From Accumulibacter sp. (GTDB lineage Bacteria > Pseudomonadota > Gammaproteobacteria > Burkholderiales > Rhodocyclaceae), in assembly GCF_029255285.1 (NCBI RefSeq), contig NZ_JAPUVI010000093.1, forward strand, positions 62,001 to 126,000: a stretch of 64,000 nt of DNA, given 5' to 3'. Within the stretch, counting starts at the first letter, position 1. The number at the start of each line of letters is the position of its first letter. Below are positions 1-64,000 of this stretch, one piece after another. Position numbers and translations under genes: made by a program. The notes beneath the pieces are model-generated. The model worked only from the letters and a program-made list of their open reading frames with translations. It was not told the DNA's origin and ran no database searches.

Positions 1-651
1 CAGTATGCGCTGCGCGTCGTCGAGGCGTGGCGGCTCGGTCGTCAAGGGGTGGACGACGGCGCGCTGCTGCTTGTCGCCAAAGAGGATCGGAAAATGCGCA
101 TCGAGGTGGGCTATGGGCTCGAGGGTGTGCTCAACGACGCCAGCGCGAAGCGGATCATCAGCGAGACGATAGGCCCGCGCTTCAAGCAGGGCGATTTCTA
201 CGGCGGCATCGATGCCGGTGTCGAGGCCATGATCAGGCTGGCAAGCGGCGAAGCGCTGCCGGCACCGAGCGTAGGCTCGGCGCCCGCGCGCGCCGCCGGC
301 GACGATAGTTTCGAGACCCTGCTGATCGTCGGAGTCATCCTGGTGTTGGTTCTTGGTGGCGTGCTGCGCGCCATTTTCGGGCGACTTCTGGCCGCCGCCA
401 TGGTCGGCCTGGCCGCCGCCGGGATCGCGTCCTGGCTGGTCTCGTCGATCCTGGTCGCACTTGTCGTCGGCTTCGCCGCTTTCATTGCTTCGCTGTTTCT
501 CGGTACCTTGGGGGGCGCCGGCTGGTCATCGGGGGGCGCTTCCTGGGGCGGCGGGCGCACGGGGCGCGGGGCGGGCGGCGGCCGTTCCTGGGGAGGTTTT
601 TCCGGTGGCGGCGGTGGCTTTGGCGGCGGTGGCGCGTCGGGAGACTGGTGA
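1..651 (+). CDS. TPM-domain (YgcG-like) membrane protein, 5' partial
   Basis: The reading frame is open from the first base, so the N-terminus (normally a signal peptide and the start of the TPM fold) lies outside the window; 216 residues are visible. The first ~85 residues match the end of a TPM domain (WRLGRQGVDDGALLLVA, then a GYGLEG segment). Two or three hydrophobic segments follow at about residues 104-171, then a Gly/Ser/Trp-rich tail rich in GGG. This is the architecture of YgcG-type proteins, which usually sit beside LemA and another TPM protein at the membrane. Molecular function is unsettled. The stop overlaps the next ATG, so the two genes are very likely translationally coupled. 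Confidence 0.85.
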   Translation, partial: QYALRVVEAWRLGRQGVDDGALLLVAKEDRKMRIEVGYGLEGVLNDASAKRIISETIGPRFKQGDFYGGIDAGVEAMIRLASGEALPAPSVGSAPARAAGDDSFETLLIVGVILVLVLGGVLRAIFGRLLAAAMVGLAAAGIASWLVSSILVALVVGFAAFIASLFLGTLGGAGWSSGGASWGGGRTGRGAGGGRSWGGFSGGGGGFGGGGASGDW

Positions 652-1148
652 TGCGACTGAGGAGACTGCTACGTCATCTGGTCCTGCCGGACTGGTGGGT
701 CAGGCGGGTTTTCTCGCCGCGGCTGCGGCAGCGCATCGAGCAGGCGGTGGCCGCGTCGGAGTCGGCGCATTGCGGCGAGTTGCGCATCGTCATCGAAGGT
801 GGGTTGCCTTTGTCGGTTCTGTTGCGCGACGAGCCGGCGCGCGCCCGCGCCATCGAGCTATTTTCGCAGTTGCGCGTATGGGACACCGCCGAGAACAGCG
901 GCGTCCTGATCTATCTGCAGTTGCTCGACCGAAAGGTGGAGATCGTCGCCGATCGTGGTGTCGACGCCAAGCTTGGCCAGGACTTCTGGGACGGCGTCTG
1001 CCGTGCCATGGAGAAGGCGTTTCGGGCCGGTGATTACGAAGGCGGCACGCTGTTCGCTCTGACGACGATCAGCGAAGCCTTGCGACTCCACTTTCCGGCG
1101 TCGGGCGACAATCCGAACGAACTGGCCGACACGCCCTTGCTGCTCTAG
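651..1148 (+). CDS. Second TPM-domain protein
   Basis: A 165-residue protein whose ATG overlaps the stop of the preceding YgcG-like gene by one base (an in-frame GTG one codon earlier is an alternative). The centre carries TPM-type features: CGELRIVIEG, then AENSGVLIYLQLLDRKVEIVADRGV. There is no clear signal peptide and no Gly-rich tail, unlike the first TPM protein. Tandem TPM genes, often with lemA upstream, are a common arrangement. Its last four bases overlap the convergent Lrp/AsnC gene. Family assignment is firm; the biochemical role is unknown. Confidence 0.8.
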   Translation: MRLRRLLRHLVLPDWWVRRVFSPRLRQRIEQAVAASESAHCGELRIVIEGGLPLSVLLRDEPARARAIELFSQLRVWDTAENSGVLIYLQLLDRKVEIVADRGVDAKLGQDFWDGVCRAMEKAFRAGDYEGGTLFALTTISEALRLHFPASGDNPNELADTPLLL

Positions 1149-1666
1149 CTTTCGGCATAGCGGATACGCTTGCTCGACCGGGTCGGCTGCGTCAGGTGGT
1201 CGAGCGGCAAGACGTGCGTCTGCTTGACGGTTTGCAGGGCGATGCTGGTCTTGATGCGGGCGACCCCGGGGAGCCGCAGCAGCCGTTTCATCATCAGCTC
1301 GGAAAACGCCGTCAGATCGGGAACGACCAGGCGCAGCATGTAATCGGCGTCGCCGCTGACCGAGAAGCAATCCATGACTTCCGGCATGGCGGCGACCGCC
1401 TGTTCGAAAGCTTCGCTGGCGGTGTCGCTGTGGCGTTCGAGAATGACCTGGGCAAAGGCGCTGATCCCCAGGCCAAGTGCCGACGGAGCGAGCATCGCCA
1501 CGTAGCCGGCGATGACGCCGTCTTCCTCGAGGCGTTGGATGCGGCGGCTGATCTGCGACGCCGAAAGACGAATTTGTTCGCCAAGCGTCGCGTTGGTCGC
1601 GTTGCCCTTGCGCTGCAGCGCATCAAGCAGTGCAAGATCGTATCGATCGATGGTGATTTTTGACAT
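1145..1666 (-). CDS. Lrp/AsnC family transcriptional regulator
   Basis: A 173-residue protein with the two-domain Lrp layout. Residues ~5-55 form the AsnC-type helix-turn-helix (DRYDLALLDALQ, then LSASQISRRIQRLEEDGVI). Residues ~70-150 are a RAM effector-binding domain (VMDCFSVSGDADYMLRLVVPD). Such proteins bind DNA as dimers and higher oligomers and respond to amino acids. The target is not evident: the gene is convergent with the TPM pair and codirectional with, but 107 bp from, lolA. The C-terminal extension of about 20 residues ends in a basic TRSSKRIR stretch. Confidence 0.9.
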   Translation of the reverse strand: MSKITIDRYDLALLDALQRKGNATNATLGEQIRLSASQISRRIQRLEEDGVIAGYVAMLAPSALGLGISAFAQVILERHSDTASEAFEQAVAAMPEVMDCFSVSGDADYMLRLVVPDLTAFSELMMKRLLRLPGVARIKTSIALQTVKQTHVLPLDHLTQPTRSSKRIRYAES

Positions 1667-1773
1667 TCTTGGCCAGATTCATGCACGAAATGTGCAGATT
1701 ATAGGCATGTCCCCAAGTATTTCAAACACCTTTTTGCGCCTTCCGGCGGGCCCTCCGGGCCAACCATCGGCGA

Positions 1774-2388
1774 TCAGTCGCCAAGCACGTCGGTGTTGGC
1801 CGGTGGAGTGAAGCGGAACAATGAGGCGTCGAGGCGGGGATTGCGCTCGAGACGGGTAAACCGTAAAGAGGTTGTTTGACCAAGGGTGTCCAACAGTTCC
1901 ATCGCCTGCAGATCCTTGCCGGCGAAGCCCAGGCTGACTCGTTCGAAACCGCTGTCGGGAGCTCGCGGGATGGCGTCCACCCATTGCAGGCCGTTCTTTT
2001 CTCCCGCTTCGTGCAAGCTGAAGTTCTTCTCGATCGTACTGTCGCCGGCGAGCAGCGCGGCCGGCGTGGCACCGAGCGCAGCGCCGGCCTTTCTTACGGT
2101 CACCTGGCGAAGGTCGGGGTCGTGGATCCACACCTTCTCGCCGTCGCCGACCAGCAACTGCGCGTATGGCTTGTCGATCTGCCAGCGAAACTTTCCCGGC
2201 CGGGCGAACATCATCACGCCGCTCGCGAGCTGCGGTTTTTGTCCGTTGCGGCCGACGACGCTTTGCGCGAAGTCGGCTCGTACGCTCCTCGTCGACTCGA
2301 AAAACTGATGCAGCTTGTCGATCGCACCGGCGCCGGCGGCCGGGGCGGTCGCCAGGCAGACGGCGACGAGCAGTGTGCGGCAGATCAT
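1774..2388 (-). CDS. lolA: Outer-membrane lipoprotein carrier protein LolA
   Basis: A 204-residue periplasmic chaperone that moves lipoproteins from LolCDE to LolB at the outer membrane. It begins with a signal peptide ([19 protein letters not shown]). The mature part has typical LolA features: [16 protein letters not shown], the [12 protein letters not shown] segment and [15 protein letters not shown]. Its ATG overlaps the TGA of ftsK by four bases, so it is probably translated from the ftsK message. The ftsK-lolA order is common in betaproteobacteria. Confidence 0.95.
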
Positions 2389-4862
2389 TCGTCATCCTTT
2401 CGGGCAAGGACTTCCCGACCACCACGGGCGTCCATCGCCGAGACCAGGCCGGCCTTTTCCATCGCCTCGATCAGGCGTGCCGAGCGGTTGTAGCCGATGC
2501 GCAGATGACGCTGAACCAGTGAAATCGAAGCACGCCGGTTTTTCAGCACAACCTCGACGGCCTGGTCGTAAACTGGATCGGCTTCGCCATCGGTGTCCAG
2601 GCCGCCATCCCCGCCGCTTTCGACGTCGTCTTCGGTGCCGCCCCCGAGAACACCTTCGACATAGGCCGGGGCGCCCGCTTTCTTCAGGTAGTCGACCACC
2701 CGGTGGACTTCCTCGTCGGCGACGAAAGCACCGTGAACGCGCGTCGGGTAGCCGGTGCCTGGCGCGAGGAAAAGCATATCGCCCTGGCCGAGCAGAGTTT
2801 CCGCGCCCATTTGGTCGAGCACGGTGCGCGAGTCGATTTTCGACGAGACCTGGAAGGATATTCGCGTCGGGATGTTGGCCTTGATCAGGCCGGTGATCAC
2901 ATCGACCGACGGCCGTTGCGTCGCCAGGATCAGATGAATTCCCGAGGCACGGGCTTTCTGCGCGAGGCGAGCGATGAGTTGTTCGACCGTCTTGCCGGAG
3001 ACCATCATCAGATCGGCGAGTTCGTCGATTACGACGACGATGTAGGGCAAGAGGCTCAGAGGTTCGGGAGTGTCGGGAGTCAGCGAGACCGGGTTGGGGA
3101 TTTTTTCGCCGCTTTTTTGAGCCTCCCGAATGCGGTGGTTGAGTCCCACCAGATTGCGCACGCCCATGGCCGACATCAGCTTGTAGCGCTTCTCCATCTC
3201 GCCGACGCACCAGTTGAGGGCGTTGGCCGCCTGCTTCATGTCGACCACGACCGGCGCCAGCAGGTGGGGGATGCCTTCGTAGATCGAAAGTTCGAGCATT
3301 TTCGGGTCGACCAGGATCAGTCGCACCTGATCGGGTTCCGCCTTGTAGAGCAGCGACAGGATCATCGCATTGATGCCGACCGATTTGCCGGAACCGGTCG
3401 TTCCGGCGACCAGGAGGTGAGGCATCTTGGCCAGGTCGACGACCGTCGGCTGGCCGCCAATGTCCTTGCCGAGCGTCATTGTCAGCGGCGAAGCCATGTC
3501 GCTGTATTCCTTGCTGGCAATGACCTCAAGCAGGCGTACCATTTGCCGCTTCGGGTTCGGCAACTCGAGTGCCATCGACGACTTGCCCGGAACTGTCTCG
3601 ACGACGCGCACCGAAACCAGCGACAAGGAGCGGGCCAGATCTTTCGCCAGATTGAGAATCTGCGCCCCCTTGACACCAACCGCCGGCTCGATCTCGTAGC
3701 GCGTGATGACCGGGCCGGGGTAGGCTGCGGTAACGGCTACCTGGACGCCGAAGTCGGCCAGCTTGCGCTCGATCAGACGCGAGGTGAACTCGAGCGTTTC
3801 CGGTCGGATCTGGTCGGTGTGCGGAGACGCCGGTTCGAGCAGATGGAGCGGCGGCAGCATGCCGCCGGCCACCGCCTCGGGGAACAGGGGAGCTTGCCGC
3901 TCGCGATCGATCCGCTTTTCGATCTTGGCCGGCAGCGGCGCCGGTGCCGGCGGCGCTGGTTCGTCGGCCGCGGCCGGCGGATCGGCCGGCGCCTTGGCTG
4001 TCGGTGGCGAGGCAATGGGGCTGGCTGGCTCGCTGAGCACCGGTTCATGACGAACGCTCTCGGGCGGCCGTATGAGCTTCGGCGACGGCTTGGCCGTCGC
4101 CCGGCTTTTATCGAGTGGTGTCGGATCGTGGGCTTCTCCCCGCTTCTTCTCTTCTTCGACCACGGCTTGACGCTCGCGGGCGACCTCGCGGCCGATACGC
4201 CGATCCTGCCAGCGCTCGAAGAGTTTGCCGACGCCGCGGATCGTTGCTTCGAAGAGCGAACCGACGCGTTCGGCGGCGGTGATCCACGACATTCCGGAGA
4301 AAATGCTCCAGCCGAGCATGAGCATGGCAAACAGGGCCAGTGTGGCGCCGGTGTAGCCCAGGTAGCGCACGGCGAAGACGCCCAATTCGGTGCCGATGAC
4401 GCCTCCCGGACCCGCCGGCAGCGTCGCCTTCAGCGTGTAGAAGCGCAGCGTCTCCAGTCCGCTGCTGGCCACGAGCAGGACGACAAAGCCGGCGATGGCG
4501 ATGTACAGAGGGCGTCGATCACCTCCCCGTTGGCCGTCCAGATTCCGGTAGCCCCACCACACGAAGGCGATCAGCAGGATCGTCCACCACCAGGCGGAAA
4601 GGCCGAAAATGTAAAGCATCAGATCGGCCAGCCAGGCGCCGCTGCGACCGGCCGGGTTGTGCAGGGTCGTCGTGTGTACGGCGTGCGACCAGCCCGGGTC
4701 GGCGCGATGATAGCCCCACAGCGCAAGCGCGAGAAAGCCGGCGACGGCGGTCAGGACAAGCCAGCGTGCTTCCAGCAGCAGACGGGCAATTTTTTCCGGC
4801 AACGGGCTCGGCGCGCTCGACGCGTAGGCGGCTCGGCCGGCAGTCTTGTTCAGCAAGGCCAT
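2385..4862 (-). CDS. ftsK: DNA translocase FtsK
   Basis: An 825-residue septal DNA pump that coordinates chromosome dimer resolution with division. The N-terminus holds about four transmembrane helices (residues ~30-190). A Pro/Ala-rich linker follows (~220-320), shorter than in E. coli FtsK. The motor domain has Walker [11 protein letters not shown] near residue 487 and Walker [10 protein letters not shown] near 612. A C-terminal gamma winged helix ([20 protein letters not shown]) would read KOPS-type sequences. It is followed with overlap by lolA and preceded by the Crp-like gene. The long open frame on the opposite strand is a codon-bias shadow. Confidence 0.97.
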
Positions 4863-4886
4863 TGGTGTGAAGTCGCTCGCTGCGGA

Positions 4887-5603
4887 TTAGGGTCGGCCGG
4901 CCGGCGCTGGCGCGGCGCCGGCGAGCAGGCGCTTTTCAATGATCACGATGCGCCCCTCTTCGACCCGGAAGTAGCCTCGGTTCTCGAGATCCTTCATCAC
5001 CCGGCTAACCATCTCGCGCGAGGCACCGATCATCTTGGCGATGTCCTGCTTGGTCAGGCGGCGCTTGATCACCCGCTGGCCACGTTCTTCTTCGGAAAAA
5101 TCGATCAGCAGCTTGGCGACCCGGCCATAGACATCGAGCAGGGCCAAGCTTTCGATGTTGCGGTCCGCTTCGCGCAAGCGCTGGACAAGGCTCTTCATGA
5201 TGTTCAGGCAGAGATCGAAATTCTCGGCCAGGCAGCGCTTGAAGTCGCTCTTGGTGATCACCAACAGTTCGCAGGTCTCGGTCGCGACGACATCGGCCGA
5301 GCGGGGGCTGCCATCGATCAAGCCCATTTCACCAAAGAACTCGCCCGGGCCAAGCAGGGTCAAAATAACCTCCCGCCCTTCTTCATCGCTGTTGAGCACC
5401 TTGGCGCCGCCGCTGATCAGCACGTAAAGGGAGTCCGTGCTGTCGCCTGCGCGTACGATGGTCGTCTGGCGCGGTACTCGGCGATGAAAGGCGACCTTCG
5501 CGATCTGTTCGAGCTGCGAATCCGGTACGCCGGCGAACATCGGGATGCTGTGCAGCAAAGTCAGGCTGGGTCCTCTTCTGGGTAGCTCGACCTGTGTGTT
5601 CAT
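4887..5603 (-). CDS. Crp/Fnr family transcriptional regulator
   Basis: 238 residues from the ATG at 5603; an in-frame TTG six codons upstream is less likely. Residues ~20-130 form a cyclic-nucleotide-binding-type beta barrel (PGEFFGEMGLIDGSPRSADV), and ~160-220 a Crp-type winged helix (LTKQDIAKMIGASREMVSRVMKDL). There is no N-terminal cysteine cluster, so it is not an oxygen-sensing FNR. The recognition helix resembles CRP (REMVSR), so it may read a CRP-like site. It lies between ftsK and the divergent trxB, 24 bp upstream of ftsK. The effector cannot be read from sequence. Confidence 0.9.
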   Translation of the reverse strand: MNTQVELPRRGPSLTLLHSIPMFAGVPDSQLEQIAKVAFHRRVPRQTTIVRAGDSTDSLYVLISGGAKVLNSDEEGREVILTLLGPGEFFGEMGLIDGSPRSADVVATETCELLVITKSDFKRCLAENFDLCLNIMKSLVQRLREADRNIESLALLDVYGRVAKLLIDFSEEERGQRVIKRRLTKQDIAKMIGASREMVSRVMKDLENRGYFRVEEGRIVIIEKRLLAGAAPAPAGRP

Positions 5604-5733
5604 GAGGCATTCTTTCGTCAAGTGAAATGATTTCTATCAAAGGCTTGCGCGCCGATTATAAGGCACTTTGCAGGTCTTCGACGTACCCGAGGCAGCAACT
5701 TGCCGCGGGGAGCGCCGAAGTTGCCGGTTATAA

Positions 5734-6732
<999 letters not shown>

Positions 6733-6806
6733 AGCTCGGCGCCGCCGCCGAGCAGGCCGACACAAGGTGGTGCTCAACGAAATGTGCCTAGGGAGAGGGA
6801 CCTCCG

Positions 6807-7367
6807 ATGACGCGGGGACATCGACCAAGCCCGGACGATTTGGCGGCTTTTCACGCTGCGGTGGCGGGTACGACGCCGTTGCGTCACGTCGACCGGGTCA
6901 GCTTCGAAGCGCCGAAACCCCGGCCGCAACCGCGTCAGCGCCAACTCGACGACGCAGCGGTAATTGGCGAACTGCTGTCCGGGCCGCTGGCGATCGATGA
7001 CTGGCTCGACCTGGGCGGCGCCGACTCTTTCCTGCGCACCGGCCTGCCGCGCACGGTGCTGCGCGACCTGCGCCGCGGTCGCTGGAGCATTCAGGATCAT
7101 CTCGATCTGCACGGCATGAACCGCCAGCAGGCGCACGAGCAGGTGACACGATTTCTCGTCGAGTCGCGCGGCGCCGGCAAACGCTGCCTGCGCATCGTGC
7201 ATGGTCGCGGGAACGGTTCGCCGGGACGTGAGTCGGTCTTGCGCCAACTGGTCAAGGGCTGGCTGAGCCGCTGTCAGGAAGTCGTGGCATTCTGTCACGC
7301 ACCGCCCAGCGATGGTGGTGATGGCGCTCTGTGGGTGCTGCTGAAGGCCGACAGCCGGCGCTGCTGA
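6807..7367 (+). CDS. Smr/MutS2-type domain protein
   Basis: A 186-residue protein with a charged N-terminal extension and a C-terminal Smr domain. The domain carries the LDLHGMNRQQAHEQV and LRIVHGRGNGSPG motifs typical of SmrA/SmrB-like nucleases, at roughly residues 95-180. Stand-alone Smr proteins nick or cleave nucleic acid; SmrB acts on mRNA at collided ribosomes in E. coli. Which activity this one has is not known. It follows trxB after 74 bp and may be co-transcribed. It is convergent with glnB. Confidence 0.88.
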   Translation: MTRGHRPSPDDLAAFHAAVAGTTPLRHVDRVSFEAPKPRPQPRQRQLDDAAVIGELLSGPLAIDDWLDLGGADSFLRTGLPRTVLRDLRRGRWSIQDHLDLHGMNRQQAHEQVTRFLVESRGAGKRCLRIVHGRGNGSPGRESVLRQLVKGWLSRCQEVVAFCHAPPSDGGDGALWVLLKADSRRC

Positions 7368-7534
7368 GATCGAAGCAGAGCGGACGCCGCGGGCGCACTC
7401 CATCGCCGGCGGGTGAGATCGGTTTGGCTCAACGGCCCGGACAGTCATCCGGCAGAGCGCCTGGTGTCGTCCTGATCCTAGGGGCTTGCGACAAGACGGA
7501 CGCTCGGCGCGCCGAAAAGAGGCGTCGCCGTCGG

Positions 7535-7876
<342 letters not shown>

Positions 7877-7934
7877 CTAGGCTCCGGGAAAGATCGTAAG
7901 GAAATCGTATCAGAAATCGGGTATCGACAAGCGA

Positions 7935-9545
7935 TCAGTACAGGTCGCGGTAGCGATTGGTGATTGGATAACGCCAATCCTTGCCAAAGCCGCGCGGTGT
8001 GACGCGGATTCCGACCGGCGCCTGTCGCCGTTTGTATTCGCTGATCTTGAGCAGATGCACGACGCGGCGAACGTCGGCTTCGGCATAGCCGCGGCCAATG
8101 ATTTCGCGTGGGCTGAGATCTTTCTCCATGTAGGCTTCAACGATGGCGTCGAGTACGTCGTAGGGGGGCAAACTGTCCTGGTCGGTCTGATTCGGTTTCA
8201 GTTCGGCCGATGGCGGGCGGCTGATGATCCGTTCGGGAATCGCGTCGGAGCGCGTGTTTCGCCAGCGCGCCAAGCGGTAGACAAGAGTCTTGGCGATGTC
8301 CTTGATGACCGCGAAGCCGCCGGCCATGTCGCCGTAGAGCGTGCAATAGCCGACCGCCATCTCGGACTTGTTGCCGGTCGTCAGCACCAGCGAGCCCGTC
8401 TTGTTCGAGATTGCCATCAGGAGCATGCCGCGAATCCTGGCCTGCAGATTTTCTTCGGTGGTGTCGGCCGGGAGACCGGCGAACTGCTTCTCGAGCATCG
8501 CGCCGAAGGTCTTCATGGCCGGTTCGATCGCGATTTCGTCGTAGCGCACACCAAGCAGGCGCACCATTTCGCGCGCTTCGGCCAGACTCAGTTCAGCCGT
8601 GTACGGCGACGGCATCATGACCGCCCGCACCTTGTCGGCACCGAGCGCGTCGACGGCGATGCACAAGGTCAGTGCCGAATCGATGCCGCCGGAAAGGCCG
8701 ATGATGGCACCGGGAAAGCCATTCTTGCCGAGGTAGTCGCGCACGCCGAGCACGAGAGCCTGATAGACCTCCTCCTCCAGGCAGGGCGGCGTGGCGATCG
8801 GCCCGGCTTGCGGTTCGCTGTCGACCAAATCGATGATTCCCAGCGCTTCCTCAAACTGCGGCAACTGGTAGCGCAGCGTGCCGCGTGAGTCCAGGGCGAA
8901 CGATCCCCCATCGAAGACCAGTTCGTCCTGCCCACCGGCCAGGTTGGCATAGACCACTGGAAGACCGGTGCTGGCGATGCGTTGCCGGAGAACGTCGGTG
9001 CGGCGCTCCCGTTTGCCGATGTGGTAGGGCGAGGCGTTGAGGACGAGCAGGACTTGGGCACCGGCTTCGCGGGCCAAGTCGGCCGCACCGGCTTCCCACA
9101 CGTCGGCACAGATATTTACCCCGCAGCGCACGCCCTTCAAGGTCAGAACACACGGGCCTTCGCCGGAGTCAAAGTAGCGCTCCTCGTCGAAGACCTCGTA
9201 GCTGGGCAGCCGCTGCTTGTAATACGTCGCCACTCGCCGGCCGTCGCGGATCAGCGTCGCCGCGTTGTAACAGCGTGCGCCGCGCTTTTCCGGGTGGCCG
9301 ACCAGCATGGCGATTCCCCTGACCCGGCTGGCCAGCAGATCGAGCTCTCGCTCGCAAGCGATACAAAAGTCGTCACGCAGCAGCAGGTCCTCGGGTGGGT
9401 AACCGCAAAGGGCCAGTTCCGGCGTCAACAGAAGATCGGCACCCTGGCCCTGAGCGGTCGCCGCAAAATCGGCCAGCCGCGCCGCGTTACCGGCGAAATC
9501 GCCGACCGTGGCGTTGACCTGGGCGATGGCAATCTTCAGCGCCAT
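7935..9545 (-). CDS. nadE: Glutamine-dependent NAD+ synthetase
   Basis: A 536-residue two-domain enzyme that makes NAD+ from nicotinate adenine dinucleotide, taking ammonia from glutamine. The N-terminal nitrilase-type amidase shows the Glu (TPELALCGYPPEDLLL), Lys (YYKQRLP) and Cys (GVNICADVWE) of the catalytic triad. The C-terminal synthetase starts with the P-loop LSGGIDSALTL near residue 285 and contains TGNKSEMAVGYCTLYGDMAG. It is complete and lies immediately upstream of glnB. Confidence 0.96.
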   Translation of the reverse strand: MALKIAIAQVNATVGDFAGNAARLADFAATAQGQGADLLLTPELALCGYPPEDLLLRDDFCIACERELDLLASRVRGIAMLVGHPEKRGARCYNAATLIRDGRRVATYYKQRLPSYEVFDEERYFDSGEGPCVLTLKGVRCGVNICADVWEAGAADLAREAGAQVLLVLNASPYHIGKRERRTDVLRQRIASTGLPVVYANLAGGQDELVFDGGSFALDSRGTLRYQLPQFEEALGIIDLVDSEPQAGPIATPPCLEEEVYQALVLGVRDYLGKNGFPGAIIGLSGGIDSALTLCIAVDALGADKVRAVMMPSPYTAELSLAEAREMVRLLGVRYDEIAIEPAMKTFGAMLEKQFAGLPADTTEENLQARIRGMLLMAISNKTGSLVLTTGNKSEMAVGYCTLYGDMAGGFAVIKDIAKTLVYRLARWRNTRSDAIPERIISRPPSAELKPNQTDQDSLPPYDVLDAIVEAYMEKDLSPREIIGRGYAEADVRRVVHLLKISEYKRRQAPVGIRVTPRGFGKDWRYPITNRYRDLY

Positions 9546-9608
9546 GAAGAGAAGCGCCGCCGCGAGGGGCGCTCGCGCGGTCCTCGCTCAGCAGGGGGCG
9601 CGGTTCGT

Positions 9609-10157
9609 TCAGAAAGCCGGCTTGTCTGCGGCATCGGCGTAGCGCTGCACACCGTCCATGATTTCCTTCTTGGCTTCCTCGCTGCCCAGCCAGCCGGCAA
9701 TCTTGACAAACTTGCCGCGCTCGAGATCCTTGTAGTGCGCAAAGAAGTGCGCGATCTGATCGAGAATCACCTGGGGAAAATCGCGTGGCGTCTCAAGGTC
9801 GCGATACATCGGCGTCAGGCTATCGACCGGAACCGCCAACAGCTTGCCGTCCGGTCCGGCTTCGTCTTCCATCGCCAGCAGACCGATCGGCCGGCAACGT
9901 ACCACGACGCCTGGAGGCAAGGCAAACTGGGTGACTACCAGCACATCAACCGGGTCCCCGTCGCCGGCGATGGTGTGGGGAATGTAGCCGTAGTTGCAGG
10001 GATAGTGCATCGCCGTCGACATGAAGCGATCGACAAAGACCGCGCCGCTGTCCTTGTCTACTTCGTACTTCACCGGATCCGCGTGCATTGGAATCTCGAT
10101 GATGACGTTGAAATCGTTGGGGAGCGACTTGCCGGAGGGCACGCGGTCTAGGCCCAT
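9609..10157 (-). CDS. ppa: Inorganic pyrophosphatase
   Basis: 182 residues from the ATG at 10157. The longer frame to 10247 adds 30 residues with no family match. This soluble class I enzyme hydrolyses PPi and so drives biosynthetic reactions. The metal-binding Asp cluster DGDPVDVLV is present, as are the early IEIPMHADPVKYEVDK and the central VDRFMSTAMHYPCNYGYIP segments. It lies 63 bp from nadE on the same strand. Confidence 0.96.
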   Translation of the reverse strand: MGLDRVPSGKSLPNDFNVIIEIPMHADPVKYEVDKDSGAVFVDRFMSTAMHYPCNYGYIPHTIAGDGDPVDVLVVTQFALPPGVVVRCRPIGLLAMEDEAGPDGKLLAVPVDSLTPMYRDLETPRDFPQVILDQIAHFFAHYKDLERGKFVKIAGWLGSEEAKKEIMDGVQRYADAADKPAF

Positions 10158-10329
10158 GGTCGTGATCTTTCTACGGGTTGCGAAGTGGCGATTATAACCG
10201 CCTGTCGGCGATCCGGTCGGTTTGGCACCAGACGCATTCCGCGCCAAGGCGGCCTAGGTTCGCCACCGGTGCGGTTGCCGCGGCAAGCGAAGCGCCGGAC
10301 AAACAAAACTGTCGGGCGTCGGACGCTGG

Positions 10330-10354
10330 CCGGCAGGCGCCTCGCGCCTGCCGG
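10330..10354 (-). terminator. Hairpin after the Cache-domain gene
   Basis: A perfect 11-bp inverted repeat (CCGGCAGGCGC / GCGCCTGCCGG) with a 3-base loop lies six bases beyond the stop of the Cache-domain gene. It is not followed by a T run on the minus strand, so it may be a weak terminator or a 3'-end stabilising structure. Confidence 0.4.
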
Positions 10355-10360
10355 GGGGAA

Positions 10361-10834
10361 TCACTTCTTGTAGATGCCGACGCCGAGAATACCCTCGTAG
10401 CCGGGGACACGGGCCACATAGCTCGATTTTGGAGCGAACTTCTTGGTCTGCGGGTCGGTGTAACTATAGTCGACCCAACCAGTTCCCTTCGCCTTGCCCA
10501 ATTCGATCATCTCTTTGATAAAGAACTTGCCGTCCGGATCCTTCAGGTCCATCAGGTTCTTGCCGATCAGAGCCTTGTTCGCTCCCTGGGCAACTACGGT
10601 GCCGTCGAATTTGACGGCGAAGATGTACAAGTCCTTGTTGTGCCACTTGCCTTCCTTCTCGGAGAAATCGGCGAACGCCTTGTCCGGACCCACCGCCTTG
10701 ATGTGCGCCAAGCCGTTCTCGGCCATCGCCTTGGCTTCGTCGGCCGTACCGCGCTCCTGCGCGAAGGCGAGCGAAACCGAGGCGAGCATGAACAAAGACA
10801 AAGCCAAGTGGCGGAAGAAGTGCGCGAGTTTCAT
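10361..10834 (-). CDS. Secreted single Cache-domain protein
   Basis: A 157-residue protein with a signal peptide (LSLFMLASVSLAFA) and one Cache_2-type sensor domain. Diagnostic stretches are FAVKFDGTVVAQGANKALIGKN, then GTGWVDYSY and VPGYEGILGVGIY near the end. Cache domains normally form the ligand-binding part of chemoreceptors or histidine kinases, but here the domain is free, with no second transmembrane helix. It is 89 bp downstream of a chemoreceptor gene on the same strand, so it could act as a periplasmic binding partner. That link is inference. Confidence 0.85.
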   Translation of the reverse strand: MKLAHFFRHLALSLFMLASVSLAFAQERGTADEAKAMAENGLAHIKAVGPDKAFADFSEKEGKWHNKDLYIFAVKFDGTVVAQGANKALIGKNLMDLKDPDGKFFIKEMIELGKAKGTGWVDYSYTDPQTKKFAPKSSYVARVPGYEGILGVGIYKK

Positions 10835-10923
10835 GTTGTCTCCTTTTTAACGTGGATGAGTGCTGCGGGTGAAGTGCTCGGTTTAGGAAGTGTGCCTGGT
10901 CACTCTGCTGTGCCCTCCGTGGG

Positions 10924-12555
10924 TCAAGCCGTCTGTCTGGCTAGCGCCGGAAGCGGTTTACCAGGGCATGCAGGTTCGGCCATGCGATTGAGGTCCTGTG
11001 CTTCACCCTGGCTGCTGGCGGCGGCACTGTGGTTCGATTCGGCCATCTGCGCGATGCGCTCGACGTTTTGTGAGATCAGCGTACTCGCTTCGCTCTGTTC
11101 ATGGGCCGCGGTGGAAAGGTCGGTGAGACGGGTCAGCGCGGCGGCGGAGCATTCACTGAGCTCTTCCAGCGGCCGCTGCAGGTTGCCGACCAAAGTGACA
11201 CCGGCGTTGACCTGGCGGCCCGTCTCGCTCATTCTCTCGACGGCTTCCCCCGTCTGGGTCTGGACGGCATCTATCGTCCGTTTGATCTCGTCGGTAGACT
11301 TGCCGGTCCGCTCGGCAAGCTTGCGCACTTCGTCGGCCACCACCGCGAACCCCCGGCCCTGCTCGCCGGCCCGTGCCGCTTCGATCGCGGCGTTGAGTGC
11401 CAGCAGGTTGGTCTGGTCGGCAATCTCCTTGATCACGTTGGCGATATGACTGATCTGTTGCGAACTGGCTTGCAGCCCTTCGATGGTGCGCGCAGTGGTG
11501 CCGACGCTCTCGGCGATCTTGTTGATCTCGGTTGCTGCCTCCTCGACCAGTTTCTTGCCGTCGTTGGCGATGCGTGCCGTCTGCTCGGCGACGTCGCGAG
11601 CCGAGCCGGCATTATCCGACACCTGACCGATGCTGACCGTCAACTGTTCGACTGCCGCCGCGGTGCTCGATACGGCCTCGCTCTCGGCGCGCAGTGATTC
11701 ACTGATGCGGTTGGCGGTGGTCGATACGCCAGTCGCCGACTCTCGCACCCGGCCGGCGTTGCCGGCGATGTCGGACAGCACGGCGCGCAGACTTTGCTGC
11801 ATGCGCTGTAGGGCCTCGAGCATCTGCCCGACTTCGTCGTTGCCGGCGAGGGCGACGTCGGTCGTCAGGTCACCCGCCGCGATCCGGTGCGTCGCGTCGG
11901 TTGCCCGGGCGATGCGCCGGGAGATGTCGCGCGCCATGAAAAAGCTGACCCCGACCGAGGCCACGATGGCCAGCAGGAAGGTGACCAACGCTGCCGTCAC
12001 GGCACGCCGGTACGCGATTTGAGCACGATCGAAAGCCTGATGGCCGAGCTCGTATTCGACCTTGACCAACTGGTCGGTCAGTTGACTGAGCTTCTTGAAA
12101 TTGTCGTCGGCATTCTGCATCGACGCCAGCGCGGTATTGATATCTATGGTCGCCAGATCGACGGCCTGCGAGGCGCTCTTGCGGTAGGTGGCAAGCATGT
12201 CGGCGATCTGCTTGCCCAACTGCTTTTCCTGGTCGGAGAGGGAAGGCTCTTCCAGCCACTTCGAGAAGTCGGCGACGAACTGATCGGCCTGGGTGAGCAA
12301 GGCCTTGGCGTCTTCTGCGACGCGCTTTTCGTCGAATGCGCCGGCCCAGGTCATCAAGCGATAGACGCCCGAATGAAATTCGAGGATATCGGCCTTCGTA
12401 TCACTGGCAACGTGGAGGTTCTTTGTCCGGACATTGTGCAGATCGGCGAGTGCCCGGTGCAGCGTGTTCGCCGACTGATAGCTGACGCCGGCGAAGATGA
12501 GCAGAAAGACGATCGCAACCGTCGGCGCAAGCAGAATTTTCCGGAACAGGTTCAA
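10924..12555 (-). CDS. Methyl-accepting chemotaxis protein
   Basis: 543 residues from a TTG at 12555, chosen because GGAGGA stands just upstream and the protein then opens directly with a membrane helix ([19 protein letters not shown]). A predicted helical periplasmic sensor of the four-helix-bundle kind follows (~30-185), then a second membrane helix (~190-210), a HAMP linker and a cytoplasmic signalling domain. The hairpin tip ([20 protein letters not shown], then [20 protein letters not shown]) would contact CheA/CheW. No C-terminal CheR-docking pentapeptide is visible, and no che genes are in the window. Confidence 0.93.
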
Positions 12556-12943
12556 GGCAGTCTCCTCCGATCTTTTCGGATCGTTCCACACCCGCGCGTC
12601 GACACCCGGGACGACGGCGACTGAAATTGTTAGCGAAACTCCCGCCGCGGTTTCGCGCTGCCTCGTCGGGATCAGGGCGGCGGAAAACGAAGTCGCCGCG
12701 CAGCCGCCACCATCGGGCGACGCCGAATCATTCTACGGCACACGATGCTCGCCGAGAACATCATCATGAGATGATGGTACCGAACGCGGACTGATCGTGC
12801 AACGGGGGAGGAATAGAGGAAGGATTCGGAATGGCTCTGTTGGCCGGCGCTCGATGCTGCTAGACTAGCCACTGGCTCAAGGCGCGTACGGAGAGTCGGC
12901 AGGTGCCGGCGTTCGGTACCGTCGGACAAAAAGGAGAGATGAC
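12556..12943 (+). other. Intergenic region between chemoreceptor and LysM genes
   Basis: I see no gene in these ~390 bases. They should hold the divergent promoters for the chemoreceptor and the LysM gene. A perfect 7-bp inverted repeat (CATCATC / GATGATG, 4-base loop) lies at 12759-12776, and an AAGGAG ribosome binding site precedes the LysM start. Confidence 0.5.
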
Positions 12944-13459
12944 ATGGGCTTGTTGGATTTTGTCAAGGAAGCAGGCGAAAAGCTTTTTCGTGCCGGAGAA
13001 ACCGATGCCGCGTCGCAAGCGGTGGCCAGCACGCCCGATGATGACGCGGCCAAGGCACATCTGGAGGAGATGAACCGTACCGCCGGCGAAGCCATCGAGG
13101 CCTACGTCGCTACCCAGGGTCTGCCGGTAACCGGGTTGACGGTGACTTTCGACGGTGCGACCGCAACGGCGACCGTATTCGGTGTCGCCGGCGACCAGGC
13201 GAGCAAGGAGAAGATCCTGCTGTGCTGCGGCAACGTGGCTGGTGTCTGCCAGGTCAAGGACATGCTGTCGGTTGATCAGAGTGCGCCGGAAGCCACTTTC
13301 TACACCGTCGTTCCCGGTGACAATCTGTCGAAGATCGCCAAGCGGCACTACGATAATCCGAACAAGTACATGCTGATCTTCGAAGCCAATCAGCCGATGC
13401 TCAGCCATCCGGACAAGATCTATCCCGGCCAGGTGCTGCGGATTCCTGCCGACGAATGA
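12944..13459 (+). CDS. BON and LysM domain protein (Kbp/YgaU-like)
   Basis: A 171-residue protein with a short amphipathic N-terminus (MGLLDFVKEAGEKLF), a BON domain at ~60-115 (VTFDGATATATVFGVA) and a C-terminal LysM domain at ~120-170 (YTVVPGDNLSKIAKRHYDNP, ending YPGQVLRIP). The architecture matches E. coli Kbp (YgaU), a cytoplasmic potassium-binding protein, with about 20 extra residues. There is no signal peptide. A clear AAGGAG site precedes the ATG. The neighbouring GlsB-type gene is also of a stress-related family, so a general stress role is plausible. Confidence 0.88.
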   Translation: MGLLDFVKEAGEKLFRAGETDAASQAVASTPDDDAAKAHLEEMNRTAGEAIEAYVATQGLPVTGLTVTFDGATATATVFGVAGDQASKEKILLCCGNVAGVCQVKDMLSVDQSAPEATFYTVVPGDNLSKIAKRHYDNPNKYMLIFEANQPMLSHPDKIYPGQVLRIPADE

Positions 13460-13553
13460 GGCACGCGCCGGTCGACCGCGGCTTGGCGACCGTGCGACGG
13501 AAATTCGGTAGTGGCGCGTTCCGAGGCCACCCGGCATTCTTGAGGAGCTGACG

Positions 13554-13805
13554 ATGGGTATCGTCTGGACAATCGTTCTGGGTTTCGTGGTTGGCGTCAT
13601 CGCCAAATTGATTCATCCCGGCAGGGAGAACATGGGTTTCATCGTCACCGTGCTGCTGGGCATCGGCGGCTCTTTCCTGGCCGGGATGGTCGGTCAGTTG
13701 CTTGGCTGGTACCGGGCGGGCGAGGGGGCGGGATTCATTGCTTCGGTAATCATGGCGATCGTTTTGCTGGTCATTTACGGCAAGCTGCGCGGCAGTTCAA
13801 ACTAG
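13554..13805 (+). CDS. GlsB/YeaQ/YmgE-type small membrane protein
   Basis: An 83-residue, almost wholly hydrophobic protein with three likely transmembrane helices and the family's Gly-rich faces (WTIVLGFVVGVIAKLIHPG, then LLGIGGSFLAGMVGQLLGWY). Members are called transglycosylase-associated proteins and are often stress induced; their activity is unproven. A GAGGAG-like site precedes the ATG. It is 94 bp downstream of the LysM gene in the same orientation. Confidence 0.9.
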   Translation: MGIVWTIVLGFVVGVIAKLIHPGRENMGFIVTVLLGIGGSFLAGMVGQLLGWYRAGEGAGFIASVIMAIVLLVIYGKLRGSSN

Positions 13806-13844
13806 CTGGATCGGTCGCTGGCCGGTGGGCGCCGCCATGCAGGG

Positions 13845-14906
13845 CTAATCACCGGCCGGCCGACGTGGCGCCGCCAGGCGGTCGATCATGGCGCGCACGG
13901 CCTTGATCTGCTGGCCATCACGGGTGTGGTATTCGCTGCCCGAGTAGCCCCACCAGTCCCAACAGGCAAGCGGGTTGTTCACCCACTTCCAGGAACCGAG
14001 CGCCAGACCGTGGCGTGGAGTGGTCTGCGGGTACAGGACGATTAGCCGGTTGTTGTCTGCCCAAGCGTTATAGCCGGCGCCGTCGACGAAACGGCGTCCG
14101 ATGTCGGTCGCGCTTTGGCGGCAGCCGTGGAAGACCACGTGGATGCGACAGGCGGAGACGCGACAGGCGGATGGAATGTAGGCGTAGCCTTCGTCGGCCA
14201 GACCGGCGTCGACGGCTCGGCCGTCCACGAAAGGGCGCTGGTCGAAGCTCAGAATCTTCCCGCCCGCCGTCGATGGCCGTAGTGGGCCAAGGAGATGAGT
14301 GAGCATTTCGCCGGCTGCGTCGAGGTCGCCACAACGGTTGATGAACGGGGGATGCGCGCTAGAGCAGGGGTTGGGCTGCGGATCGGCAACCGATATCATC
14401 GCGTGTCCCGCGTCGGGCAGCTTGACGAAGCGAATTGCCGTCGGACTGAGCCACTGGCCATAGAAATCCGCCAGACGGTCCATCACCGATGTTTCGACCT
14501 TGTCGTCGTTGCCCCCGGAAAACAGCCACGCCCGGTGACGGCGCAGGTTGTCGAGGGAATCGATTCGACCTGTTCGCGCCAGTTCCTCGGCGCGCGCTCG
14601 CAGGTCGGCGACGGATGGTAACTCTCCCCAGAACGAAGGCGACATGCAACTGGTCAGCGCGCGCCAGCTCGACCCTTGAGCGCAGTAGTACGGCCCACCG
14701 GCGATGACGCCGGCGCCACGCACCAGTTTCGAGTGCGCCACCTCGAACTGTACCGCCATGTAGGCACCCGACGAGACGCCGGAGACGGTCAGATCATCGA
14801 GGCTGGCCGCGAGGGCCGGCAAAGGTGGCGCTGCGCAGACCGTCTGGCAGGCGAGGCTGAGCGCGAGAAGAGTGGCCGGCGGGCGGCGCAGGCGGGATAC
14901 GGTCAT
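13845..14906 (-). CDS. Secreted short-chain PHA depolymerase (type 2 catalytic domain)
   Basis: A 353-residue esterase with a signal peptide (LLALSLACQTVCAAPP). The lipase box GVSSGAYMA, near residue 45, follows the start of the mature domain as in extracellular type 2 catalytic-domain poly(3-hydroxybutyrate) depolymerases. The FHGCRQSATDIGRRFVDGAGY block and a C-terminal WWGYSGSEYHTRDG segment also fit. No substrate-binding or linker domain follows the catalytic domain. Such enzymes cut PHA outside the cytoplasm. It is convergent with the GlsB gene and divergent from the aminotransferase. Confidence 0.82.
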   Translation of the reverse strand: MTVSRLRRPPATLLALSLACQTVCAAPPLPALAASLDDLTVSGVSSGAYMAVQFEVAHSKLVRGAGVIAGGPYYCAQGSSWRALTSCMSPSFWGELPSVADLRARAEELARTGRIDSLDNLRRHRAWLFSGGNDDKVETSVMDRLADFYGQWLSPTAIRFVKLPDAGHAMISVADPQPNPCSSAHPPFINRCGDLDAAGEMLTHLLGPLRPSTAGGKILSFDQRPFVDGRAVDAGLADEGYAYIPSACRVSACRIHVVFHGCRQSATDIGRRFVDGAGYNAWADNNRLIVLYPQTTPRHGLALGSWKWVNNPLACWDWWGYSGSEYHTRDGQQIKAVRAMIDRLAAPRRPAGD

Positions 14907-15077
14907 GGCGCTTCGGAAAAGGCGGCGAAAAGCGGCAGTTTACGGCGAATACGGGTCGCCAGGGCAAGCCCCGACGCTCCGGGCGGATTCCCTGATCGCC
15001 GCGGCCTTGGTGAGCCGGGCCTTGTCTGCGCTGTCGGTCGCCCCTAAACTGGTCGCGTTATTATTTTCCTGCCGCGC

Positions 15078-16250
15078 TTGGCGCGGATCATCGTGTATAA
15101 GTCAAGCGTCGCTGTCGATTCCAAATTTCCCCGCGTGGGGACCACGATTTTCACCGTCATGTCGAAGCTTGCGGCGGACTGCGGAGCGATCAATCTGTCG
15201 CAAGGATTTCCCGACTTTCAAGCGGACTCCTCGTTGTTCGACGCGACTTGGCGTGCCATGCGCGAGGGGCACAACCAATACCCACCGATGGCCGGCGTTC
15301 CCGAATTGCGGGAAGCGATCGCCGGCAAGGTGGCGGCGCTTTACCACGCGCGCTACGATGTGGAGCGGGAAATTACCGTTACGGCCGGAGCGACGCAGGC
15401 CATCTTCACGGCGATCGCGGCTTTTGTACGCGCCGGCGACGAAGTGATCGTCTTCGCGCCAGTTTACGACAGCTACGTGCCGGCTATCGAAAGCGCGGGA
15501 GGCACGGCCGTGTACGCCAGCCTGAACTTCCCCGACTACCGGCCGGACTGGCAGCAGGTCGGCTTGCTGCTCAACAAGCGCACGCGAATGATCATCATCA
15601 ATTCGCCGCATAACCCGACCGGCAGCCTGCTAAGCGCCGACGATCTGGCCGAGTTGGCTGGGCTGACGCGCGATACGGACATCGTGGTTCTGTCGGACGA
15701 AGTGTACGAGCATATAGTTTTCGACGGCGCGCGACATCACAGCGTCGCGAGCCATCCTGAACTCGCCGCACGCAGCCTGATCGTGTCCTCCTTCGGCAAG
15801 ACCTATCACATCACTGGCTGGAAGGTCGGTTACGTGCTGGCCGCCGGCGAGTTGATGGCCGAGTTCCGCAAAGTTCACCAGTTCAACGTGTTTACGGTCA
15901 ATACGCCCTGCCAGTTGGGAATTGCCGACTACATGCGCGATCCCGGGCGCCATCTTGGGCTGGCGGAATTCTATGCTGGGAAACGGGAATTCTTTCGCCG
16001 CCAGTTGCTGGGTTCGCGTTTCGAGCTGTTGCCCTGTCATGGCACGTATTTTCAGCTGGCACGCTACGATTCCCTCTCCGACCTGTCCGACCGCGAGTTT
16101 GCCTGCTGGCTGACTCGTCACGTGGGCGTGGCGGTGATCCCTGTGTCGGCTTTCTACCCCGACGGTCGTGACGACCATGTCGTTCGCTTCTGCTTTGCCA
16201 AACAGGAAGCGACGCTGGCTGCGGCGGGGGAAAAACTACGCCGCGCTTGA
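15078..16250 (+). CDS. PLP-dependent aminotransferase, methionine aminotransferase-like
   Basis: A fold-type I class I/II aminotransferase of about 385-390 residues. The N-terminus (FPRVGTTIFTVMSKLAADCG, then INLSQGFPDF) closely follows the YbdL/methionine aminotransferase group. The PLP lysine lies in SSFGKTYHITGWKVGY, with the conserved NSPHNPTGS and LSDEVYEH motifs upstream. The start is unclear: TTG at 15078 or GTG at 15093 (five residues shorter), neither with a strong ribosome binding site and with no ATG near. Substrate preference is by family only. Confidence 0.88.
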   Translation: MARIIVYKSSVAVDSKFPRVGTTIFTVMSKLAADCGAINLSQGFPDFQADSSLFDATWRAMREGHNQYPPMAGVPELREAIAGKVAALYHARYDVEREITVTAGATQAIFTAIAAFVRAGDEVIVFAPVYDSYVPAIESAGGTAVYASLNFPDYRPDWQQVGLLLNKRTRMIIINSPHNPTGSLLSADDLAELAGLTRDTDIVVLSDEVYEHIVFDGARHHSVASHPELAARSLIVSSFGKTYHITGWKVGYVLAAGELMAEFRKVHQFNVFTVNTPCQLGIADYMRDPGRHLGLAEFYAGKREFFRRQLLGSRFELLPCHGTYFQLARYDSLSDLSDREFACWLTRHVGVAVIPVSAFYPDGRDDHVVRFCFAKQEATLAAAGEKLRRA

Positions 16251-16255
16251 CGGGC

Positions 16256-16285
16256 TTCACAGCGTTGTGGCCTTGCTCCTATAAT
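16256..16285 (+). promoter_or_regulatory. Probable sigma70 promoter of mscL
   Basis: TTCACA at 16256-16261 and a perfect TATAAT at 16280-16285 are separated by 18 bases, upstream of mscL and starting just after the aminotransferase stop. Confidence 0.55.
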
Positions 16286-16349
16286 CGCTGGCGCTTCAAG
16301 GAGCCGGCCAAGCGTCCGGTAGAGTCCAATGGAAAGTAAAGGATACGGC

Positions 16350-16784
16350 ATGAGCATGGTGCAGGAGTTCAAAGAGTTTGCCATGAAGGGCAATGTCATG
16401 GATCTCGCGGTCGGCGTGATCATTGGCGGCGCTTTCGGCAAGATTGTCGATTCGGTAGTGGGTGATCTGATCATGCCCTTCGTCGCCTGGATAATGGGCG
16501 GCAAGCTGGATTTTTCGGGAATGTTTCTTGTTCTGGGGACCATTCCCGAAGGTACGGCGAGAACAGTGGATGCCCTGAAGAAGGCGCAGGTGCCGATTTT
16601 TGCCTACGGCAGTTTCCTCACCATTCTGGTGAACTTCATCATCCTGGCCTTCATCATTTTCGTCATGGTCAAGCAGGTCAATCGCCTCAAGAAGAGTGAA
16701 CCCCCGGCCCCACCGGCGTCGCCGCCGGAGCCGGCGGAAGAAGTCTTGTTGCTGCGCGAGATTCGCGACAGCCTGAAAAAGTAG
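16350..16784 (+). CDS. mscL: Large-conductance mechanosensitive channel MscL
   Basis: 144 residues from the ATG at 16350, which has AAAGGA eight bases upstream; the ATG at 16329 is an alternative. MscL opens under membrane tension to relieve hypo-osmotic shock. Conserved features are the amphipathic start ([20 protein letters not shown]), the pore helix [20 protein letters not shown], the second helix near [20 protein letters not shown] and a Pro-rich linker to the C-terminal bundle ([12 protein letters not shown]). Length is normal. Confidence 0.96.
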
Positions 16785-16859
16785 CCGGCGCTCGTTCCCG
16801 GGAATCAGGTCCGGAGTGGCGCCGCGTTGTGTCGGCAACTTCGCTGCTTGGGCCTTCCG

Positions 16860-19646
16860 TCAGTGACCGGCGAGTCGTTTCTCGGCCACGTCGGACGGCC
16901 CGACGGCCAGCGCAGCGAGCTTTGCGTTGTCGGCGGCGATGACCAGCGTCAGTTGCTCGGGGTCGATGTACTTGCGAAAAGCGGCGTTGACCTGCTCTAC
17001 GGAAAGCGCCACTACCTTGGCCTCGAAATCCTTGGAGAACTGCCAGTCGCGGCCCAGATCGAGAAAAGACGACCAGCGTGCGGCCAGTGTGCTGTCCTGC
17101 GAGCGGCTCACGGCACGCGACTCGATGATTCCCTTCTTCGCTTCGGCGACTTCCTGTTCGGTGAAGCCGTCCCGGCGCGCCCGTCGAAGTTCTTCGTAGA
17201 TCGCCTGCTCGGCGCGGCCGAGGTTCTGTGGCGCGACCATGGCCGTCAGCGACCAGGTCGATAGCCGCTCCCGGCTGCCAAGCGACAGGTTCGACGTGAC
17301 GCTGTAGCTAAGACCCTCCCGTTGACGTAGTCGGTCGATGAGCCGGCTTGATAGCCCGCCACTGCCGCCAAAGATGTTGTTCGCGACGTAAAGCGCAGGC
17401 GCATCCGCATCGTCGTCGCGTAGCAAGAGGTCGATCCTGGCGCGAAGAAAGGCGTTTTCTTTGTCTGGCGTGTTGATTTCGATCCGACTCGGCACAACCG
17501 CGCGGAACTGGCGATCAACGCGGCCATAGGGCGCTTTCGACTGATGGCCCGGAAACAGCCGCCCAAGTTCGTCCGCGATCGCTTTTTCGTCGAAGTCACC
17601 GACGATGGCGATCTCGCCCCGCGCTGTGCCGATCAGCTCACGGTGGTAGCGAATCACATCGTCCAGCGTCGTCTGTCGGACTTGCTCGATACGTTCGGCC
17701 AAAGGCGTGTAGTAGCGGGGATCGCCAGCCGGATAGGTGTTGAAATGCGCCCGCATGGCGTCGCTCGAGCGCTCCTCCGGGTTGTCGAGTTGCGATTGCA
17801 GGGCGGTCAGATACTCACGCTTGAGTTCCTCGAACTCGGCGGCCGGAAAGCTCGCGTCCTGAATGAGTTGCGCCACCAAGGCAAGCGCTGCGGCGAGATG
17901 GTCGCGGTTCGTTTCGAAGTGCGTCAGGCTGCCACGCACCTTCAGGCGAATCAGCTCGTCGGCAATCTGCTGGCGGGTCAATCGACCGGTGCCGCGGGCC
18001 AGCATGGCGATCGCCAGCGGACCGGTGACGTTGCGTTTGGCCAGCGATTTCTCATCGCCCCAGCGAAAGCTCATCGCGACGTTTACGGTCTGGCCGCGGT
18101 TTTTTTTGGCCAGCAAGGCGATTTTCAGATTCCCGAAAGTCCTCAGTTGGGTGCGCGCGCTGATGTTTTCGTGTGAGGGATCGAAAGCCTCGCCGATGTC
18201 TCCCCTTTCCCGTGGCCGGAAATCGGCCAGCAGTTGGGCGGCGCTGGGAGCTTGCGGGACGACGGCGCGTTGCGGTGAATCCTCCGGGATGAAGGTGCCG
18301 AGAACACGGTTGTCACGCACGAAGTACTTGCTGGCCGCGGCGTCGACTTGCGCCGGCGTGATCTGGTCGAGCCGATCGCGAGCGTAGAAGAAAAGCCGCC
18401 AGTCGCCCAGCGCGATGTACTCGGAAAGCAAGACGGCGAACGCCTCGGGGTCGGCCAGCGCACGCTCGTGCGCGGTACGTGACTGTTCGACGGCGCGGGC
18501 GAGTTCGGAGGCCGTTGCTCCGTCGTGCGCCAGGCTTCCTTCGACGACCTCGATCATCCGGTTGCGGACGCGTTCGACAGATTCGCCCTTGTTGACCGTG
18601 GCGCCGAACACCACGAAACCCGGTTCGCGACTATCGACCGGGTAGGCGAAGACCTGTGCCGCCAGTCCGGGCTGGACCAGTTCCCTGTACAGGCGGCCGT
18701 TTGGCGTGTCGCCAAGAATATCGCTGGCCATGCTTATGGCGTCCGAATCGCCGTGTAGGCTCGATGGGGTACGGTAGGCCAGCGTGACGAGCGGCACCTC
18801 ACCCTTGCGCCGGACGAAAAACTGACGCTCGCCGTCGGCCGTTGGTTCGACTGTCCAGTGTTCAGGCAGTTTACGGGCTGGCCTGGGCAGTTTGCCGAAG
18901 GTCGCTGCGATGCGCTCGATCGTCTTCCGCTCGTCGAACTTCCCGGCCACGGCCAGCACCGCGTTGTCTGGCTGATAGTACCTGCGGTAGAAGGCTTGCA
19001 GGTTCTCGATCCTGACATTTTCGATATCGCTGCGTGCGCCGATGGTTGTGTTGCCATAGTTGTGCCAGTCATAAAGCATGGCCTGCATGCGCTTGAGCAT
19101 GACGCTGGCCGGATCGTTCTCGCCCATCTCGAATTCATTGCGCACGACGCTCATCTCGGTGTCGAGGTCTTTCCTGGCGATGAAGGAATTGACCATGGCG
19201 TCGGCGTTCCACGCCAGCGCCCAGGCCATGTTGTCTTCGCTGGCGGCAAAGGTCAGGTAGTAGTTGGTTCTATCGAGCCAGGTCGTGCCATTGATCTGAA
19301 AGCCCCGTGCCTTGAACTCACGCGCCGGATCCGGAAAGTTCTTCGAGCCTTTGAAGATCAGATGCTCGAGCAGGTGAGCCATGCCGGTCTCCCCATAGTT
19401 CTCGTGCCGCGAACCGACGAGGTAAGTGACGTTGACTGTGGCGGTGGCTTTTGCGGCATCGGGGAAAAGGATGAAGCGCAAGCCATTGGCGAGCTGGTAT
19501 TCGCTAATCCCCTCGACGGTGTTGAGTTTCCTGACGCCGGCCGGAAGTGGCGCTGTCGCTTGTGTTCCGGCCTGTGTCCAAGCAGGCAACAGGCTCAGAA
19601 ATAGCCATGATAGGAGAGAGGTTGTAGCTTTCATCCATCGGTTCAT
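16860..19646 (-). CDS. M16 family zinc peptidase, two-module, secreted
   Basis: 928 residues from the ATG at 19646, where a signal peptide begins (LLSWLFLSLLPAWTQAG); the longer frame adds 55 non-homologous residues. The first half carries the inverted zinc motif HLLEH near residue 92 in a pitrilysin-type context (GMAHLLEHLIFKGS). The second half is a related module without HxxEH, as in insulysin/PqqL-like enzymes where the C-terminal half is structural. It probably degrades peptides in the periplasm. It is convergent with mscL. Confidence 0.9.
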   Translation of the reverse strand: MNRWMKATTSLLSWLFLSLLPAWTQAGTQATAPLPAGVRKLNTVEGISEYQLANGLRFILFPDAAKATATVNVTYLVGSRHENYGETGMAHLLEHLIFKGSKNFPDPAREFKARGFQINGTTWLDRTNYYLTFAASEDNMAWALAWNADAMVNSFIARKDLDTEMSVVRNEFEMGENDPASVMLKRMQAMLYDWHNYGNTTIGARSDIENVRIENLQAFYRRYYQPDNAVLAVAGKFDERKTIERIAATFGKLPRPARKLPEHWTVEPTADGERQFFVRRKGEVPLVTLAYRTPSSLHGDSDAISMASDILGDTPNGRLYRELVQPGLAAQVFAYPVDSREPGFVVFGATVNKGESVERVRNRMIEVVEGSLAHDGATASELARAVEQSRTAHERALADPEAFAVLLSEYIALGDWRLFFYARDRLDQITPAQVDAAASKYFVRDNRVLGTFIPEDSPQRAVVPQAPSAAQLLADFRPRERGDIGEAFDPSHENISARTQLRTFGNLKIALLAKKNRGQTVNVAMSFRWGDEKSLAKRNVTGPLAIAMLARGTGRLTRQQIADELIRLKVRGSLTHFETNRDHLAAALALVAQLIQDASFPAAEFEELKREYLTALQSQLDNPEERSSDAMRAHFNTYPAGDPRYYTPLAERIEQVRQTTLDDVIRYHRELIGTARGEIAIVGDFDEKAIADELGRLFPGHQSKAPYGRVDRQFRAVVPSRIEINTPDKENAFLRARIDLLLRDDDADAPALYVANNIFGGSGGLSSRLIDRLRQREGLSYSVTSNLSLGSRERLSTWSLTAMVAPQNLGRAEQAIYEELRRARRDGFTEQEVAEAKKGIIESRAVSRSQDSTLAARWSSFLDLGRDWQFSKDFEAKVVALSVEQVNAAFRKYIDPEQLTLVIAADNAKLAALAVGPSDVAEKRLAGH

Positions 19647-20079
19647 GACGACGACTCCAGGCGCTAGCCGGTTGATTGAAAACGATCTGATTCCTGGCGG
19701 GCGCTGCGCTTGCCGGCGGCAGGAGCGACGATTATAGGCTGGCTGTCGGCAAAGGAAACGGCCCGCGCAGAGGGAGGGGCTGGGCGGGCCGTGTGGTACC
19801 GTCACCGTCACGCAGGGGGAGGAGGAGGGGGAGGATGCGTGCCAGCGACAGGTGGGAGAATAGCGAATCCTTTGCGGCGGATCTGTTGCTTCTCTGTCCT
19901 GGTTGTGTAACGGGCTGTGATCCGCTCGTCAACGCCAGTCTTCTACGGTCTATTGCCTTCTGCCAGCCAGAGCTGGCATCATCGACGCTTGGCGTCGTGG
20001 CATCGCAGTCAGCAGATCAACGCTGGCGACTCGCCCGGTGAGTTCTCATTGAACCAGTGACAAAATTAAGGAGAGCGTG
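19647..20079 (+). other. Intergenic region upstream of the M16 peptidase and the 91-residue protein
   Basis: No gene is supported in these ~430 bases. There is a perfect 9-bp inverted repeat (ACGGCCCGC / GCGGGCCGT, 17-base loop) at 19758-19792. An AAGGAG ribosome binding site ends just before the small gene at 20080. I could not place promoters with confidence. Confidence 0.4.
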
Positions 20080-20355
20080 ATGAGTCAGGAAGCGGACGAC
20101 CTGGGTATGGCAACCGTCGTGCTTGAGCGCCTTGAGAAGGAGCGGCTACCGCGGGCGCTCGACCTGAAAGCGAAAGTGGATGCGGGCGAGCGGCTCGACG
20201 AAATGGACATCGCTTTTCTGGAGAGGGTTTTTGCCGATAGCGAGGACGTCAAACCGTTCCTGGCCCGGCACCCGGAGTATGCCGAGTTGTCGGCCAGAAT
20301 GGCCAGTTTATACGAGGAGATCACCGCCAAGGCGCTCGCCAACGAGAAGTCCTGA
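20080..20355 (+). CDS. Small hypothetical protein, 91 residues
   Basis: The start is the ATG at 20080, preceded by AAGGAGAGCG; an overlapping GTG three bases earlier is less likely. The protein is soluble, helical and acidic, with Leu/Glu-rich heptad-like stretches (VVLERLEKERLPRALDLKAK, then LDEMDIAFLERVFADSEDV). It has no membrane segment or cysteines. I do not recognise a characterised family. Normal codon use and the good ribosome binding site support a real gene, probably monocistronic. Confidence 0.65.
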   Translation: MSQEADDLGMATVVLERLEKERLPRALDLKAKVDAGERLDEMDIAFLERVFADSEDVKPFLARHPEYAELSARMASLYEEITAKALANEKS

Positions 20356-20814
20356 CCTGGCCACTGAAGCGGTAAGGTGAATTCGTTCTCCACCTCGCCC
20401 CCACGCGCGAGATTCCCTCGGTTTTTCGTCGGCCAGGGGGTTGCATGCTCTCAAGATTTTTTGGTACTAGTTTCGGAGCTGGTTCTCCAGGAACGAGCGG
20501 GAGGGATTGTGGCCGAGAGCGGAGTAAAGCCTCGTTTGCCGAAGTTTTGGCGCACTTGAATTTCGGGGAGCTTTCTTCCACTCCTCCAGCCTTGCCCATA
20601 GCCTTTCCCTGTCGAAAACTTCAAACAGGCGCCAGGTCGCTACCGATTGGTAGGTGGTCGAGGTGGGTGTCCGTGTCCACGCGCACTTGAGCTCGCTCAT
20701 CTACGAGCAGTCGCAGGTCGCCAGGCGGGTGGGCGCGTCATGGTAGGTGCGGCGTGTCGCTTGCGGAGTGGGCGCGGGCCTTCCCGCTGTGGTTCATAAC
20801 GCATGGGAGTAGCG
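20356..20814 (+). other. Intergenic region without a supported gene
   Basis: About 460 bases with no convincing gene on either strand. A minus-strand frame at 20467-20700 ends with a faintly transposase-like RLYSALG motif, but the match is too short to annotate. Base composition is a little more AT-rich around 20440-20470 than in the flanking genes. Confidence 0.4.
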
Positions 20815-21585
20815 ATGGGTATCGACGACAGTAATCCGTTCAAAGCGCCGGTCGCCCGGGTGCATGACCATCACAACGCGTCGTCCTTCGGGAACTTCGT
20901 TCCCGAAGGACGACGCGTAACCGCCGGTCACGGCTACCAGTGGCTGTTGCGCGGCTGGGAAATGTTCCGCAGCGCGCCCGGAACCTGGGTCGGCATTACC
21001 ATCGTCCTGATCGTCGTGATGATGGCCATCGGCATGATTCCGGTCATCAACCTGGCCGTGAACCTGCTCGGTCCGGTGTTTATCGGCGGCATCGTCATCG
21101 GTTGTCGGGCCATCGAGGATGGCGAAGGGCTGCGCTTCGTACACCTCTTTGCCGGCTTCTCGAGCAAGCCCGGCGGCTTGCTGCTCGTCGGCCTGCTCTA
21201 CCTCGTGGCGGTGCTGTTGGCGGCCGCCGTTTTCGGTATCATGGTGGCCGTTGGTGCGGTCGGCAGTGGCGGTGCTCCGAATCCGTTTTCGGGGAGCTTC
21301 ATCGTCGCGGTCATCGTCGTGGCCGCCATTTTCCTGCCCTTGGCGATGGCCGTGTGGCTGGCTCCGCCGCTCGTCGTGTTCCACGATTTCTCCGCCTTTC
21401 AGGCGCTGCAGACCAGTTTCATGGTCGCTTTGCGAAATGCCGTGCCTTTCCTGGTGTACGGTCTGGTTTTCCTGCTCGCCGCCATCGTCGCTTGTCTGCC
21501 GCTGTTCCTGGGCTGGCTGGTGCTGGTGCCGGTACTCTACGCGTCGCTTTATGCCTGCTACAGGGACGTGTTTTTCGAGCCGTGA
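20815..21585 (+). CDS. BPSS1780-like multi-pass membrane protein
   Basis: 256 residues from the ATG at 20815, which has GGGAG five bases upstream; an ATG at 20803 is an alternative. A short N-terminus with NPFKAP precedes VTAGHGYQWLLRGWEMF, then five or six hydrophobic segments (such as VGITIVLIVVMMAIGMIPVI and LLLVGLLYLVAVLLAAAVF). This resembles the BPSS1780 family of proteobacterial inner-membrane proteins of unknown function. The codons for residues ~21-35 contain a perfect 20-bp inverted repeat. It is translationally coupled to the RDD gene. Confidence 0.75.
   Translation: MGIDDSNPFKAPVARVHDHHNASSFGNFVPEGRRVTAGHGYQWLLRGWEMFRSAPGTWVGITIVLIVVMMAIGMIPVINLAVNLLGPVFIGGIVIGCRAIEDGEGLRFVHLFAGFSSKPGGLLLVGLLYLVAVLLAAAVFGIMVAVGAVGSGGAPNPFSGSFIVAVIVVAAIFLPLAMAVWLAPPLVVFHDFSAFQALQTSFMVALRNAVPFLVYGLVFLLAAIVACLPLFLGWLVLVPVLYASLYACYRDVFFEP
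20876..20918. repeat. Perfect 20-bp inverted repeat inside a coding region
   Basis: Two perfectly complementary 20-base arms (20876-20895 and 20899-20918) are separated only by TTC. The arm begins ACGCGTCGTCC and ends TTCGGGAAC. It lies in frame near the 5' end of the BPSS1780-like gene and would form a very stable mRNA hairpin about 60 bases after the start codon. Each arm is read in frame, so the repeat is not simply an intergenic terminator. Confidence 0.9.
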
Positions 21586-22307
21586 CCACTCCTCCGGCTC
21601 GCTTGGACAACGTTCACCGCGTCGCGACGCCAGAGGGCTGCGACATCGAGTTACGCGCGGCCGGGCCGGTGGTTCGCGCACGCGCCTGGTTTCTGGATTT
21701 CCTCGTTCGTTTCGGCGTGTGGCTGTTGCTGGCGATCGGCGCAACGATTTTCGGCCAACTCGGGGTCGGCATGCTACTGCTCGGCGCTTTTCTGCTCGAG
21801 TGGTTCTATCCGGTCGTTTTCGAGGTCTACCGGAACGGTCAGACGCCTGGGAAGAAGGCTTGTGGGCTGGCCGTCGTCCTTGACGACGGACGCCCGCTTG
21901 GTTGGAGCGCCGCCGGTATCCGAAACGCCTTGCGCGGCGTGGACTTTCTGCCGTTCGGCTATGCCCTTGGCTTCATCGTCAGTTTGCTCGACGTGCAAGG
22001 CAAGCGCCTGGGTGACCTCGCGGCAGGCACGCTGGTGGTGTATCTCGATGTGCCAAGGCCGAAGGCTGTCGGCGCGGACAATGATGCGGGTAGCGAAGCG
22101 CCGCCTTTTCCTCTGACGCGGGAGGAGCAGGTCGCGGTCATCGAGTTTTGCCAGCGCGCCTCCCAGTTGACCCCTGAGCGGGCCGCGGAGATAGCGGCGG
22201 CCGCCGGCCCGTTGACGGTCGATCTCGATGGCGAGGCGGCGCCGCGGCGCCTGTTACGCATCGGTAATTTCCTGCTTGGTGAAGAGGCCCGAAAAGTTGA
22301 TGCTTGA
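21582..22307 (+). CDS. RDD family membrane protein
   Basis: 241 residues from the GTG at 21582, which overlaps the preceding stop as GTGA, so translational coupling is likely; the frame is open far upstream but only as a shadow. The RDD domain starts at about residue 30 (RARAWFLDFLVRFGVWLLL), with NGQTPGKKACGLAVV and QGKRLGDLAAGTLVVY as hallmark segments. An acidic, soluble C-terminal tail of ~80 residues follows. The function of RDD proteins is mostly unknown; some act in ion transport. Confidence 0.85.
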   Translation: MTTPPARLDNVHRVATPEGCDIELRAAGPVVRARAWFLDFLVRFGVWLLLAIGATIFGQLGVGMLLLGAFLLEWFYPVVFEVYRNGQTPGKKACGLAVVLDDGRPLGWSAAGIRNALRGVDFLPFGYALGFIVSLLDVQGKRLGDLAAGTLVVYLDVPRPKAVGADNDAGSEAPPFPLTREEQVAVIEFCQRASQLTPERAAEIAAAAGPLTVDLDGEAAPRRLLRIGNFLLGEEARKVDA

Positions 22308-22328
22308 ACGAGGAGACTGAAAGACACT

Positions 22329-22724
22329 ATGAACGCCTACCCCGGCCCCGCGCTGCTTACCCTTGCTACGTCGTTTCTGCTATTTGCCTGTGCCGCCTAC
22401 GTTGGCCGCTGTCGAGTCAAGTTTGGCATCAAGGCGCCGGCGACGACGGGTCACCCGCAGTTCGAGATCGCCTATCGCATCCAGATGAATACGCTCGAAA
22501 ATGTGGTGCTCTTCCTGCCGGTGTTGTGGCTCTTCGCGATCCATCTGTCGAGCTTTTGGGCGACCGCATTGGGCACTCTCTGGCTCATCGGCCGGATCTG
22601 GTACGCGTTGTCCTACGCGCGCGATCCACGCACACGCGGCAGTGGTTTCCTGCTGTCGATGCTCTCTTTCGGCGCGCTCGGCGTCGGCGGTGCCTGGGCC
22701 GTGCTGTATGGACTGCTCGTCTGA
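22329..22724 (+). CDS. MAPEG family membrane protein
   Basis: A 131-residue protein with four hydrophobic helices and the MAPEG pattern FEIAYRIQMNTLENVVLFLP in the loop after helix 1, where glutathione-binding residues lie in the eukaryotic relatives. RIWYALSYARDPRTRGSGF is the second family landmark. Bacterial MAPEG proteins may have glutathione-dependent activity, but this is rarely shown. It sits between the RDD gene and the ABC exporter in one probable operon. Confidence 0.85.
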   Translation: MNAYPGPALLTLATSFLLFACAAYVGRCRVKFGIKAPATTGHPQFEIAYRIQMNTLENVVLFLPVLWLFAIHLSSFWATALGTLWLIGRIWYALSYARDPRTRGSGFLLSMLSFGALGVGGAWAVLYGLLV

Positions 22725-22732
22725 AGGCCGGC

Positions 22733-24553
22733 GTGGCGCCGGCGTCGGACCGCTCGGAGCCTGACGCAGGCGGTGCCCAAGGGCTGCCGCCGCGCCGGCT
22801 GCAACCCCTCCGTGCGCTGCTACCCTACCTGACACCTTACCGCGGGCAGATCGGGCTGGCTTTGCTTTTTCTGCTGCTCGCGGCCGGGGCGACACTGACC
22901 CTACCCTACGCGGTGAAGCTATTGGTCGACGGCGGCCTGGTCTTGCCGGTCGGTGCCGACAGTGTCCAGCGGCTGGCGTCGATCCGCCGGCATTTTCTTG
23001 GCCTGTTCGGGGTGGCGGTCGTCCTGGGGCTGGCTACTGCCGCACGCTTCTACATGGTGAGCTGGATCGGCGAGCGAGTGACGACCGATCTGCGACAGGC
23101 GGTATACGCGCACGTGCTGCGGCAGAGCCCGCAGTTCTTCGAGACCTTGAAGACCGGCGAGGTGTTGTCGCGACTGACGACGGACACGACGGTGATCCAT
23201 CACGCCGTCGGCTCAAGTGTGAGCATGGGGTTACGCAATATCGTCTTGCTGGCCGGTGGCCTGACGATGCTGGTGGCGACCACGCCACGCCTGATTCTCA
23301 CCGTGGTCGGCATCATCGTTCTCGTCGTGTTGCCGGCGGGTCTGATCGCTCGCCGCGTGCGCAAGCTGTCGCGCGCCAGCCAGGATCGCATCGCCGATAC
23401 CAGCGGGATCGCTGGCGAGATCCTCAACGCGATTCCCGTGGTCCAGAGCTACACTCGCGAGAGCGCCGAGGCGGCGCGCTTCTCGGCCGCCAACGAAGAG
23501 GCTTTCGCCGCGTCGCTACGGCGTACCGGCACGCGCTCGGCGCTGACGGCCTTCGTCATCATCGGCGTCTTCGGCTCGTTGCTCTACGGCATGTACGGTG
23601 GCGTGCAGGCCGTTTTCGCGGGCGAAATCACGGCCGGGCAATTGAGTCAGACGGCGCTCTACGTGGTGGTCGTGGCCGGCAGCGTTGCGGTGCTTGCCGA
23701 GGTGTGGGGGGATTTGTTGCGCGCCTCGGGGGCTGCCGAAAGGCTCATGGAGTTGCTGTCCACCCGTTCGTCGATCATCGAGCCACAGCAGCCGGTGGCG
23801 TTGCCGGTGCCGCTTGGTGGCCTGCGGGTGTCTTTCGAGGGAGTGCGTTTTGCCTATCCGTCGCGTCCGGAGCCGATGGTTCTGCAAGATCTGGAGCTCA
23901 GCATCGAAGCCGGCCAGACGGTGGCGCTGGTCGGACCCTCCGGGGCTGGCAAGACGACTGTCTTCCAGTTGTTGCAGCGCTTCTACGATGTGCGCGATGG
24001 GGTCATCCGGATTGACGGCGTCGATCTGCGGCGTTGCCGGCTCGCCGAACTGCGGTCACGCATTGCCGTCGTGCAACAGGAAGCAGCGATCTTTTCCGGC
24101 AGCATCGACGACAACATTCGCTACGGCAGACCCGGCGCTTCGGTAGACGAGGTCAGGTTGGCGGCAGGTGCCGCTTTCGTCGACGAATTCGTGCGCCAAC
24201 TTCCCGCTGGCTACGCCACGCTGGTCGGCGAGCGCGGCGTCCGGCTGTCCGGTGGGCAACGTCAGCGAATCGCCATCGCGCGCGCGATCCTCAAGGACGC
24301 TCCCTTGCTGCTACTCGACGAAGCGACCAGCAGTCTGGATTCCGAAAGCGAGCGCGTTGTGCGGGCGGCGCTGGAAGCGGCAATGGGTGGTCGTACGACA
24401 ATCGTCATTGCTCACCGCCTGGCGACAGTGCAGGGGGCCGACCGCATCCTCGTGCTCGATCACGGCCGGGTCGTCGAAGCCGGGAAGCATGCCGAGCTCG
24501 TGGAAAGGGGCGGCCTCTATGCTCGACTGGCGGCGCTTCAGTTCAGTGTCTGA
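22733..24553 (+). CDS. ABC exporter, fused membrane and ATPase domains (MsbA-like)
   Basis: 606 residues from the GTG at 22733, nine bases after the MAPEG stop; the longer frame overlaps two genes and is not credible. Residues ~25-330 form a six-helix exporter domain. The ATPase has Walker A GPSGAGKTT, the signature LSGGQRQRIAIARA, Walker B LLLLDEATSSLD and the H-loop IVIAHRLATV. A half-transporter of this kind works as a homodimer on lipids or hydrophobic compounds; the substrate is unknown. The membrane-protein neighbours fit an envelope role. Confidence 0.92.
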   Translation: MAPASDRSEPDAGGAQGLPPRRLQPLRALLPYLTPYRGQIGLALLFLLLAAGATLTLPYAVKLLVDGGLVLPVGADSVQRLASIRRHFLGLFGVAVVLGLATAARFYMVSWIGERVTTDLRQAVYAHVLRQSPQFFETLKTGEVLSRLTTDTTVIHHAVGSSVSMGLRNIVLLAGGLTMLVATTPRLILTVVGIIVLVVLPAGLIARRVRKLSRASQDRIADTSGIAGEILNAIPVVQSYTRESAEAARFSAANEEAFAASLRRTGTRSALTAFVIIGVFGSLLYGMYGGVQAVFAGEITAGQLSQTALYVVVVAGSVAVLAEVWGDLLRASGAAERLMELLSTRSSIIEPQQPVALPVPLGGLRVSFEGVRFAYPSRPEPMVLQDLELSIEAGQTVALVGPSGAGKTTVFQLLQRFYDVRDGVIRIDGVDLRRCRLAELRSRIAVVQQEAAIFSGSIDDNIRYGRPGASVDEVRLAAGAAFVDEFVRQLPAGYATLVGERGVRLSGGQRQRIAIARAILKDAPLLLLDEATSSLDSESERVVRAALEAAMGGRTTIVIAHRLATVQGADRILVLDHGRVVEAGKHAELVERGGLYARLAALQFSV

Positions 24554-24640
24554 CGGGGAGAGGAGCGTCGGCGCAAGAAAGCGCTTCGCTTTTGTGGCGC
24601 GGCGACCGTCGGGGTCATGCGGGATTCCGTCCTGCGCCAA

Positions 24641-25567
24641 TCAGCTTCGGCGGAACGGCGCGAGTTCGCCGTCCGGCTGGCGATAGGAAGACGCTTCGTC
24701 GAATAGCCACGCGCGAAAAGCGGCGACGGCTGTCTGCTGCTCGTCCGTCGGACGACAGACGAAGAAGTAGGAGAAAGGTGATTCGACGGCCAGTCCGAAA
24801 GGAGGGCGCAGCGATCCGCGGGCCAGATCGTCGGCTGCCAGGGCGTGACGTGCGAGAGCCACACCCTGGCCGGCAGCCGCCGCCATCAGCATCAGACTCG
24901 AGTCGTCGAACACGGCGCCACGTTGCGGTTCTTCGACGACCAGTCCGGCGGCCGTGAACCACGGTTGCCAGAGTTCATCGTTCGATCGCAACAGTGGCAG
25001 CTCGATCAATTGCGCCGGGTCGAGCAGCGCGTGACGCGCCATGAAATCGGGCGAGCATACCGGGTAGTACCAGTCCTTCATCAGCAGTCGATAGCTCAGT
25101 CCGGGATATCGGCCATGTCCAAAGCGCAGGGCGACGTCGGCTTCGCCCCCCTTGATGTCGGCCAGCCTGGCGGTCGATTGCACTTCGACATCGAGATCAC
25201 GGTGACGGGAAATGAAGTTCCCAAGCCTCGGCAGCAGCCAGCGGGCGGCGAATGACGGCATGCAGGTGACGCGTAGACGGCGGTAGGCGCGTGCCGCGAT
25301 CAGTTGATCGGTCGCCTTGCCGATGTCCGTCAGCGCCCGTGAAACCTGTTCGGCATAGGCGGCGCCTTGCGCCGTCAGCTTCAGGCCGCGGCCGTGGCGT
25401 TCGAACAGGGCGACGCCGAGATAGTCCTGCAGCTGGCGCAACTGATGACTCACCGCGCTGTGCGTCAAATGAAGCTGCGCGGCAGCGCCGGTGACGCTCT
25501 GGCTGCGCGCGGCCGCGACGAAGACGCGCAGACTGCCGAGCGGTGGAGTGCGGCGGTTATCAGTCAA
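24641..25567 (-). CDS. LysR family transcriptional regulator (GcvA-like)
   Basis: A 308-residue LysR protein with an N-terminal winged helix (LGSLRVFVAAARSQSVTGAA, then LHLTHSAVSHQLRQLQDYLG) and a periplasmic-binding-protein-like effector domain from ~90 on. The PPLGSLRVFVAAARS and SYRLLMKDWYYPVCSPDF segments place it near the GcvA/AmpR branch. It is divergent from a DUF2917 gene, with a 19-bp dyad between them, so that gene is its likeliest target. Confidence 0.92.
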   Translation of the reverse strand: MTDNRRTPPLGSLRVFVAAARSQSVTGAAAQLHLTHSAVSHQLRQLQDYLGVALFERHGRGLKLTAQGAAYAEQVSRALTDIGKATDQLIAARAYRRLRVTCMPSFAARWLLPRLGNFISRHRDLDVEVQSTARLADIKGGEADVALRFGHGRYPGLSYRLLMKDWYYPVCSPDFMARHALLDPAQLIELPLLRSNDELWQPWFTAAGLVVEEPQRGAVFDDSSLMLMAAAAGQGVALARHALAADDLARGSLRPPFGLAVESPFSYFFVCRPTDEQQTAVAAFRAWLFDEASSYRQPDGELAPFRRS

Positions 25568-25572
25568 TTTCG

Positions 25573-25591
25573 TTCACATGTCACGTGAGAA
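25573..25591. promoter_or_regulatory. Candidate LysR operator
   Basis: A 19-bp imperfect dyad, TTCACATGTCACGTGAGAA, sits in the 114-bp gap between the LysR gene and the divergent DUF2917 gene. Outer TTC/GAA and inner CA/TG pairs are symmetric. Size and position fit a LysR site, but binding is inferred. Confidence 0.45.
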
Positions 25592-25681
25592 CAATTCGCT
25601 TGTCCTTGCGCTCCTGGCAGACAAAAATGCCCGGACCTGTCGAACATCGGACAGGCATCGTGGCCCGTAAAGGAGGATATC

Positions 25682-25999
25682 ATGGCAGCCCTCTTACCCT
25701 ACCTCGAGTTCGAGTTGAATGCAGCCGAGGCGGTTTCCATCGACCGCCTCGCCGGCTGGACGGTGATTTCAGTCAATGGTCGTATCTGGCTCACCGAGGA
25801 GAAGGGCGGCCGAGATGTCTGGCTGCTTCCTGGCGGGCGTCACCGCATCGTGGGAGCGGGCCGCACGGTCGTCGAGACGTGGCCGATGACCGATGCCGAG
25901 CTGCCGATGAGAATTCGCCTGGCACCTCCGCCGGGCACATTGGGCCGCACGTGGTGCCTGCCGAAGCTTCGGCTGGGTGGCGCCCCGGCCTGCGCCTGA
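25682..25999 (+). CDS. DUF2917 protein, copy 1
   Basis: A 105-residue protein with the DUF2917 pattern: an opening hydrophobic strand (FELNAAEAVSIDRLAGWTVI), GRIWLTEEKGGRDVWLLPGG, then HRIVGAGRTVVETW. The fold is probably a small cupin-like beta barrel. AAGGAGGA precedes the ATG. It is divergent from a LysR gene. A second, diverged copy lies at 30007-30321 beside a MocR regulator. No function is established for the family. Confidence 0.85.
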   Translation: MAALLPYLEFELNAAEAVSIDRLAGWTVISVNGRIWLTEEKGGRDVWLLPGGRHRIVGAGRTVVETWPMTDAELPMRIRLAPPPGTLGRTWCLPKLRLGGAPACA

Positions 26000-26094
26000 A
26001 TCGGCGGAGGGCTTGGCGTCTACGGTCGGGACTCTTTGATCGACAGCCACATCCAACATTCCTGAGCGCATACCCTTGACGATCGGAGAAACAC

Positions 26095-26736
26095 ATGACG
26101 AACTTGACGGAAGCGGCACCTTATCAATTGCTTGGCCTTTACGATTCACCCTTCGTGCGGCGGGTCGCCGTGACGATGCACCTCTACGGGCTACCGTTTG
26201 AGCACCTGTCGCTTTCGGTGTTCAGGCATATGGACGCAATGCGGCCGATCAATCCCTTGTTCAAGGTGCCGATGCTGACACTGCCGAGTGGCGAGACGCT
26301 TTATGAGAGCGCCTACATCCTCGATTATCTGGACGAACTGGCGGTTGAACGCGGTGTTTCGCCACTCATCCCGCGTTGCGGAGCGGAGCGGTGGCGGGTG
26401 CAGCAGTTGATGGCCCTGGCGATCGTGGCGACCGAGAAAGCCGTGGCCATGGAGTACGAGCGCAAGAGGCCGGACGAACGGCAATGGCCCGAGTGGACGG
26501 AGCGTCTGCGCGGCCAGATGCGGCAGGCCTTCGCCATGCTCGAAAAGCGGCTCGAAGGCGACTATCTGGTCGGCGACCGCCTGACGCAGGCCGACGTCAC
26601 GACGGTCGCCGGGATTGGCTTCGTGCGCTACATTCTGCCGCACGAGTGGCCAAGCGCGGACTATCCGGCGCTCGGTGCGCTGGCGCAGCGGCTCGAGGCG
26701 AGCGACGCGTTCAAGGCCGTGCCGCTCGACGAATGA
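26095..26736 (+). CDS. Glutathione S-transferase family protein
   Basis: A 213-residue soluble protein. The N-terminal thioredoxin-like domain contains YDSPFVRRVAVTMHLYGLPF, then the cis-proline FKVPMLTLPSG and the glutathione-contact ESAYILDYL. The helical C-terminal domain has GDRLTQADVTTVAGIGF, the usual N-capping and hydrophobic staple region. A Ser in the DSPF motif is the likely catalytic residue. Substrate unknown. A CGGAGAA site precedes the ATG. Confidence 0.92.
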   Translation: MTNLTEAAPYQLLGLYDSPFVRRVAVTMHLYGLPFEHLSLSVFRHMDAMRPINPLFKVPMLTLPSGETLYESAYILDYLDELAVERGVSPLIPRCGAERWRVQQLMALAIVATEKAVAMEYERKRPDERQWPEWTERLRGQMRQAFAMLEKRLEGDYLVGDRLTQADVTTVAGIGFVRYILPHEWPSADYPALGALAQRLEASDAFKAVPLDE

Positions 26737-27138
26737 GTTGCGTCGCGGGCGTTCTCGCACGATGCGGCCATCTGGCGGGAAAACCGCAGGTGCTCCGATA
26801 GAAGAAAGAAACCTGTTGCCGAAGCGTGCGAGAGGCGTTTGCTTTACGCGCCGTTTACTCGCTGGGCCGTTGAATGTTTTCATTAACCTTCCCATTGGAG
26901 CTTTATACGGCCACCGAGAAAAAATCCAGGAAGCCGGCGCCGAAGTGATGGCGTTCGACAGGCCGGACCTGTCGTGAGAATGACACGGAAAGCAGGCGCG
27001 AGTCTGCTTTCGGTGCTTCATGGGGTCCACTTTGATCTAATCGATTCTGGCCGCCAGAACCTTCCGCACTGGGCAGGCCGGGCTTTCCCCCAGTCTGTTT
27101 GCCGGCCGGGTTTTCTGGCCTTCTGAGCGCCGATTCCC
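26737..27138 (+). other. Intergenic region with two hairpins
   Basis: No gene is supported between the GST and the ABC pseudogene. Two perfect inverted repeats lie close together: CGACAGG/CCTGTCG at 26956-26974 and GAAAGCAG/CTGCTTTC at 26988-27011. Neither has a T run. The segment may include decayed sequence from the pseudogene's upstream region. Confidence 0.4.
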
Positions 27139-28340
27139 TTGCCGCACTTAGCCACCTTCAAGCCCGGAGACTTTCTTCGCTATTTCGTCAGCCCGGCGGC
27201 CTTCGGCATGCTGGTACTGTTCATCGTTCAGCAAGCAGGTGTGCGACGACAACCTGGCTGGTGATACAGATTGCTCACGATATTTCCGAGGAGCACATCT
27301 CGGCGAGCGATTTCGTCGAGATCATCCTTTCGCAAACCGTCTCCTACGTCGCCGGGGCGGTAGGCTGGATCTTCGCCGAGCGCGTGGGGTTTGCCGCCTA
27401 CGCTTGCTATATGCTCGATTTTGCGCGGTGCAACCGCTTCCAGACGGCCTTGCTGGCCGATGCCGGGGTGCGCGAGCAGCTCGAGCCCTTTCTTACCAGC
27501 GAAACCTTCGATATCGGCTTCGACCTGATCTACAACCTGCGGTACTACCTGCGACTGTCTTTCCAATTGCTCTTCAACGCGCTGGTTCTCGGTTTCGAAC
27601 GGTTTGCCGCTTGCCTACGCTACCGTATTCGTCGTTCTGGCCACACTGCAGTGGCTGCTGAGAAAACCGCTCGCGGCAGCCTTTCTGCACAACCAGCGGA
27701 CGACCAACCGCATGCGGGCGCGCAGCTACAACGCCTGGGACAAGGTTTTCAGTGGCAACCGCTACAACTTCACGATCTGGCAACGGGACTTTCGCCAACG
27801 TCTGGGCGACGCCATGGTAGCGCAGATTCGAGCGATTCTGGCACCTCGTTCTCAGGGAGGGGAACAAAGAGCGCCGCTGCGCGTTGCTGGCCGACGCCGT
27901 GCACTGTGTCCTCGCGCAGCCTACCCGGCTGGTGGGCGCACGGCGGCAATGGTACGGGCAGGTCCACCCTGCTTTCGGCCCTTGAATGCCAGTTGCGTGG
28001 CAAGGCCTACTACTGACCGACGCAGGACTGCCTGGCTTTCGAGTTCAACGCTGACGCGTCGGTTGCCGCTACCCCGAAGCGGATCCATGCGACCGGCGAT
28101 ACGGACGAGCGCATCGAGGATCCCGAACAGATCGACGGACTGGAGGCGGCGGAGCAGAAAGCCTACTCATCGGGCGAAAGGCAACTACAGGCGCTGCGGG
28201 AGATCGTCGCGCGAACCGATTGTCCAGTCTATCTGCTTGACGAGTGGGACGCCAATCTCGATCACGGGAACCGTGTCGCGGCCCGCGAACTGGTTGATCA
28301 GCTAGCGCGGCGCGCGCGTCGTCGAGATCTCGCACCGTGA
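27139..28340 (+). pseudogene. Decayed ABC transporter gene (membrane and ATPase parts)
   Basis: Three reading frames together spell one ABC transporter. Frame 1 from TTG 27139 gives a start (FKPGDFLRYFVSPAAFG). Frame 3 from ~27243 gives membrane helices (VSYVAGAVGWIFAERVGF). Frame 1 from ~27600 continues (LAYATVFVVLATLQWLLRK). Frame 3 then gives Walker A (GGNGTGRSTLL), an in-frame TGA at 28014, the signature-like SSGERQLQAL and Walker B VYLLDEWDANLD. A last shift near 28315 breaks the H-loop (VVEISHR in another frame). The ATPase follows the membrane part too closely, so an internal deletion near 27845-27930 is likely. Transporter identity is unknown. Confidence 0.8.
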
Positions 28341-28408
28341 TCGGCGCTAGGCGCGGTGCCTAGGTTCGACGGCGCCGATCCGGCTGTCGGGTGGAAGCAG
28401 GGGATTTC

Positions 28409-29851
28409 TCAAGCGGCCGCCGGTGGCAAGGCCGACGGCGCCATCAGCGCTCCGAGCCGCCGCACCGCGTCTTCGATCTGCGGCGTGTGGGGATTGCCGC
28501 AATTGAGTCGCAGGCAATTGCGATACATGCCGCTGGCAGAAAAGAGTTCGCCTGGCACGTAGGCGACACCGGCCGCGACGGCGCGTCCGTGGAGCGCGCT
28601 GGTATCGATCTCCTCCGGCAGTTCGACCCACAGGACGAAACCTCCCTGTGGCTGCGTGATGCGCGTCGTCGCGGGAAAGTGTCGCGCTACCGAGGCGATC
28701 ATCGCATCGACCTGCTGTTCGTAGGTGCGTCGCAAGCCGCGCATGTGGCGCTGGTAGGCACTCGATTCGAGGTACTCGGCGAGAACCATCTGGGTGACCG
28801 GATTGGTCGCTCCGCTGGTGATCGTCTTCTGCAAGGCGACTTGCGACCGGTAGCGTCCGGCAGCGACGAAGCCGATTCGCAGGGCTGGCGACAGACACTT
28901 GGAAAAGGACGAACAGAGCATCACATTGCCCACCCGGTCGAACGCCTTGATCGGTCGCGGGCGCTCGCCGGCAAAGTGGAGATCGCCGTAGATGTCGTCC
29001 TCGATCAGCGCCACGCCGCGGTCGGCCGTCAGCTTGGCCAAGCGACGCTTGTTCTCGTCGGGCATCACGCTGCCCAATGGGTTACTGGCATTGGGTACCA
29101 ACAGGCAGGCCGCGATGCGGCCGTCGCGCGTGGCGAGATCGAGCGCCTCGATAGACATCCCGTTGCGCGGGTCGGTCGGAATTTCGAGTGCTTTCAAACC
29201 GAGTGTTTCGATCAGTTGCAGCATCAAGTAATAGGCCGGCGATTCGACCGCCACTGTGTCGCCGGGTTGGGTGACGGCGCGTAGGCACAGTCCGAGCGCC
29301 TCGGTGCAGGAATTGGTGATCACGAATTCACTGGCCGCCAGTGGCCCGGCCCAGCCTACCGAGCGTAGGACCAGTTGGCGGATCAGTGCCGGTTCGTCCA
29401 TGTTGATGTGGCTGGCGCCTTCGAGCAGTCGTGGATGACGCCTGGCGACGCCGCCGTACAGTCGCCGTAGCGCCGCCACCGGCATCAGCGCGGCGTCCGG
29501 CAGGGCGGCGGCAAGCGGCGCCACGCCCGGCTGCATGCCGCTTTGCAGCACGCGCATCAAGCGTTGGCTTACGTCTACCGGGACCGCTTCGTCGGGCGTC
29601 GAACGCGCCGTGGGTGGCTCCCGACGTGCCGCCGCGTGGCGTACGAAATAGCCGGATTGCGGTCGTGCCTCGACGAGTCCTTTATCTTCCAAGTGTCTCA
29701 GCGCTTGCAGTACCGTCGATACGGACAGACGCCGCTCGCGCGATAGGCGGCGTACCGAAGGCAGTCGCTCGCCGGGCCGAATGTTGCCGGCGACGATGAT
29801 CCCGCTAAGATCCTCGGCCAGTTTTTCGTAGCGTAACAGTTGATGGTCCAT
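28409..29851 (-). CDS. MocR-type regulator (GntR helix-turn-helix fused to aminotransferase)
   Basis: A 480-residue fusion. Residues ~1-75 are a GntR winged helix (IRPGERLPSVRRLSRERRLS). From ~110 on there is a fold-type I aminotransferase-like domain with NCTEALGLCLRAV, the substrate-side NPLGSVMP and the PLP lysine region CSSFSKCLSPALRIGF. MocR proteins use the PLP domain as an effector sensor rather than an enzyme. It is divergent from the second DUF2917 gene across a 155-bp AT-rich gap, which suggests that gene is its target. Confidence 0.9.
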   Translation of the reverse strand: MDHQLLRYEKLAEDLSGIIVAGNIRPGERLPSVRRLSRERRLSVSTVLQALRHLEDKGLVEARPQSGYFVRHAAARREPPTARSTPDEAVPVDVSQRLMRVLQSGMQPGVAPLAAALPDAALMPVAALRRLYGGVARRHPRLLEGASHINMDEPALIRQLVLRSVGWAGPLAASEFVITNSCTEALGLCLRAVTQPGDTVAVESPAYYLMLQLIETLGLKALEIPTDPRNGMSIEALDLATRDGRIAACLLVPNASNPLGSVMPDENKRRLAKLTADRGVALIEDDIYGDLHFAGERPRPIKAFDRVGNVMLCSSFSKCLSPALRIGFVAAGRYRSQVALQKTITSGATNPVTQMVLAEYLESSAYQRHMRGLRRTYEQQVDAMIASVARHFPATTRITQPQGGFVLWVELPEEIDTSALHGRAVAAGVAYVPGELFSASGMYRNCLRLNCGNPHTPQIEDAVRRLGALMAPSALPPAAA

Positions 29852-30006
29852 TTATTCTTTACAAGTACAGTTTTGGATCGATCTGATAAGAACAGTTGTT
29901 ATTTTTTATGATTGTTCTGGTTACAATTCATCTTTTCTGTCACTGTACCATATCCGTTCGCCGGCTTACACTGCTCCAGGTCAAGACAACCGAAGGAGAT
30001 GGCGCG
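29852..30006. promoter_or_regulatory. AT-rich divergent promoter region (MocR / DUF2917 copy 2)
   Basis: This 155-bp gap is clearly more AT-rich than its flanks and has repeated half-sites: AGAACA and TGTTCT as an inverted pair (within 29888-29922) and a nearby AACAGTTGTT near-palindrome. These could be MocR binding sites; precise -35/-10 assignment is uncertain. Confidence 0.4.
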
Positions 30007-30321
30007 ATGGATCAAGATCTTTACAACAATGAACTCTGCCTGGCCGACAACGTGCCGTTTCGCCTGCTGTCGGCCAAGGGGATGCGAGTGATCTGTACTG
30101 CCGGCGTGCTTTGGCTGACCGTCGAAGGCGAAGCCGGCGACATTATTCTCACTGCTGGTGAGAGCCATTTGGTGCGTGGCCGTGGTTTGGCTTTGCTGGA
30201 AGCGATCGGCACTGGCCGGGTCAGGTTCGAAAGGGCCGCGCGCCCGCGGCGAGATCTCCGGCCTCGTCTCGTCGCGCTGCTCCTTCGCAAGCGCCGCGCT
30301 TGGGCGCCGATTTCTTGCTGA
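30007..30321 (+). CDS. DUF2917 protein, copy 2
   Basis: 104 residues from the ATG at 30007, with AAGGAG eight bases upstream; the frame is open to 29896 but that part is promoter. The DUF2917 core is clear: FRLLSAKGMRVICTAGVLWL, then VEGEAGDIILTAGESHLVRG. A basic C-terminal tail (RAARPRRDLRPRLVALLLRK) differs from copy 1. It is divergent from the MocR gene. Confidence 0.82.
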   Translation: MDQDLYNNELCLADNVPFRLLSAKGMRVICTAGVLWLTVEGEAGDIILTAGESHLVRGRGLALLEAIGTGRVRFERAARPRRDLRPRLVALLLRKRRAWAPISC

Positions 30322-30470
30322 GTAAGCTCGGGGACTTCTGGTCGATGTATAGTACTGGTCACGTGCTGGGAGTTTGACGCAATGACGCTTGTGCTGGTTC
30401 TCCCGGCCCCGGGTTAAGCTTTCTGACGGGCGCCAGGAGGCAAACGCGGACTTTTCGGAAAGGATGCCTG

Positions 30471-31217
30471 ATGACCAATCCTCTGCCGTCGCCAGCGAAA
30501 CGCAAACCCGCGGCTGCAAAGCGGGGGCCGGAGAAACTCGCCGCCGCCAAATCGGCAGCGACTCCCTCCGAGCCCGGACTGGTCGACCAGGTGCGCGCAA
30601 TGGCAGGCCGCCTGCTGGACATCAGTTCGGCGGCGGGGGTCGCCGGGCGAGCCGTGCAGACGGCGGGCAAGGTATCGAGAGCGTTGCGTCACGGACAGCC
30701 TTTCGAGGCGGCGAGTGAAGTCGTCAAAGCCGTCCTGCCAGGCGTCGGCGAGCCGACCGCCTGGCGCAAGACCGGCGAGGCAATCCGCGCCATGCGCGAG
30801 GCGGCGGGCCTGACGATCGCCGAAGTCGGTGCGGCCATCGATCTCAAGGATCCGTCGTTGATTGAAGCCTTGGAGAACGGCCGTATCGCGCTCTCTTTCG
30901 AACTGATTCTGCGGTTGGCGGCGGTTTTCGGCCGTAGTGACCCGATCGGGTTCGTCATCGGCCTTACCCGTAGTTCGAATCCGGAGCTCTGGAAGAGCCT
31001 CGAGGCCCTCGGGGTGGGTAAGCTCGTCTTGCAGACGGTGCGCGAGCATCAGTTCGTCAACGTCTATCGGAGCAATGACGACGCCAGAGGACTCAGCGAC
31101 GAAGAATTTGCCGAGATTCTGGCGTTTACCCAGGCGGCCTTCGAGATGGCGATGGCGCTGCGCACGCGCTATGCGGCCAGGCCCGCGAGGCTGTCCGGTG
31201 ATGACGGCGACGGCTGA
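30471..31217 (+). CDS. XRE-type helix-turn-helix protein
   Basis: A 248-residue protein. The first ~45 residues are Lys/Ala/Pro-rich and probably disordered. A helical middle follows. An XRE-like helix-turn-helix lies at ~100-150 ([20 protein letters not shown], then [20 protein letters not shown]). The C-terminal ~90 residues are helical with no recognised domain. A GGAAAGGA ribosome binding site precedes the ATG. It likely binds DNA; no target is evident. dksA follows after 160 bp. Confidence 0.75.
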
Positions 31218-31377
31218 GCGTCACCGCTCAATGCCGCCGTGCTCTTCGTATCTAGCGCCCGCTGCCGATGCCGGTCGAGCCGCAGTCGCTGCGCACGCTG
31301 GTTGTACCCTTGCCAGGCGAGGCTATTTCTGGTATTTAATCAAATTTTTGCAATCCGTAAGAACAGGGTTTTCCGAT

Positions 31378-31803
31378 ATGGCTGAAGAGTTGCTGTACAA
31401 GCATTTCACACCTTATGTACCGAAAGCGGGCGAGGAGTTCATGAACCGCGAGCAACTGGACCATTTTCGCGGCATCCTGGAGACTCTCAAGCGGCAGTTG
31501 ATGGAAGACATCGAGCGCACGGTGCACACAATGAAGGACGAGGCGACTGTTTTCGCCGATCCCAACGACCGTGCCAGCCAGGAAACCGACATCGCCATCG
31601 AACTGCGCAACCGTGATCGCGAACGCAAACTGATCAAGAAGATCGAGGAAACCATCGATCGTATCGAAAGCGGCGATTATGGCTACTGCGCGGCCTGTGG
31701 TGTGGAGATCGGCATCAAGCGGCTGGAAGCGCGCCCGACGGCCACGCTTTGCATCGACTGCAAGACGCTGGAAGAAGTGCGCGAGAAGCAGATCGCGAAG
31801 TAG
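31378..31803 (+). CDS. dksA: RNA polymerase-binding transcription factor DksA
   Basis: 141 residues from the ATG at 31378; the frame is open upstream over the XRE gene but that is a shadow. DksA enters the RNA polymerase secondary channel and works with ppGpp. The coiled coil carries the tip motif with its two acidic residues ([20 protein letters not shown]), and a four-cysteine zinc finger follows ([17 protein letters not shown], then CIDC). The C-terminus [10 protein letters not shown] is typical. A strong terminator follows. Confidence 0.95.
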
Positions 31804-31840
31804 TACCTCGCCCCTGGTAGTTGGCGGCATCCGCGACCAA

Positions 31841-31884
31841 CCAAAACAGAAAGAGGACGCCTCGGCGTCCTCTTTCTGTTTTGG
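31841..31884. terminator. Bidirectional terminator between dksA and pnp
   Basis: Two 21-base arms are perfectly complementary around a 2-base centre (about 20 paired bases in practice): outer CCAAAACAGAAAG, GC-rich inner GAGGACGCC. The A-run on one side and T-run on the other give U-rich 3' ends in both directions, as expected for convergent dksA and pnp. Confidence 0.85.
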
Positions 31885-31927
31885 CTACCTGACTCTACCT
31901 ACCTCTTACTACCACGTCGCCTTGTCG

Positions 31928-34048
31928 TTACGATCCACCGGCCAGCGCTGCACCGCCTCCTTCTTCGGCGGTCAGTGCTTTCATCGATAGCCTAACGCGA
32001 CCCTTCTCGTCTGCCTCCAGAACCTTGACCCGCACTTTCTGGCCTTCCTTGAGGTAGTCGGCAACCGCATTGACGCGCTCGTTGGCGATCTGAGAAATAT
32101 GCAGCAGGCCGTCTCGACCTGGCAGGATGCTGACGATGGCCCCGAAGTCCAGCAACTTGAGTATGGTGCCGTCGTAGACCTTGCCTACTTCAACGTCGGC
32201 GGTGATCGATTCGATGCGGGCCCGGGCGGCGTCGGCGGCGTCACCGCTGACTGAGGCGATGGTAATCGTACCATCGTCCTTGATGTCGATGGTCGTTCCG
32301 GTTTCCTCGGTGATGGCGCGAATTACTGCGCCACCCTTGCCGATCACGTCGCGAATTTTCTCGGGGTTGATCTTCATCGTATACAGTCGGGGTGCGTAGC
32401 TCGATACCTCGTCACGGTGTCCGGACATCGAGCCCTGCATCTGCTTCAGGATGTGCCGTCGGGCTTCACCGGCTTGCGCCAGGGCGACCTGCATGATTTC
32501 CTTGGTGATGCCCTGGATCTTGATGTCCATCTGCAGCGCTGTGACACCGGCTTCGGTGCCGGCCACTTTGAAGTCCATGTCGCCGAGATGATCTTCGTCG
32601 CCCAGGATGTCGGTCAGTACGGCAACGCGATTGCCTTCCTTGATCAGCCCCATGGCGATTCCGGCGACGTGCGCCTTGAGGGGTACGCCGGCGTCCATCA
32701 GCGCCAGAGACGCACCGCACACGCTGGCCATAGAACTCGATCCATTCGACTCGGTGATCTCCGAGACAACGCGTATGGTGTACGAAAAGTCTTCAGGCGA
32801 CGGTAGCACCGCGAGCAAGGCACGTTTGGCCAAGCGTCCGTGGCCGACTTCTCGGCGCTTCGGTGTGCCGACACGGCCGCATTCTCCGGTCGCGTAGGGT
32901 GGAAAGTTGTAGTGCAACATGAAGCGTTCGCGGTATTCCCCCGACAGAGCGTCAATGATCTGCTCGTCACGACCGGTGCCGAGAGTCGCCACGACGATGG
33001 CCTGCGTCTCGCCACGGGTGAACAGTGCTGAACCGTGTGCCCGCGGCAGGACACCCGAACGAATCGCGATCGGTCTGACCGTTCGCGTATCGCGGCCGTC
33101 GATTCTTGGTTCGCCGGCCAGGATACGACCGCGAACGATACGGGCCTCGGCGTCCGCCACCATGTTTCTGATCGCGTTGGCGTCCGGAGCATTGTCGTCG
33201 GCCGTCAAGGCTTCGACCGCGTAGGCAGCGATCTCCTTTAGGCGCTGGCTGCGCAACGGCTTGCTGGTGATCCGGTAGGCCTCCTGAAGTTCGCCTTCGA
33301 CCAGTTGGTTGAGCTTGCCATGCACTGCCTCGTTTCTGGCGGCAGGTGCCCAGTCCCACTCGGGTTTGCCGGCTTCATCGGTTAGTTCGTTGATGGCGTC
33401 GATCACCGCCTGCATTTGCTGGTGCCCGTAAACGACAGCGCCGAGCATGACCTCCTCCGACAACTCCAGGGCCTCTGATTCGACCATCAGGACGGCCGCT
33501 TGCGTGCCGGCGACCACCAGGTCGAGTTGGCTCGATTTGAGTTGCGTCGCGGTCGGGTTGACAACATATCGGCCGTCGATATAGCCAACGCGGGCAGCAC
33601 CGATAGGACCGTCGAAGGGAATGCCGGAAATCGAGAGTGCGGCCGACGCACCGATCATTGCCGGAATGTCGGGGTCGATCTCGGGGTTTAGCGACATCAC
33701 AGTCGCGACGATCTGCACTTCGTGGTAGAAACCTTCCGGAAACAGCGGGCGCAGCGGACGATCTATGAGGCGCGAGGTGAGAGTTTCCTTTTCCGAAGGG
33801 CGGCCCTCGCGTTTGAAGAAGCCGCCTGGAATTCGGCCAGCGGCATAGGTTTTCTCTATGTAATCAACGGTCAAAGGAAAGAAATCCTGACCCGGCTTGG
33901 CCATCTTGTTGCCGACAACGGTGACCAGGACGACTGTGTCGTCGATCGAGACCATGACCGCGCCGCTGGCCTGGCGTGCTATTTCGCCGGTTTCCAGGGT
34001 CACTTGGTGGGCGCCGTAGGCGAAGGTTTTCTTGACGATAGTAAACAT
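31928..34048 (-). CDS. pnp: Polyribonucleotide nucleotidyltransferase (PNPase)
   Basis: 706 residues from the ATG at 34048, which has GAAAGGAAACA upstream. PNPase degrades RNA phosphorolytically from the 3' end and is a degradosome component. Two RNase PH-like domains are present ([20 protein letters not shown]; later [14 protein letters not shown]), then a KH domain ([16 protein letters not shown]) and an S1 domain ([19 protein letters not shown]). It lies downstream of rpsO in the conserved rpsO-pnp order, with a terminator-like hairpin between. Confidence 0.97.
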
Positions 34049-34144
34049 TGTTTCCTTTCTCAATAGTCTGGCGCGCGCCTACCCACGACTCCGGCCGGCC
34101 ATTCAACCGACGAACGCACCAATTGCCAAGCGAGCCGCCATGGC

Positions 34145-34183
34145 GAAAAACAGCGGCGCAGCCCGAAACGGGCTGCGCCGCTG
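34145..34183 (-). terminator. Rho-independent terminator after rpsO
   Basis: A perfect 15-bp stem (CAGCGGCGCAGCCCG with its complement) and a 3-base loop at 34151-34183 are followed on the minus strand by TTTTT. It stands between rpsO and pnp and should end or attenuate rpsO transcription. Confidence 0.85.
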
Positions 34184-34237
34184 ACGGCTTCTCGAGTTGC
34201 CGGCATGTCCGACCGCGGCGCGGACCGGTGAGCCGGC

Positions 34238-34507
34238 TTACTTGCGTAGGCCGAGACGCTGTATCAAGGCGCGGTAAGAATCGACGTTGGTGCGCTTCAG
34301 ATAGTCCAGCAACTTGCGTCGCCGACTGACCATGCGCAACAGGCCGCGACGCGAGTGGTTGTCCTTCTTGTGTTCCTTGAAATGGCCAGTAAGGTCATTG
34401 ATGCGTGCGGTCAGCAGGGCTACCTGAACCTCGCAGGAACCGGTGTCTCCGGCCGCACGCTGGTAGTCGGCCATGATTTGCGCCTTCTGCGCAACATTGA
34501 TCGCCAT
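34238..34507 (-). CDS. rpsO: 30S ribosomal protein S15
   Basis: 89 residues from the ATG at 34507 (GAGAG upstream); the longer frame is not homologous. S15 binds 16S rRNA early in 30S assembly. The conserved core is plain: [20 protein letters not shown], then [20 protein letters not shown] and [11 protein letters not shown]. Length is exactly that of the family. It is followed by a terminator and pnp. Confidence 0.97.
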
Positions 34508-34605
34508 GTCAAACTCTCTTTCGTGAATAGCGGCACAGCCCCAGTTTGATAGAGCCGGTGCCAGATGGAAAAATGTTGCCATTCGCTTGGCGAAGCGAGC
34601 CCGGC

Positions 34606-34634
34606 ATTCTAACTTGCGCCCCGAACAGCCACAA
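34606..34634 (-). promoter_or_regulatory. Probable promoter of rpsO
   Basis: On the minus strand TTGTGG and TAGAAT are separated by 17 bases, about 100 bp upstream of the rpsO start. The leader contains a 6-bp stem with a GGCG-region loop at 34583-34598, which could contribute to S15 autoregulation; that is inference. Confidence 0.5.
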
Positions 34635-34703
34635 GCCTAAGGCCGATTTTTTGCGACGGCCAAGCGCTTAGTCGGTCAGTCGGAGCTCCGAGGCCGTCCA
34701 GTG

Positions 34704-35264
34704 TTAGCCGAAGCCGGGAAGCCAGCCGCTTTGCTGGGGCGGCGTTACGGCCTCCAGCGTTCCCTGAAAAAGCGCTTCGATGACCGGTGGCTCACGCCAG
34801 CGTTCGTTCATGAAGGTCAACCCGGCTTCTTCAACCAGAGCGCCTTGCCAGTAATGGTTGGCGATGGTGTCGAGGGTAGACAGGCTCAAACTGTGGGGTA
34901 GGCGCAGGTAGTCGAGCCAGCTCGAATCGTGAAACGAGCACAGGTAGGCGCCAGTGCTGCGCGCCTGCACCAGTGTTCGTCCGAAGACTCGCGCCGGGTG
35001 CTTGGCGCGAAAGGTTTCCGCGTCGACGCGGGTGGCGAACAACAATAGGGCATGCAGGCGGCTCGGGAAGTGTCGATAGACGCGCTGACGGAAGTACTCC
35101 AGATGATACTCGGCAAAATAGTTTTGCACGGTCGTAAACTGGTCTTCGGGTAGCGATTTGCCAAAGGGATTGCCGACCAGGACATCCCAACCTGGCAACT
35201 CGGCGTCCTCGTCCAGCCAGGCGTACAACTCGAGTGGGGCGCTGTCCTTGAGCAGATGGCCCAT
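34704..35264 (-). CDS. Hypothetical protein, 186 residues
   Basis: A soluble protein with no signal peptide, rich in aromatics. Stretches such as SRLHALLLFATRVDAETFRA, GRTLVQARSTGAYLCSFHDS and DTIANHYWQGALVEE recall small ADP-ribosyltransferase-fold proteins of the DUF2441 kind, but I hold that at low confidence. It lies 27 bp downstream of the ProQ-like gene on the same strand, so the two are probably co-transcribed. Confidence 0.65.
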   Translation of the reverse strand: MGHLLKDSAPLELYAWLDEDAELPGWDVLVGNPFGKSLPEDQFTTVQNYFAEYHLEYFRQRVYRHFPSRLHALLLFATRVDAETFRAKHPARVFGRTLVQARSTGAYLCSFHDSSWLDYLRLPHSLSLSTLDTIANHYWQGALVEEAGLTFMNERWREPPVIEALFQGTLEAVTPPQQSGWLPGFG

Positions 35265-35291
35265 AGTCTGCGGCGTGTTTTCAGCGTCGGC

Positions 35292-35714
35292 TCACTTGTG
35301 GCGGCCGAACTTTTCGACGAGTTGGCCGAGCTTCTGCGCGTGCTGGCGCGCCAGGGTCTCTGCTTCGCGCTTTGCCTGGCGTTGCTCGGCCTGCTTCTGC
35401 AAACGCTCCTTGACCAGTTTAGCGGCATGAAGCCGATGAGTTGCGAGAACCTCGCCGGCCGGATTGCCGTCGAGGTCGACGCGTACGGTGGCACGTTCGG
35501 TTGTCTTCAGGTAGCGCAGGGAGTGCGTGTGGATCCCCAGTGCAGTACGCAGTTCACTGCGGTTGAGAGCGGGCAGCCGCGCCAGGAGTTGCTTGTCGAT
35601 GCCGATGGCGAGCGGCAGGCAGTCCCGGAATACCGGGAACTTGTCCTGCAGTTCCTTCAAGAGTTGACGTGCGTTGTGGCCGGGTACGGCGCCAGGAGGG
35701 ACGGGGGTGTTCAT
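35292..35714 (-). CDS. ProQ/FinO-family RNA chaperone
   Basis: A 140-residue protein whose first ~95 residues form a ProQ/FinO domain: LLKELQDKFPVFRDCLPLAI, GIDKQLLARLP and TALGIHTHSLRYLKTT. A charged, helical C-terminal tail follows (KERLQKQAEQRQAKREAETL). Such proteins bind structured small RNAs and mRNA 3' ends. It lies between the acyl-CoA reductase-like gene (8 bp upstream) and the 186-residue protein, perhaps in one transcript. Confidence 0.88.
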   Translation of the reverse strand: MNTPVPPGAVPGHNARQLLKELQDKFPVFRDCLPLAIGIDKQLLARLPALNRSELRTALGIHTHSLRYLKTTERATVRVDLDGNPAGEVLATHRLHAAKLVKERLQKQAEQRQAKREAETLARQHAQKLGQLVEKFGRHK

Positions 35715-35722
35715 GAAAAGAT

Positions 35723-37708
35723 CTAGAAATGGATGCCGCGCATGATTTGCGAGAAAGCGATCTGGTCGGCCGTCTGCGCTGCCGGTTCCTGCTTCTTTTG
35801 TGCCGCCGCGCTCGAATCCGGGAACATCCGAAAGCTCGTATTCATCATGATCTGAGCAGCTTTCGGCGTCAGCGAGTGGAGCAGGGCGCCGAATATTCCC
35901 AGCCGGGTGGCGATTCGCACCGGCTTGTGGATGATTGCCTCGACGACCATGTCGGCGGCTTCATCTGGCGACAGCGTCGGAACCTGGTCATACAACTTAG
36001 TCGGCGCAATCATCGGCGTTTTGACCAGCGGCATGTTGATGGTTGTGAACTCGATCCCGCGGTCGGCAAACTCGGACGCGGCACAACGAGCCCAGGCGTC
36101 CATCGCCGCTTTCGAGGCAACGTAGGCCGAGAAGCGCGGGGCATTGGTAAGGACGCCGATCGACGAAATATTGATGACGTGTCCCTTGCGTTTGGCGATC
36201 ATTCCCGGCAGGAAGCCCATCGTCAGGCGCAATGCGCCAAAGTAGTTGACTTCCATGGTACGTTCGAAGTCGTGGAAGCGATCGAAGGAAGTCTCGATAC
36301 CGCGGCGAATCGACCGGCCCGCGTTGTTGACTAGAATGTCGACGCCACCATGTTCCTCGGTCATGCGCTCGACGAAACGCGCGCATTGCTCCGGATCGGC
36401 AACGTCTACCGCATGCGTGATCAGGCGCAGACCATCGGCTTCGAACTCGCGTCGGGTTTCTTCGAGTGCTTGCGTGTCACGGGCAATGGTGACCGCAATC
36501 GCACCCGCTTCGGCCATCTTGCGGACAGTCGCCTTGCCGATTCCGGAAGAGCCGCCGGTGACGAGAACAACCTTACCTTCGACCTGGCCACGCAACGTCT
36601 GATCAATGAACAGGTCCGGGTCGAGGTGGCGTTCCCAGTAGTCCCACAGGCGCCAGGCGTAACTGTCAAGCGGCGGGACAGAGATCCCGGTACCCTTGAG
36701 GGCACGCTGCGTTTCCCGGCAATCGAAACGGGTTGGGTAATTGATGAAATCAAGAATGTCGTCGGGTAGGCCGAGATCCTTCATCACCGCGTTGCGGATA
36801 CGACGAACAGGCGTCAGGGCAAACATGGCTTTGCGCATGGAGCGCGGGATAAAACCCAGCAAGGCGGCATTGACGCGCATCGCCATTTCCGGGGCGTGTG
36901 CGGCGCGCGCGAAAGTATTGAGCAAGTCACCGACTCGCATGGGCGTCGGATCGGTCAAATGGAAGCAGTTGCCGTCTTCGTTCTCCAGGTGTGCGATGTG
37001 GTCCATGGCGGCGACGATGAAGTCGACCGGAACGACGTTGATGCGGCCGCCTTCGATACCGATGGTCGGCATCCACGACGGAAACATCCGGCGCATTTTC
37101 TGGATCAGCTTGAAGAAGTAATAGGGCCCGTCGATCTTGTCCATTTCGCCCGTGCGCGAGTCTCCGACGACGATCGCCGGTCGGAAAATCCGCCACGGGA
37201 TCTTACATTCCTTACGGACGATTCCTTCAGAGTCGTGCTTGGTACGGAAGTAGGGGTTTTCGAGGTTCTCCGCCTCATCGAACATATCTTCACGAAACAA
37301 ACCTTCGAAAAGACCCGCTGCCGCGATCGAGCTGACCAGATGGAAATGCCCGGCACCCAGTTCCTCGGCCAGGCGGACCGTGTTACGCGTGCCGTCCACG
37401 TTGGCGCGCTGTTGGTCCTCAGCACTCGCCTTGAGGTCATAGATCGCGGCCAAGTGGAAGAAATGGTCGATCTTGCCCTTGAGCTTGTCCCTGTCGGCCG
37501 TCGAGACGCCGAGTTCCGGTTGCGTCAGGTCGCCGACGACCGGAACGACGCGCGTTTCGTCGGCGCCCCAGTATTCGTATAGCTGCCGGAGTCGCGGTAG
37601 CTCGACGGCACGAGTCAAAAAGTGCACGACGGCGTCGGGGCGGCTCAACAGTTTGGCGACGAGCCGTTTGCCGATGAAGCCGGTGGCGCCGGTCACGAAG
37701 TAATTCAT
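35723..37708 (-). CDS. Two-domain SDR reductase, probable alcohol-forming fatty acyl-CoA reductase
   Basis: A 661-residue fusion of two Rossmann reductases. The N-terminal extended-SDR half begins YFVTGATGFIGKRLVAKLL and has FHLAAIYDL and NPYFRTKHDSE (YxxxK). The C-terminal classical SDR half has VVLVTGGSSGIGKATV near residue 377, LVNNAGRSIRR and the catalytic YVASKAAMD. From memory, length and sequence closely match the Marinobacter fatty acyl-CoA reductase (Maqu_2507), which reduces acyl-CoA to fatty alcohol with NADPH. A WS/DGAT 4 kb away supports a wax-ester role. Another SDR substrate is possible. It is divergent from the phasin gene. Confidence 0.8.
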   Translation of the reverse strand: MNYFVTGATGFIGKRLVAKLLSRPDAVVHFLTRAVELPRLRQLYEYWGADETRVVPVVGDLTQPELGVSTADRDKLKGKIDHFFHLAAIYDLKASAEDQQRANVDGTRNTVRLAEELGAGHFHLVSSIAAAGLFEGLFREDMFDEAENLENPYFRTKHDSEGIVRKECKIPWRIFRPAIVVGDSRTGEMDKIDGPYYFFKLIQKMRRMFPSWMPTIGIEGGRINVVPVDFIVAAMDHIAHLENEDGNCFHLTDPTPMRVGDLLNTFARAAHAPEMAMRVNAALLGFIPRSMRKAMFALTPVRRIRNAVMKDLGLPDDILDFINYPTRFDCRETQRALKGTGISVPPLDSYAWRLWDYWERHLDPDLFIDQTLRGQVEGKVVLVTGGSSGIGKATVRKMAEAGAIAVTIARDTQALEETRREFEADGLRLITHAVDVADPEQCARFVERMTEEHGGVDILVNNAGRSIRRGIETSFDRFHDFERTMEVNYFGALRLTMGFLPGMIAKRKGHVINISSIGVLTNAPRFSAYVASKAAMDAWARCAASEFADRGIEFTTINMPLVKTPMIAPTKLYDQVPTLSPDEAADMVVEAIIHKPVRIATRLGIFGALLHSLTPKAAQIMMNTSFRMFPDSSAAAQKKQEPAAQTADQIAFSQIMRGIHF

Positions 37709-37756
37709 CGCTGTCTCCTTGAGTTCATGGTCATCTCCGCGTTGGCATGTTTTTGG

Positions 37757-37828
37757 TAGACTGGTGCCGTCTAGAGGCCACTTTCCAGGCCTTTAGTGTG
37801 CGTACTCTAGATATTGTCACTAGACTGG
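37757..37828. promoter_or_regulatory. Repeated motifs in the reductase/phasin divergent promoter region
   Basis: The 180-bp gap carries TAGACTGG twice (37757-37764 and 37821-37828), TCTAGA at 37770-37775 and an inverted pair TCTAG/CTAGA at 37806-37824. Repeats placed this way between divergent genes could be operator sites for a shared regulator. I cannot assign the regulator. Confidence 0.35.
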
Positions 37829-37888
37829 CTTCCTAGGGCAAGTGAAAAACTTGTTGACCTCTCGACGATGATCTTAAAGGAGATAAAA

Positions 37889-38446
37889 ATGGGCAAGAAA
37901 CTCAAAGAATTGGCTGGTGGGTTAACGGAAAACCAATTGGCATCGACAGTCAAGGAATCGGCGCAGCAGATTTGGCTGGCCGGGTTGGGAGCTTTTGCCA
38001 AAGCGCAGGAAGAGGGCGGCAAAGTGTTCGACGCACTGGTCAGGGAAGGCGAGAGCATTCAGGCGAAGACGCGCCAAATTACCGACGAGAAAATTGCCCA
38101 GGTGGCCGGCAAAGCCGCAGGCACGTGGGATCGTCTCGAGCAGGTGTTCGAGGATCGCGTGGCTCGTGCGTTGGGTAGCCTTGGCGTTCCGAGCAGACAG
38201 GATATCGACAGCTTGTCCAAGCGCGTCGTCGAGCTGAGTGCTGCCGTGCAAGCTCTGACTGAGGGGAAGGCTGTGGCCAAGGCGGCCGCCAAGCCGGTGG
38301 CAGAAGATGAGCCGACGTCGGCCGAGCCGGCAGCGGCCAAATCGGCAGCCCGCCGGCCGGCTACCCGCCGGCCGGCCGCCGCCAAGTCGGCTCCTCCGGT
38401 AACGCCGGCCGACGTGCTCAACACCCTTCCGCAAAGTAACGAGTGA
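37889..38446 (+). CDS. Phasin (PHA/lipid granule-associated protein)
   Basis: 185 residues from the ATG at 37889, which has AAAGGAG upstream; the longer frame starts in the promoter. The amphipathic helical phasin domain (~20-125) includes QIWLAGLGAFAKAQEEGGKV and FDALVREGESIQAKTR. A C-terminal Ala/Lys/Arg/Pro tail (AAAKSAARRPATRRP) resembles the basic tail of PhaF-type phasins, which can bind DNA. It should coat PHA or neutral-lipid granules. It is divergent from the acyl-CoA reductase gene. Confidence 0.9.
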   Translation: MGKKLKELAGGLTENQLASTVKESAQQIWLAGLGAFAKAQEEGGKVFDALVREGESIQAKTRQITDEKIAQVAGKAAGTWDRLEQVFEDRVARALGSLGVPSRQDIDSLSKRVVELSAAVQALTEGKAVAKAAAKPVAEDEPTSAEPAAAKSAARRPATRRPAAAKSAPPVTPADVLNTLPQSNE

Positions 38447-38862
38447 TCGATTCGCTCGTGGGGGCTGGGTCCAGTCACGCGGCGCGAGGTCCAGGGTCGG
38501 TTGGCCGCAAGCTCCAGCCTCCCCCTGCTGCGTGACGCAGGGCGCCGAGAGCGGGTTGACTGCAGCGCGAGGCGAGGGCGCCGATGTGCGTCGAAGGCCC
38601 AAGCGGTTGCGCGGCGTTGGGGCGGTCAATGTGATGGTTTGTCTCCCGTCGGGCACATTCGTTTGACTTGCCGGGTTCCTCTTTGAGCGGAGAACTGGTG
38701 CCGTAGGTTTCCTATGGCGCGCCAGGGATCCTTTCTGCGACGTTTGGGAGCGACGATGTCGCGCGAGCGGCCGGCGTCATCTTCCTATCCTAACGTGAAG
38801 GCGCCGAAAGGCAGCCTGTAGCGCCGCCCGGACGGCGCGCTTCCTGGCCGAGGCTTTGCACT
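38447..38862 (+). other. Intergenic region between phasin and patatin genes
   Basis: About 415 bases with no supported gene. A GCGCCG/CGGCGC hairpin lies at 38821-38838, 25 bp before the patatin start, where it could affect translation. ACGAG/CTCGT arms flank the sequence just after the phasin stop. No convincing promoter could be fixed. Confidence 0.4.
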
Positions 38863-40077
38863 ATGGCAGATGCATTGAGATCTTCGAAGGTCGGACTGGC
38901 TCTTGCCGGCGGTGGCCCGGTGGGCGGTATTTACGAAGTGGGCGCCATGGCCGCCTTGGCCGAGGCGCTCGACGGCGTCGATTTCGGCGACTTCGACATC
39001 TATGTAGGGGTCAGTTCCGGAGCCTTCATTTCGGCTGCGGTGGCCAATGGGCTGGGGCCTGCGACACTGGCACGAATGCTCGTCGAGAACGACTCTGACC
39101 AGGTCTTCGATCCGGAGATGTTGCTGCGCCCGGCTTTCGGCGAGTATTTCCGACGCGCCGTGTCGGTACCGCTGCTCTTCTGGTCCTCCCTGCGGCAGTA
39201 TTTATCCGATCCTTGGCACCTTCGTCTGGTCGAGGCCTTTCAGGCGCTCAGCCACGCCATTCCGGCTGGCCTGTTCGATAGCGCGGGCATCGATCAGCTG
39301 CTTCGGAAGCTGTTTTCGACGGGGGGGCGGAGCAACGATTTTCGCCAGCTGAAGCATCGGCTGTTCATCGTGGCGACCGATCTCGACACCGGCGAGTCGG
39401 TGGCTTTCGGTTCCTCAGGGCATGATGACGTCCCGATTTCGGTTGCCGTGCAGGCCAGCGCCGCGTTACCTGGCCTGTTTCCACCGGTCAAGATCGGCGA
39501 TCGTTATTTTGTCGACGGTGCCTTGATCAAGACGCTGCACGCTTCCGTGGCGCTGCACGAAGGGGCCGACCTGGTGATCTGCCTCAATCCGCTGGTGCCC
39601 TTCGACTCCCGATTGGCCGCCAAACGTGCGGCGCAGGAGAAGACGAGACCCGAGCCGGCCTATCTGGTCGACGGCGGCCTGCCGGTGGTTCTGTCGCAAA
39701 CGTTTCGTGCCATCATCCACTCGCGGATGCGTACCGGAATGGATCGCTACCGACTCGAGTTCGAGGGCAAGGACGTGATTCTGTTCGAACCGACGCGCGA
39801 CGACGCGGACATGTTCTTCACGAACGTCTTTAGCTACCGCGGCCGCAGCCGGCTTTGCGAGCACGCCTATCAACGCACGCGCAGCGACCTGTATCGGCGT
39901 CGCCATGAGTTGCGGCCGATTCTCGAGCGCCATGGCATCCATCTCAACCTGGGCGTTTTGAAGGATCATAGCCGTTCGCTGTTATCACGCCGGCGTCGCC
40001 CGGATCTGGCGGCCAGCGCTTCGGCGCTGGATTCCTCGTTGCGCGACCTGGAGGCGTGGTTGCAGACGCGGACTTGA
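38863..40077 (+). CDS. Patatin-like phospholipase/lipase
   Basis: A 404-residue protein. The N-terminal patatin domain has the oxyanion-hole motif GGGPVGGIYEVGA (about residues 17-29), the nucleophile Ser51 in GVSSGAF, and the Asp of the dyad in VDGA near residue 217. The C-terminal ~120 residues are Arg-rich and outside the patatin core. No signal peptide is seen, so it should act in the cytoplasm on acyl-lipids. Its place beside a phasin and a WS/DGAT suggests mobilising or remodelling storage lipid; that is inference. Confidence 0.88.
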   Translation: MADALRSSKVGLALAGGGPVGGIYEVGAMAALAEALDGVDFGDFDIYVGVSSGAFISAAVANGLGPATLARMLVENDSDQVFDPEMLLRPAFGEYFRRAVSVPLLFWSSLRQYLSDPWHLRLVEAFQALSHAIPAGLFDSAGIDQLLRKLFSTGGRSNDFRQLKHRLFIVATDLDTGESVAFGSSGHDDVPISVAVQASAALPGLFPPVKIGDRYFVDGALIKTLHASVALHEGADLVICLNPLVPFDSRLAAKRAAQEKTRPEPAYLVDGGLPVVLSQTFRAIIHSRMRTGMDRYRLEFEGKDVILFEPTRDDADMFFTNVFSYRGRSRLCEHAYQRTRSDLYRRRHELRPILERHGIHLNLGVLKDHSRSLLSRRRRPDLAASASALDSSLRDLEAWLQTRT

Positions 40078-40170
40078 TCCAGCAGGTCGCGGCGCGAATT
40101 CTGCGGCCGGCATTTCCTGGCCGGATCGGCAGTGATATGCTCGCCATTCACGGCGGATGAGGGGCGGCGA

Positions 40171-40818
40171 ATGGAGAGCAAACCCAAGCGGCGAACGCGC
40201 GAACGCATCATCGAGACGAGCCTGCGCCTGTTCAATGATTTCGGCGAGCCGAACGTGACGACGACGGTCATCGCCGACGAGATGAATATCAGTGCCGGTA
40301 ATCTGTACTACCACTTCCACAACAAGGACGAGATCATCGAGACGATCTTCGCGTCGTTCGAGCGGGAGATGGAGGGAACGCTTGCCGTTCCGGCGCGCCG
40401 GCTTACCGACATCGAAGACATCTGGCTTTTTCTGCACCTGTTGTTCGAGCAGATCTGGAAGTATCGCTTTTTTTACCGCGATCTGAACGACTTGCTGACG
40501 CGCAATCGCTTGTTGGAAATCCATTTCAAGCAGATCCTGACACACAAGGTGCAGACGGCGACGAAGCTGTGCGACGGACTGGTGTTGGCCGGGGCAATGC
40601 GCGCCACCGGCGAGCAGGTGCGTGCGCTGGCGACGAACATGGCGGTGATTGCGACTTATTGGTTGTCCTTCGAGTACGCACGTGACCCGCGAGGCAAGCT
40701 CGAAAGCGATCGGATCGGGCGCGGTGTGTACCAGGTGATGGCGATGTTGTCGCCGTTTCTCCTTGGCGAAGCGCGAAGTCTGCTCGACAAGCTGTCACGC
40801 GAATACGTCGGATCCTGA
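40171..40818 (+). CDS. TetR family transcriptional regulator
   Basis: 215 residues from the ATG at 40171 with GAGGGG upstream; the longer frame adds 13 residues. The N-terminal TetR helix-turn-helix is clear (RERIIETSLRLFNDFGEPNV, then MNISAGNLYYHFHNKDEI). The C-terminal domain is helical with aromatic residues (FEQIWKYRFFYRDLNDLL), suiting a hydrophobic ligand. Its position between patatin and the WS/DGAT suggests it governs the storage-lipid genes, perhaps in response to acyl-CoA. Confidence 0.92.
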   Translation: MESKPKRRTRERIIETSLRLFNDFGEPNVTTTVIADEMNISAGNLYYHFHNKDEIIETIFASFEREMEGTLAVPARRLTDIEDIWLFLHLLFEQIWKYRFFYRDLNDLLTRNRLLEIHFKQILTHKVQTATKLCDGLVLAGAMRATGEQVRALATNMAVIATYWLSFEYARDPRGKLESDRIGRGVYQVMAMLSPFLLGEARSLLDKLSREYVGS

Positions 40819-40858
40819 CGTCAGCGCGGCAACATTTCATTCATCTGGAGGACGATCA

Positions 40859-41632
40859 ATGGCCTGGATACCCTTTCCCTACGCCGACACGGCTTACGGT
40901 TTCCCCGGGGCGGCTCTCGAACAGCATTGGGGGCGCCTGCATCGCGGCGACTGCGAACCCTTCCCGACCGATCCCAAGGTCCAGGATGCTTGGCGCAGCT
41001 ACCACGCGGGCGAATTCGGTAAAGCTGTGGAAAGCGGTTTGACGTGTGGAATTGCCGGCTACAACGTGGCTAACAAGGCCGCTGCGATCTATGCCACCTA
41101 CCTGGAGCGCGACGACGAGCGCAAGCGCAGTTTGCTGCTGGAAGTCGCTCGGCGTTGCGAGGAACAACAGGAAAAGAGGCCAGGCGACGCCAACGCCTGG
41201 TATCTTCACGCTTTCGCGCTGGGTCGCTACAGCCAGAGCATCTCGGTCGTCAAGGCGTTGGCGCAAGGGCTTGGCGGAAAGATAAAGCACAGTCTGACGC
41301 AGGCCCTGGAGATCGAACCCCGACACGCTGATGCGCACGTCGCGCTCGGCGCCTATCACGCCGAAGTCATTGACAAGGTCGGGGCGCTGGTCGGCGGGCT
41401 GACTTACGGGGCCAAGAAGAGTACGGGCAACGAGCTGCTCGAAACCGCTCTGAAGCTCAATCCCGACTCGGCGATCACTCGCATCGAATATGCGAACGCT
41501 TTGCTGATGATGTTTGGCAAGGCGCGGATGAAGGACGCCGAACGTCTCTATCGGGAAGCTGCGGCGTTTGTACCGATGGACGCCATGGAGCGTCTCGACG
41601 TCGAAGCAGCGAAAGAGGAACTGGCGGACTGA
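40859..41632 (+). CDS. TPR-like protein
   Basis: 257 residues from the ATG at 40859 (CTGGAGG upstream), 40 bp after the TetR stop and probably co-transcribed. Helical TPR-type repeats are visible: AWRSYHAGEFGKAVESGL, LTQALEIEPRHADAHVALGA and LLETALKLNPDSAITRIEYA. There is no signal peptide or membrane helix. It may be a scaffold or adaptor at the granule or for the acyltransferase, but nothing in the sequence shows this. Confidence 0.8.
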   Translation: MAWIPFPYADTAYGFPGAALEQHWGRLHRGDCEPFPTDPKVQDAWRSYHAGEFGKAVESGLTCGIAGYNVANKAAAIYATYLERDDERKRSLLLEVARRCEEQQEKRPGDANAWYLHAFALGRYSQSISVVKALAQGLGGKIKHSLTQALEIEPRHADAHVALGAYHAEVIDKVGALVGGLTYGAKKSTGNELLETALKLNPDSAITRIEYANALLMMFGKARMKDAERLYREAAAFVPMDAMERLDVEAAKEELAD

Positions 41633-41682
41633 ACCCTATGGCGTGCCCGGTCCGAGCATGCCATCGCACCGTCCGCGGCTGC

Positions 41683-43167
41683 TCAACGTCGGATCAGGGC
41701 GAGCACGTCTTCTTCGACGGCCTGCGGAAAGCCGAGACGATCCCAGGGTTCGAGCAGGACGAGCCAGAGCAGTTTTTCGAACTCGTCGGCAAATCGGTCG
41801 ACAATGTTTTCCGGGTCGTCGACCATGCTCTTGTCGGTGATCAGTCCGAATTGTACGTAGTTGTTGTAGGAGAGAATGCTGACTCCCATGCCGATATCGC
41901 CTGCCTGGGGTACCCAGACCATTTGTTGTGCGATCCTGCTGCCGGCAAAGAAGCGGGTCTTCTGAAAGCCGGGGACATTGGTCATCACCGCCGTCGTTTT
42001 GTCGGCGAGCTGTTTGAGCACCTTGTCCTGAACGAACTGAGGCGCCATTCCTGCCGCGCCGAGCAGGGAGAAAGTCAACATCGCCTGGTGTGATCCTTTG
42101 AGTTCCGCCATTCTGGCGCGCGTTGCATAGAGCCTGGCGAGTGGATTTGCCACGCCGATAGGCAGGTCGAGGGTGACGAGCCCAAAGCGGTTGCCCAGCT
42201 CCTCGATGTCTCCAGGCCTCCGCAGATTGACGGGCACCATGACGCGGATGGCCACCGAGCCGACACGGTCGCCTTTGGCCGCCAAGTAGCCGCCCAGGGC
42301 ACCGGCGACGGAGGAAAGCAGGGTGTCGTTTACCGAGCAGCCAAGAACCTTGCCGACGGCCTTGATGTCGGGCAGTGAGATCGGCTCTGACCAAGCCACG
42401 CGTTTTGCCGTTCCCGCCTTGCCCTTGAAGCGTGTCGCGCTGTCGCTGGGCAGCAAGGCGAGTTGGCCGATTTCCCGGGCGAGGGCTCCGGCGGCACGAG
42501 CGTAGTTGCGCAGCCTTCCGGGATCTCGACGTAAACCGAGGTATTGGCCCCAAAGATGGCCACCAACGTGTATCGAGGTCAGTGCCAGCTCGCTCAGCGG
42601 TTCAAGGATCAGGCGCCAGACACGGTCGCCGGTATCGTCTTCGTCGTCGTCGGCGCTGGCCGCTGATGCGAAAAGCGAATCCGCCGACCCACCGTCTTCC
42701 GGAGCGTCGGGCTGTTCGTCGGTCAGCGAGTTGATGACGCCAATCAGCGCGATCCCGTCGGCGATGGCGTGGTGGATGCGGACAACGAGTGCCGAGTTTC
42801 CGCTAGCCGTTTCGACGACGTTGAATTCCCAGCGAGGCCGCGCTGCATTGAGTGGTGTGCTGGCCATTTCAGCGACGAACTTTTGCAACTCGTGTTTACC
42901 ACCAGGGGCCGGGAGCAGCGAATGGCGAACGTGTGCGTCGATGTCGAAGTCGGGATCGTCTACCCACCACGCGCCGTCCGAATCCAGCCGCGCGATCTGA
43001 CGGAAGCGTCGGTAACGCAGTAGACGCGAAGCGACGGTGCGCTTGAGACGCTCGGCGTCGATGCGGCCACCGAAAAGCATGACGCCGAGGATCTGCATCA
43101 GGTTCTCCGGCCGGTCCATGCGTAACCAGGCCGTGTCGACGTGGGAAATGATTTCGCGCGAGCGCAT
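41683..43167 (-). CDS. Wax ester synthase/diacylglycerol acyltransferase (WS/DGAT)
   Basis: 494 residues from the ATG at 43167 (GGAG eight bases upstream); ATGs at 43200 and 43221 are alternatives. The enzyme esterifies acyl-CoA to fatty alcohol or diacylglycerol. The catalytic HHAIADG motif is near residue 134, in the N-terminal condensation-like domain opened by SHVDTAWLRMDRPENLMQI. The C-terminal WS/DGAT domain includes NDTLLSSVAGALGGYL and TAVMTNVPG. It faces an acyl-CoA-binding protein gene across an 80-bp promoter region. Substrate preference cannot be judged. Confidence 0.94.
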   Translation of the reverse strand: MRSREIISHVDTAWLRMDRPENLMQILGVMLFGGRIDAERLKRTVASRLLRYRRFRQIARLDSDGAWWVDDPDFDIDAHVRHSLLPAPGGKHELQKFVAEMASTPLNAARPRWEFNVVETASGNSALVVRIHHAIADGIALIGVINSLTDEQPDAPEDGGSADSLFASAASADDDEDDTGDRVWRLILEPLSELALTSIHVGGHLWGQYLGLRRDPGRLRNYARAAGALAREIGQLALLPSDSATRFKGKAGTAKRVAWSEPISLPDIKAVGKVLGCSVNDTLLSSVAGALGGYLAAKGDRVGSVAIRVMVPVNLRRPGDIEELGNRFGLVTLDLPIGVANPLARLYATRARMAELKGSHQAMLTFSLLGAAGMAPQFVQDKVLKQLADKTTAVMTNVPGFQKTRFFAGSRIAQQMVWVPQAGDIGMGVSILSYNNYVQFGLITDKSMVDDPENIVDRFADEFEKLLWLVLLEPWDRLGFPQAVEEDVLALIRR

Positions 43168-43182
43168 CGAGTCTGCTCCGCC

Positions 43183-43219
43183 GGAAAATGGCAAGCCCAT
43201 ATAATAGCAAGCCATTTCC
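43183..43219. promoter_or_regulatory. Inverted repeat around the promoter between WS/DGAT and acyl-CoA-binding protein
   Basis: GGAAAATGGC (43183-43192) and GCCATTTCC (43211-43219) form an inverted repeat with one extra base on one side. Between them are AT-rich sequence and a TATAAT at 43200-43205. The layout suits a repressor covering a divergent promoter. The nearby TetR is the obvious candidate, but this is inferred. Confidence 0.5.
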
Positions 43220-43247
43220 ATCCGATCAGCGTGCGAAGGAGTTGAAC

Positions 43248-43508
43248 ATGAGTGAACTGCAAGCCCGATTCGTAGCCGCCGTTGCCAGCTCGAAGACCCT
43301 GAGTGAACGTCCCGACAACGCCACCTTGCTGAAACTGTATGCGCTTTACAAGCAGGCGAGCGAGGGCGATGTCGAGGGCCGGCGCCCGGGCTTTACCGAC
43401 ATGGTTGGGCGAGCCAAGTTCGACGCTTGGGCGGCGCTCAAGGGCACGGCCTCCGACGAGGCAAAGCAGCAGTATGTTGCCCTGATCGACGATCTGAGAG
43501 CGCGCTGA
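43248..43508 (+). CDS. Acyl-CoA-binding protein
   Basis: 86 residues from the ATG at 43248 with AAGGAG upstream. The four-helix ACBP fold is clear from LLKLYALYKQASEGDVEGRR, then KFDAWAALKGTASDEAKQQY. The family binds long-chain acyl-CoA with high affinity and shuttles it between enzymes. It occurs only patchily in bacteria. Its divergent placement from the WS/DGAT suggests it feeds acyl-CoA to neutral-lipid synthesis. Confidence 0.93.
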   Translation: MSELQARFVAAVASSKTLSERPDNATLLKLYALYKQASEGDVEGRRPGFTDMVGRAKFDAWAALKGTASDEAKQQYVALIDDLRAR

Positions 43509-43545
43509 CGGACGCTAACCGGCGCCTCTCGTCGGCTGCCGTCAG

Positions 43546-43824
43546 TCAGATTGGAAAGTTCTCGTCGAAAAAGCGTTGCGCCTCACGCTCTATACGTGGC
43601 TTGAGTGCGAAGAGCAGGAATCCGAGACGGATGTGCAGGGCGACTTCCTTGGCGTCGAGCGACAGCTCGCCAGAGACGCCGGGCCGCTGAAAGCGCATGA
43701 CATCCCCGTCCCACGCGTAATCCAGGTCGAACTCTTCCTTCAGCTCGGAAGCCATGTGTTCAGCTGAGGCGCGGGCTTCGGCGCGGCTCTTGCCATGTGG
43801 TCGACGAATGTCGATGTCGCTCAT
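43546..43824 (-). CDS. Polyhydroxyalkanoic acid system family protein
   Basis: A 92-residue protein with the PHA_gran_rgn pattern: an N-terminal IDIRRPHGKSRAEARASAEH, then DLDYAWDGDVMRFQRPGVSG and LGFLLFALKPRIEREAQRFF. Members are found with PHA or granule genes; their biochemical role is undefined. It is convergent with the acyl-CoA-binding protein gene and closes the storage-lipid region. Confidence 0.88.
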   Translation of the reverse strand: MSDIDIRRPHGKSRAEARASAEHMASELKEEFDLDYAWDGDVMRFQRPGVSGELSLDAKEVALHIRLGFLLFALKPRIEREAQRFFDENFPI

Positions 43825-43953
43825 CGGAAAGTTCCTCTCGGGACAATGTGAAAGGCGGCACGGTGGACCACGAACCTCGGCCTACCCGCATTCCGGGGAG
43901 GGCTCAGTGTGGGGCCGATGATCGTGACCTTCACTATTGGTTGGTGAATATTG

Positions 43954-44862
43954 CTACGATCGCCAGACGATTTCGGCGCATAGCGACCGGAAGGCAGCAT
44001 AACGCCGGTGGTCGATTTCGCCATGTCGCAGAGCCGCCTGCACGCGGCAGTCGGGTTCCGTCTCGTGCCGGCAGTCACGGAAGCGGCACTGACCAAGCAG
44101 TGGGCGGAGTTCGAGAAAGCCTTGTGCAATATCGTTGCGCGACAAATGTCGCAAGCCGAAAGCCATCAAACCCGGCGAGTCCAGCAGGGCCGTTGTCGTA
44201 CTGAGGCGATAAAGCTGGGCTCGCGTCGTCGTGTGTCTGCCAGCCTGTAATGCTGGCGAGAACTCCCGGGTTGCCACCTGGGCGTCAGGGACGAGCGCGT
44301 TGATCAGCGTCGACTTGCCCATTCCGGATTGACCAATCAGCAGGCTGGTCTGCTCTCGCAGATAAGGCTGCAGGCGCGTGCCTTCGGCGAGGGCGGAAAG
44401 CTGCACTACCGGGTAGCCTAATTGCTCAAACGGGGCCAGCGTTGCCGCCGCCGCGGCCACACGCTCGGACAGGTCGCACTTGTTCAGCACGATCACGACC
44501 CTGATACTTTGATTTTCGGCGGCGACGATGCAGCGGGTGATCAATTCGTCGGAAAACGATGGTTCGGTGGCGACGACGATGATGATCTGCGTCACGTTGG
44601 CGGCGATCAGCTTTTGCCTGACGTTGTCCGAGCGGTAAAGCAGGGTAGTGCGCGCTTCAAGCGAGTTGATCACACCCTGAGTGGGACTCGTGCGCTGCAC
44701 GCTGACATGGTCGCCGCAGGCCAGCTCGCTTCTCTTGCCGCGTGGAAAACAGAGCAGCAGCGCGCCGTCGGCCAGCTCGACTCGATATTGCCGTCCGTAG
44801 GCGGCAACGATGGTGCCGGCAAGCCTCAAATTCCTGCCAGCGCTTCGATTTTGGCCGCGCAA
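43954..44862 (-). CDS. rsgA: Small-subunit biogenesis GTPase RsgA
   Basis: 302 residues from a TTG at 44862; another TTG about 11 codons further in is an alternative, and there is no ATG nearby. RsgA is a circularly permuted GTPase that checks late 30S maturation. It has an OB domain at the N-terminus, the motif order NKCD, GQSGMGKSTLINAL, DSPG, and a C-terminal zinc site (CRFRDCRHETEPDC). It overlaps the end of phhB by 37 bp on the same strand, so they are co-expressed. Confidence 0.92.
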   Translation of the reverse strand: MRGQNRSAGRNLRLAGTIVAAYGRQYRVELADGALLLCFPRGKRSELACGDHVSVQRTSPTQGVINSLEARTTLLYRSDNVRQKLIAANVTQIIIVVATEPSFSDELITRCIVAAENQSIRVVIVLNKCDLSERVAAAAATLAPFEQLGYPVVQLSALAEGTRLQPYLREQTSLLIGQSGMGKSTLINALVPDAQVATREFSPALQAGRHTTTRAQLYRLSTTTALLDSPGLMAFGLRHLSRNDIAQGFLELRPLLGQCRFRDCRHETEPDCRVQAALRHGEIDHRRYAAFRSLCAEIVWRS

Positions 44863-45170
44863 ATGAAATCGTTACGCGATAGCCCACCCACGTCATGCGT
44901 ACTGTAGCTGACGCTGACCTGGCCGTAACCGATTCGCAGTTCGGGATGGTGGTTTTCGCGTTCGGCCAGCCAAGCGACGGTGTTGACGAACAGCAGCGCG
45001 GCCGCGTAAGTGGCAAAGGCAAAATCCTTGCGCAGCGCCGCACCCTGCTCGTCTATCGTCCAGCCCGGCAGTCCGCTAAGCAGGGCTGAGGCCTGGGCGG
45101 GATCGACGAGATGTTCGCTACCGCGCAAAGTGCGGCAGCATTGTTGCGCCAGTGGCAGTTCGGTCGTCAT
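44826..45170 (-). CDS. phhB: Pterin-4a-carbinolamine dehydratase
   Basis: A 114-residue protein with the family motif ENHHPELRIGYGQVSVSYS and the following THDVGGLSRNDFICAAKI. It dehydrates 4a-hydroxytetrahydrobiopterin during aromatic amino-acid hydroxylation. No phenylalanine hydroxylase gene is in the window, so its partner is elsewhere or it has another role. It sits between the M48 peptidase (22 bp upstream) and rsgA. Confidence 0.92.
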   Translation of the reverse strand: MTTELPLAQQCCRTLRGSEHLVDPAQASALLSGLPGWTIDEQGAALRKDFAFATYAAALLFVNTVAWLAERENHHPELRIGYGQVSVSYSTHDVGGLSRNDFICAAKIEALAGI

Positions 45171-45192
45171 CGGGCTAGCTCTCCGATCGGGG

Positions 45193-46431
45193 TTATGCCG
45201 CCTGCAGGCAGGCTATACGCCGGGCGGCGGGCGGATGGGAATCGTAGAAAAGCGAGTGCAGCGGGTCGGGAGTCAAGGTCGCCGCATTGTCTTCGTAAAG
45301 TTTCACAAGCGCGCTGACCAGGCTCATGGCCGAAGCGTTTTCGGCGGCGTAGCGGTCGGCCGCGAATTCGTCGCGGCGCGACATGAGGCTCAGCAGCGGT
45401 GTCATCAGAAAGCTGAAAACGGGGCTGGCGAGCAAGAACAGCAACAAGCCGAGCGCGGTGCTGCGGTTATGGACCCCGAGTCCGTCGTAGAACCAGGGCG
45501 CGTTGATCAGTTGCCCGAGCAAGGCAAGGACGACCAAAGAAAGCGCGAAGAGCAGGCCGATCCGCTTGAGCACGTGACGCAGCTTGAAGTGTCCAAGCTC
45601 GTGCGCCAGTACGGCCTCCACCTCGGTCGGTTGCAAGCGGTCGAGCAAAGTGTCGAAGAAGACGATGCGTTTGGCTTTCCCGAAGCCGGTGAAGTAGGCG
45701 TTGCCGTGGCTTGACCGTTTCGAGCCATCCATTACGTAGAGCCCGGAACTCGCAAAGCCGCAGCGGGCCAGTAGCGCTTCGACGCGTGCCCTGAGGGCCG
45801 CGTCATCGAGCGGCGCGAAGTGGTTGAACAGGGGCGCGATCCAAGTCGGATAGACGAAAACGATCAGCAGGTTGAACGCGCACCAGAAGAGCCACACGTA
45901 AACCCACCAGCCGCTCCCCATGCTTTCCATTAGCCAGAGAACAGCCAACAGAGCTGGAGTACCGATCACGATAGCAAGCGCTGTCTGCTTCGCCAGGTCC
46001 GCGCAAAAGGTTGCCAAGGTCATACGGTTGAAACCGAAGCTTTGCTCGATGACGAACTGTCGGTAGAGGGCCAGAGGCAGGTCGATAAGGGCCGACAAAA
46101 AGGCGACGCTGAAGACCAGCGCCACGCCATAGGGTAGGCCGTCGAGTCGTGCCGACCAGAAATCATGCAAAGACTGAAGGCCGCCACCGAAAGTGAGGGT
46201 TAGTAGAAAAGTCATTTCGACGGCGAGAACCGTGCGGCTGAAGCGGGTACGCGTCACCGTGTAGTCAGCAGCCTTCTGGTGGGCGTCGAGTTCGATCCGA
46301 TCGGCGAAGGCTGCCGGCACCGCTCCTCGGTGTGCGATGACGTGTGCGATCTGACGCTGCGCCAGCCACAGGCGCAACACGGAGCTTGCCGACACGGCGG
46401 TCAGAAAGATCAGAGCGAGAACGCTGTCCAT
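45193..46431 (-). CDS. M48 family (Ste24-like) membrane metallopeptidase
   Basis: 412 residues from the ATG at 46431; five more are possible from a TTG. It is a multi-pass zinc protease with an N-terminal membrane domain and the catalytic motif LAHELGHFKLRHV. The distal zinc ligand is in SRRDEFAADRYAAENA. The N-terminal region places it nearer Ste24/CAAX prenyl protease 1 than the shorter HtpX. In bacteria it probably has a role in membrane protein quality control. It begins the M48-phhB-rsgA group and is divergent from orn. Confidence 0.92.
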   Translation of the reverse strand: MDSVLALIFLTAVSASSVLRLWLAQRQIAHVIAHRGAVPAAFADRIELDAHQKAADYTVTRTRFSRTVLAVEMTFLLTLTFGGGLQSLHDFWSARLDGLPYGVALVFSVAFLSALIDLPLALYRQFVIEQSFGFNRMTLATFCADLAKQTALAIVIGTPALLAVLWLMESMGSGWWVYVWLFWCAFNLLIVFVYPTWIAPLFNHFAPLDDAALRARVEALLARCGFASSGLYVMDGSKRSSHGNAYFTGFGKAKRIVFFDTLLDRLQPTEVEAVLAHELGHFKLRHVLKRIGLLFALSLVVLALLGQLINAPWFYDGLGVHNRSTALGLLLFLLASPVFSFLMTPLLSLMSRRDEFAADRYAAENASAMSLVSALVKLYEDNAATLTPDPLHSLFYDSHPPAARRIACLQAA

Positions 46432-46474
46432 AGGACTGTGACACAATGCCAGTTCTTAAGTTTAGGCGGATTAT

Positions 46475-47020
46475 ATGGCACTGGATGGAAATCACCTCGT
46501 TTGGTTGGACATGGAAATGACCGGCCTCGACCCGGAGCGCGACCGGATCATTGAATTGGCCATCGTCGTGACCGATAGTAAGTTGACGACGATTGCCGAA
46601 TCACCCGAGTGGGCTGTCCACCAGGATGATGGCTGTCTCGATGCCATGGACGACTGGAACCGGAAAACCCACGCACGCTCGGGGCTGGTCGAACGCGTCA
46701 GGTCGTCCACGCTCGACGAGATGGCGGTCGAGGCGGCCGCTCTCGCTTTCGTCCAGCAGTACGTCCCACAGGCGGCCAGTCCCCTGTGCGGCAACTCGGT
46801 GGGGCAGGACCGTCGTTTCATGGTGAGATACATGCCACGTTTCGAATCGTGGTTTCACTATCGCAACCTTGACGTCAGCACGCTCAAGGAGTTGTGCCGG
46901 CGCTGGAAGCCCGATGTGGCAAAGGGTTTTATCAAGCGGGCAGACCACACGGCGCTGGCTGATATCCGCGAGTCGATTGCCGAGTTGAAGTACTACCGCG
47001 AGCACTTCATCAAGCTTTGA
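46475..47020 (+). CDS. orn: Oligoribonuclease
   Basis: A 181-residue DEDDh 3'-5' exonuclease that finishes RNA decay by degrading dinucleotides, including pGpG from c-di-GMP. The first acidic motif is [20 protein letters not shown]; later come [17 protein letters not shown] and the last motif [17 protein letters not shown]. Full length. It is divergent from the M48 gene, with a 43-bp gap. Confidence 0.96.
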
Positions 47021-47051
47021 ACGCGCACGACCGATGATCGCCGCGCTTCGC

Positions 47052-48713
47052 TCAGCCAGCCGACGCCGCCTCCAGCCTCTCGCGGCGGTATAGCCGAAGT
47101 TTTTCACTATCGCGCCGGTCACTCGGGCGACCGCCTTCCCAGATCTTTCGCCAGCCGTCGCTCACCGTCGGCCATCCATCCTTGGGCAAGCCGTGGATCA
47201 GCAGCAAATCACAGCGCGCGCCGGCGGCTGATCTCGCGGCCAGCGTGCGTATTCCCTCGAAGTAATCCAGCGAAGCGAGAAGGGAATCGGCCAAATTGGC
47301 GCTGGCAATGCAGTTGTGTTCCTTTGGTAAGGCCATGGCCAGCGACGCCGACATCGGCCGGTAGGTTTTCCCGTGGTCAATCCACGGCATCAGGAGTGTT
47401 GCAATCAACAGCCAGAAGAGCGTCAAGCCGGCCATCCAGTGCGTGATGCCGCGCATCGGCGAGCGCGGGCTGGTGACGATCAGCCAGCACCAGACGAGGC
47501 TTGCGAGCAGCGCGAGGGAGGCGCCAAGAAGGCTGAACGCACCGACAAATCCGGGTTCGAGCCGGCTGGCCTGTTGGGCCAACCTTGCTGGCCAGCCGAA
47601 GATGATCGCGCTCCAGGCGATCCAAACCAGTCCCGCACAAAGGCTGAATGTAATCATTCCGAACCAGTCGAAAGCGTTGGCCGCTCCCCTGCGCAGTGAA
47701 GTGACACCTGGAACGGCAAGCAGCACGAGTGGCGGTAAGAACAGCAGGGCCGGCGCACTGCGGGCGGGGAAAGAATAGCTGATGCCGACCAGCGTAATCA
47801 GAAAAGCGAGAATCGGCAGGGCCAGGGCCGGCGTCGACAACTGTCGACGTTTGGCCCAGAGAGTCCAACCGGCGAGGGGCAGAGCTGGCCACGCGTACCA
47901 CGTGAGCATCGTCAGAAAGCCCCACAGATTGAGTAGCGGCTGCAGATTGCCGCGCATCTGCATCAGCTCGTTACGCCAGAAGGCCGACAGGTAGTCGGGT
48001 GCGTTGGCCAGCAAGGCGAGTTGCCACGCACCGGCGAGCGCGAACGCAAGCAACAGGGAGCCAAGCAGGAGAAGCCACTGCTGGCGCCTTGGCGAACTGC
48101 GCCAGGCAACCACAATGGCCACTGGCAGCAGCGGCAGCATCGGCGCCAACCCGTTGGCGAGGAAGCCCAGTCCGAGCGCCGAACCGAAGTAGGCCGCGCC
48201 GAGCGCCGGCTTTCGACTCAGCAGTGCCAGTCCCCAGTAGGCGGCGGCATGCGCTGTTAGCGCCGCCAGCATGGGTTGCGCCTCATGGGCATGGAACAGG
48301 AAACCGATGCTGCCCGCCAGCAACAGAGGCGCCGCCGGTGCCTGCTCGCGGCCGTGCAGTTCGCGCGCGGCAAGCAGCATGAAGGCGAGAGCCAGCAGCG
48401 TGCATACGCCGCTGGCCAGGCGTGCGCCTTCGTGTGTTGGCAGAAGCCACGAGAAGGCATGGCCACCCAGTGCTGCCATCCAGTAATAAAGCGGTGCGTC
48501 GGGGTAGGGGCGGCCAGCGAGGCTGGGCGTCAACCAGTTGCCGTTTGTGACGATGTCGTGCACCAGGCCGATAGTGACCGCGTCATCGTTCTTCCATGGG
48601 TCGTGGCCGACCAGACCCGTGAAAATGTAGAGGACGAGCAGGACCGCCAAGGTCAAGCCGCTGGGCGGCAAGGGAATTCCCCTAATGCGGAGATTCTCCG
48701 GGTGGTCTGGCAT
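47052..48713 (-). CDS. GT39/ArnT-like membrane glycosyltransferase
   Basis: A 553-residue protein with about 11-12 hydrophobic helices. The first periplasmic loop has GHDPWKNDDAVTIG followed by PYPDAPLYYWMAALGGHAF, the place where GT-C enzymes hold their catalytic acidic residues. The soluble C-terminus (~450-553) is short. Such enzymes move a sugar from a polyprenyl carrier to lipid A, protein or glycan; the acceptor is unknown here. It is convergent with orn, with a 31-bp gap. Confidence 0.82.
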   Translation of the reverse strand: MPDHPENLRIRGIPLPPSGLTLAVLLVLYIFTGLVGHDPWKNDDAVTIGLVHDIVTNGNWLTPSLAGRPYPDAPLYYWMAALGGHAFSWLLPTHEGARLASGVCTLLALAFMLLAARELHGREQAPAAPLLLAGSIGFLFHAHEAQPMLAALTAHAAAYWGLALLSRKPALGAAYFGSALGLGFLANGLAPMLPLLPVAIVVAWRSSPRRQQWLLLLGSLLLAFALAGAWQLALLANAPDYLSAFWRNELMQMRGNLQPLLNLWGFLTMLTWYAWPALPLAGWTLWAKRRQLSTPALALPILAFLITLVGISYSFPARSAPALLFLPPLVLLAVPGVTSLRRGAANAFDWFGMITFSLCAGLVWIAWSAIIFGWPARLAQQASRLEPGFVGAFSLLGASLALLASLVWCWLIVTSPRSPMRGITHWMAGLTLFWLLIATLLMPWIDHGKTYRPMSASLAMALPKEHNCIASANLADSLLASLDYFEGIRTLAARSAAGARCDLLLIHGLPKDGWPTVSDGWRKIWEGGRPSDRRDSEKLRLYRRERLEAASAG

Positions 48714-48746
48714 CTGAAGGCGGCTGGTGCCGGTGCGGGTGAAACG

Positions 48747-48770
48747 AAAAAGGCAGCCGCGGGGCTGCCT
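48747..48770 (-). terminator. Rho-independent terminator after rpmE
   Basis: On the minus strand an 8-bp stem (AGGCAGCC with its complement, 4-base loop) is followed by TTTTTCG. It lies 36 bp beyond the rpmE stop and before the glycosyltransferase start. Confidence 0.8.
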
Positions 48771-48805
48771 GCCTTCGGTGTCGACTCAAGTCGACCGCGC
48801 GTAAC

Positions 48806-49021
48806 CTAGGCCGACTTGCGAATCGCCCCGTATTTCTGATTGAACTTCTCGACACGGCCAGCGGTATCGATGATCTTCTGTTTGCCGGTGTAAAAAGGAT
48901 GACACGCCGCACACACTTCGACATGTAAGGCCTTCTTCATCGTCGAGCGAGTGGTGAAGGTGTTGCCGCAGGAGCAGGTCACCGTGATTTCGTTATAGGC
49001 AGGGTGGACGTTGGCTTTCAT
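48806..49021 (-). CDS. rpmE: 50S ribosomal protein L31
   Basis: 71 residues from the ATG at 49021; the frame extends three codons further. This is the zinc-binding (C+) form: CSCGN near residue 16 and [12 protein letters not shown] further on supply the cysteines. The end, [10 protein letters not shown], is typical. A promoter-like pair lies 90-115 bp upstream and a terminator follows, so the gene is probably monocistronic. Confidence 0.96.
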
Positions 49022-49108
49022 CTGGTACATTTCCTGTATGTGTTAGATCCGTCAGTCCAAACGGTAAGGAGGGACGAGCGGAGCATGATTCCTTTGGCTA
49101 AACGGCGA

Positions 49109-49136
49109 TTATCGACGATTTTTTTTGCCTCTGCAA
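49109..49136 (-). promoter_or_regulatory. Probable promoter of rpmE
   Basis: On the minus strand TTGCAG and GATAAT are separated by exactly 17 bases containing an A8 run, about 90 bp upstream of the rpmE start. It lies between rho's stop and rpmE. Confidence 0.5.
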
Positions 49137-49206
49137 TCGCCGGCGTGGCAGACCGGCACCGGGGGGATGGCCTATGGACGACTGGCAATAAGGGGTGTCG
49201 CTGGGT

Positions 49207-50463
49207 TCAGCGGCGCATGGAGTCGAAGAATTCGCCGTTGTTCTTGGTCGCCTTGATCTTGTCGAGCAGAAACTCCATTGCTTCGAGATCGTCCATGTTG
49301 TAGAGCAGTTTGCGCAGAACCCACATTTTCTGCAGCACGTCGGGTTTGAGCAGGAGCTCCTCGCGGCGCGTGCCCGAACGGTTGACATTGATCGCAGGGT
49401 AAACGCGTTTCTCGGCCATGCGGCGGTCGAGATGGATCTCCATGTTGCCCGTCCCCTTGAACTCCTCGTAAATGACGTCGTCCATGCGGCTGCCGGTATC
49501 GATCAGCGCAGTGGCGATGATCGTCAGCGATCCTCCTTCCTCAATATTCCTTGCCGCGCCAAAGAAGCGCTTTGGCTTCTGCAGCGCGTTGGCATCGACG
49601 CCGCCGGTAAGAACCTTACCCGAAGCCGGCTGCACCGTATTGTAGGCACGCGCCAAACGGGTGATGGAGTCGAGCAGGATGACCACGTCGCGTTTGTGTT
49701 CGATCAGGCGTTTGGCTTTTTCGATCACCATCTCGGCGACTTGTACGTGGCGCGTGGCAGGCTCGTCAAAGGTCGAGGCGACCACTTCGCCGCGGACCGA
49801 ACGGGTCATTTCGGTGACCTCTTCGGGGCGTTCGTCGATCAACAGAACGATCAAGGTCACGTCCGGGTGGTTGGTCGTGATCGCATGCGCGATGTGTTGC
49901 ATCATTACGGTCTTACCACTCTTCGGACTGGCGACGAGTAGGCCGCGCTGACCCTTGCCGATCGGTGCGATGATGTCGACGATGCGGCTGGTAATGTTCT
50001 CTTCGCCTCGGATGTCGCGCTCGAGTCGAATGTGCTCAGCGGGATGAAGCGGTGTCAGGTTCTCGAACAGTATCTTGTTCTTCGACGCCTCGGGCACTTC
50101 GCCGTTGATCTTGTCGACCTTGACCAGTGCGAAGTAGCGCTCGCCGTCTTTCGGCGTCCGTATTTCGCCCTCGATGGTGTCGCCGGTATGCAGGTTGAAA
50201 CGCCTGATTTGGCTTGGGCTGACATAGATGTCATCCGTACTGGCCAGATACGAGGTGTCCGGTGAACGCAGGAAACCGAAACCGTCGGACAGGGTTTCCA
50301 ATGTGCCATCGCCGAAGATGGTCTCGCCTTTTTTGGCCTGATTCTTAAGGAGCGCGAAGATCAATTCGTGCTTGCGCAATCGGTTCGCGCCTTCGACATT
50401 GTTGGTGATGGCCATGTCGAGAAGCTGGCTTACATGAAGTGCCTTGAGTTCGGATAAGTGCAT
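49207..50463 (-). CDS. rho: Transcription termination factor Rho
   Basis: A 418-residue hexameric RNA helicase. It has the N-terminal helical domain ([20 protein letters not shown]), the cold-shock-like RNA-binding domain ([20 protein letters not shown]), the P-loop [12 protein letters not shown] near residue 176, the Q-loop region and the R-loop. Length is that of E. coli Rho. It lies downstream of trxA on the same strand, with a 200-bp leader, as in many proteobacteria. Confidence 0.98.
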
Positions 50464-50663
50464 GTGCTGATGACGAAGAAGGGAATGAGCAGGCGAGCGG
50501 CATCTCGCCGCAACCAGGACGCGTGCTGGGAAACGCCGGGAACCGGGCGGGGGCTACTACTACTGGAAGGAAGGGAACGCCTGAAGGTTCTATGCGGGCT
50601 CTAGGTTATTAGCTAGGGGCCAGTTGCCGCACCCGTCGAACCTGCAGGCGGAGGGTAGCCGCT
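50464..50663 (-). promoter_or_regulatory. C-rich leader upstream of rho
   Basis: The 200-bp gap between trxA and rho is, on the rho strand, unusually rich in C and pyrimidine runs (TTCCCTTCCTTCC, later AGCCCCCGCCCGG) with little G in places. Rho autoregulates in E. coli through a leader of this kind, so a similar rut-type control is plausible here. I saw no clear leader peptide. Confidence 0.4.
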
Positions 50664-50990
50664 TTACAGGTTGCTGTCAATGAAGGTGATCAGTTGCGAC
50701 TTGGATAAAGCCCCCACCTTGGTTGCTTCTACGTTGCCGTTCTTGAACAGCATCAAGGTTGGAATGCCGCGGATCCCGTAGCTGGCCGGAGTTTTTTGGT
50801 TGTCATCGATGTTGAGTTTGGCCACCCGGAGCCGGCCGGCGTAGTCGTCTGCAATGTCGTCCAGGAGGGGTGCGATCATTTTGCAGGGGCCGCACCATTC
50901 AGCCCAGTAGTCGACGAGTACCGGCAGGTCGGATTGCAGTACCGTGGTGCTGAAGTTGTCGTCCGTAACGTGTTGGATGTGTTCGCTCAT
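50664..50990 (-). CDS. trxA: Thioredoxin
   Basis: A 108-residue thioredoxin with the active site [13 protein letters not shown] near residue 32, the conserved cis-proline in [11 protein letters not shown] and the usual C-terminal helix. It reduces protein disulfides and is recycled by TrxB (5767-6732). It is upstream of rho and divergent from the ferredoxin gene. Confidence 0.97.
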
Positions 50991-51171
50991 TATAAGAAGC
51001 CTCTTGCGGGAACGGGGTGGGGTGCGGGTGGAACGGCAATGTCAGCCTCTGGCCTGTGCAGCCAGCCCCGCCATGCTAGCGAAAAAATCCTGCCAAGGGA
51101 AGCCGCCGCTCTGTCTCGTCGGCGCCAAATGCGCTATAGTCGTCAACGTTACATTTTTCCGAATAGAGACA

Positions 51172-51495
51172 ATGGCCTACGTCGTTACTGAGAACTGCAT
51201 CAAATGTAAATTCACGGACTGCGTCGATGTCTGTCCGGTAGACTGTTTTCACGAGGGACCGAATTTTCTGGTGATCGACCCCGACGAGTGCATCGACTGC
51301 ACGCTGTGTGTTCCGGAATGCCCGGCCGAGGCCATCTTTGCCGAGGATGATGTGCCGGACACTCAACGGGCCTTCATTGCGCTGAACGCGGAGTTGGCCA
51401 AGAGCTGGCCGACGATAGTCGAACGTAAGGAACCGCTGGAGGACGCCGATGAGTGGAACAATAAACCGGGCAAGTTGCAGTACCTGGAGCGTTGA
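51172..51495 (+). CDS. fdxA: Seven-iron ferredoxin
   Basis: 107 residues from the ATG at 51172. The N-terminus has two cluster motifs: [18 protein letters not shown] (a [3Fe-4S]-type pattern with CxxxxxC) and [15 protein letters not shown] (a [4Fe-4S] set). A C-terminal extension of ~45 residues is typical of FdxA. It carries electrons to unknown partners. The long upstream frame is not coding. It is divergent from trxA. Confidence 0.95.
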
Positions 51496-51659
51496 GGGGC
51501 CTGGCAGGAGACTGCTCGCTCAAGATGTTTCTCCAGCAAAATTGAAACCTGCAGCAGACGAACTGCTGTAGTGGGTTCGCCGGCCTGCGGTCGCCAGATC
51601 TCAGCCCGGCGAAGGGCGCAGCGATTCATAGACAGACAAGTGGTTGAGGAGGAGAACGG

Positions 51660-53336
51660 GTGGAAAAGATTTGGCTAAAGAGCTATCAGAAAGGCGTGCC
51701 CGCCGAGATTGACTTGCAGGAATTTCAGTCTCTTGGCGAGCTTTTCGAGAAGAGCGTCGCGCAGTATCGCGATCGGGTTGCCTACATCAACATGGGCGCC
51801 GAGGTGAGTTATGGAGAACTCGACAAATTGTCGAGGGATTTCGCTGCCTACTTGCAGTCGGTGCTCAAATTGCCTCGGGGTGCGCGCGTGGCGATCATGA
51901 TGCCGAACGTGCTGCAGTACCCGATCTGTATTTTTGGCGCTTTGCGTGCCGGCTATGTCGTGGTGAACTGCAACCCGTTGTATACGCCGCGCGAGTTGGA
52001 GCACCAGTTGAAGGATTCGGGTGCCGAAGCCATCGTCATTCTCGAGAATTTTGCCGTGACGCTCGAACAGGTGCTGGCAAAGACGCCCGTCAAACATGTC
52101 GTTCTGGCTCGTCTGGGGGACATGCTCGGTTTCCCGAAAGGGGCGGTGGTCAATTTCGTCGTCAAGTATGTGAAGAAAATGGTTCCCGCGTGGAGCCTGC
52201 CGCGCGCTGTCAATTTCCGGACCGCACTTGCCAGGGGCGCATCGGCGGAGCTCAAGTCGGTGAGCGTCACTCAGGAAGATCTGGCTTTCCTGCAGTATAC
52301 GGGTGGAACGACCGGCGTTTCGAAAGGGGCAATGTTGCTTCATCGCAACATTCTGGCCAACTTGGCCCAGGCACATGCTTGGATCCAGCCGGAATTGGGC
52401 GGTGAGCAGCACATGGTCGTCACAGCGCTGCCGCTTTACCACATCTTTGCGTTGACAGCGAACTGCTTCACGTTCTTCAAGATCGGCGCCAGCAATTTGT
52501 TGATTACCAATCCGCGCGACATTCCGGGCTTCGTCGCGGAGGTCGCAAAATATCCGTTTACCGTGCTCATTGGCGTCAACACCCTGTTCAACGCGCTACT
52601 CAACAATGATGCCTTCTGTGCGCTTGACTTCAGCAAACTTAAGGTTACGCTTGGCGGTGGAATGGCTGTGCAGAGAGCGGTGGCAGAGAAATGGAAGCAG
52701 GTCACCAGAAAGCCACTGATCGAAGCCTACGGACTGACCGAGACATCACCGGCGGCGACGATCAATCCGCTCGACATCCCGGAGTATACGGGCGCGATAG
52801 GCGTGCCGATTTCGTCTACCGAAGTGGCCATCCGCAACGACGCTGGCGCGGATGTTCCGATCGGCGAGCGGGGGGAACTCTGTATCCGCGGCCCGCAGGT
52901 GATGAAGGGTTACTACAACCGCCCGGAAGAGACCGCCAAGGTCATCACAGCGGACGGCTTTCTGATGACAGGCGATATCGCCGTAATGGACGAACGTGGT
53001 TTCGTGCGCATCGTGGACCGGAAGAAGGACATGATCCTCGTCTCCGGCTTCAACGTGTATCCGAACGAAGTTGAAGATGTCGTGGCTCAGCATCCGGGGG
53101 TACTCGAAGTCGCTGCCGTTGGTGTGCCGCACGAGAAGTCCGGGGAGGCGGTCAAGATCTTCGTCGTCAAGAAGGATCCGGCGCTTACGGCCGAGGCGCT
53201 GATCGCTCATTGCCGGGAAAACCTGACTGGCTACAAGGTGCCGGGGCAGGTCGAGTTCCGCGCCGACCTGCCGAAGACCAACGTCGGGAAGATCCTGCGC
53301 CGCGAATTGCGCGACGAGGCACAGAAGAAGGCCTGA
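51660..53336 (+). CDS. fadD: Long-chain-fatty-acid-CoA ligase
   Basis: 558 residues from a GTG at 51660 with a strong GAGGAGGAG site. It activates fatty acids to acyl-CoA with ATP. The AMP-binding P-loop is [30 protein letters not shown] and [20 protein letters not shown] are further signature motifs, and the linker region reads [17 protein letters not shown]. It could supply acyl-CoA to the storage-lipid genes as well as to beta-oxidation. Confidence 0.95.
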
Positions 53337-53379
53337 TTGGCGGGTGGCTAGGTGGCGTACGCTTCCGCTCGATGGTCGT

Positions 53380-53401
53380 GCTGGCCACACCACTGGCCAG
53401 C
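53380..53401. terminator. Hairpin between convergent fadD and ankyrin genes
   Basis: A perfect 8-bp stem, GCTGGCCA / TGGCCAGC, with a 6-base loop lies between the two stops. It has no T run, so it may be a weak bidirectional terminator only. Confidence 0.35.
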
Positions 53402-53417
53402 CGACCGCAGGTGGCGG

Positions 53418-54047
53418 TCAATCCTTGACAGCGTGCTGCTGGAGGACTTCGGTTGTAACCGGGTGCTTGTTCCGCGAGGCGTAGAACAGGGGTGTTTTCT
53501 CGTCCTTGTCCTTGCTGTGCGGATTGGCGCCGCGTTCGATAAGCAGACGCGCAATTTTTGGCTGGCCGGTTGCGGCGGCAAGATGCAGTGGTGTTTGCCC
53601 TGCGTCACTCGTCGCGTTGACCTTGGCCTTCTTGTCGAGGAGCAGTTCAATCTCCTGTCTCGTGCCGGCGAGTACTGCGGCGTGTAGCGCCGTCATACCG
53701 ACGCGGTCCCGGGCTTCGATTTCCGCTCCGCTGTTGAGCAGGAGTTCCGAAACCTTGGTACGGCCGTAGAAAGCCGCCATATGCAGCGGTGTTCTTCCCA
53801 GGGCGTCGGTGGCGTTGACTTCAGCCCCAGCCGCGAGCAATGCCTTGACTTCGGGCAAGTCGCCCCGGCTTGCCGCTCTGGCCAGCGGCGACGCTGGCGT
53901 GGGAACGTCGACGACGTTAGCCGCGGCCGGAGGTGTAGTGGCCGGTGCGCCCGGGTGCTTGTTCTCCGCTTGCTTGCCGCATGCGGCAAGTGCCAGCAAG
54001 AGCGCGGCCAGGCCGAGCAGAGCGGCGTGGGGGAGGGCTGATTTCAT
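53418..54047 (-). CDS. Ankyrin-repeat lipoprotein
   Basis: A 209-residue protein with a lipoprotein signal (LLGLAALLLALAACGKQ; the lipobox Cys is near residue 23). About four ankyrin repeats follow: GDLPEVKALLAAGAEVNATD, GRTPLHMAAFYGRTKVSELL, VGMTALHAAVLAGTRQEIEL and GQTPLHLAAATGQPKIARLL. It should be membrane anchored and face the periplasm. Ankyrins mediate protein contacts; the partner is unknown. Convergent with fadD. Confidence 0.92.
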   Translation of the reverse strand: MKSALPHAALLGLAALLLALAACGKQAENKHPGAPATTPPAAANVVDVPTPASPLARAASRGDLPEVKALLAAGAEVNATDALGRTPLHMAAFYGRTKVSELLLNSGAEIEARDRVGMTALHAAVLAGTRQEIELLLDKKAKVNATSDAGQTPLHLAAATGQPKIARLLIERGANPHSKDKDEKTPLFYASRNKHPVTTEVLQQHAVKD

Positions 54048-54255
54048 TGGCGAAACTCTCCTGCCAGGACGAGATGGCAGTTTACATGATTCCTGGTGTT
54101 TCGAATGTCAGTTCGCCTGCTTCCTGGCGGTACTGAAAAGGGGCTACTATCGCCAGCGAAACTGCGCCGCTTGCTGATGGACTGGCGCCAGCCTGTCTGG
54201 CTCAGAACTGCCGGCCTTTGTTCTGTGTAATACCGATGGACTGGAGGGCAGAGTC

Positions 54256-54798
54256 ATGTTGATCCGTATCGACTGTTCCACACTGTTGCTGATCGACCTG
54301 CAGGAGCGTCTACATCCGGCGATTCACGCCGCCGAGCAAGTTCTCGAGGCCAGCGTGTGGCTGACACGAGTGGCGCAACGACTGGGAGTTCCGGTGATCT
54401 GCACCGAGCAGTATCCGCGCGGTCTGGGGCCGACCTTACCCGCATTGCGGAGTTTGTTGCCGGCTGATGGCATCGTCGAGAAGCTTCATTTCTCGGCAGT
54501 TCCGGAAGGTGGCTTGTGGAATGTGCCGGGTGGCGAACGCGCGCAATTCGTCGTTGTCGGGACCGAAGCACATGTCTGCGTTCAGCAGACCGTGCTCGAC
54601 CTGCTGGCCGCCGGTCGCCGGGTTTTCGTCGTCGAGGAAGCCGTCGGTTCACGGCAGCCGACTGACAAGGCGCTGGCCATAGAGCGTATGCGCCGTCACG
54701 GAGCCGACGTCGTGTCGCGCGAGATGGTCGCTTTCGAATGGTTGCGGCGCGCAGGTAGCGAGCTTTTTCGAGAGATCAGTCGCGAGTTTCTTCGCTGA
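54256..54798 (+). CDS. Isochorismatase-like cysteine hydrolase
   Basis: A 180-residue alpha/beta hydrolase of the YcaC/nicotinamidase superfamily. The triad Asp is in TLLLIDLQERL, the Lys in IVEKLHFSA and the Cys in VVGTEAHVCVQQTVLDLL. Full length for the YcaC group. The substrate is unknown. It precedes pyrG in the same direction, about 105 bp away. Confidence 0.9.
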   Translation: MLIRIDCSTLLLIDLQERLHPAIHAAEQVLEASVWLTRVAQRLGVPVICTEQYPRGLGPTLPALRSLLPADGIVEKLHFSAVPEGGLWNVPGGERAQFVVVGTEAHVCVQQTVLDLLAAGRRVFVVEEAVGSRQPTDKALAIERMRRHGADVVSREMVAFEWLRRAGSELFREISREFLR

Positions 54799-54848
54799 GG
54801 TCCGCCGCCGCCGGCATCGCCGGCGACCACCGTCCGGGCGGCAGCCGT

Positions 54849-57380
<2,532 letters not shown>

Positions 57381-57429
57381 TGGCGCGCCGCGGCTGGGTG
57401 TCGAGCGATTACCAATCCGGTTCTTTTGA

Positions 57430-58728
<1,299 letters not shown>

Positions 58729-58750
58729 CTGATTCGGCCGGTTCCGTCCC

Positions 58751-59122
58751 GTGCGCTGGCTGGCTGTCACACTGCTCGTGTTGATCGCCCTGCTGCAGCA
58801 TCCGCTGTGGTTGGGCAAGGGCGGCTGGCTGCGGGTATGGGACGTCGATCGGCAATTGCGCCAGCAACAGGAGGCGAACAAGCAACTCGAGAAGCGCAAT
58901 GCCGGATTGGACGCCGAGGTGCGTGATTTGAAGCAGGGTTACGACGCGATCGAGGAGCGCGCCCGCTTCGAACTCGGGATGGTCAGGCAGGACGAAGTAT
59001 TCGTCCAGATTCCGGATCAGCCTGCGGCCGACAGGACGCTTGCCCCAAAGGCATCGGCAGCGGGCACGCTTGCGTCTAAGCCAACGGCGGGGAAGGAGGC
59101 CGTCAAACAGGCCGGACGATAG
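58751..59122 (+). CDS. ftsB: Cell division protein FtsB
   Basis: 123 residues from a GTG at 58751, 22 bp after eno. It is a single-pass membrane protein ([20 protein letters not shown]) with a periplasmic coiled coil ([20 protein letters not shown]) and the C-terminal [20 protein letters not shown] typical of FtsB. It joins FtsL and FtsQ in the divisome. The C-terminal ~30 residues are a low-complexity Ala/Lys tail not usual in shorter FtsB. Confidence 0.93.
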
Positions 59123-59304
59123 CGCGTTTCCTGTCGGCCGCGCTCCGTTCCATCCCGGTGGGCGCGTTGCTGTGGTCCGTTCCGGGCACGGGCAGTCGCG
59201 CCGGTCCGGCTGACCGGTAGTTGTAGTCAGGTTCCGGAAGCTTGGTTAGAATCGGGGCACCCGCTCGCTAGCGTGCGATCGGGATGGGTCTTTGAGGGGG
59301 CACC

Positions 59305-59775
59305 ATGCTGAAAGCAGGACAGCCAGCGCCGATGTTCGTCCTCCCCGATGCGGATATGGAACTCATCGATATTGCCCAGTTTCAGGGCAGGAACAATCTC
59401 ATTCTCTTTTTTTATCCCAGAGATGACGCACCGTGCTGTACCTTGCAGGCGACCGATTTCTCCGACCATGAGGACGAGTTCGCGCGACTGGATTGCCGGG
59501 TCATCGGCATCAGTCGGGACGACTGTATCCGGCATGCGGAATTCCGAGACAAGCACGGGATATCCGTGTCCCTCCTGTCGGATGCCGATGGCTTGGCGTG
59601 CGAGCAGTACGGTGTATGGCAGGCGAAAGAAGTTGGCGGTGTCGAGAAGTACGGCATCGTGCGCTCGACTTTCGTCATCGACAAACAAGGTGTTCTCCGC
59701 CTCGCGCTGTACGGAGTGAACGCCAAAGGCCATGCGCTTCAGATGTTGCGTGCGGTGAAGGAACTGAATTCATGA
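59305..59775 (+). CDS. Peroxiredoxin (Bcp/PrxQ-like) with an atypical active site
   Basis: A 156-residue thioredoxin-fold protein of the Bcp/PrxQ type (LILFFYPRDDAPCCTLQATD, VIGISRDD, then the conserved Arg in GIVRSTFVID). The peroxidatic Cys aligns with Cys45. The usual PxxxTxxC motif here reads PRDDAPCC, so the normally invariant Thr/Ser is Ala42 and the following Gly is Cys44. Activity may be altered. The stop overlaps the slyD start, so the two are translationally coupled. Confidence 0.88.
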   Translation: MLKAGQPAPMFVLPDADMELIDIAQFQGRNNLILFFYPRDDAPCCTLQATDFSDHEDEFARLDCRVIGISRDDCIRHAEFRDKHGISVSLLSDADGLACEQYGVWQAKEVGGVEKYGIVRSTFVIDKQGVLRLALYGVNAKGHALQMLRAVKELNS

Positions 59776-60272
59776 ACATGCAAGTTGCCAAGAATACTGT
59801 CGTTACGCTCGACTACAGCGTTACCGATCCCGATGGCGAACTGGTCGACGCCGGTCAGGAGCCGCTCGTTTATCTGCACGGAGGCTACGACGATATTTTT
59901 CCGATGATCGAGGAAGCCGTGCACGGAAAGTCGATCGGCCAATCGGTAATCGTCAAGATGCAGCCTGACGATGCTTTCGGCGAGTACGATGCCACCTTGG
60001 TCCAGGTCGAGCCGCGCAGCCAGTTTCCCGACGAACTGCAACTCGGCATGCAGTTCGAAGGGGTGGCGGAAGGGGCCGACGACGAGGACGAGGACGTGCT
60101 GATCTATCGCGTAACCGAGATCGCTGACGACCAGGTGGTGCTCGACGGCAATCACCCACTGGCCGGTATGGCATTGGTATTCACCTGTACGGTTACCGGA
60201 ATCCGTCCCGCCACGGCAGACGAGATCAGACACGGGCACATGCACGACGACGAGTGTGACGACGACGATTGA
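59772..60272 (+). CDS. slyD: FKBP-type peptidyl-prolyl isomerase SlyD
   Basis: 166 residues from the ATG at 59772, which overlaps the peroxiredoxin stop by four bases. SlyD is a prolyl isomerase, chaperone and metal (nickel) carrier. The FKBP core has VTLDYSVTDPDGELVD and DDAFGEYDATLVQVEPRSQF, an inserted-flap region, and a short metal-binding tail (HGHMHDDECDDDD) that is much shorter than the His-rich tail of E. coli SlyD. It is 155 bp upstream of the FeoB-like gene. Confidence 0.93.
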   Translation: MNMQVAKNTVVTLDYSVTDPDGELVDAGQEPLVYLHGGYDDIFPMIEEAVHGKSIGQSVIVKMQPDDAFGEYDATLVQVEPRSQFPDELQLGMQFEGVAEGADDEDEDVLIYRVTEIADDQVVLDGNHPLAGMALVFTCTVTGIRPATADEIRHGHMHDDECDDDD

Positions 60273-60427
60273 TGACTGTTCGGCAAATCGTCGGCCGCTA
60301 ACGACGGCCTGTCGGCCGTAGTGTCCACTCATCGTTGCGCCTGGCGCTCATCGTCTGATCGATGGCGGGCTGAGGGTCGGATTGGTCGAGCCCGCCGTAC
60401 GGGCTGCGCGCATCAAGCGGACTTCAC

Positions 60428-62476
60428 GTGAAAACAAGGATTACGACGATCCCGCTGCCCGGGAGGCTGTTGCGTGGCGACCGAGGTCCGCGCGTCGCGC
60501 TGGTCGGTCGTCTGCAGACCGGAAAGAGTACGCTTTTCCGTGCCGCATCGAGTGCTTCCCCGCGCCACCACAGGCTGCTGCGCGACGGTGGTGCCTATGA
60601 CGAGTGTCTGGTCGACATCGGCCTCGAGCAGATCTCTCTGGTCGACCTGCCGCCGCTCGCTTCGCTGCATTCGCTGGACGCGCACGACCGGATCGTCGTC
60701 AAGTATCTGCTCTGGGGCGACTCCTGGCCGCCGGTTGCCGCGCACGAAACGGCGCAGCCCGTGGTGGCTTTCAACGCCCCCGACGTGCTGATCCAGGTTG
60801 TCGACGCCACGGCCCTTCAGCGGGATCTCGAACTGAGCTTCGAACTCAGTCTACTCGGCAAGCCGATGGTCATCGCACTGAACCGCGTCGACGAAGCCCG
60901 TCGCAAGGGACTGTATATCAACGCGCGGACGCTTGCGGATTCCCTCGGGGTGCCGGTGGTGGCGACGGTAGCGCACATGGGTATTGGCGTGGCCGAGTTG
61001 TTCGCGGCGGCGCTTGCGGCGGCGCGAGCGCCGACTGTGCCGCGCCAGCAGTTAGCCAGCACGCCTATCGAGGCGAGCCTGGGAGGGCTGCGCTCGCTGG
61101 TCGAGCGAGACGAGGTCGAGGAAGCGTTTCGCGTCCCCTGGCGTTTTCTGTTGTTCCAGCTAGCCGAGAACGACGGCTATTTTCTGCAGGAACTGAGCTG
61201 CCATTTCCCACACTTGCTGCCCGAAGTCCAGGCGGCGCGCGTTTCTGCCGAGAGCCGCTTGCCGCGTACACTGTCGGACGAACTGCACGCCGACCGGCAC
61301 CACCGGGCGGCGATGCTGTTCGAGGATGTCACGCGCTTCGGTGGCGCTGCGGACGCCGGCTACTGGCAGCGCCTGCTCGACGGCATCTTTCTCCATCCGC
61401 GATGGGGTTTGCTGGGCAGTGTGGCGGTTTTTGCGCTGGTCCTGCTGATGGTTTTCAAGGTCAGCACGATGCTTGATGCCTTGACGGCGGCACCTCTGAT
61501 GGAGTGGGTTCAGCAGTGGCAACCTGATTCCACTGCCGGCGTCGTCGGGCGAGCGGTCGCCGACGGCTTGGTCGGCCTGGTCGGCATCGCCATTCCCTAT
61601 ATGCTTCCACTCGTCGTGTTTCTGGTGGCGCTGGAGGAATCCGGAATCATGCACCGCGTCGCTTTCGTCGTGGACCGGGGTTTCCACCGTATCGGTCTGC
61701 ACGGCAGCGTCGCCTCCGCCTTTCTCGTTGGCCTCGGTTGCAACGTGCCGGCCATCTCACTGGTCGCCGCAACGACGAGCGGCAAGGATCGGCTCGTCGC
61801 TACCCTGTTGCTTGCTTTCGTCCCTTGTTCGGCCCGCTCGGCGATCATTCTCGCGATGGGCGGCAAATACCTCGGCGGGCTGGGTGTACTGGCCATTTTT
61901 GCGCTGACCGCGATCGTCCTTGCCGTATTGGGGCGGATCCTGACACGACGTTACCCGGAGGTGGCGGCGGGCGTGATCCAGGAAATTCCGTCCTACGCGC
62001 TTCCTAGCTGGCGCGATGTGTTCCGGCAAACCTGGGAGCGGACAAGCGACATCGTGACCGTCGTCACCCCGCTACTGGTGGCGGGCAGCGTGCTGCTGGC
62101 GCTGCTCAGACACTTTGGTGCCGATCAGGTGATCAATCTCGTCCTGCTACCGATCAGTACTTGGTGGCTGGGACTGCCGTCACTTCTCGGAGTGCCGATC
62201 CTGTTTGGTGTTTTGCGCAAGGAACTGTCTTTGCTGATGGTCTACCAGGCCCTGGGGAGCATGGAAATCGCGCCTTTGCTCGATCAGGTACAGATCGCTA
62301 CTTTCCTCGTTTTCCTGACCTTTTACATTCCGTGTCTGTCCACCTTCGCCGTCATGATCAGAACGATAGGCTGGCGAGAGGCCTGCTTCTCGATCAGTCT
62401 TTCGGTTGGCGTTGCGCTGCTCATCAGTGGCGTCGTTCGACTGCTGCTGGAGATCGGCCGCGCCTTGCTTCCGTGA
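60428..62476 (+). CDS. FeoB-like ferrous iron transporter with divergent G motifs
   Basis: 682 residues from a GTG at 60428. An N-terminal GTPase domain is followed by a FeoB-type membrane core (AIPYMLPLVVFLVALEESGI, VASAFLVGLGCNVPAISL, ATLLLAFVPCSARSAIILA). It is shorter than E. coli FeoB. The G1 loop is GRLQTGKST (residues 27-35), intact at GKST. G3, normally DLPG, is DLPP (73-76). G4 is NRVD (152-155). FeoB imports Fe(II) under low oxygen. No feoA or feoC is seen next to it, and the altered G3 suggests changed GTP hydrolysis or another role. Confidence 0.88.
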   Translation: MKTRITTIPLPGRLLRGDRGPRVALVGRLQTGKSTLFRAASSASPRHHRLLRDGGAYDECLVDIGLEQISLVDLPPLASLHSLDAHDRIVVKYLLWGDSWPPVAAHETAQPVVAFNAPDVLIQVVDATALQRDLELSFELSLLGKPMVIALNRVDEARRKGLYINARTLADSLGVPVVATVAHMGIGVAELFAAALAAARAPTVPRQQLASTPIEASLGGLRSLVERDEVEEAFRVPWRFLLFQLAENDGYFLQELSCHFPHLLPEVQAARVSAESRLPRTLSDELHADRHHRAAMLFEDVTRFGGAADAGYWQRLLDGIFLHPRWGLLGSVAVFALVLLMVFKVSTMLDALTAAPLMEWVQQWQPDSTAGVVGRAVADGLVGLVGIAIPYMLPLVVFLVALEESGIMHRVAFVVDRGFHRIGLHGSVASAFLVGLGCNVPAISLVAATTSGKDRLVATLLLAFVPCSARSAIILAMGGKYLGGLGVLAIFALTAIVLAVLGRILTRRYPEVAAGVIQEIPSYALPSWRDVFRQTWERTSDIVTVVTPLLVAGSVLLALLRHFGADQVINLVLLPISTWWLGLPSLLGVPILFGVLRKELSLLMVYQALGSMEIAPLLDQVQIATFLVFLTFYIPCLSTFAVMIRTIGWREACFSISLSVGVALLISGVVRLLLEIGRALLP

Positions 62477-62953
62477 TCTTCCTGGCTGGTCGTGTGCCAA
62501 CGCTATGGCGATCCTTGCCGCTGCCACCATGGCCCGAGTTCACCGACGACAGCCCACCGTGCCGCTCGCCGGAGGCCTGCTGTGACCTCCGGCGAACCCC
62601 GGTAGCGTGCGTGTGGGCAGCAGAAGTCGGCGGTTCGACGGCCGACGCGCCGCGCTCGAAGGGTCGCCGGTCGTGGCCCTGGAAGCTTCTCGCCGCCCAG
62701 CTTGACAAAGTGATTGCCAACGCACCAAGATGCGCCAAGTAGGGCGTCTCTGCGCGGCGGGCAAGAAGGCGGACGGGTGGTGCGGAATGTCCTTCGCCGG
62801 CGTCTCTGATCTTGCCACGATGACATTCTCGGCAGCGAGGCGCGACATCTTTCGGCGGCGCCTCCGTCCGGTAGTCGCCATTGCTTTTCTTGGCTTCCTT
62901 GCCTAATGTCGATTTTCTCGTTCCACGGATCCAGCGTTTCCCGGACTTGATGA
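62477..62953 (-). other. Non-coding region, possibly with decayed coding sequence
   Basis: About 480 bases between the FeoB-like and VanZ genes carry no supported gene. Minus-strand frames here are long but have no clear start, family match or stable reading frame. One holds a CxxCH (CRECH, around 62830) followed by a sequence faintly like a small cytochrome c, but frames shift. This could be a remnant or chance. Confidence 0.35.
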
Positions 62954-64000
62954 ATGCCAAGTGCCTCGATTACCCCTGATTCCGCCGGGCACGACGGCAT
63001 CGCCCGGCCTACCGGCTGGCTGCTTGCGTACCTCGCTTTCGTAATCTACGGCAGCCTGGTTCCGCTCGACTTCCAGCCGCATTCGCTGGCCTGGGCCTGG
63101 GCCCGTTTCGAGCAGATTCCGATGTACCGGCTGGGAGTCGAGAGCCGTGCAGACTGGATCGCGAATGGTGTGCTCTATGTTCCCGTCGGCTTCCTTCTTG
63201 TCAACCTGTTGGCGGGCAGGGGGCAACTCGAAAGCCGCGTCTCGAGGCTTGCCTTCGCTATGGTGTTGTCCTGCAGTTTGGCGGTCAGCATCGAGTTTGC
63301 GCAGATTTTTTTCCCGCCACGCACGGTTTCCCTGAACGACCTCCTTGCGGAAGTGGTAGGCAGCGCTGTCGGCATCGTGGTGGCCGCCTATGGGACCGCC
63401 TGGTTTCGTGCACTCGTTAGCGTCAGGCTTCGCGACCACACGCAATTTCTCGACCTCCTGCTGCAGGTGTACTTGTTTTTCTTCCTCGCCCTTGCCTTGT
63501 TCCCATACGACTTCGTCTTGTCGACCGAGGAACTTGCCGCCAAGGCTGCTTCGACCCAATGGAGCTGGTGGCGAGCCGAAGTACCCGCTCAGTGGGGTCT
63601 ACTGAGGGTTCTGCTGCAACTCGCGATCGAGGTCTCCACGGCCTTGCCGCTTGGCATCCTTGTGGCGCGGCGGAACAGCTTGGCCAGCGGGCGAGCGGGC
63701 GCTGCCTTGCGTTTTGGGCTCTTGCTCGGTTTGGCGATCGAGCTTGCCCAGTTTTTCATCTATTCCGGGCGTAGCCAAGGGCTGTCGTTGCTGACCCGGG
63801 GTTGTGGGTGCTGGCTGGGCGCTATCCTTTGGCAGCACCGCGAGCGCCTCGCCGAGGGGCGCATCGCCGGACTGGTGCGGCGTCTGACAGTACCGCTGGC
63901 GCCGGTTTACCTGTTTTCCGTCCTCGCGCTCAATGGCTGGTTCAGTCGCCCTTGGCAGGGACTGGAAAATGCCAGAGCGGCCTTGGCCGAACTGCGTTTT
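62954..64000 (+). CDS. VanZ-family membrane protein, 3' partial
   Basis: The frame is open from the ATG at 62954 to the last base (349 residues visible), so the end is missing. It is multi-pass. A VanZ-like unit spans residues ~20-145 (ADWIANGVLYVPVGFLLVNL, then SIEFAQIFFPPRTVSLNDLL). A second, weaker unit follows (STALPLGILVARR, then AIELAQFFIYSGRSQGLSL), so the gene looks like an internal duplication. VanZ-type proteins have been linked to glycopeptide resistance and, more often, exopolysaccharide or envelope loci; the role here is unknown. Confidence 0.85.
   Translation, partial: MPSASITPDSAGHDGIARPTGWLLAYLAFVIYGSLVPLDFQPHSLAWAWARFEQIPMYRLGVESRADWIANGVLYVPVGFLLVNLLAGRGQLESRVSRLAFAMVLSCSLAVSIEFAQIFFPPRTVSLNDLLAEVVGSAVGIVVAAYGTAWFRALVSVRLRDHTQFLDLLLQVYLFFFLALALFPYDFVLSTEELAAKAASTQWSWWRAEVPAQWGLLRVLLQLAIEVSTALPLGILVARRNSLASGRAGAALRFGLLLGLAIELAQFFIYSGRSQGLSLLTRGCGCWLGAILWQHRERLAEGRIAGLVRRLTVPLAPVYLFSVLALNGWFSRPWQGLENARAALAELRF

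Follow-up and report, generated by a model that had tools for sequence, protein, structure and literature searches.

An Accumulibacter locus with the gene content of a wax-ester or TAG droplet cassette, including members of two 'PHA' protein families

We examined eight genes at positions 35723 to 43824 of a 64,000-nucleotide stretch of Accumulibacter sp. DNA (hereafter, the window). The eight open reading frames (ORFs) are at the positions given by an earlier note made from the sequence alone, and profile searches confirmed their families. On the minus strand, positions 35723..37708 encode a 661-residue two-domain SDR reductase of the alcohol-forming fatty acyl-CoA reductase type (FAR; NF005539, PF07993, and PF00106). 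An intergenic region (37709..37888), which carries the dyad TCTAG-N9-CTAGA at 37806-37824, separates FAR from a divergent gene on the plus strand encoding a phasin (37889..38446; PF05597). Three further plus-strand genes encode a patatin-like lipase (38863..40077; PF01734), a TetR-family regulator (40132..40818; PF13972 and PF00440), and a TPR-like protein (40859..41632; weak PF13431). These are followed by a wax ester synthase/diacylglycerol acyltransferase (WS/DGAT; 41683..43221, minus strand; TIGR02946, PF03007, and PF06974), an acyl-CoA-binding protein (ACBP; 43248..43508, plus strand; PF00887), and a phasin-like 'PHA system' protein (43546..43824, minus strand; PF09650/TIGR02610).

Several of these starts differ from those of the listed ORFs. 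The phasin probably begins at ATG 37889, which lies behind AAGGAG, and not at the listed TTG 37814. The ACBP probably begins at ATG 43248 (listed start, 43188), and an ATG near 43167 is the probable start of WS/DGAT; the overlap between these two genes arises because the longest ORF was taken for each. For the TPR-like protein (listed start, 40763), 21 relatives with 57-88% identity align from ATG 40859. This protein matched PF13431 weakly (30.8 bits) and had no match in an NCBIfam profile search. It is conserved in relatives, and the droplet model described below assigns it no role.

Both predicted biosynthetic enzymes resemble their families closely. The reductase matched NF005539/PRK07201 over its full length (residues 1-661; 1025.8 bits, cut-off 549). 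The Tyr-x-x-x-Lys pairs of both domains (Y153/K157 and Y529/K533) and the nucleotide-binding glycines (G7/G10/G13 and G385/G389/G391) were kept in all 40 aligned sequences. From the full-length match and the active-site motifs, we assign it as a putative FAR. The WS/DGAT contains both domains, PF03007 and PF06974, scored 373.7 bits against TIGR02946 (cut-off 309.95), and shares the HHxxxDG motif with all 54 aligned sequences.

To examine gene order, we compared 79 loci that had been retrieved by WS/DGAT alone. The core WS/DGAT-TPR-TetR-patatin-phasin-FAR recurred in 20 of them with its order and relative orientations intact: eight Accumulibacter-like loci, five from other Pseudomonadota, and seven from Aeromonas. 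Since this six-gene order recurs, the joint neutral-lipid reading withstands the synteny comparison, and the wax-ester/TAG gene set proposed earlier, in which ACBP, a lipase, a regulator, and coat-type proteins accompany the enzymes, is indeed co-conserved in relatives. Neither the seven Aeromonas loci nor locus L029 showed an ACBP gene beside WS/DGAT. Within the fetched flanks, the seven housekeeping neighbors that we scored adjoin the core only in Accumulibacter-like loci. The host genome encodes a second WS/DGAT, and here too a PF05597 phasin gene lies divergent to it.

The phasin and the 'PHA system' protein are clear members of families named after PHA granules. The phasin scored 133.8 bits against PF05597 (cut-off 28.8) and 98.3 bits against TIGR01837 (cut-off 94.7), and the second protein scored 90.1 bits against PF09650 (cut-off 26.6) and 76.2 bits against TIGR02610 (cut-off 40.25). 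We located both families in 43 genomes, for which we counted 78 WS/DGAT and 87 PHA synthase (PhaC) rows. PF05597 occupied 62 places (from 63 rows, after merging a second gene piece, G110:C38:8393), of which 47 were within 10 kb of a WS/DGAT and none was within 10 kb of a PHA synthase detected by PF07167, the one synthase model used in this count. PF09650 occupied 41 places (from 46 rows, five being in genomes outside the 43); 33 were that close to a WS/DGAT and none to a PF07167 PHA synthase. Contig breaks may hide neighbors in these counts, and the closeness to WS/DGAT follows in part from the sampling, because the 43 genomes were picked for having the cassette or FAR. In the nine Accumulibacter-like genomes, all 18 PF05597 places were near a WS/DGAT. 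Thus, the genomic tie to a PHA synthase expected of a PHA-granule phasin was not seen with PF07167.

Five of the seven cassette-bearing Aeromonas genomes had no match to the PHA synthase models PF07167 or TIGR01836, and in these five the phasin lies ~4-4.5 kb and the PF09650 gene ~0.3 kb from WS/DGAT. A PHA synthase is present in 38 of the 43 genomes, including the host, whose synthases are of classes I and III. In these 38 genomes, the phasin could therefore act on PHA and neutral lipid alike.

We also examined co-occurrence in 232 genomes of the class. Nine of the 12 genomes with a PF05597 phasin contained a WS/DGAT (Fisher p = 9e-11), and WS/DGAT and PhaC co-occurred in 8 of 14 (p = 0.006). 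The value for phasin and PhaC, 5 of 12 (p = 0.13; 4 of 11, p = 0.24, excluding the host's own genome), understates that link, since PF07167 misses some class III enzymes. As a test for PHA synthases PF07167 alone was insufficient: genomes G182 and G318 encode class III synthases that it missed and TIGR01836 found. With TIGR01836, a check that covered 15 genomes, some PhaC evidence was present in 8 of the 12 phasin genomes, in G358 only below the cut-off. Three of the 12 had PhaC evidence and no WS/DGAT, while four had WS/DGAT and no PhaC over the cut-off; two of these four (G297 and G396) had sub-threshold TIGR01836 matches of ~20 bits.

In a phasin tree of 56 rows, restricted to chosen loci and cleared of identical rows and of rows spanning fewer than 85 residues, the window phasin clustered with Accumulibacter. 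These sequences joined a branch of five Aeromonas phasins and two phasins from metagenome-assembled genomes of other Pseudomonadota with support of 92/85 (not starred). As the domain is short and the branches are long, the tree gives mild support.

The intergenic dyad occurs once in the window, where 0.01 occurrences are expected. We looked for the 22-base element in 39 sequences and found a similar element within the FAR-phasin gap of 17 loci at up to six mismatches: nine Accumulibacter-like loci (the window among them), L036, L064, and six from Aeromonas. L037 and L049 contained it at 7-8 mismatches, and most of the remaining loci of the 39 had no convincing match. When the element was compared with 60 shuffles of each sequence, five of six relatives exceeded every shuffle and L041 tied. 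Our guess is that the element is a candidate operator linked to the TetR regulator.

Taken from gene content and conservation, the locus is probably a cassette for wax-ester (or TAG) droplets that brings its own coat proteins. FAR would convert acyl-CoA to fatty alcohol, which WS/DGAT would join to a second acyl-CoA to form wax ester; alternatively, WS/DGAT would acylate diacylglycerol to TAG. ACBP, where present, would deliver acyl-CoA, and the patatin lipase would mobilize the stored lipid. The TetR regulator probably acts at the shared FAR/phasin promoter region. We infer that wax ester is the main product. The phasin and PF09650 protein may coat or size lipid droplets and not PHA granules. 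The broader proposal, that these two proteins form a coat specific to lipid droplets and were named after PHA in error, and that the block of six genes is a portable kit for droplets common to Betaproteobacteria and Aeromonas, seems to us evenly balanced. Counting against a droplet coat, TAG-rich Rhodococcus jostii RHA1 is described as lacking any protein with high similarity to known phasins (PMC2667194).

The most direct alternative for the two 'PHA' genes is that they encode PHA granule proteins lying beside wax-ester genes by chance, or that the granules are mixed, the arrangement the earlier note had suggested. Both family names derive from PHA granules, PF05597 and PF09650 are counted among phasin families (PMC5658603), and the host has PHA synthases of two types. 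Moreover, in G182 and G318 the phasin adjoins PF09650 in genomes that have a class III PhaC but gave no match for WS/DGAT. Against this stand the distance counts for both families, the four class-sample phasin genomes in which WS/DGAT is present and no PhaC exceeds the cut-off, and the five Aeromonas that hold both genes without a PhaC match. We consider PHA or mixed granules unlikely, and the linkage and the Aeromonas genomes rule out mixed granules as the leading reading. That the eight genes are chance neighbors with no functional unit is far less plausible still. Although they are on both strands and do not form one operon, their core order and strands recur in Accumulibacter-like loci, in other Pseudomonadota, and in Aeromonas, and within the fetched flanks the scored housekeeping genes stay with the core in the first group only. 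This conservation in effect refutes a chance neighborhood; judged by recurrence in the 79 loci, the six-gene grouping is more than chance.

Within a droplet cassette, TAG could be the main product, with the reductase supplying fatty alcohol or aldehyde for some other purpose. WS/DGAT enzymes accept either acceptor, fatty alcohol or diacylglycerol. Three loci (L047, L048, and L057) contain WS/DGAT, ACBP, and PF09650 genes without FAR within the fetched flanks, and an ACBP beside WS/DGAT has been tied to TAG accumulation (PMC10351704). However, FAR belongs to the order conserved in the 20 core loci, and we regard TAG as a rather unlikely main product.

Candidatus Accumulibacter has mainly been studied for polyphosphate, glycogen, and PHA. 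If the droplet reading is right, coat proteins included, it would gain an overlooked wax-ester or TAG store, and carbon models of wastewater phosphorus removal would have to allow for it. Two families now taken to indicate bioplastic storage would then also have to be read as proteins of neutral-lipid droplets. In the open-access literature searched, 'wax ester' occurred together with Accumulibacter only in a reference title, which does not prove absence from print.

Marinobacter Maqu_2507 has a length of 661 residues. By their description, Maqu_2507 and mycobacterial FCR1 (Rv3391), a relative whose reduction of acyl-CoA yields the fatty alcohol used in wax ester, are two-domain reductases of ~650-660 residues, like the window FAR (PMC3522743). 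The only close gene-cluster precedent that we recognized in the open-access literature searched is that of Galvan et al., 2023 (PMC10351704), who describe two Burkholderiales scaffolds that carry WS/DGAT, ACBP, a Maqu_2507-like reductase, and a 'PHA system' protein and, among Betaproteobacteria WS/DGAT neighborhoods, a phasin on another scaffold. The window has the same four-gene set within 8.1 kb. With a similar arrangement published, the word 'unusual' in the earlier note is doubtful. The text of that paper used for comparison is silent on the patatin, TetR, and TPR genes. It likewise describes neither a fixed order of six genes, nor cassettes in Accumulibacter or Aeromonas, nor any distance of such genes from PHA synthase. 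Much of the arrangement is thus known, and to it we add a testable reassignment of two 'PHA' families. Rhodococcus ruber, a different organism, shows that phasins can occur on bodies of neutral lipid: its phasin GA14 was found on lipid inclusions (PMC5658603).

Profile searches bore out the eight ORFs described in the earlier note at 35723..43824, together with their families. They encode a two-domain reductase of the alcohol-forming fatty acyl-CoA reductase type (FAR; NF005539, PF07993 and PF00106), a phasin (PF05597), a patatin (PF01734), a TetR regulator (PF13972), a TPR protein with a weak match, a wax ester synthase/diacylglycerol acyltransferase (WS/DGAT; TIGR02946), an ACBP (PF00887), and a "PHA system" protein (PF09650/TIGR02610). 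In the sequence, the probable phasin start reads as AAGGAG with an ATG at 37889 and the probable ACBP start as an ATG at 43248. FAR is followed, 8 bases downstream and in the same orientation, by a ProQ/FinO-family gene (35292-35714), which adjoins FAR likewise in the Accumulibacter-like loci that reach that far.

Both enzymes retain their expected motifs. In alignments restricted to E-values ≤1e-60 and coverage ≥85%, with identical rows and rows containing stops removed, neither FAR domain varied in its nucleotide-binding glycines or its Tyr/Lys pair across 40/40 reductases (60-94% identity to the window FAR where measured), and the HHxxxDG residues, ND, and TNVPG were invariant in 54/54 WS/DGATs (32-82% identity). 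A Protein Data Bank search matched the WS/DGAT to 7nxg and 6chj, and gave 28 matches at 1e-20 for the FAR, each covering one of its domains.

Scanning genome contigs with the WS/DGAT as query yielded at least 79 loci. The order WS/DGAT-TPR-TetR-patatin-phasin-FAR, in a single strand pattern spanning 6.9-7.4 kb, was kept in 20 of the 79 loci listed, which upholds the proposal that these genes form a joint neutral-lipid set. Among the loci listed, these 20 comprise eight Accumulibacter-like (L028-L034, L039), five other Pseudomonadota (L035, L036, L037, L049, L064), and seven Aeromonas loci (L040-L045, L051). By tblastn, PF09650 adjoined the core in 13 of the 20 and ACBP in 10; ACBP gave no match in the seven Aeromonas loci, L029, L035, or L036. 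A later profile search placed PF09650 ~0.3 kb from WS/DGAT in all seven Aeromonas genomes. Short contigs carried a partial block (L038, L046, L061), three loci had WS/DGAT, ACBP, and PF09650 (L047, L048, L057), and the remaining listed loci had single further cassette matches at most. Looser versions of the block occur in other genomes of the order, where FAR was found at 1e-60 in 20/150 genomes, the host included, and in none of four other genomes of the host's family.

The closest WS/DGATs among the matches listed came from Candidatus Accumulibacter contigs and one Pseudomonadota MAG. Across the eight Accumulibacter-like loci, identity was 70-82% for WS/DGAT and 81-94% for FAR. Neighboring orn, M48, and rsgA were present in 8/8, rho in 7/8 (all except L034), and proQ in 7/8, the exception being L039, whose sequence ends there. 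In L034, ~2 kb extra separates ACBP from WS/DGAT (7.8-10.0 kb), and rho was not found at its usual distance.

FAR and phasin are divergent, separated by 180 bases between 37708 and 37889. This gap contains the window's only copy of TCTAG-N9-CTAGA (0.01 expected), and a similar element (≤6 mismatches) occurs in the FAR-phasin gap of 17/39 sequences examined, with modest significance in Aeromonas. The conserved element that holds this dyad (37794-37828) is a possible operator or promoter. A FAR/phasin divergent pair with a TetR gene also occurs at 4.0-8.0 kb of L207 (G358:C30:120000-135000), although WS/DGAT had no match in that genome.

The earlier note had also suggested granules shared between PHA and wax esters. 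We examined 43 genomes: 23 with a whole or cut block from the WS/DGAT scan and the 20 of the order with the reductase. PF05597 and PF03007 (WS/DGAT) matched in 43/43, PF07167 (PHA synthase, PhaC) in 38/43, and PF09650 in 41/43. WS/DGAT lay ≤10 kb from 47/62 phasin and 33/41 PF09650 places, and a PF07167 PhaC from 0/62 and 0/41, respectively; as genomes were picked by FAR or WS/DGAT, closeness to WS/DGAT is partly built in, but the missing PhaC neighbors are not. WS/DGAT was near 18/18 phasin places in nine Accumulibacter-like genomes, and five of the 15 phasin places away from WS/DGAT adjoin FAR (G048, G120, G037, G003, G110). Five genomes, all Aeromonas (A. sobria, L041; A. allosaccharophila, L042; A. 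lacus, L045; A. fluvialis, L051; uncultured Aeromonas, L043), had no match to PF07167 or to TIGR01836, a second PhaC model; the other two (L040, L044) have a PHA synthase. With no PF07167 PhaC within 10 kb and these five Aeromonas genomes lacking a PhaC match, gene neighborhoods favor, over mixed granules, a reading in which the cassette has putative droplet coat proteins of its own, the phasin and the PF09650 protein.

The host assembly (113 contigs, 4.19 Mb) has just two PF05597 matches, on C93, which carries the cassette, and C94. The latter, a diverged PF05597 phasin, is divergent to a second WS/DGAT (L109, G000:C94:6000-24000, 7757-9918). Similar pairs, ≤10 kb apart, occur in the other eight Accumulibacter-like genomes. 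PhaC matches fall on C73 and C43, the latter also carrying PhaE, class III PhaC, and thiolase; there, a class I type PhaC and the class III PhaE/PhaC pair lie ≤8 kb apart (L198, G000:C43:114000-133500, 10494-18298).

Across 232 genomes of the class, PF05597 exceeded the cut-off in 12, WS/DGAT in 14, and PF07167 in 55. Ignoring kinship (the sample includes same-genus pairs G232/G349 and G297/G396), phasin and WS/DGAT co-occurred in nine genomes (p 9e-11; 8/11, p 1e-9, with the host left out), phasin and PF07167 in 5/12 (p 0.13), and WS/DGAT and PF07167 in 8/14 (p 0.006). Phasin and WS/DGAT lay close together in two of these genomes (G232, G293); in G048, G178, G297, G320, G349, and G396 they were distant or on separate contigs. 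TIGR01836 strongly detected class III PHA synthases missed by PF07167 in G182 and G318; G358 had only relatives below the cut-off. Since 12/12 phasin genomes carry WS/DGAT or some PhaC evidence, PF05597 looks like a coat for either store that goes with WS/DGAT within the cassette.

Earlier reports offer comparisons. On two Burkholderiales scaffolds, WS/DGAT is described alongside ACBP, a Maqu_2507-like reductase, and a "PHA system" protein, with a phasin on a further scaffold (PMC10351704). FCR1 (650 residues), which shares 40% identity with MAQU_2507, yields fatty alcohol (PMC3522743). PF05597 and PF09650 are counted among phasin families, and a phasin has been isolated from lipid inclusions (PMC5658603). 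In RHA1, none of the proteins is reported to resemble known phasins closely (PMC2667194), and the passages of PMC9003127 that were examined do not mention this locus. The cassette arrangement is largely in print already; what this comparison adds is a six-gene order that is conserved, cassettes in Accumulibacter and Aeromonas, and the occurrence of two "PHA" families apart from PHA synthase.
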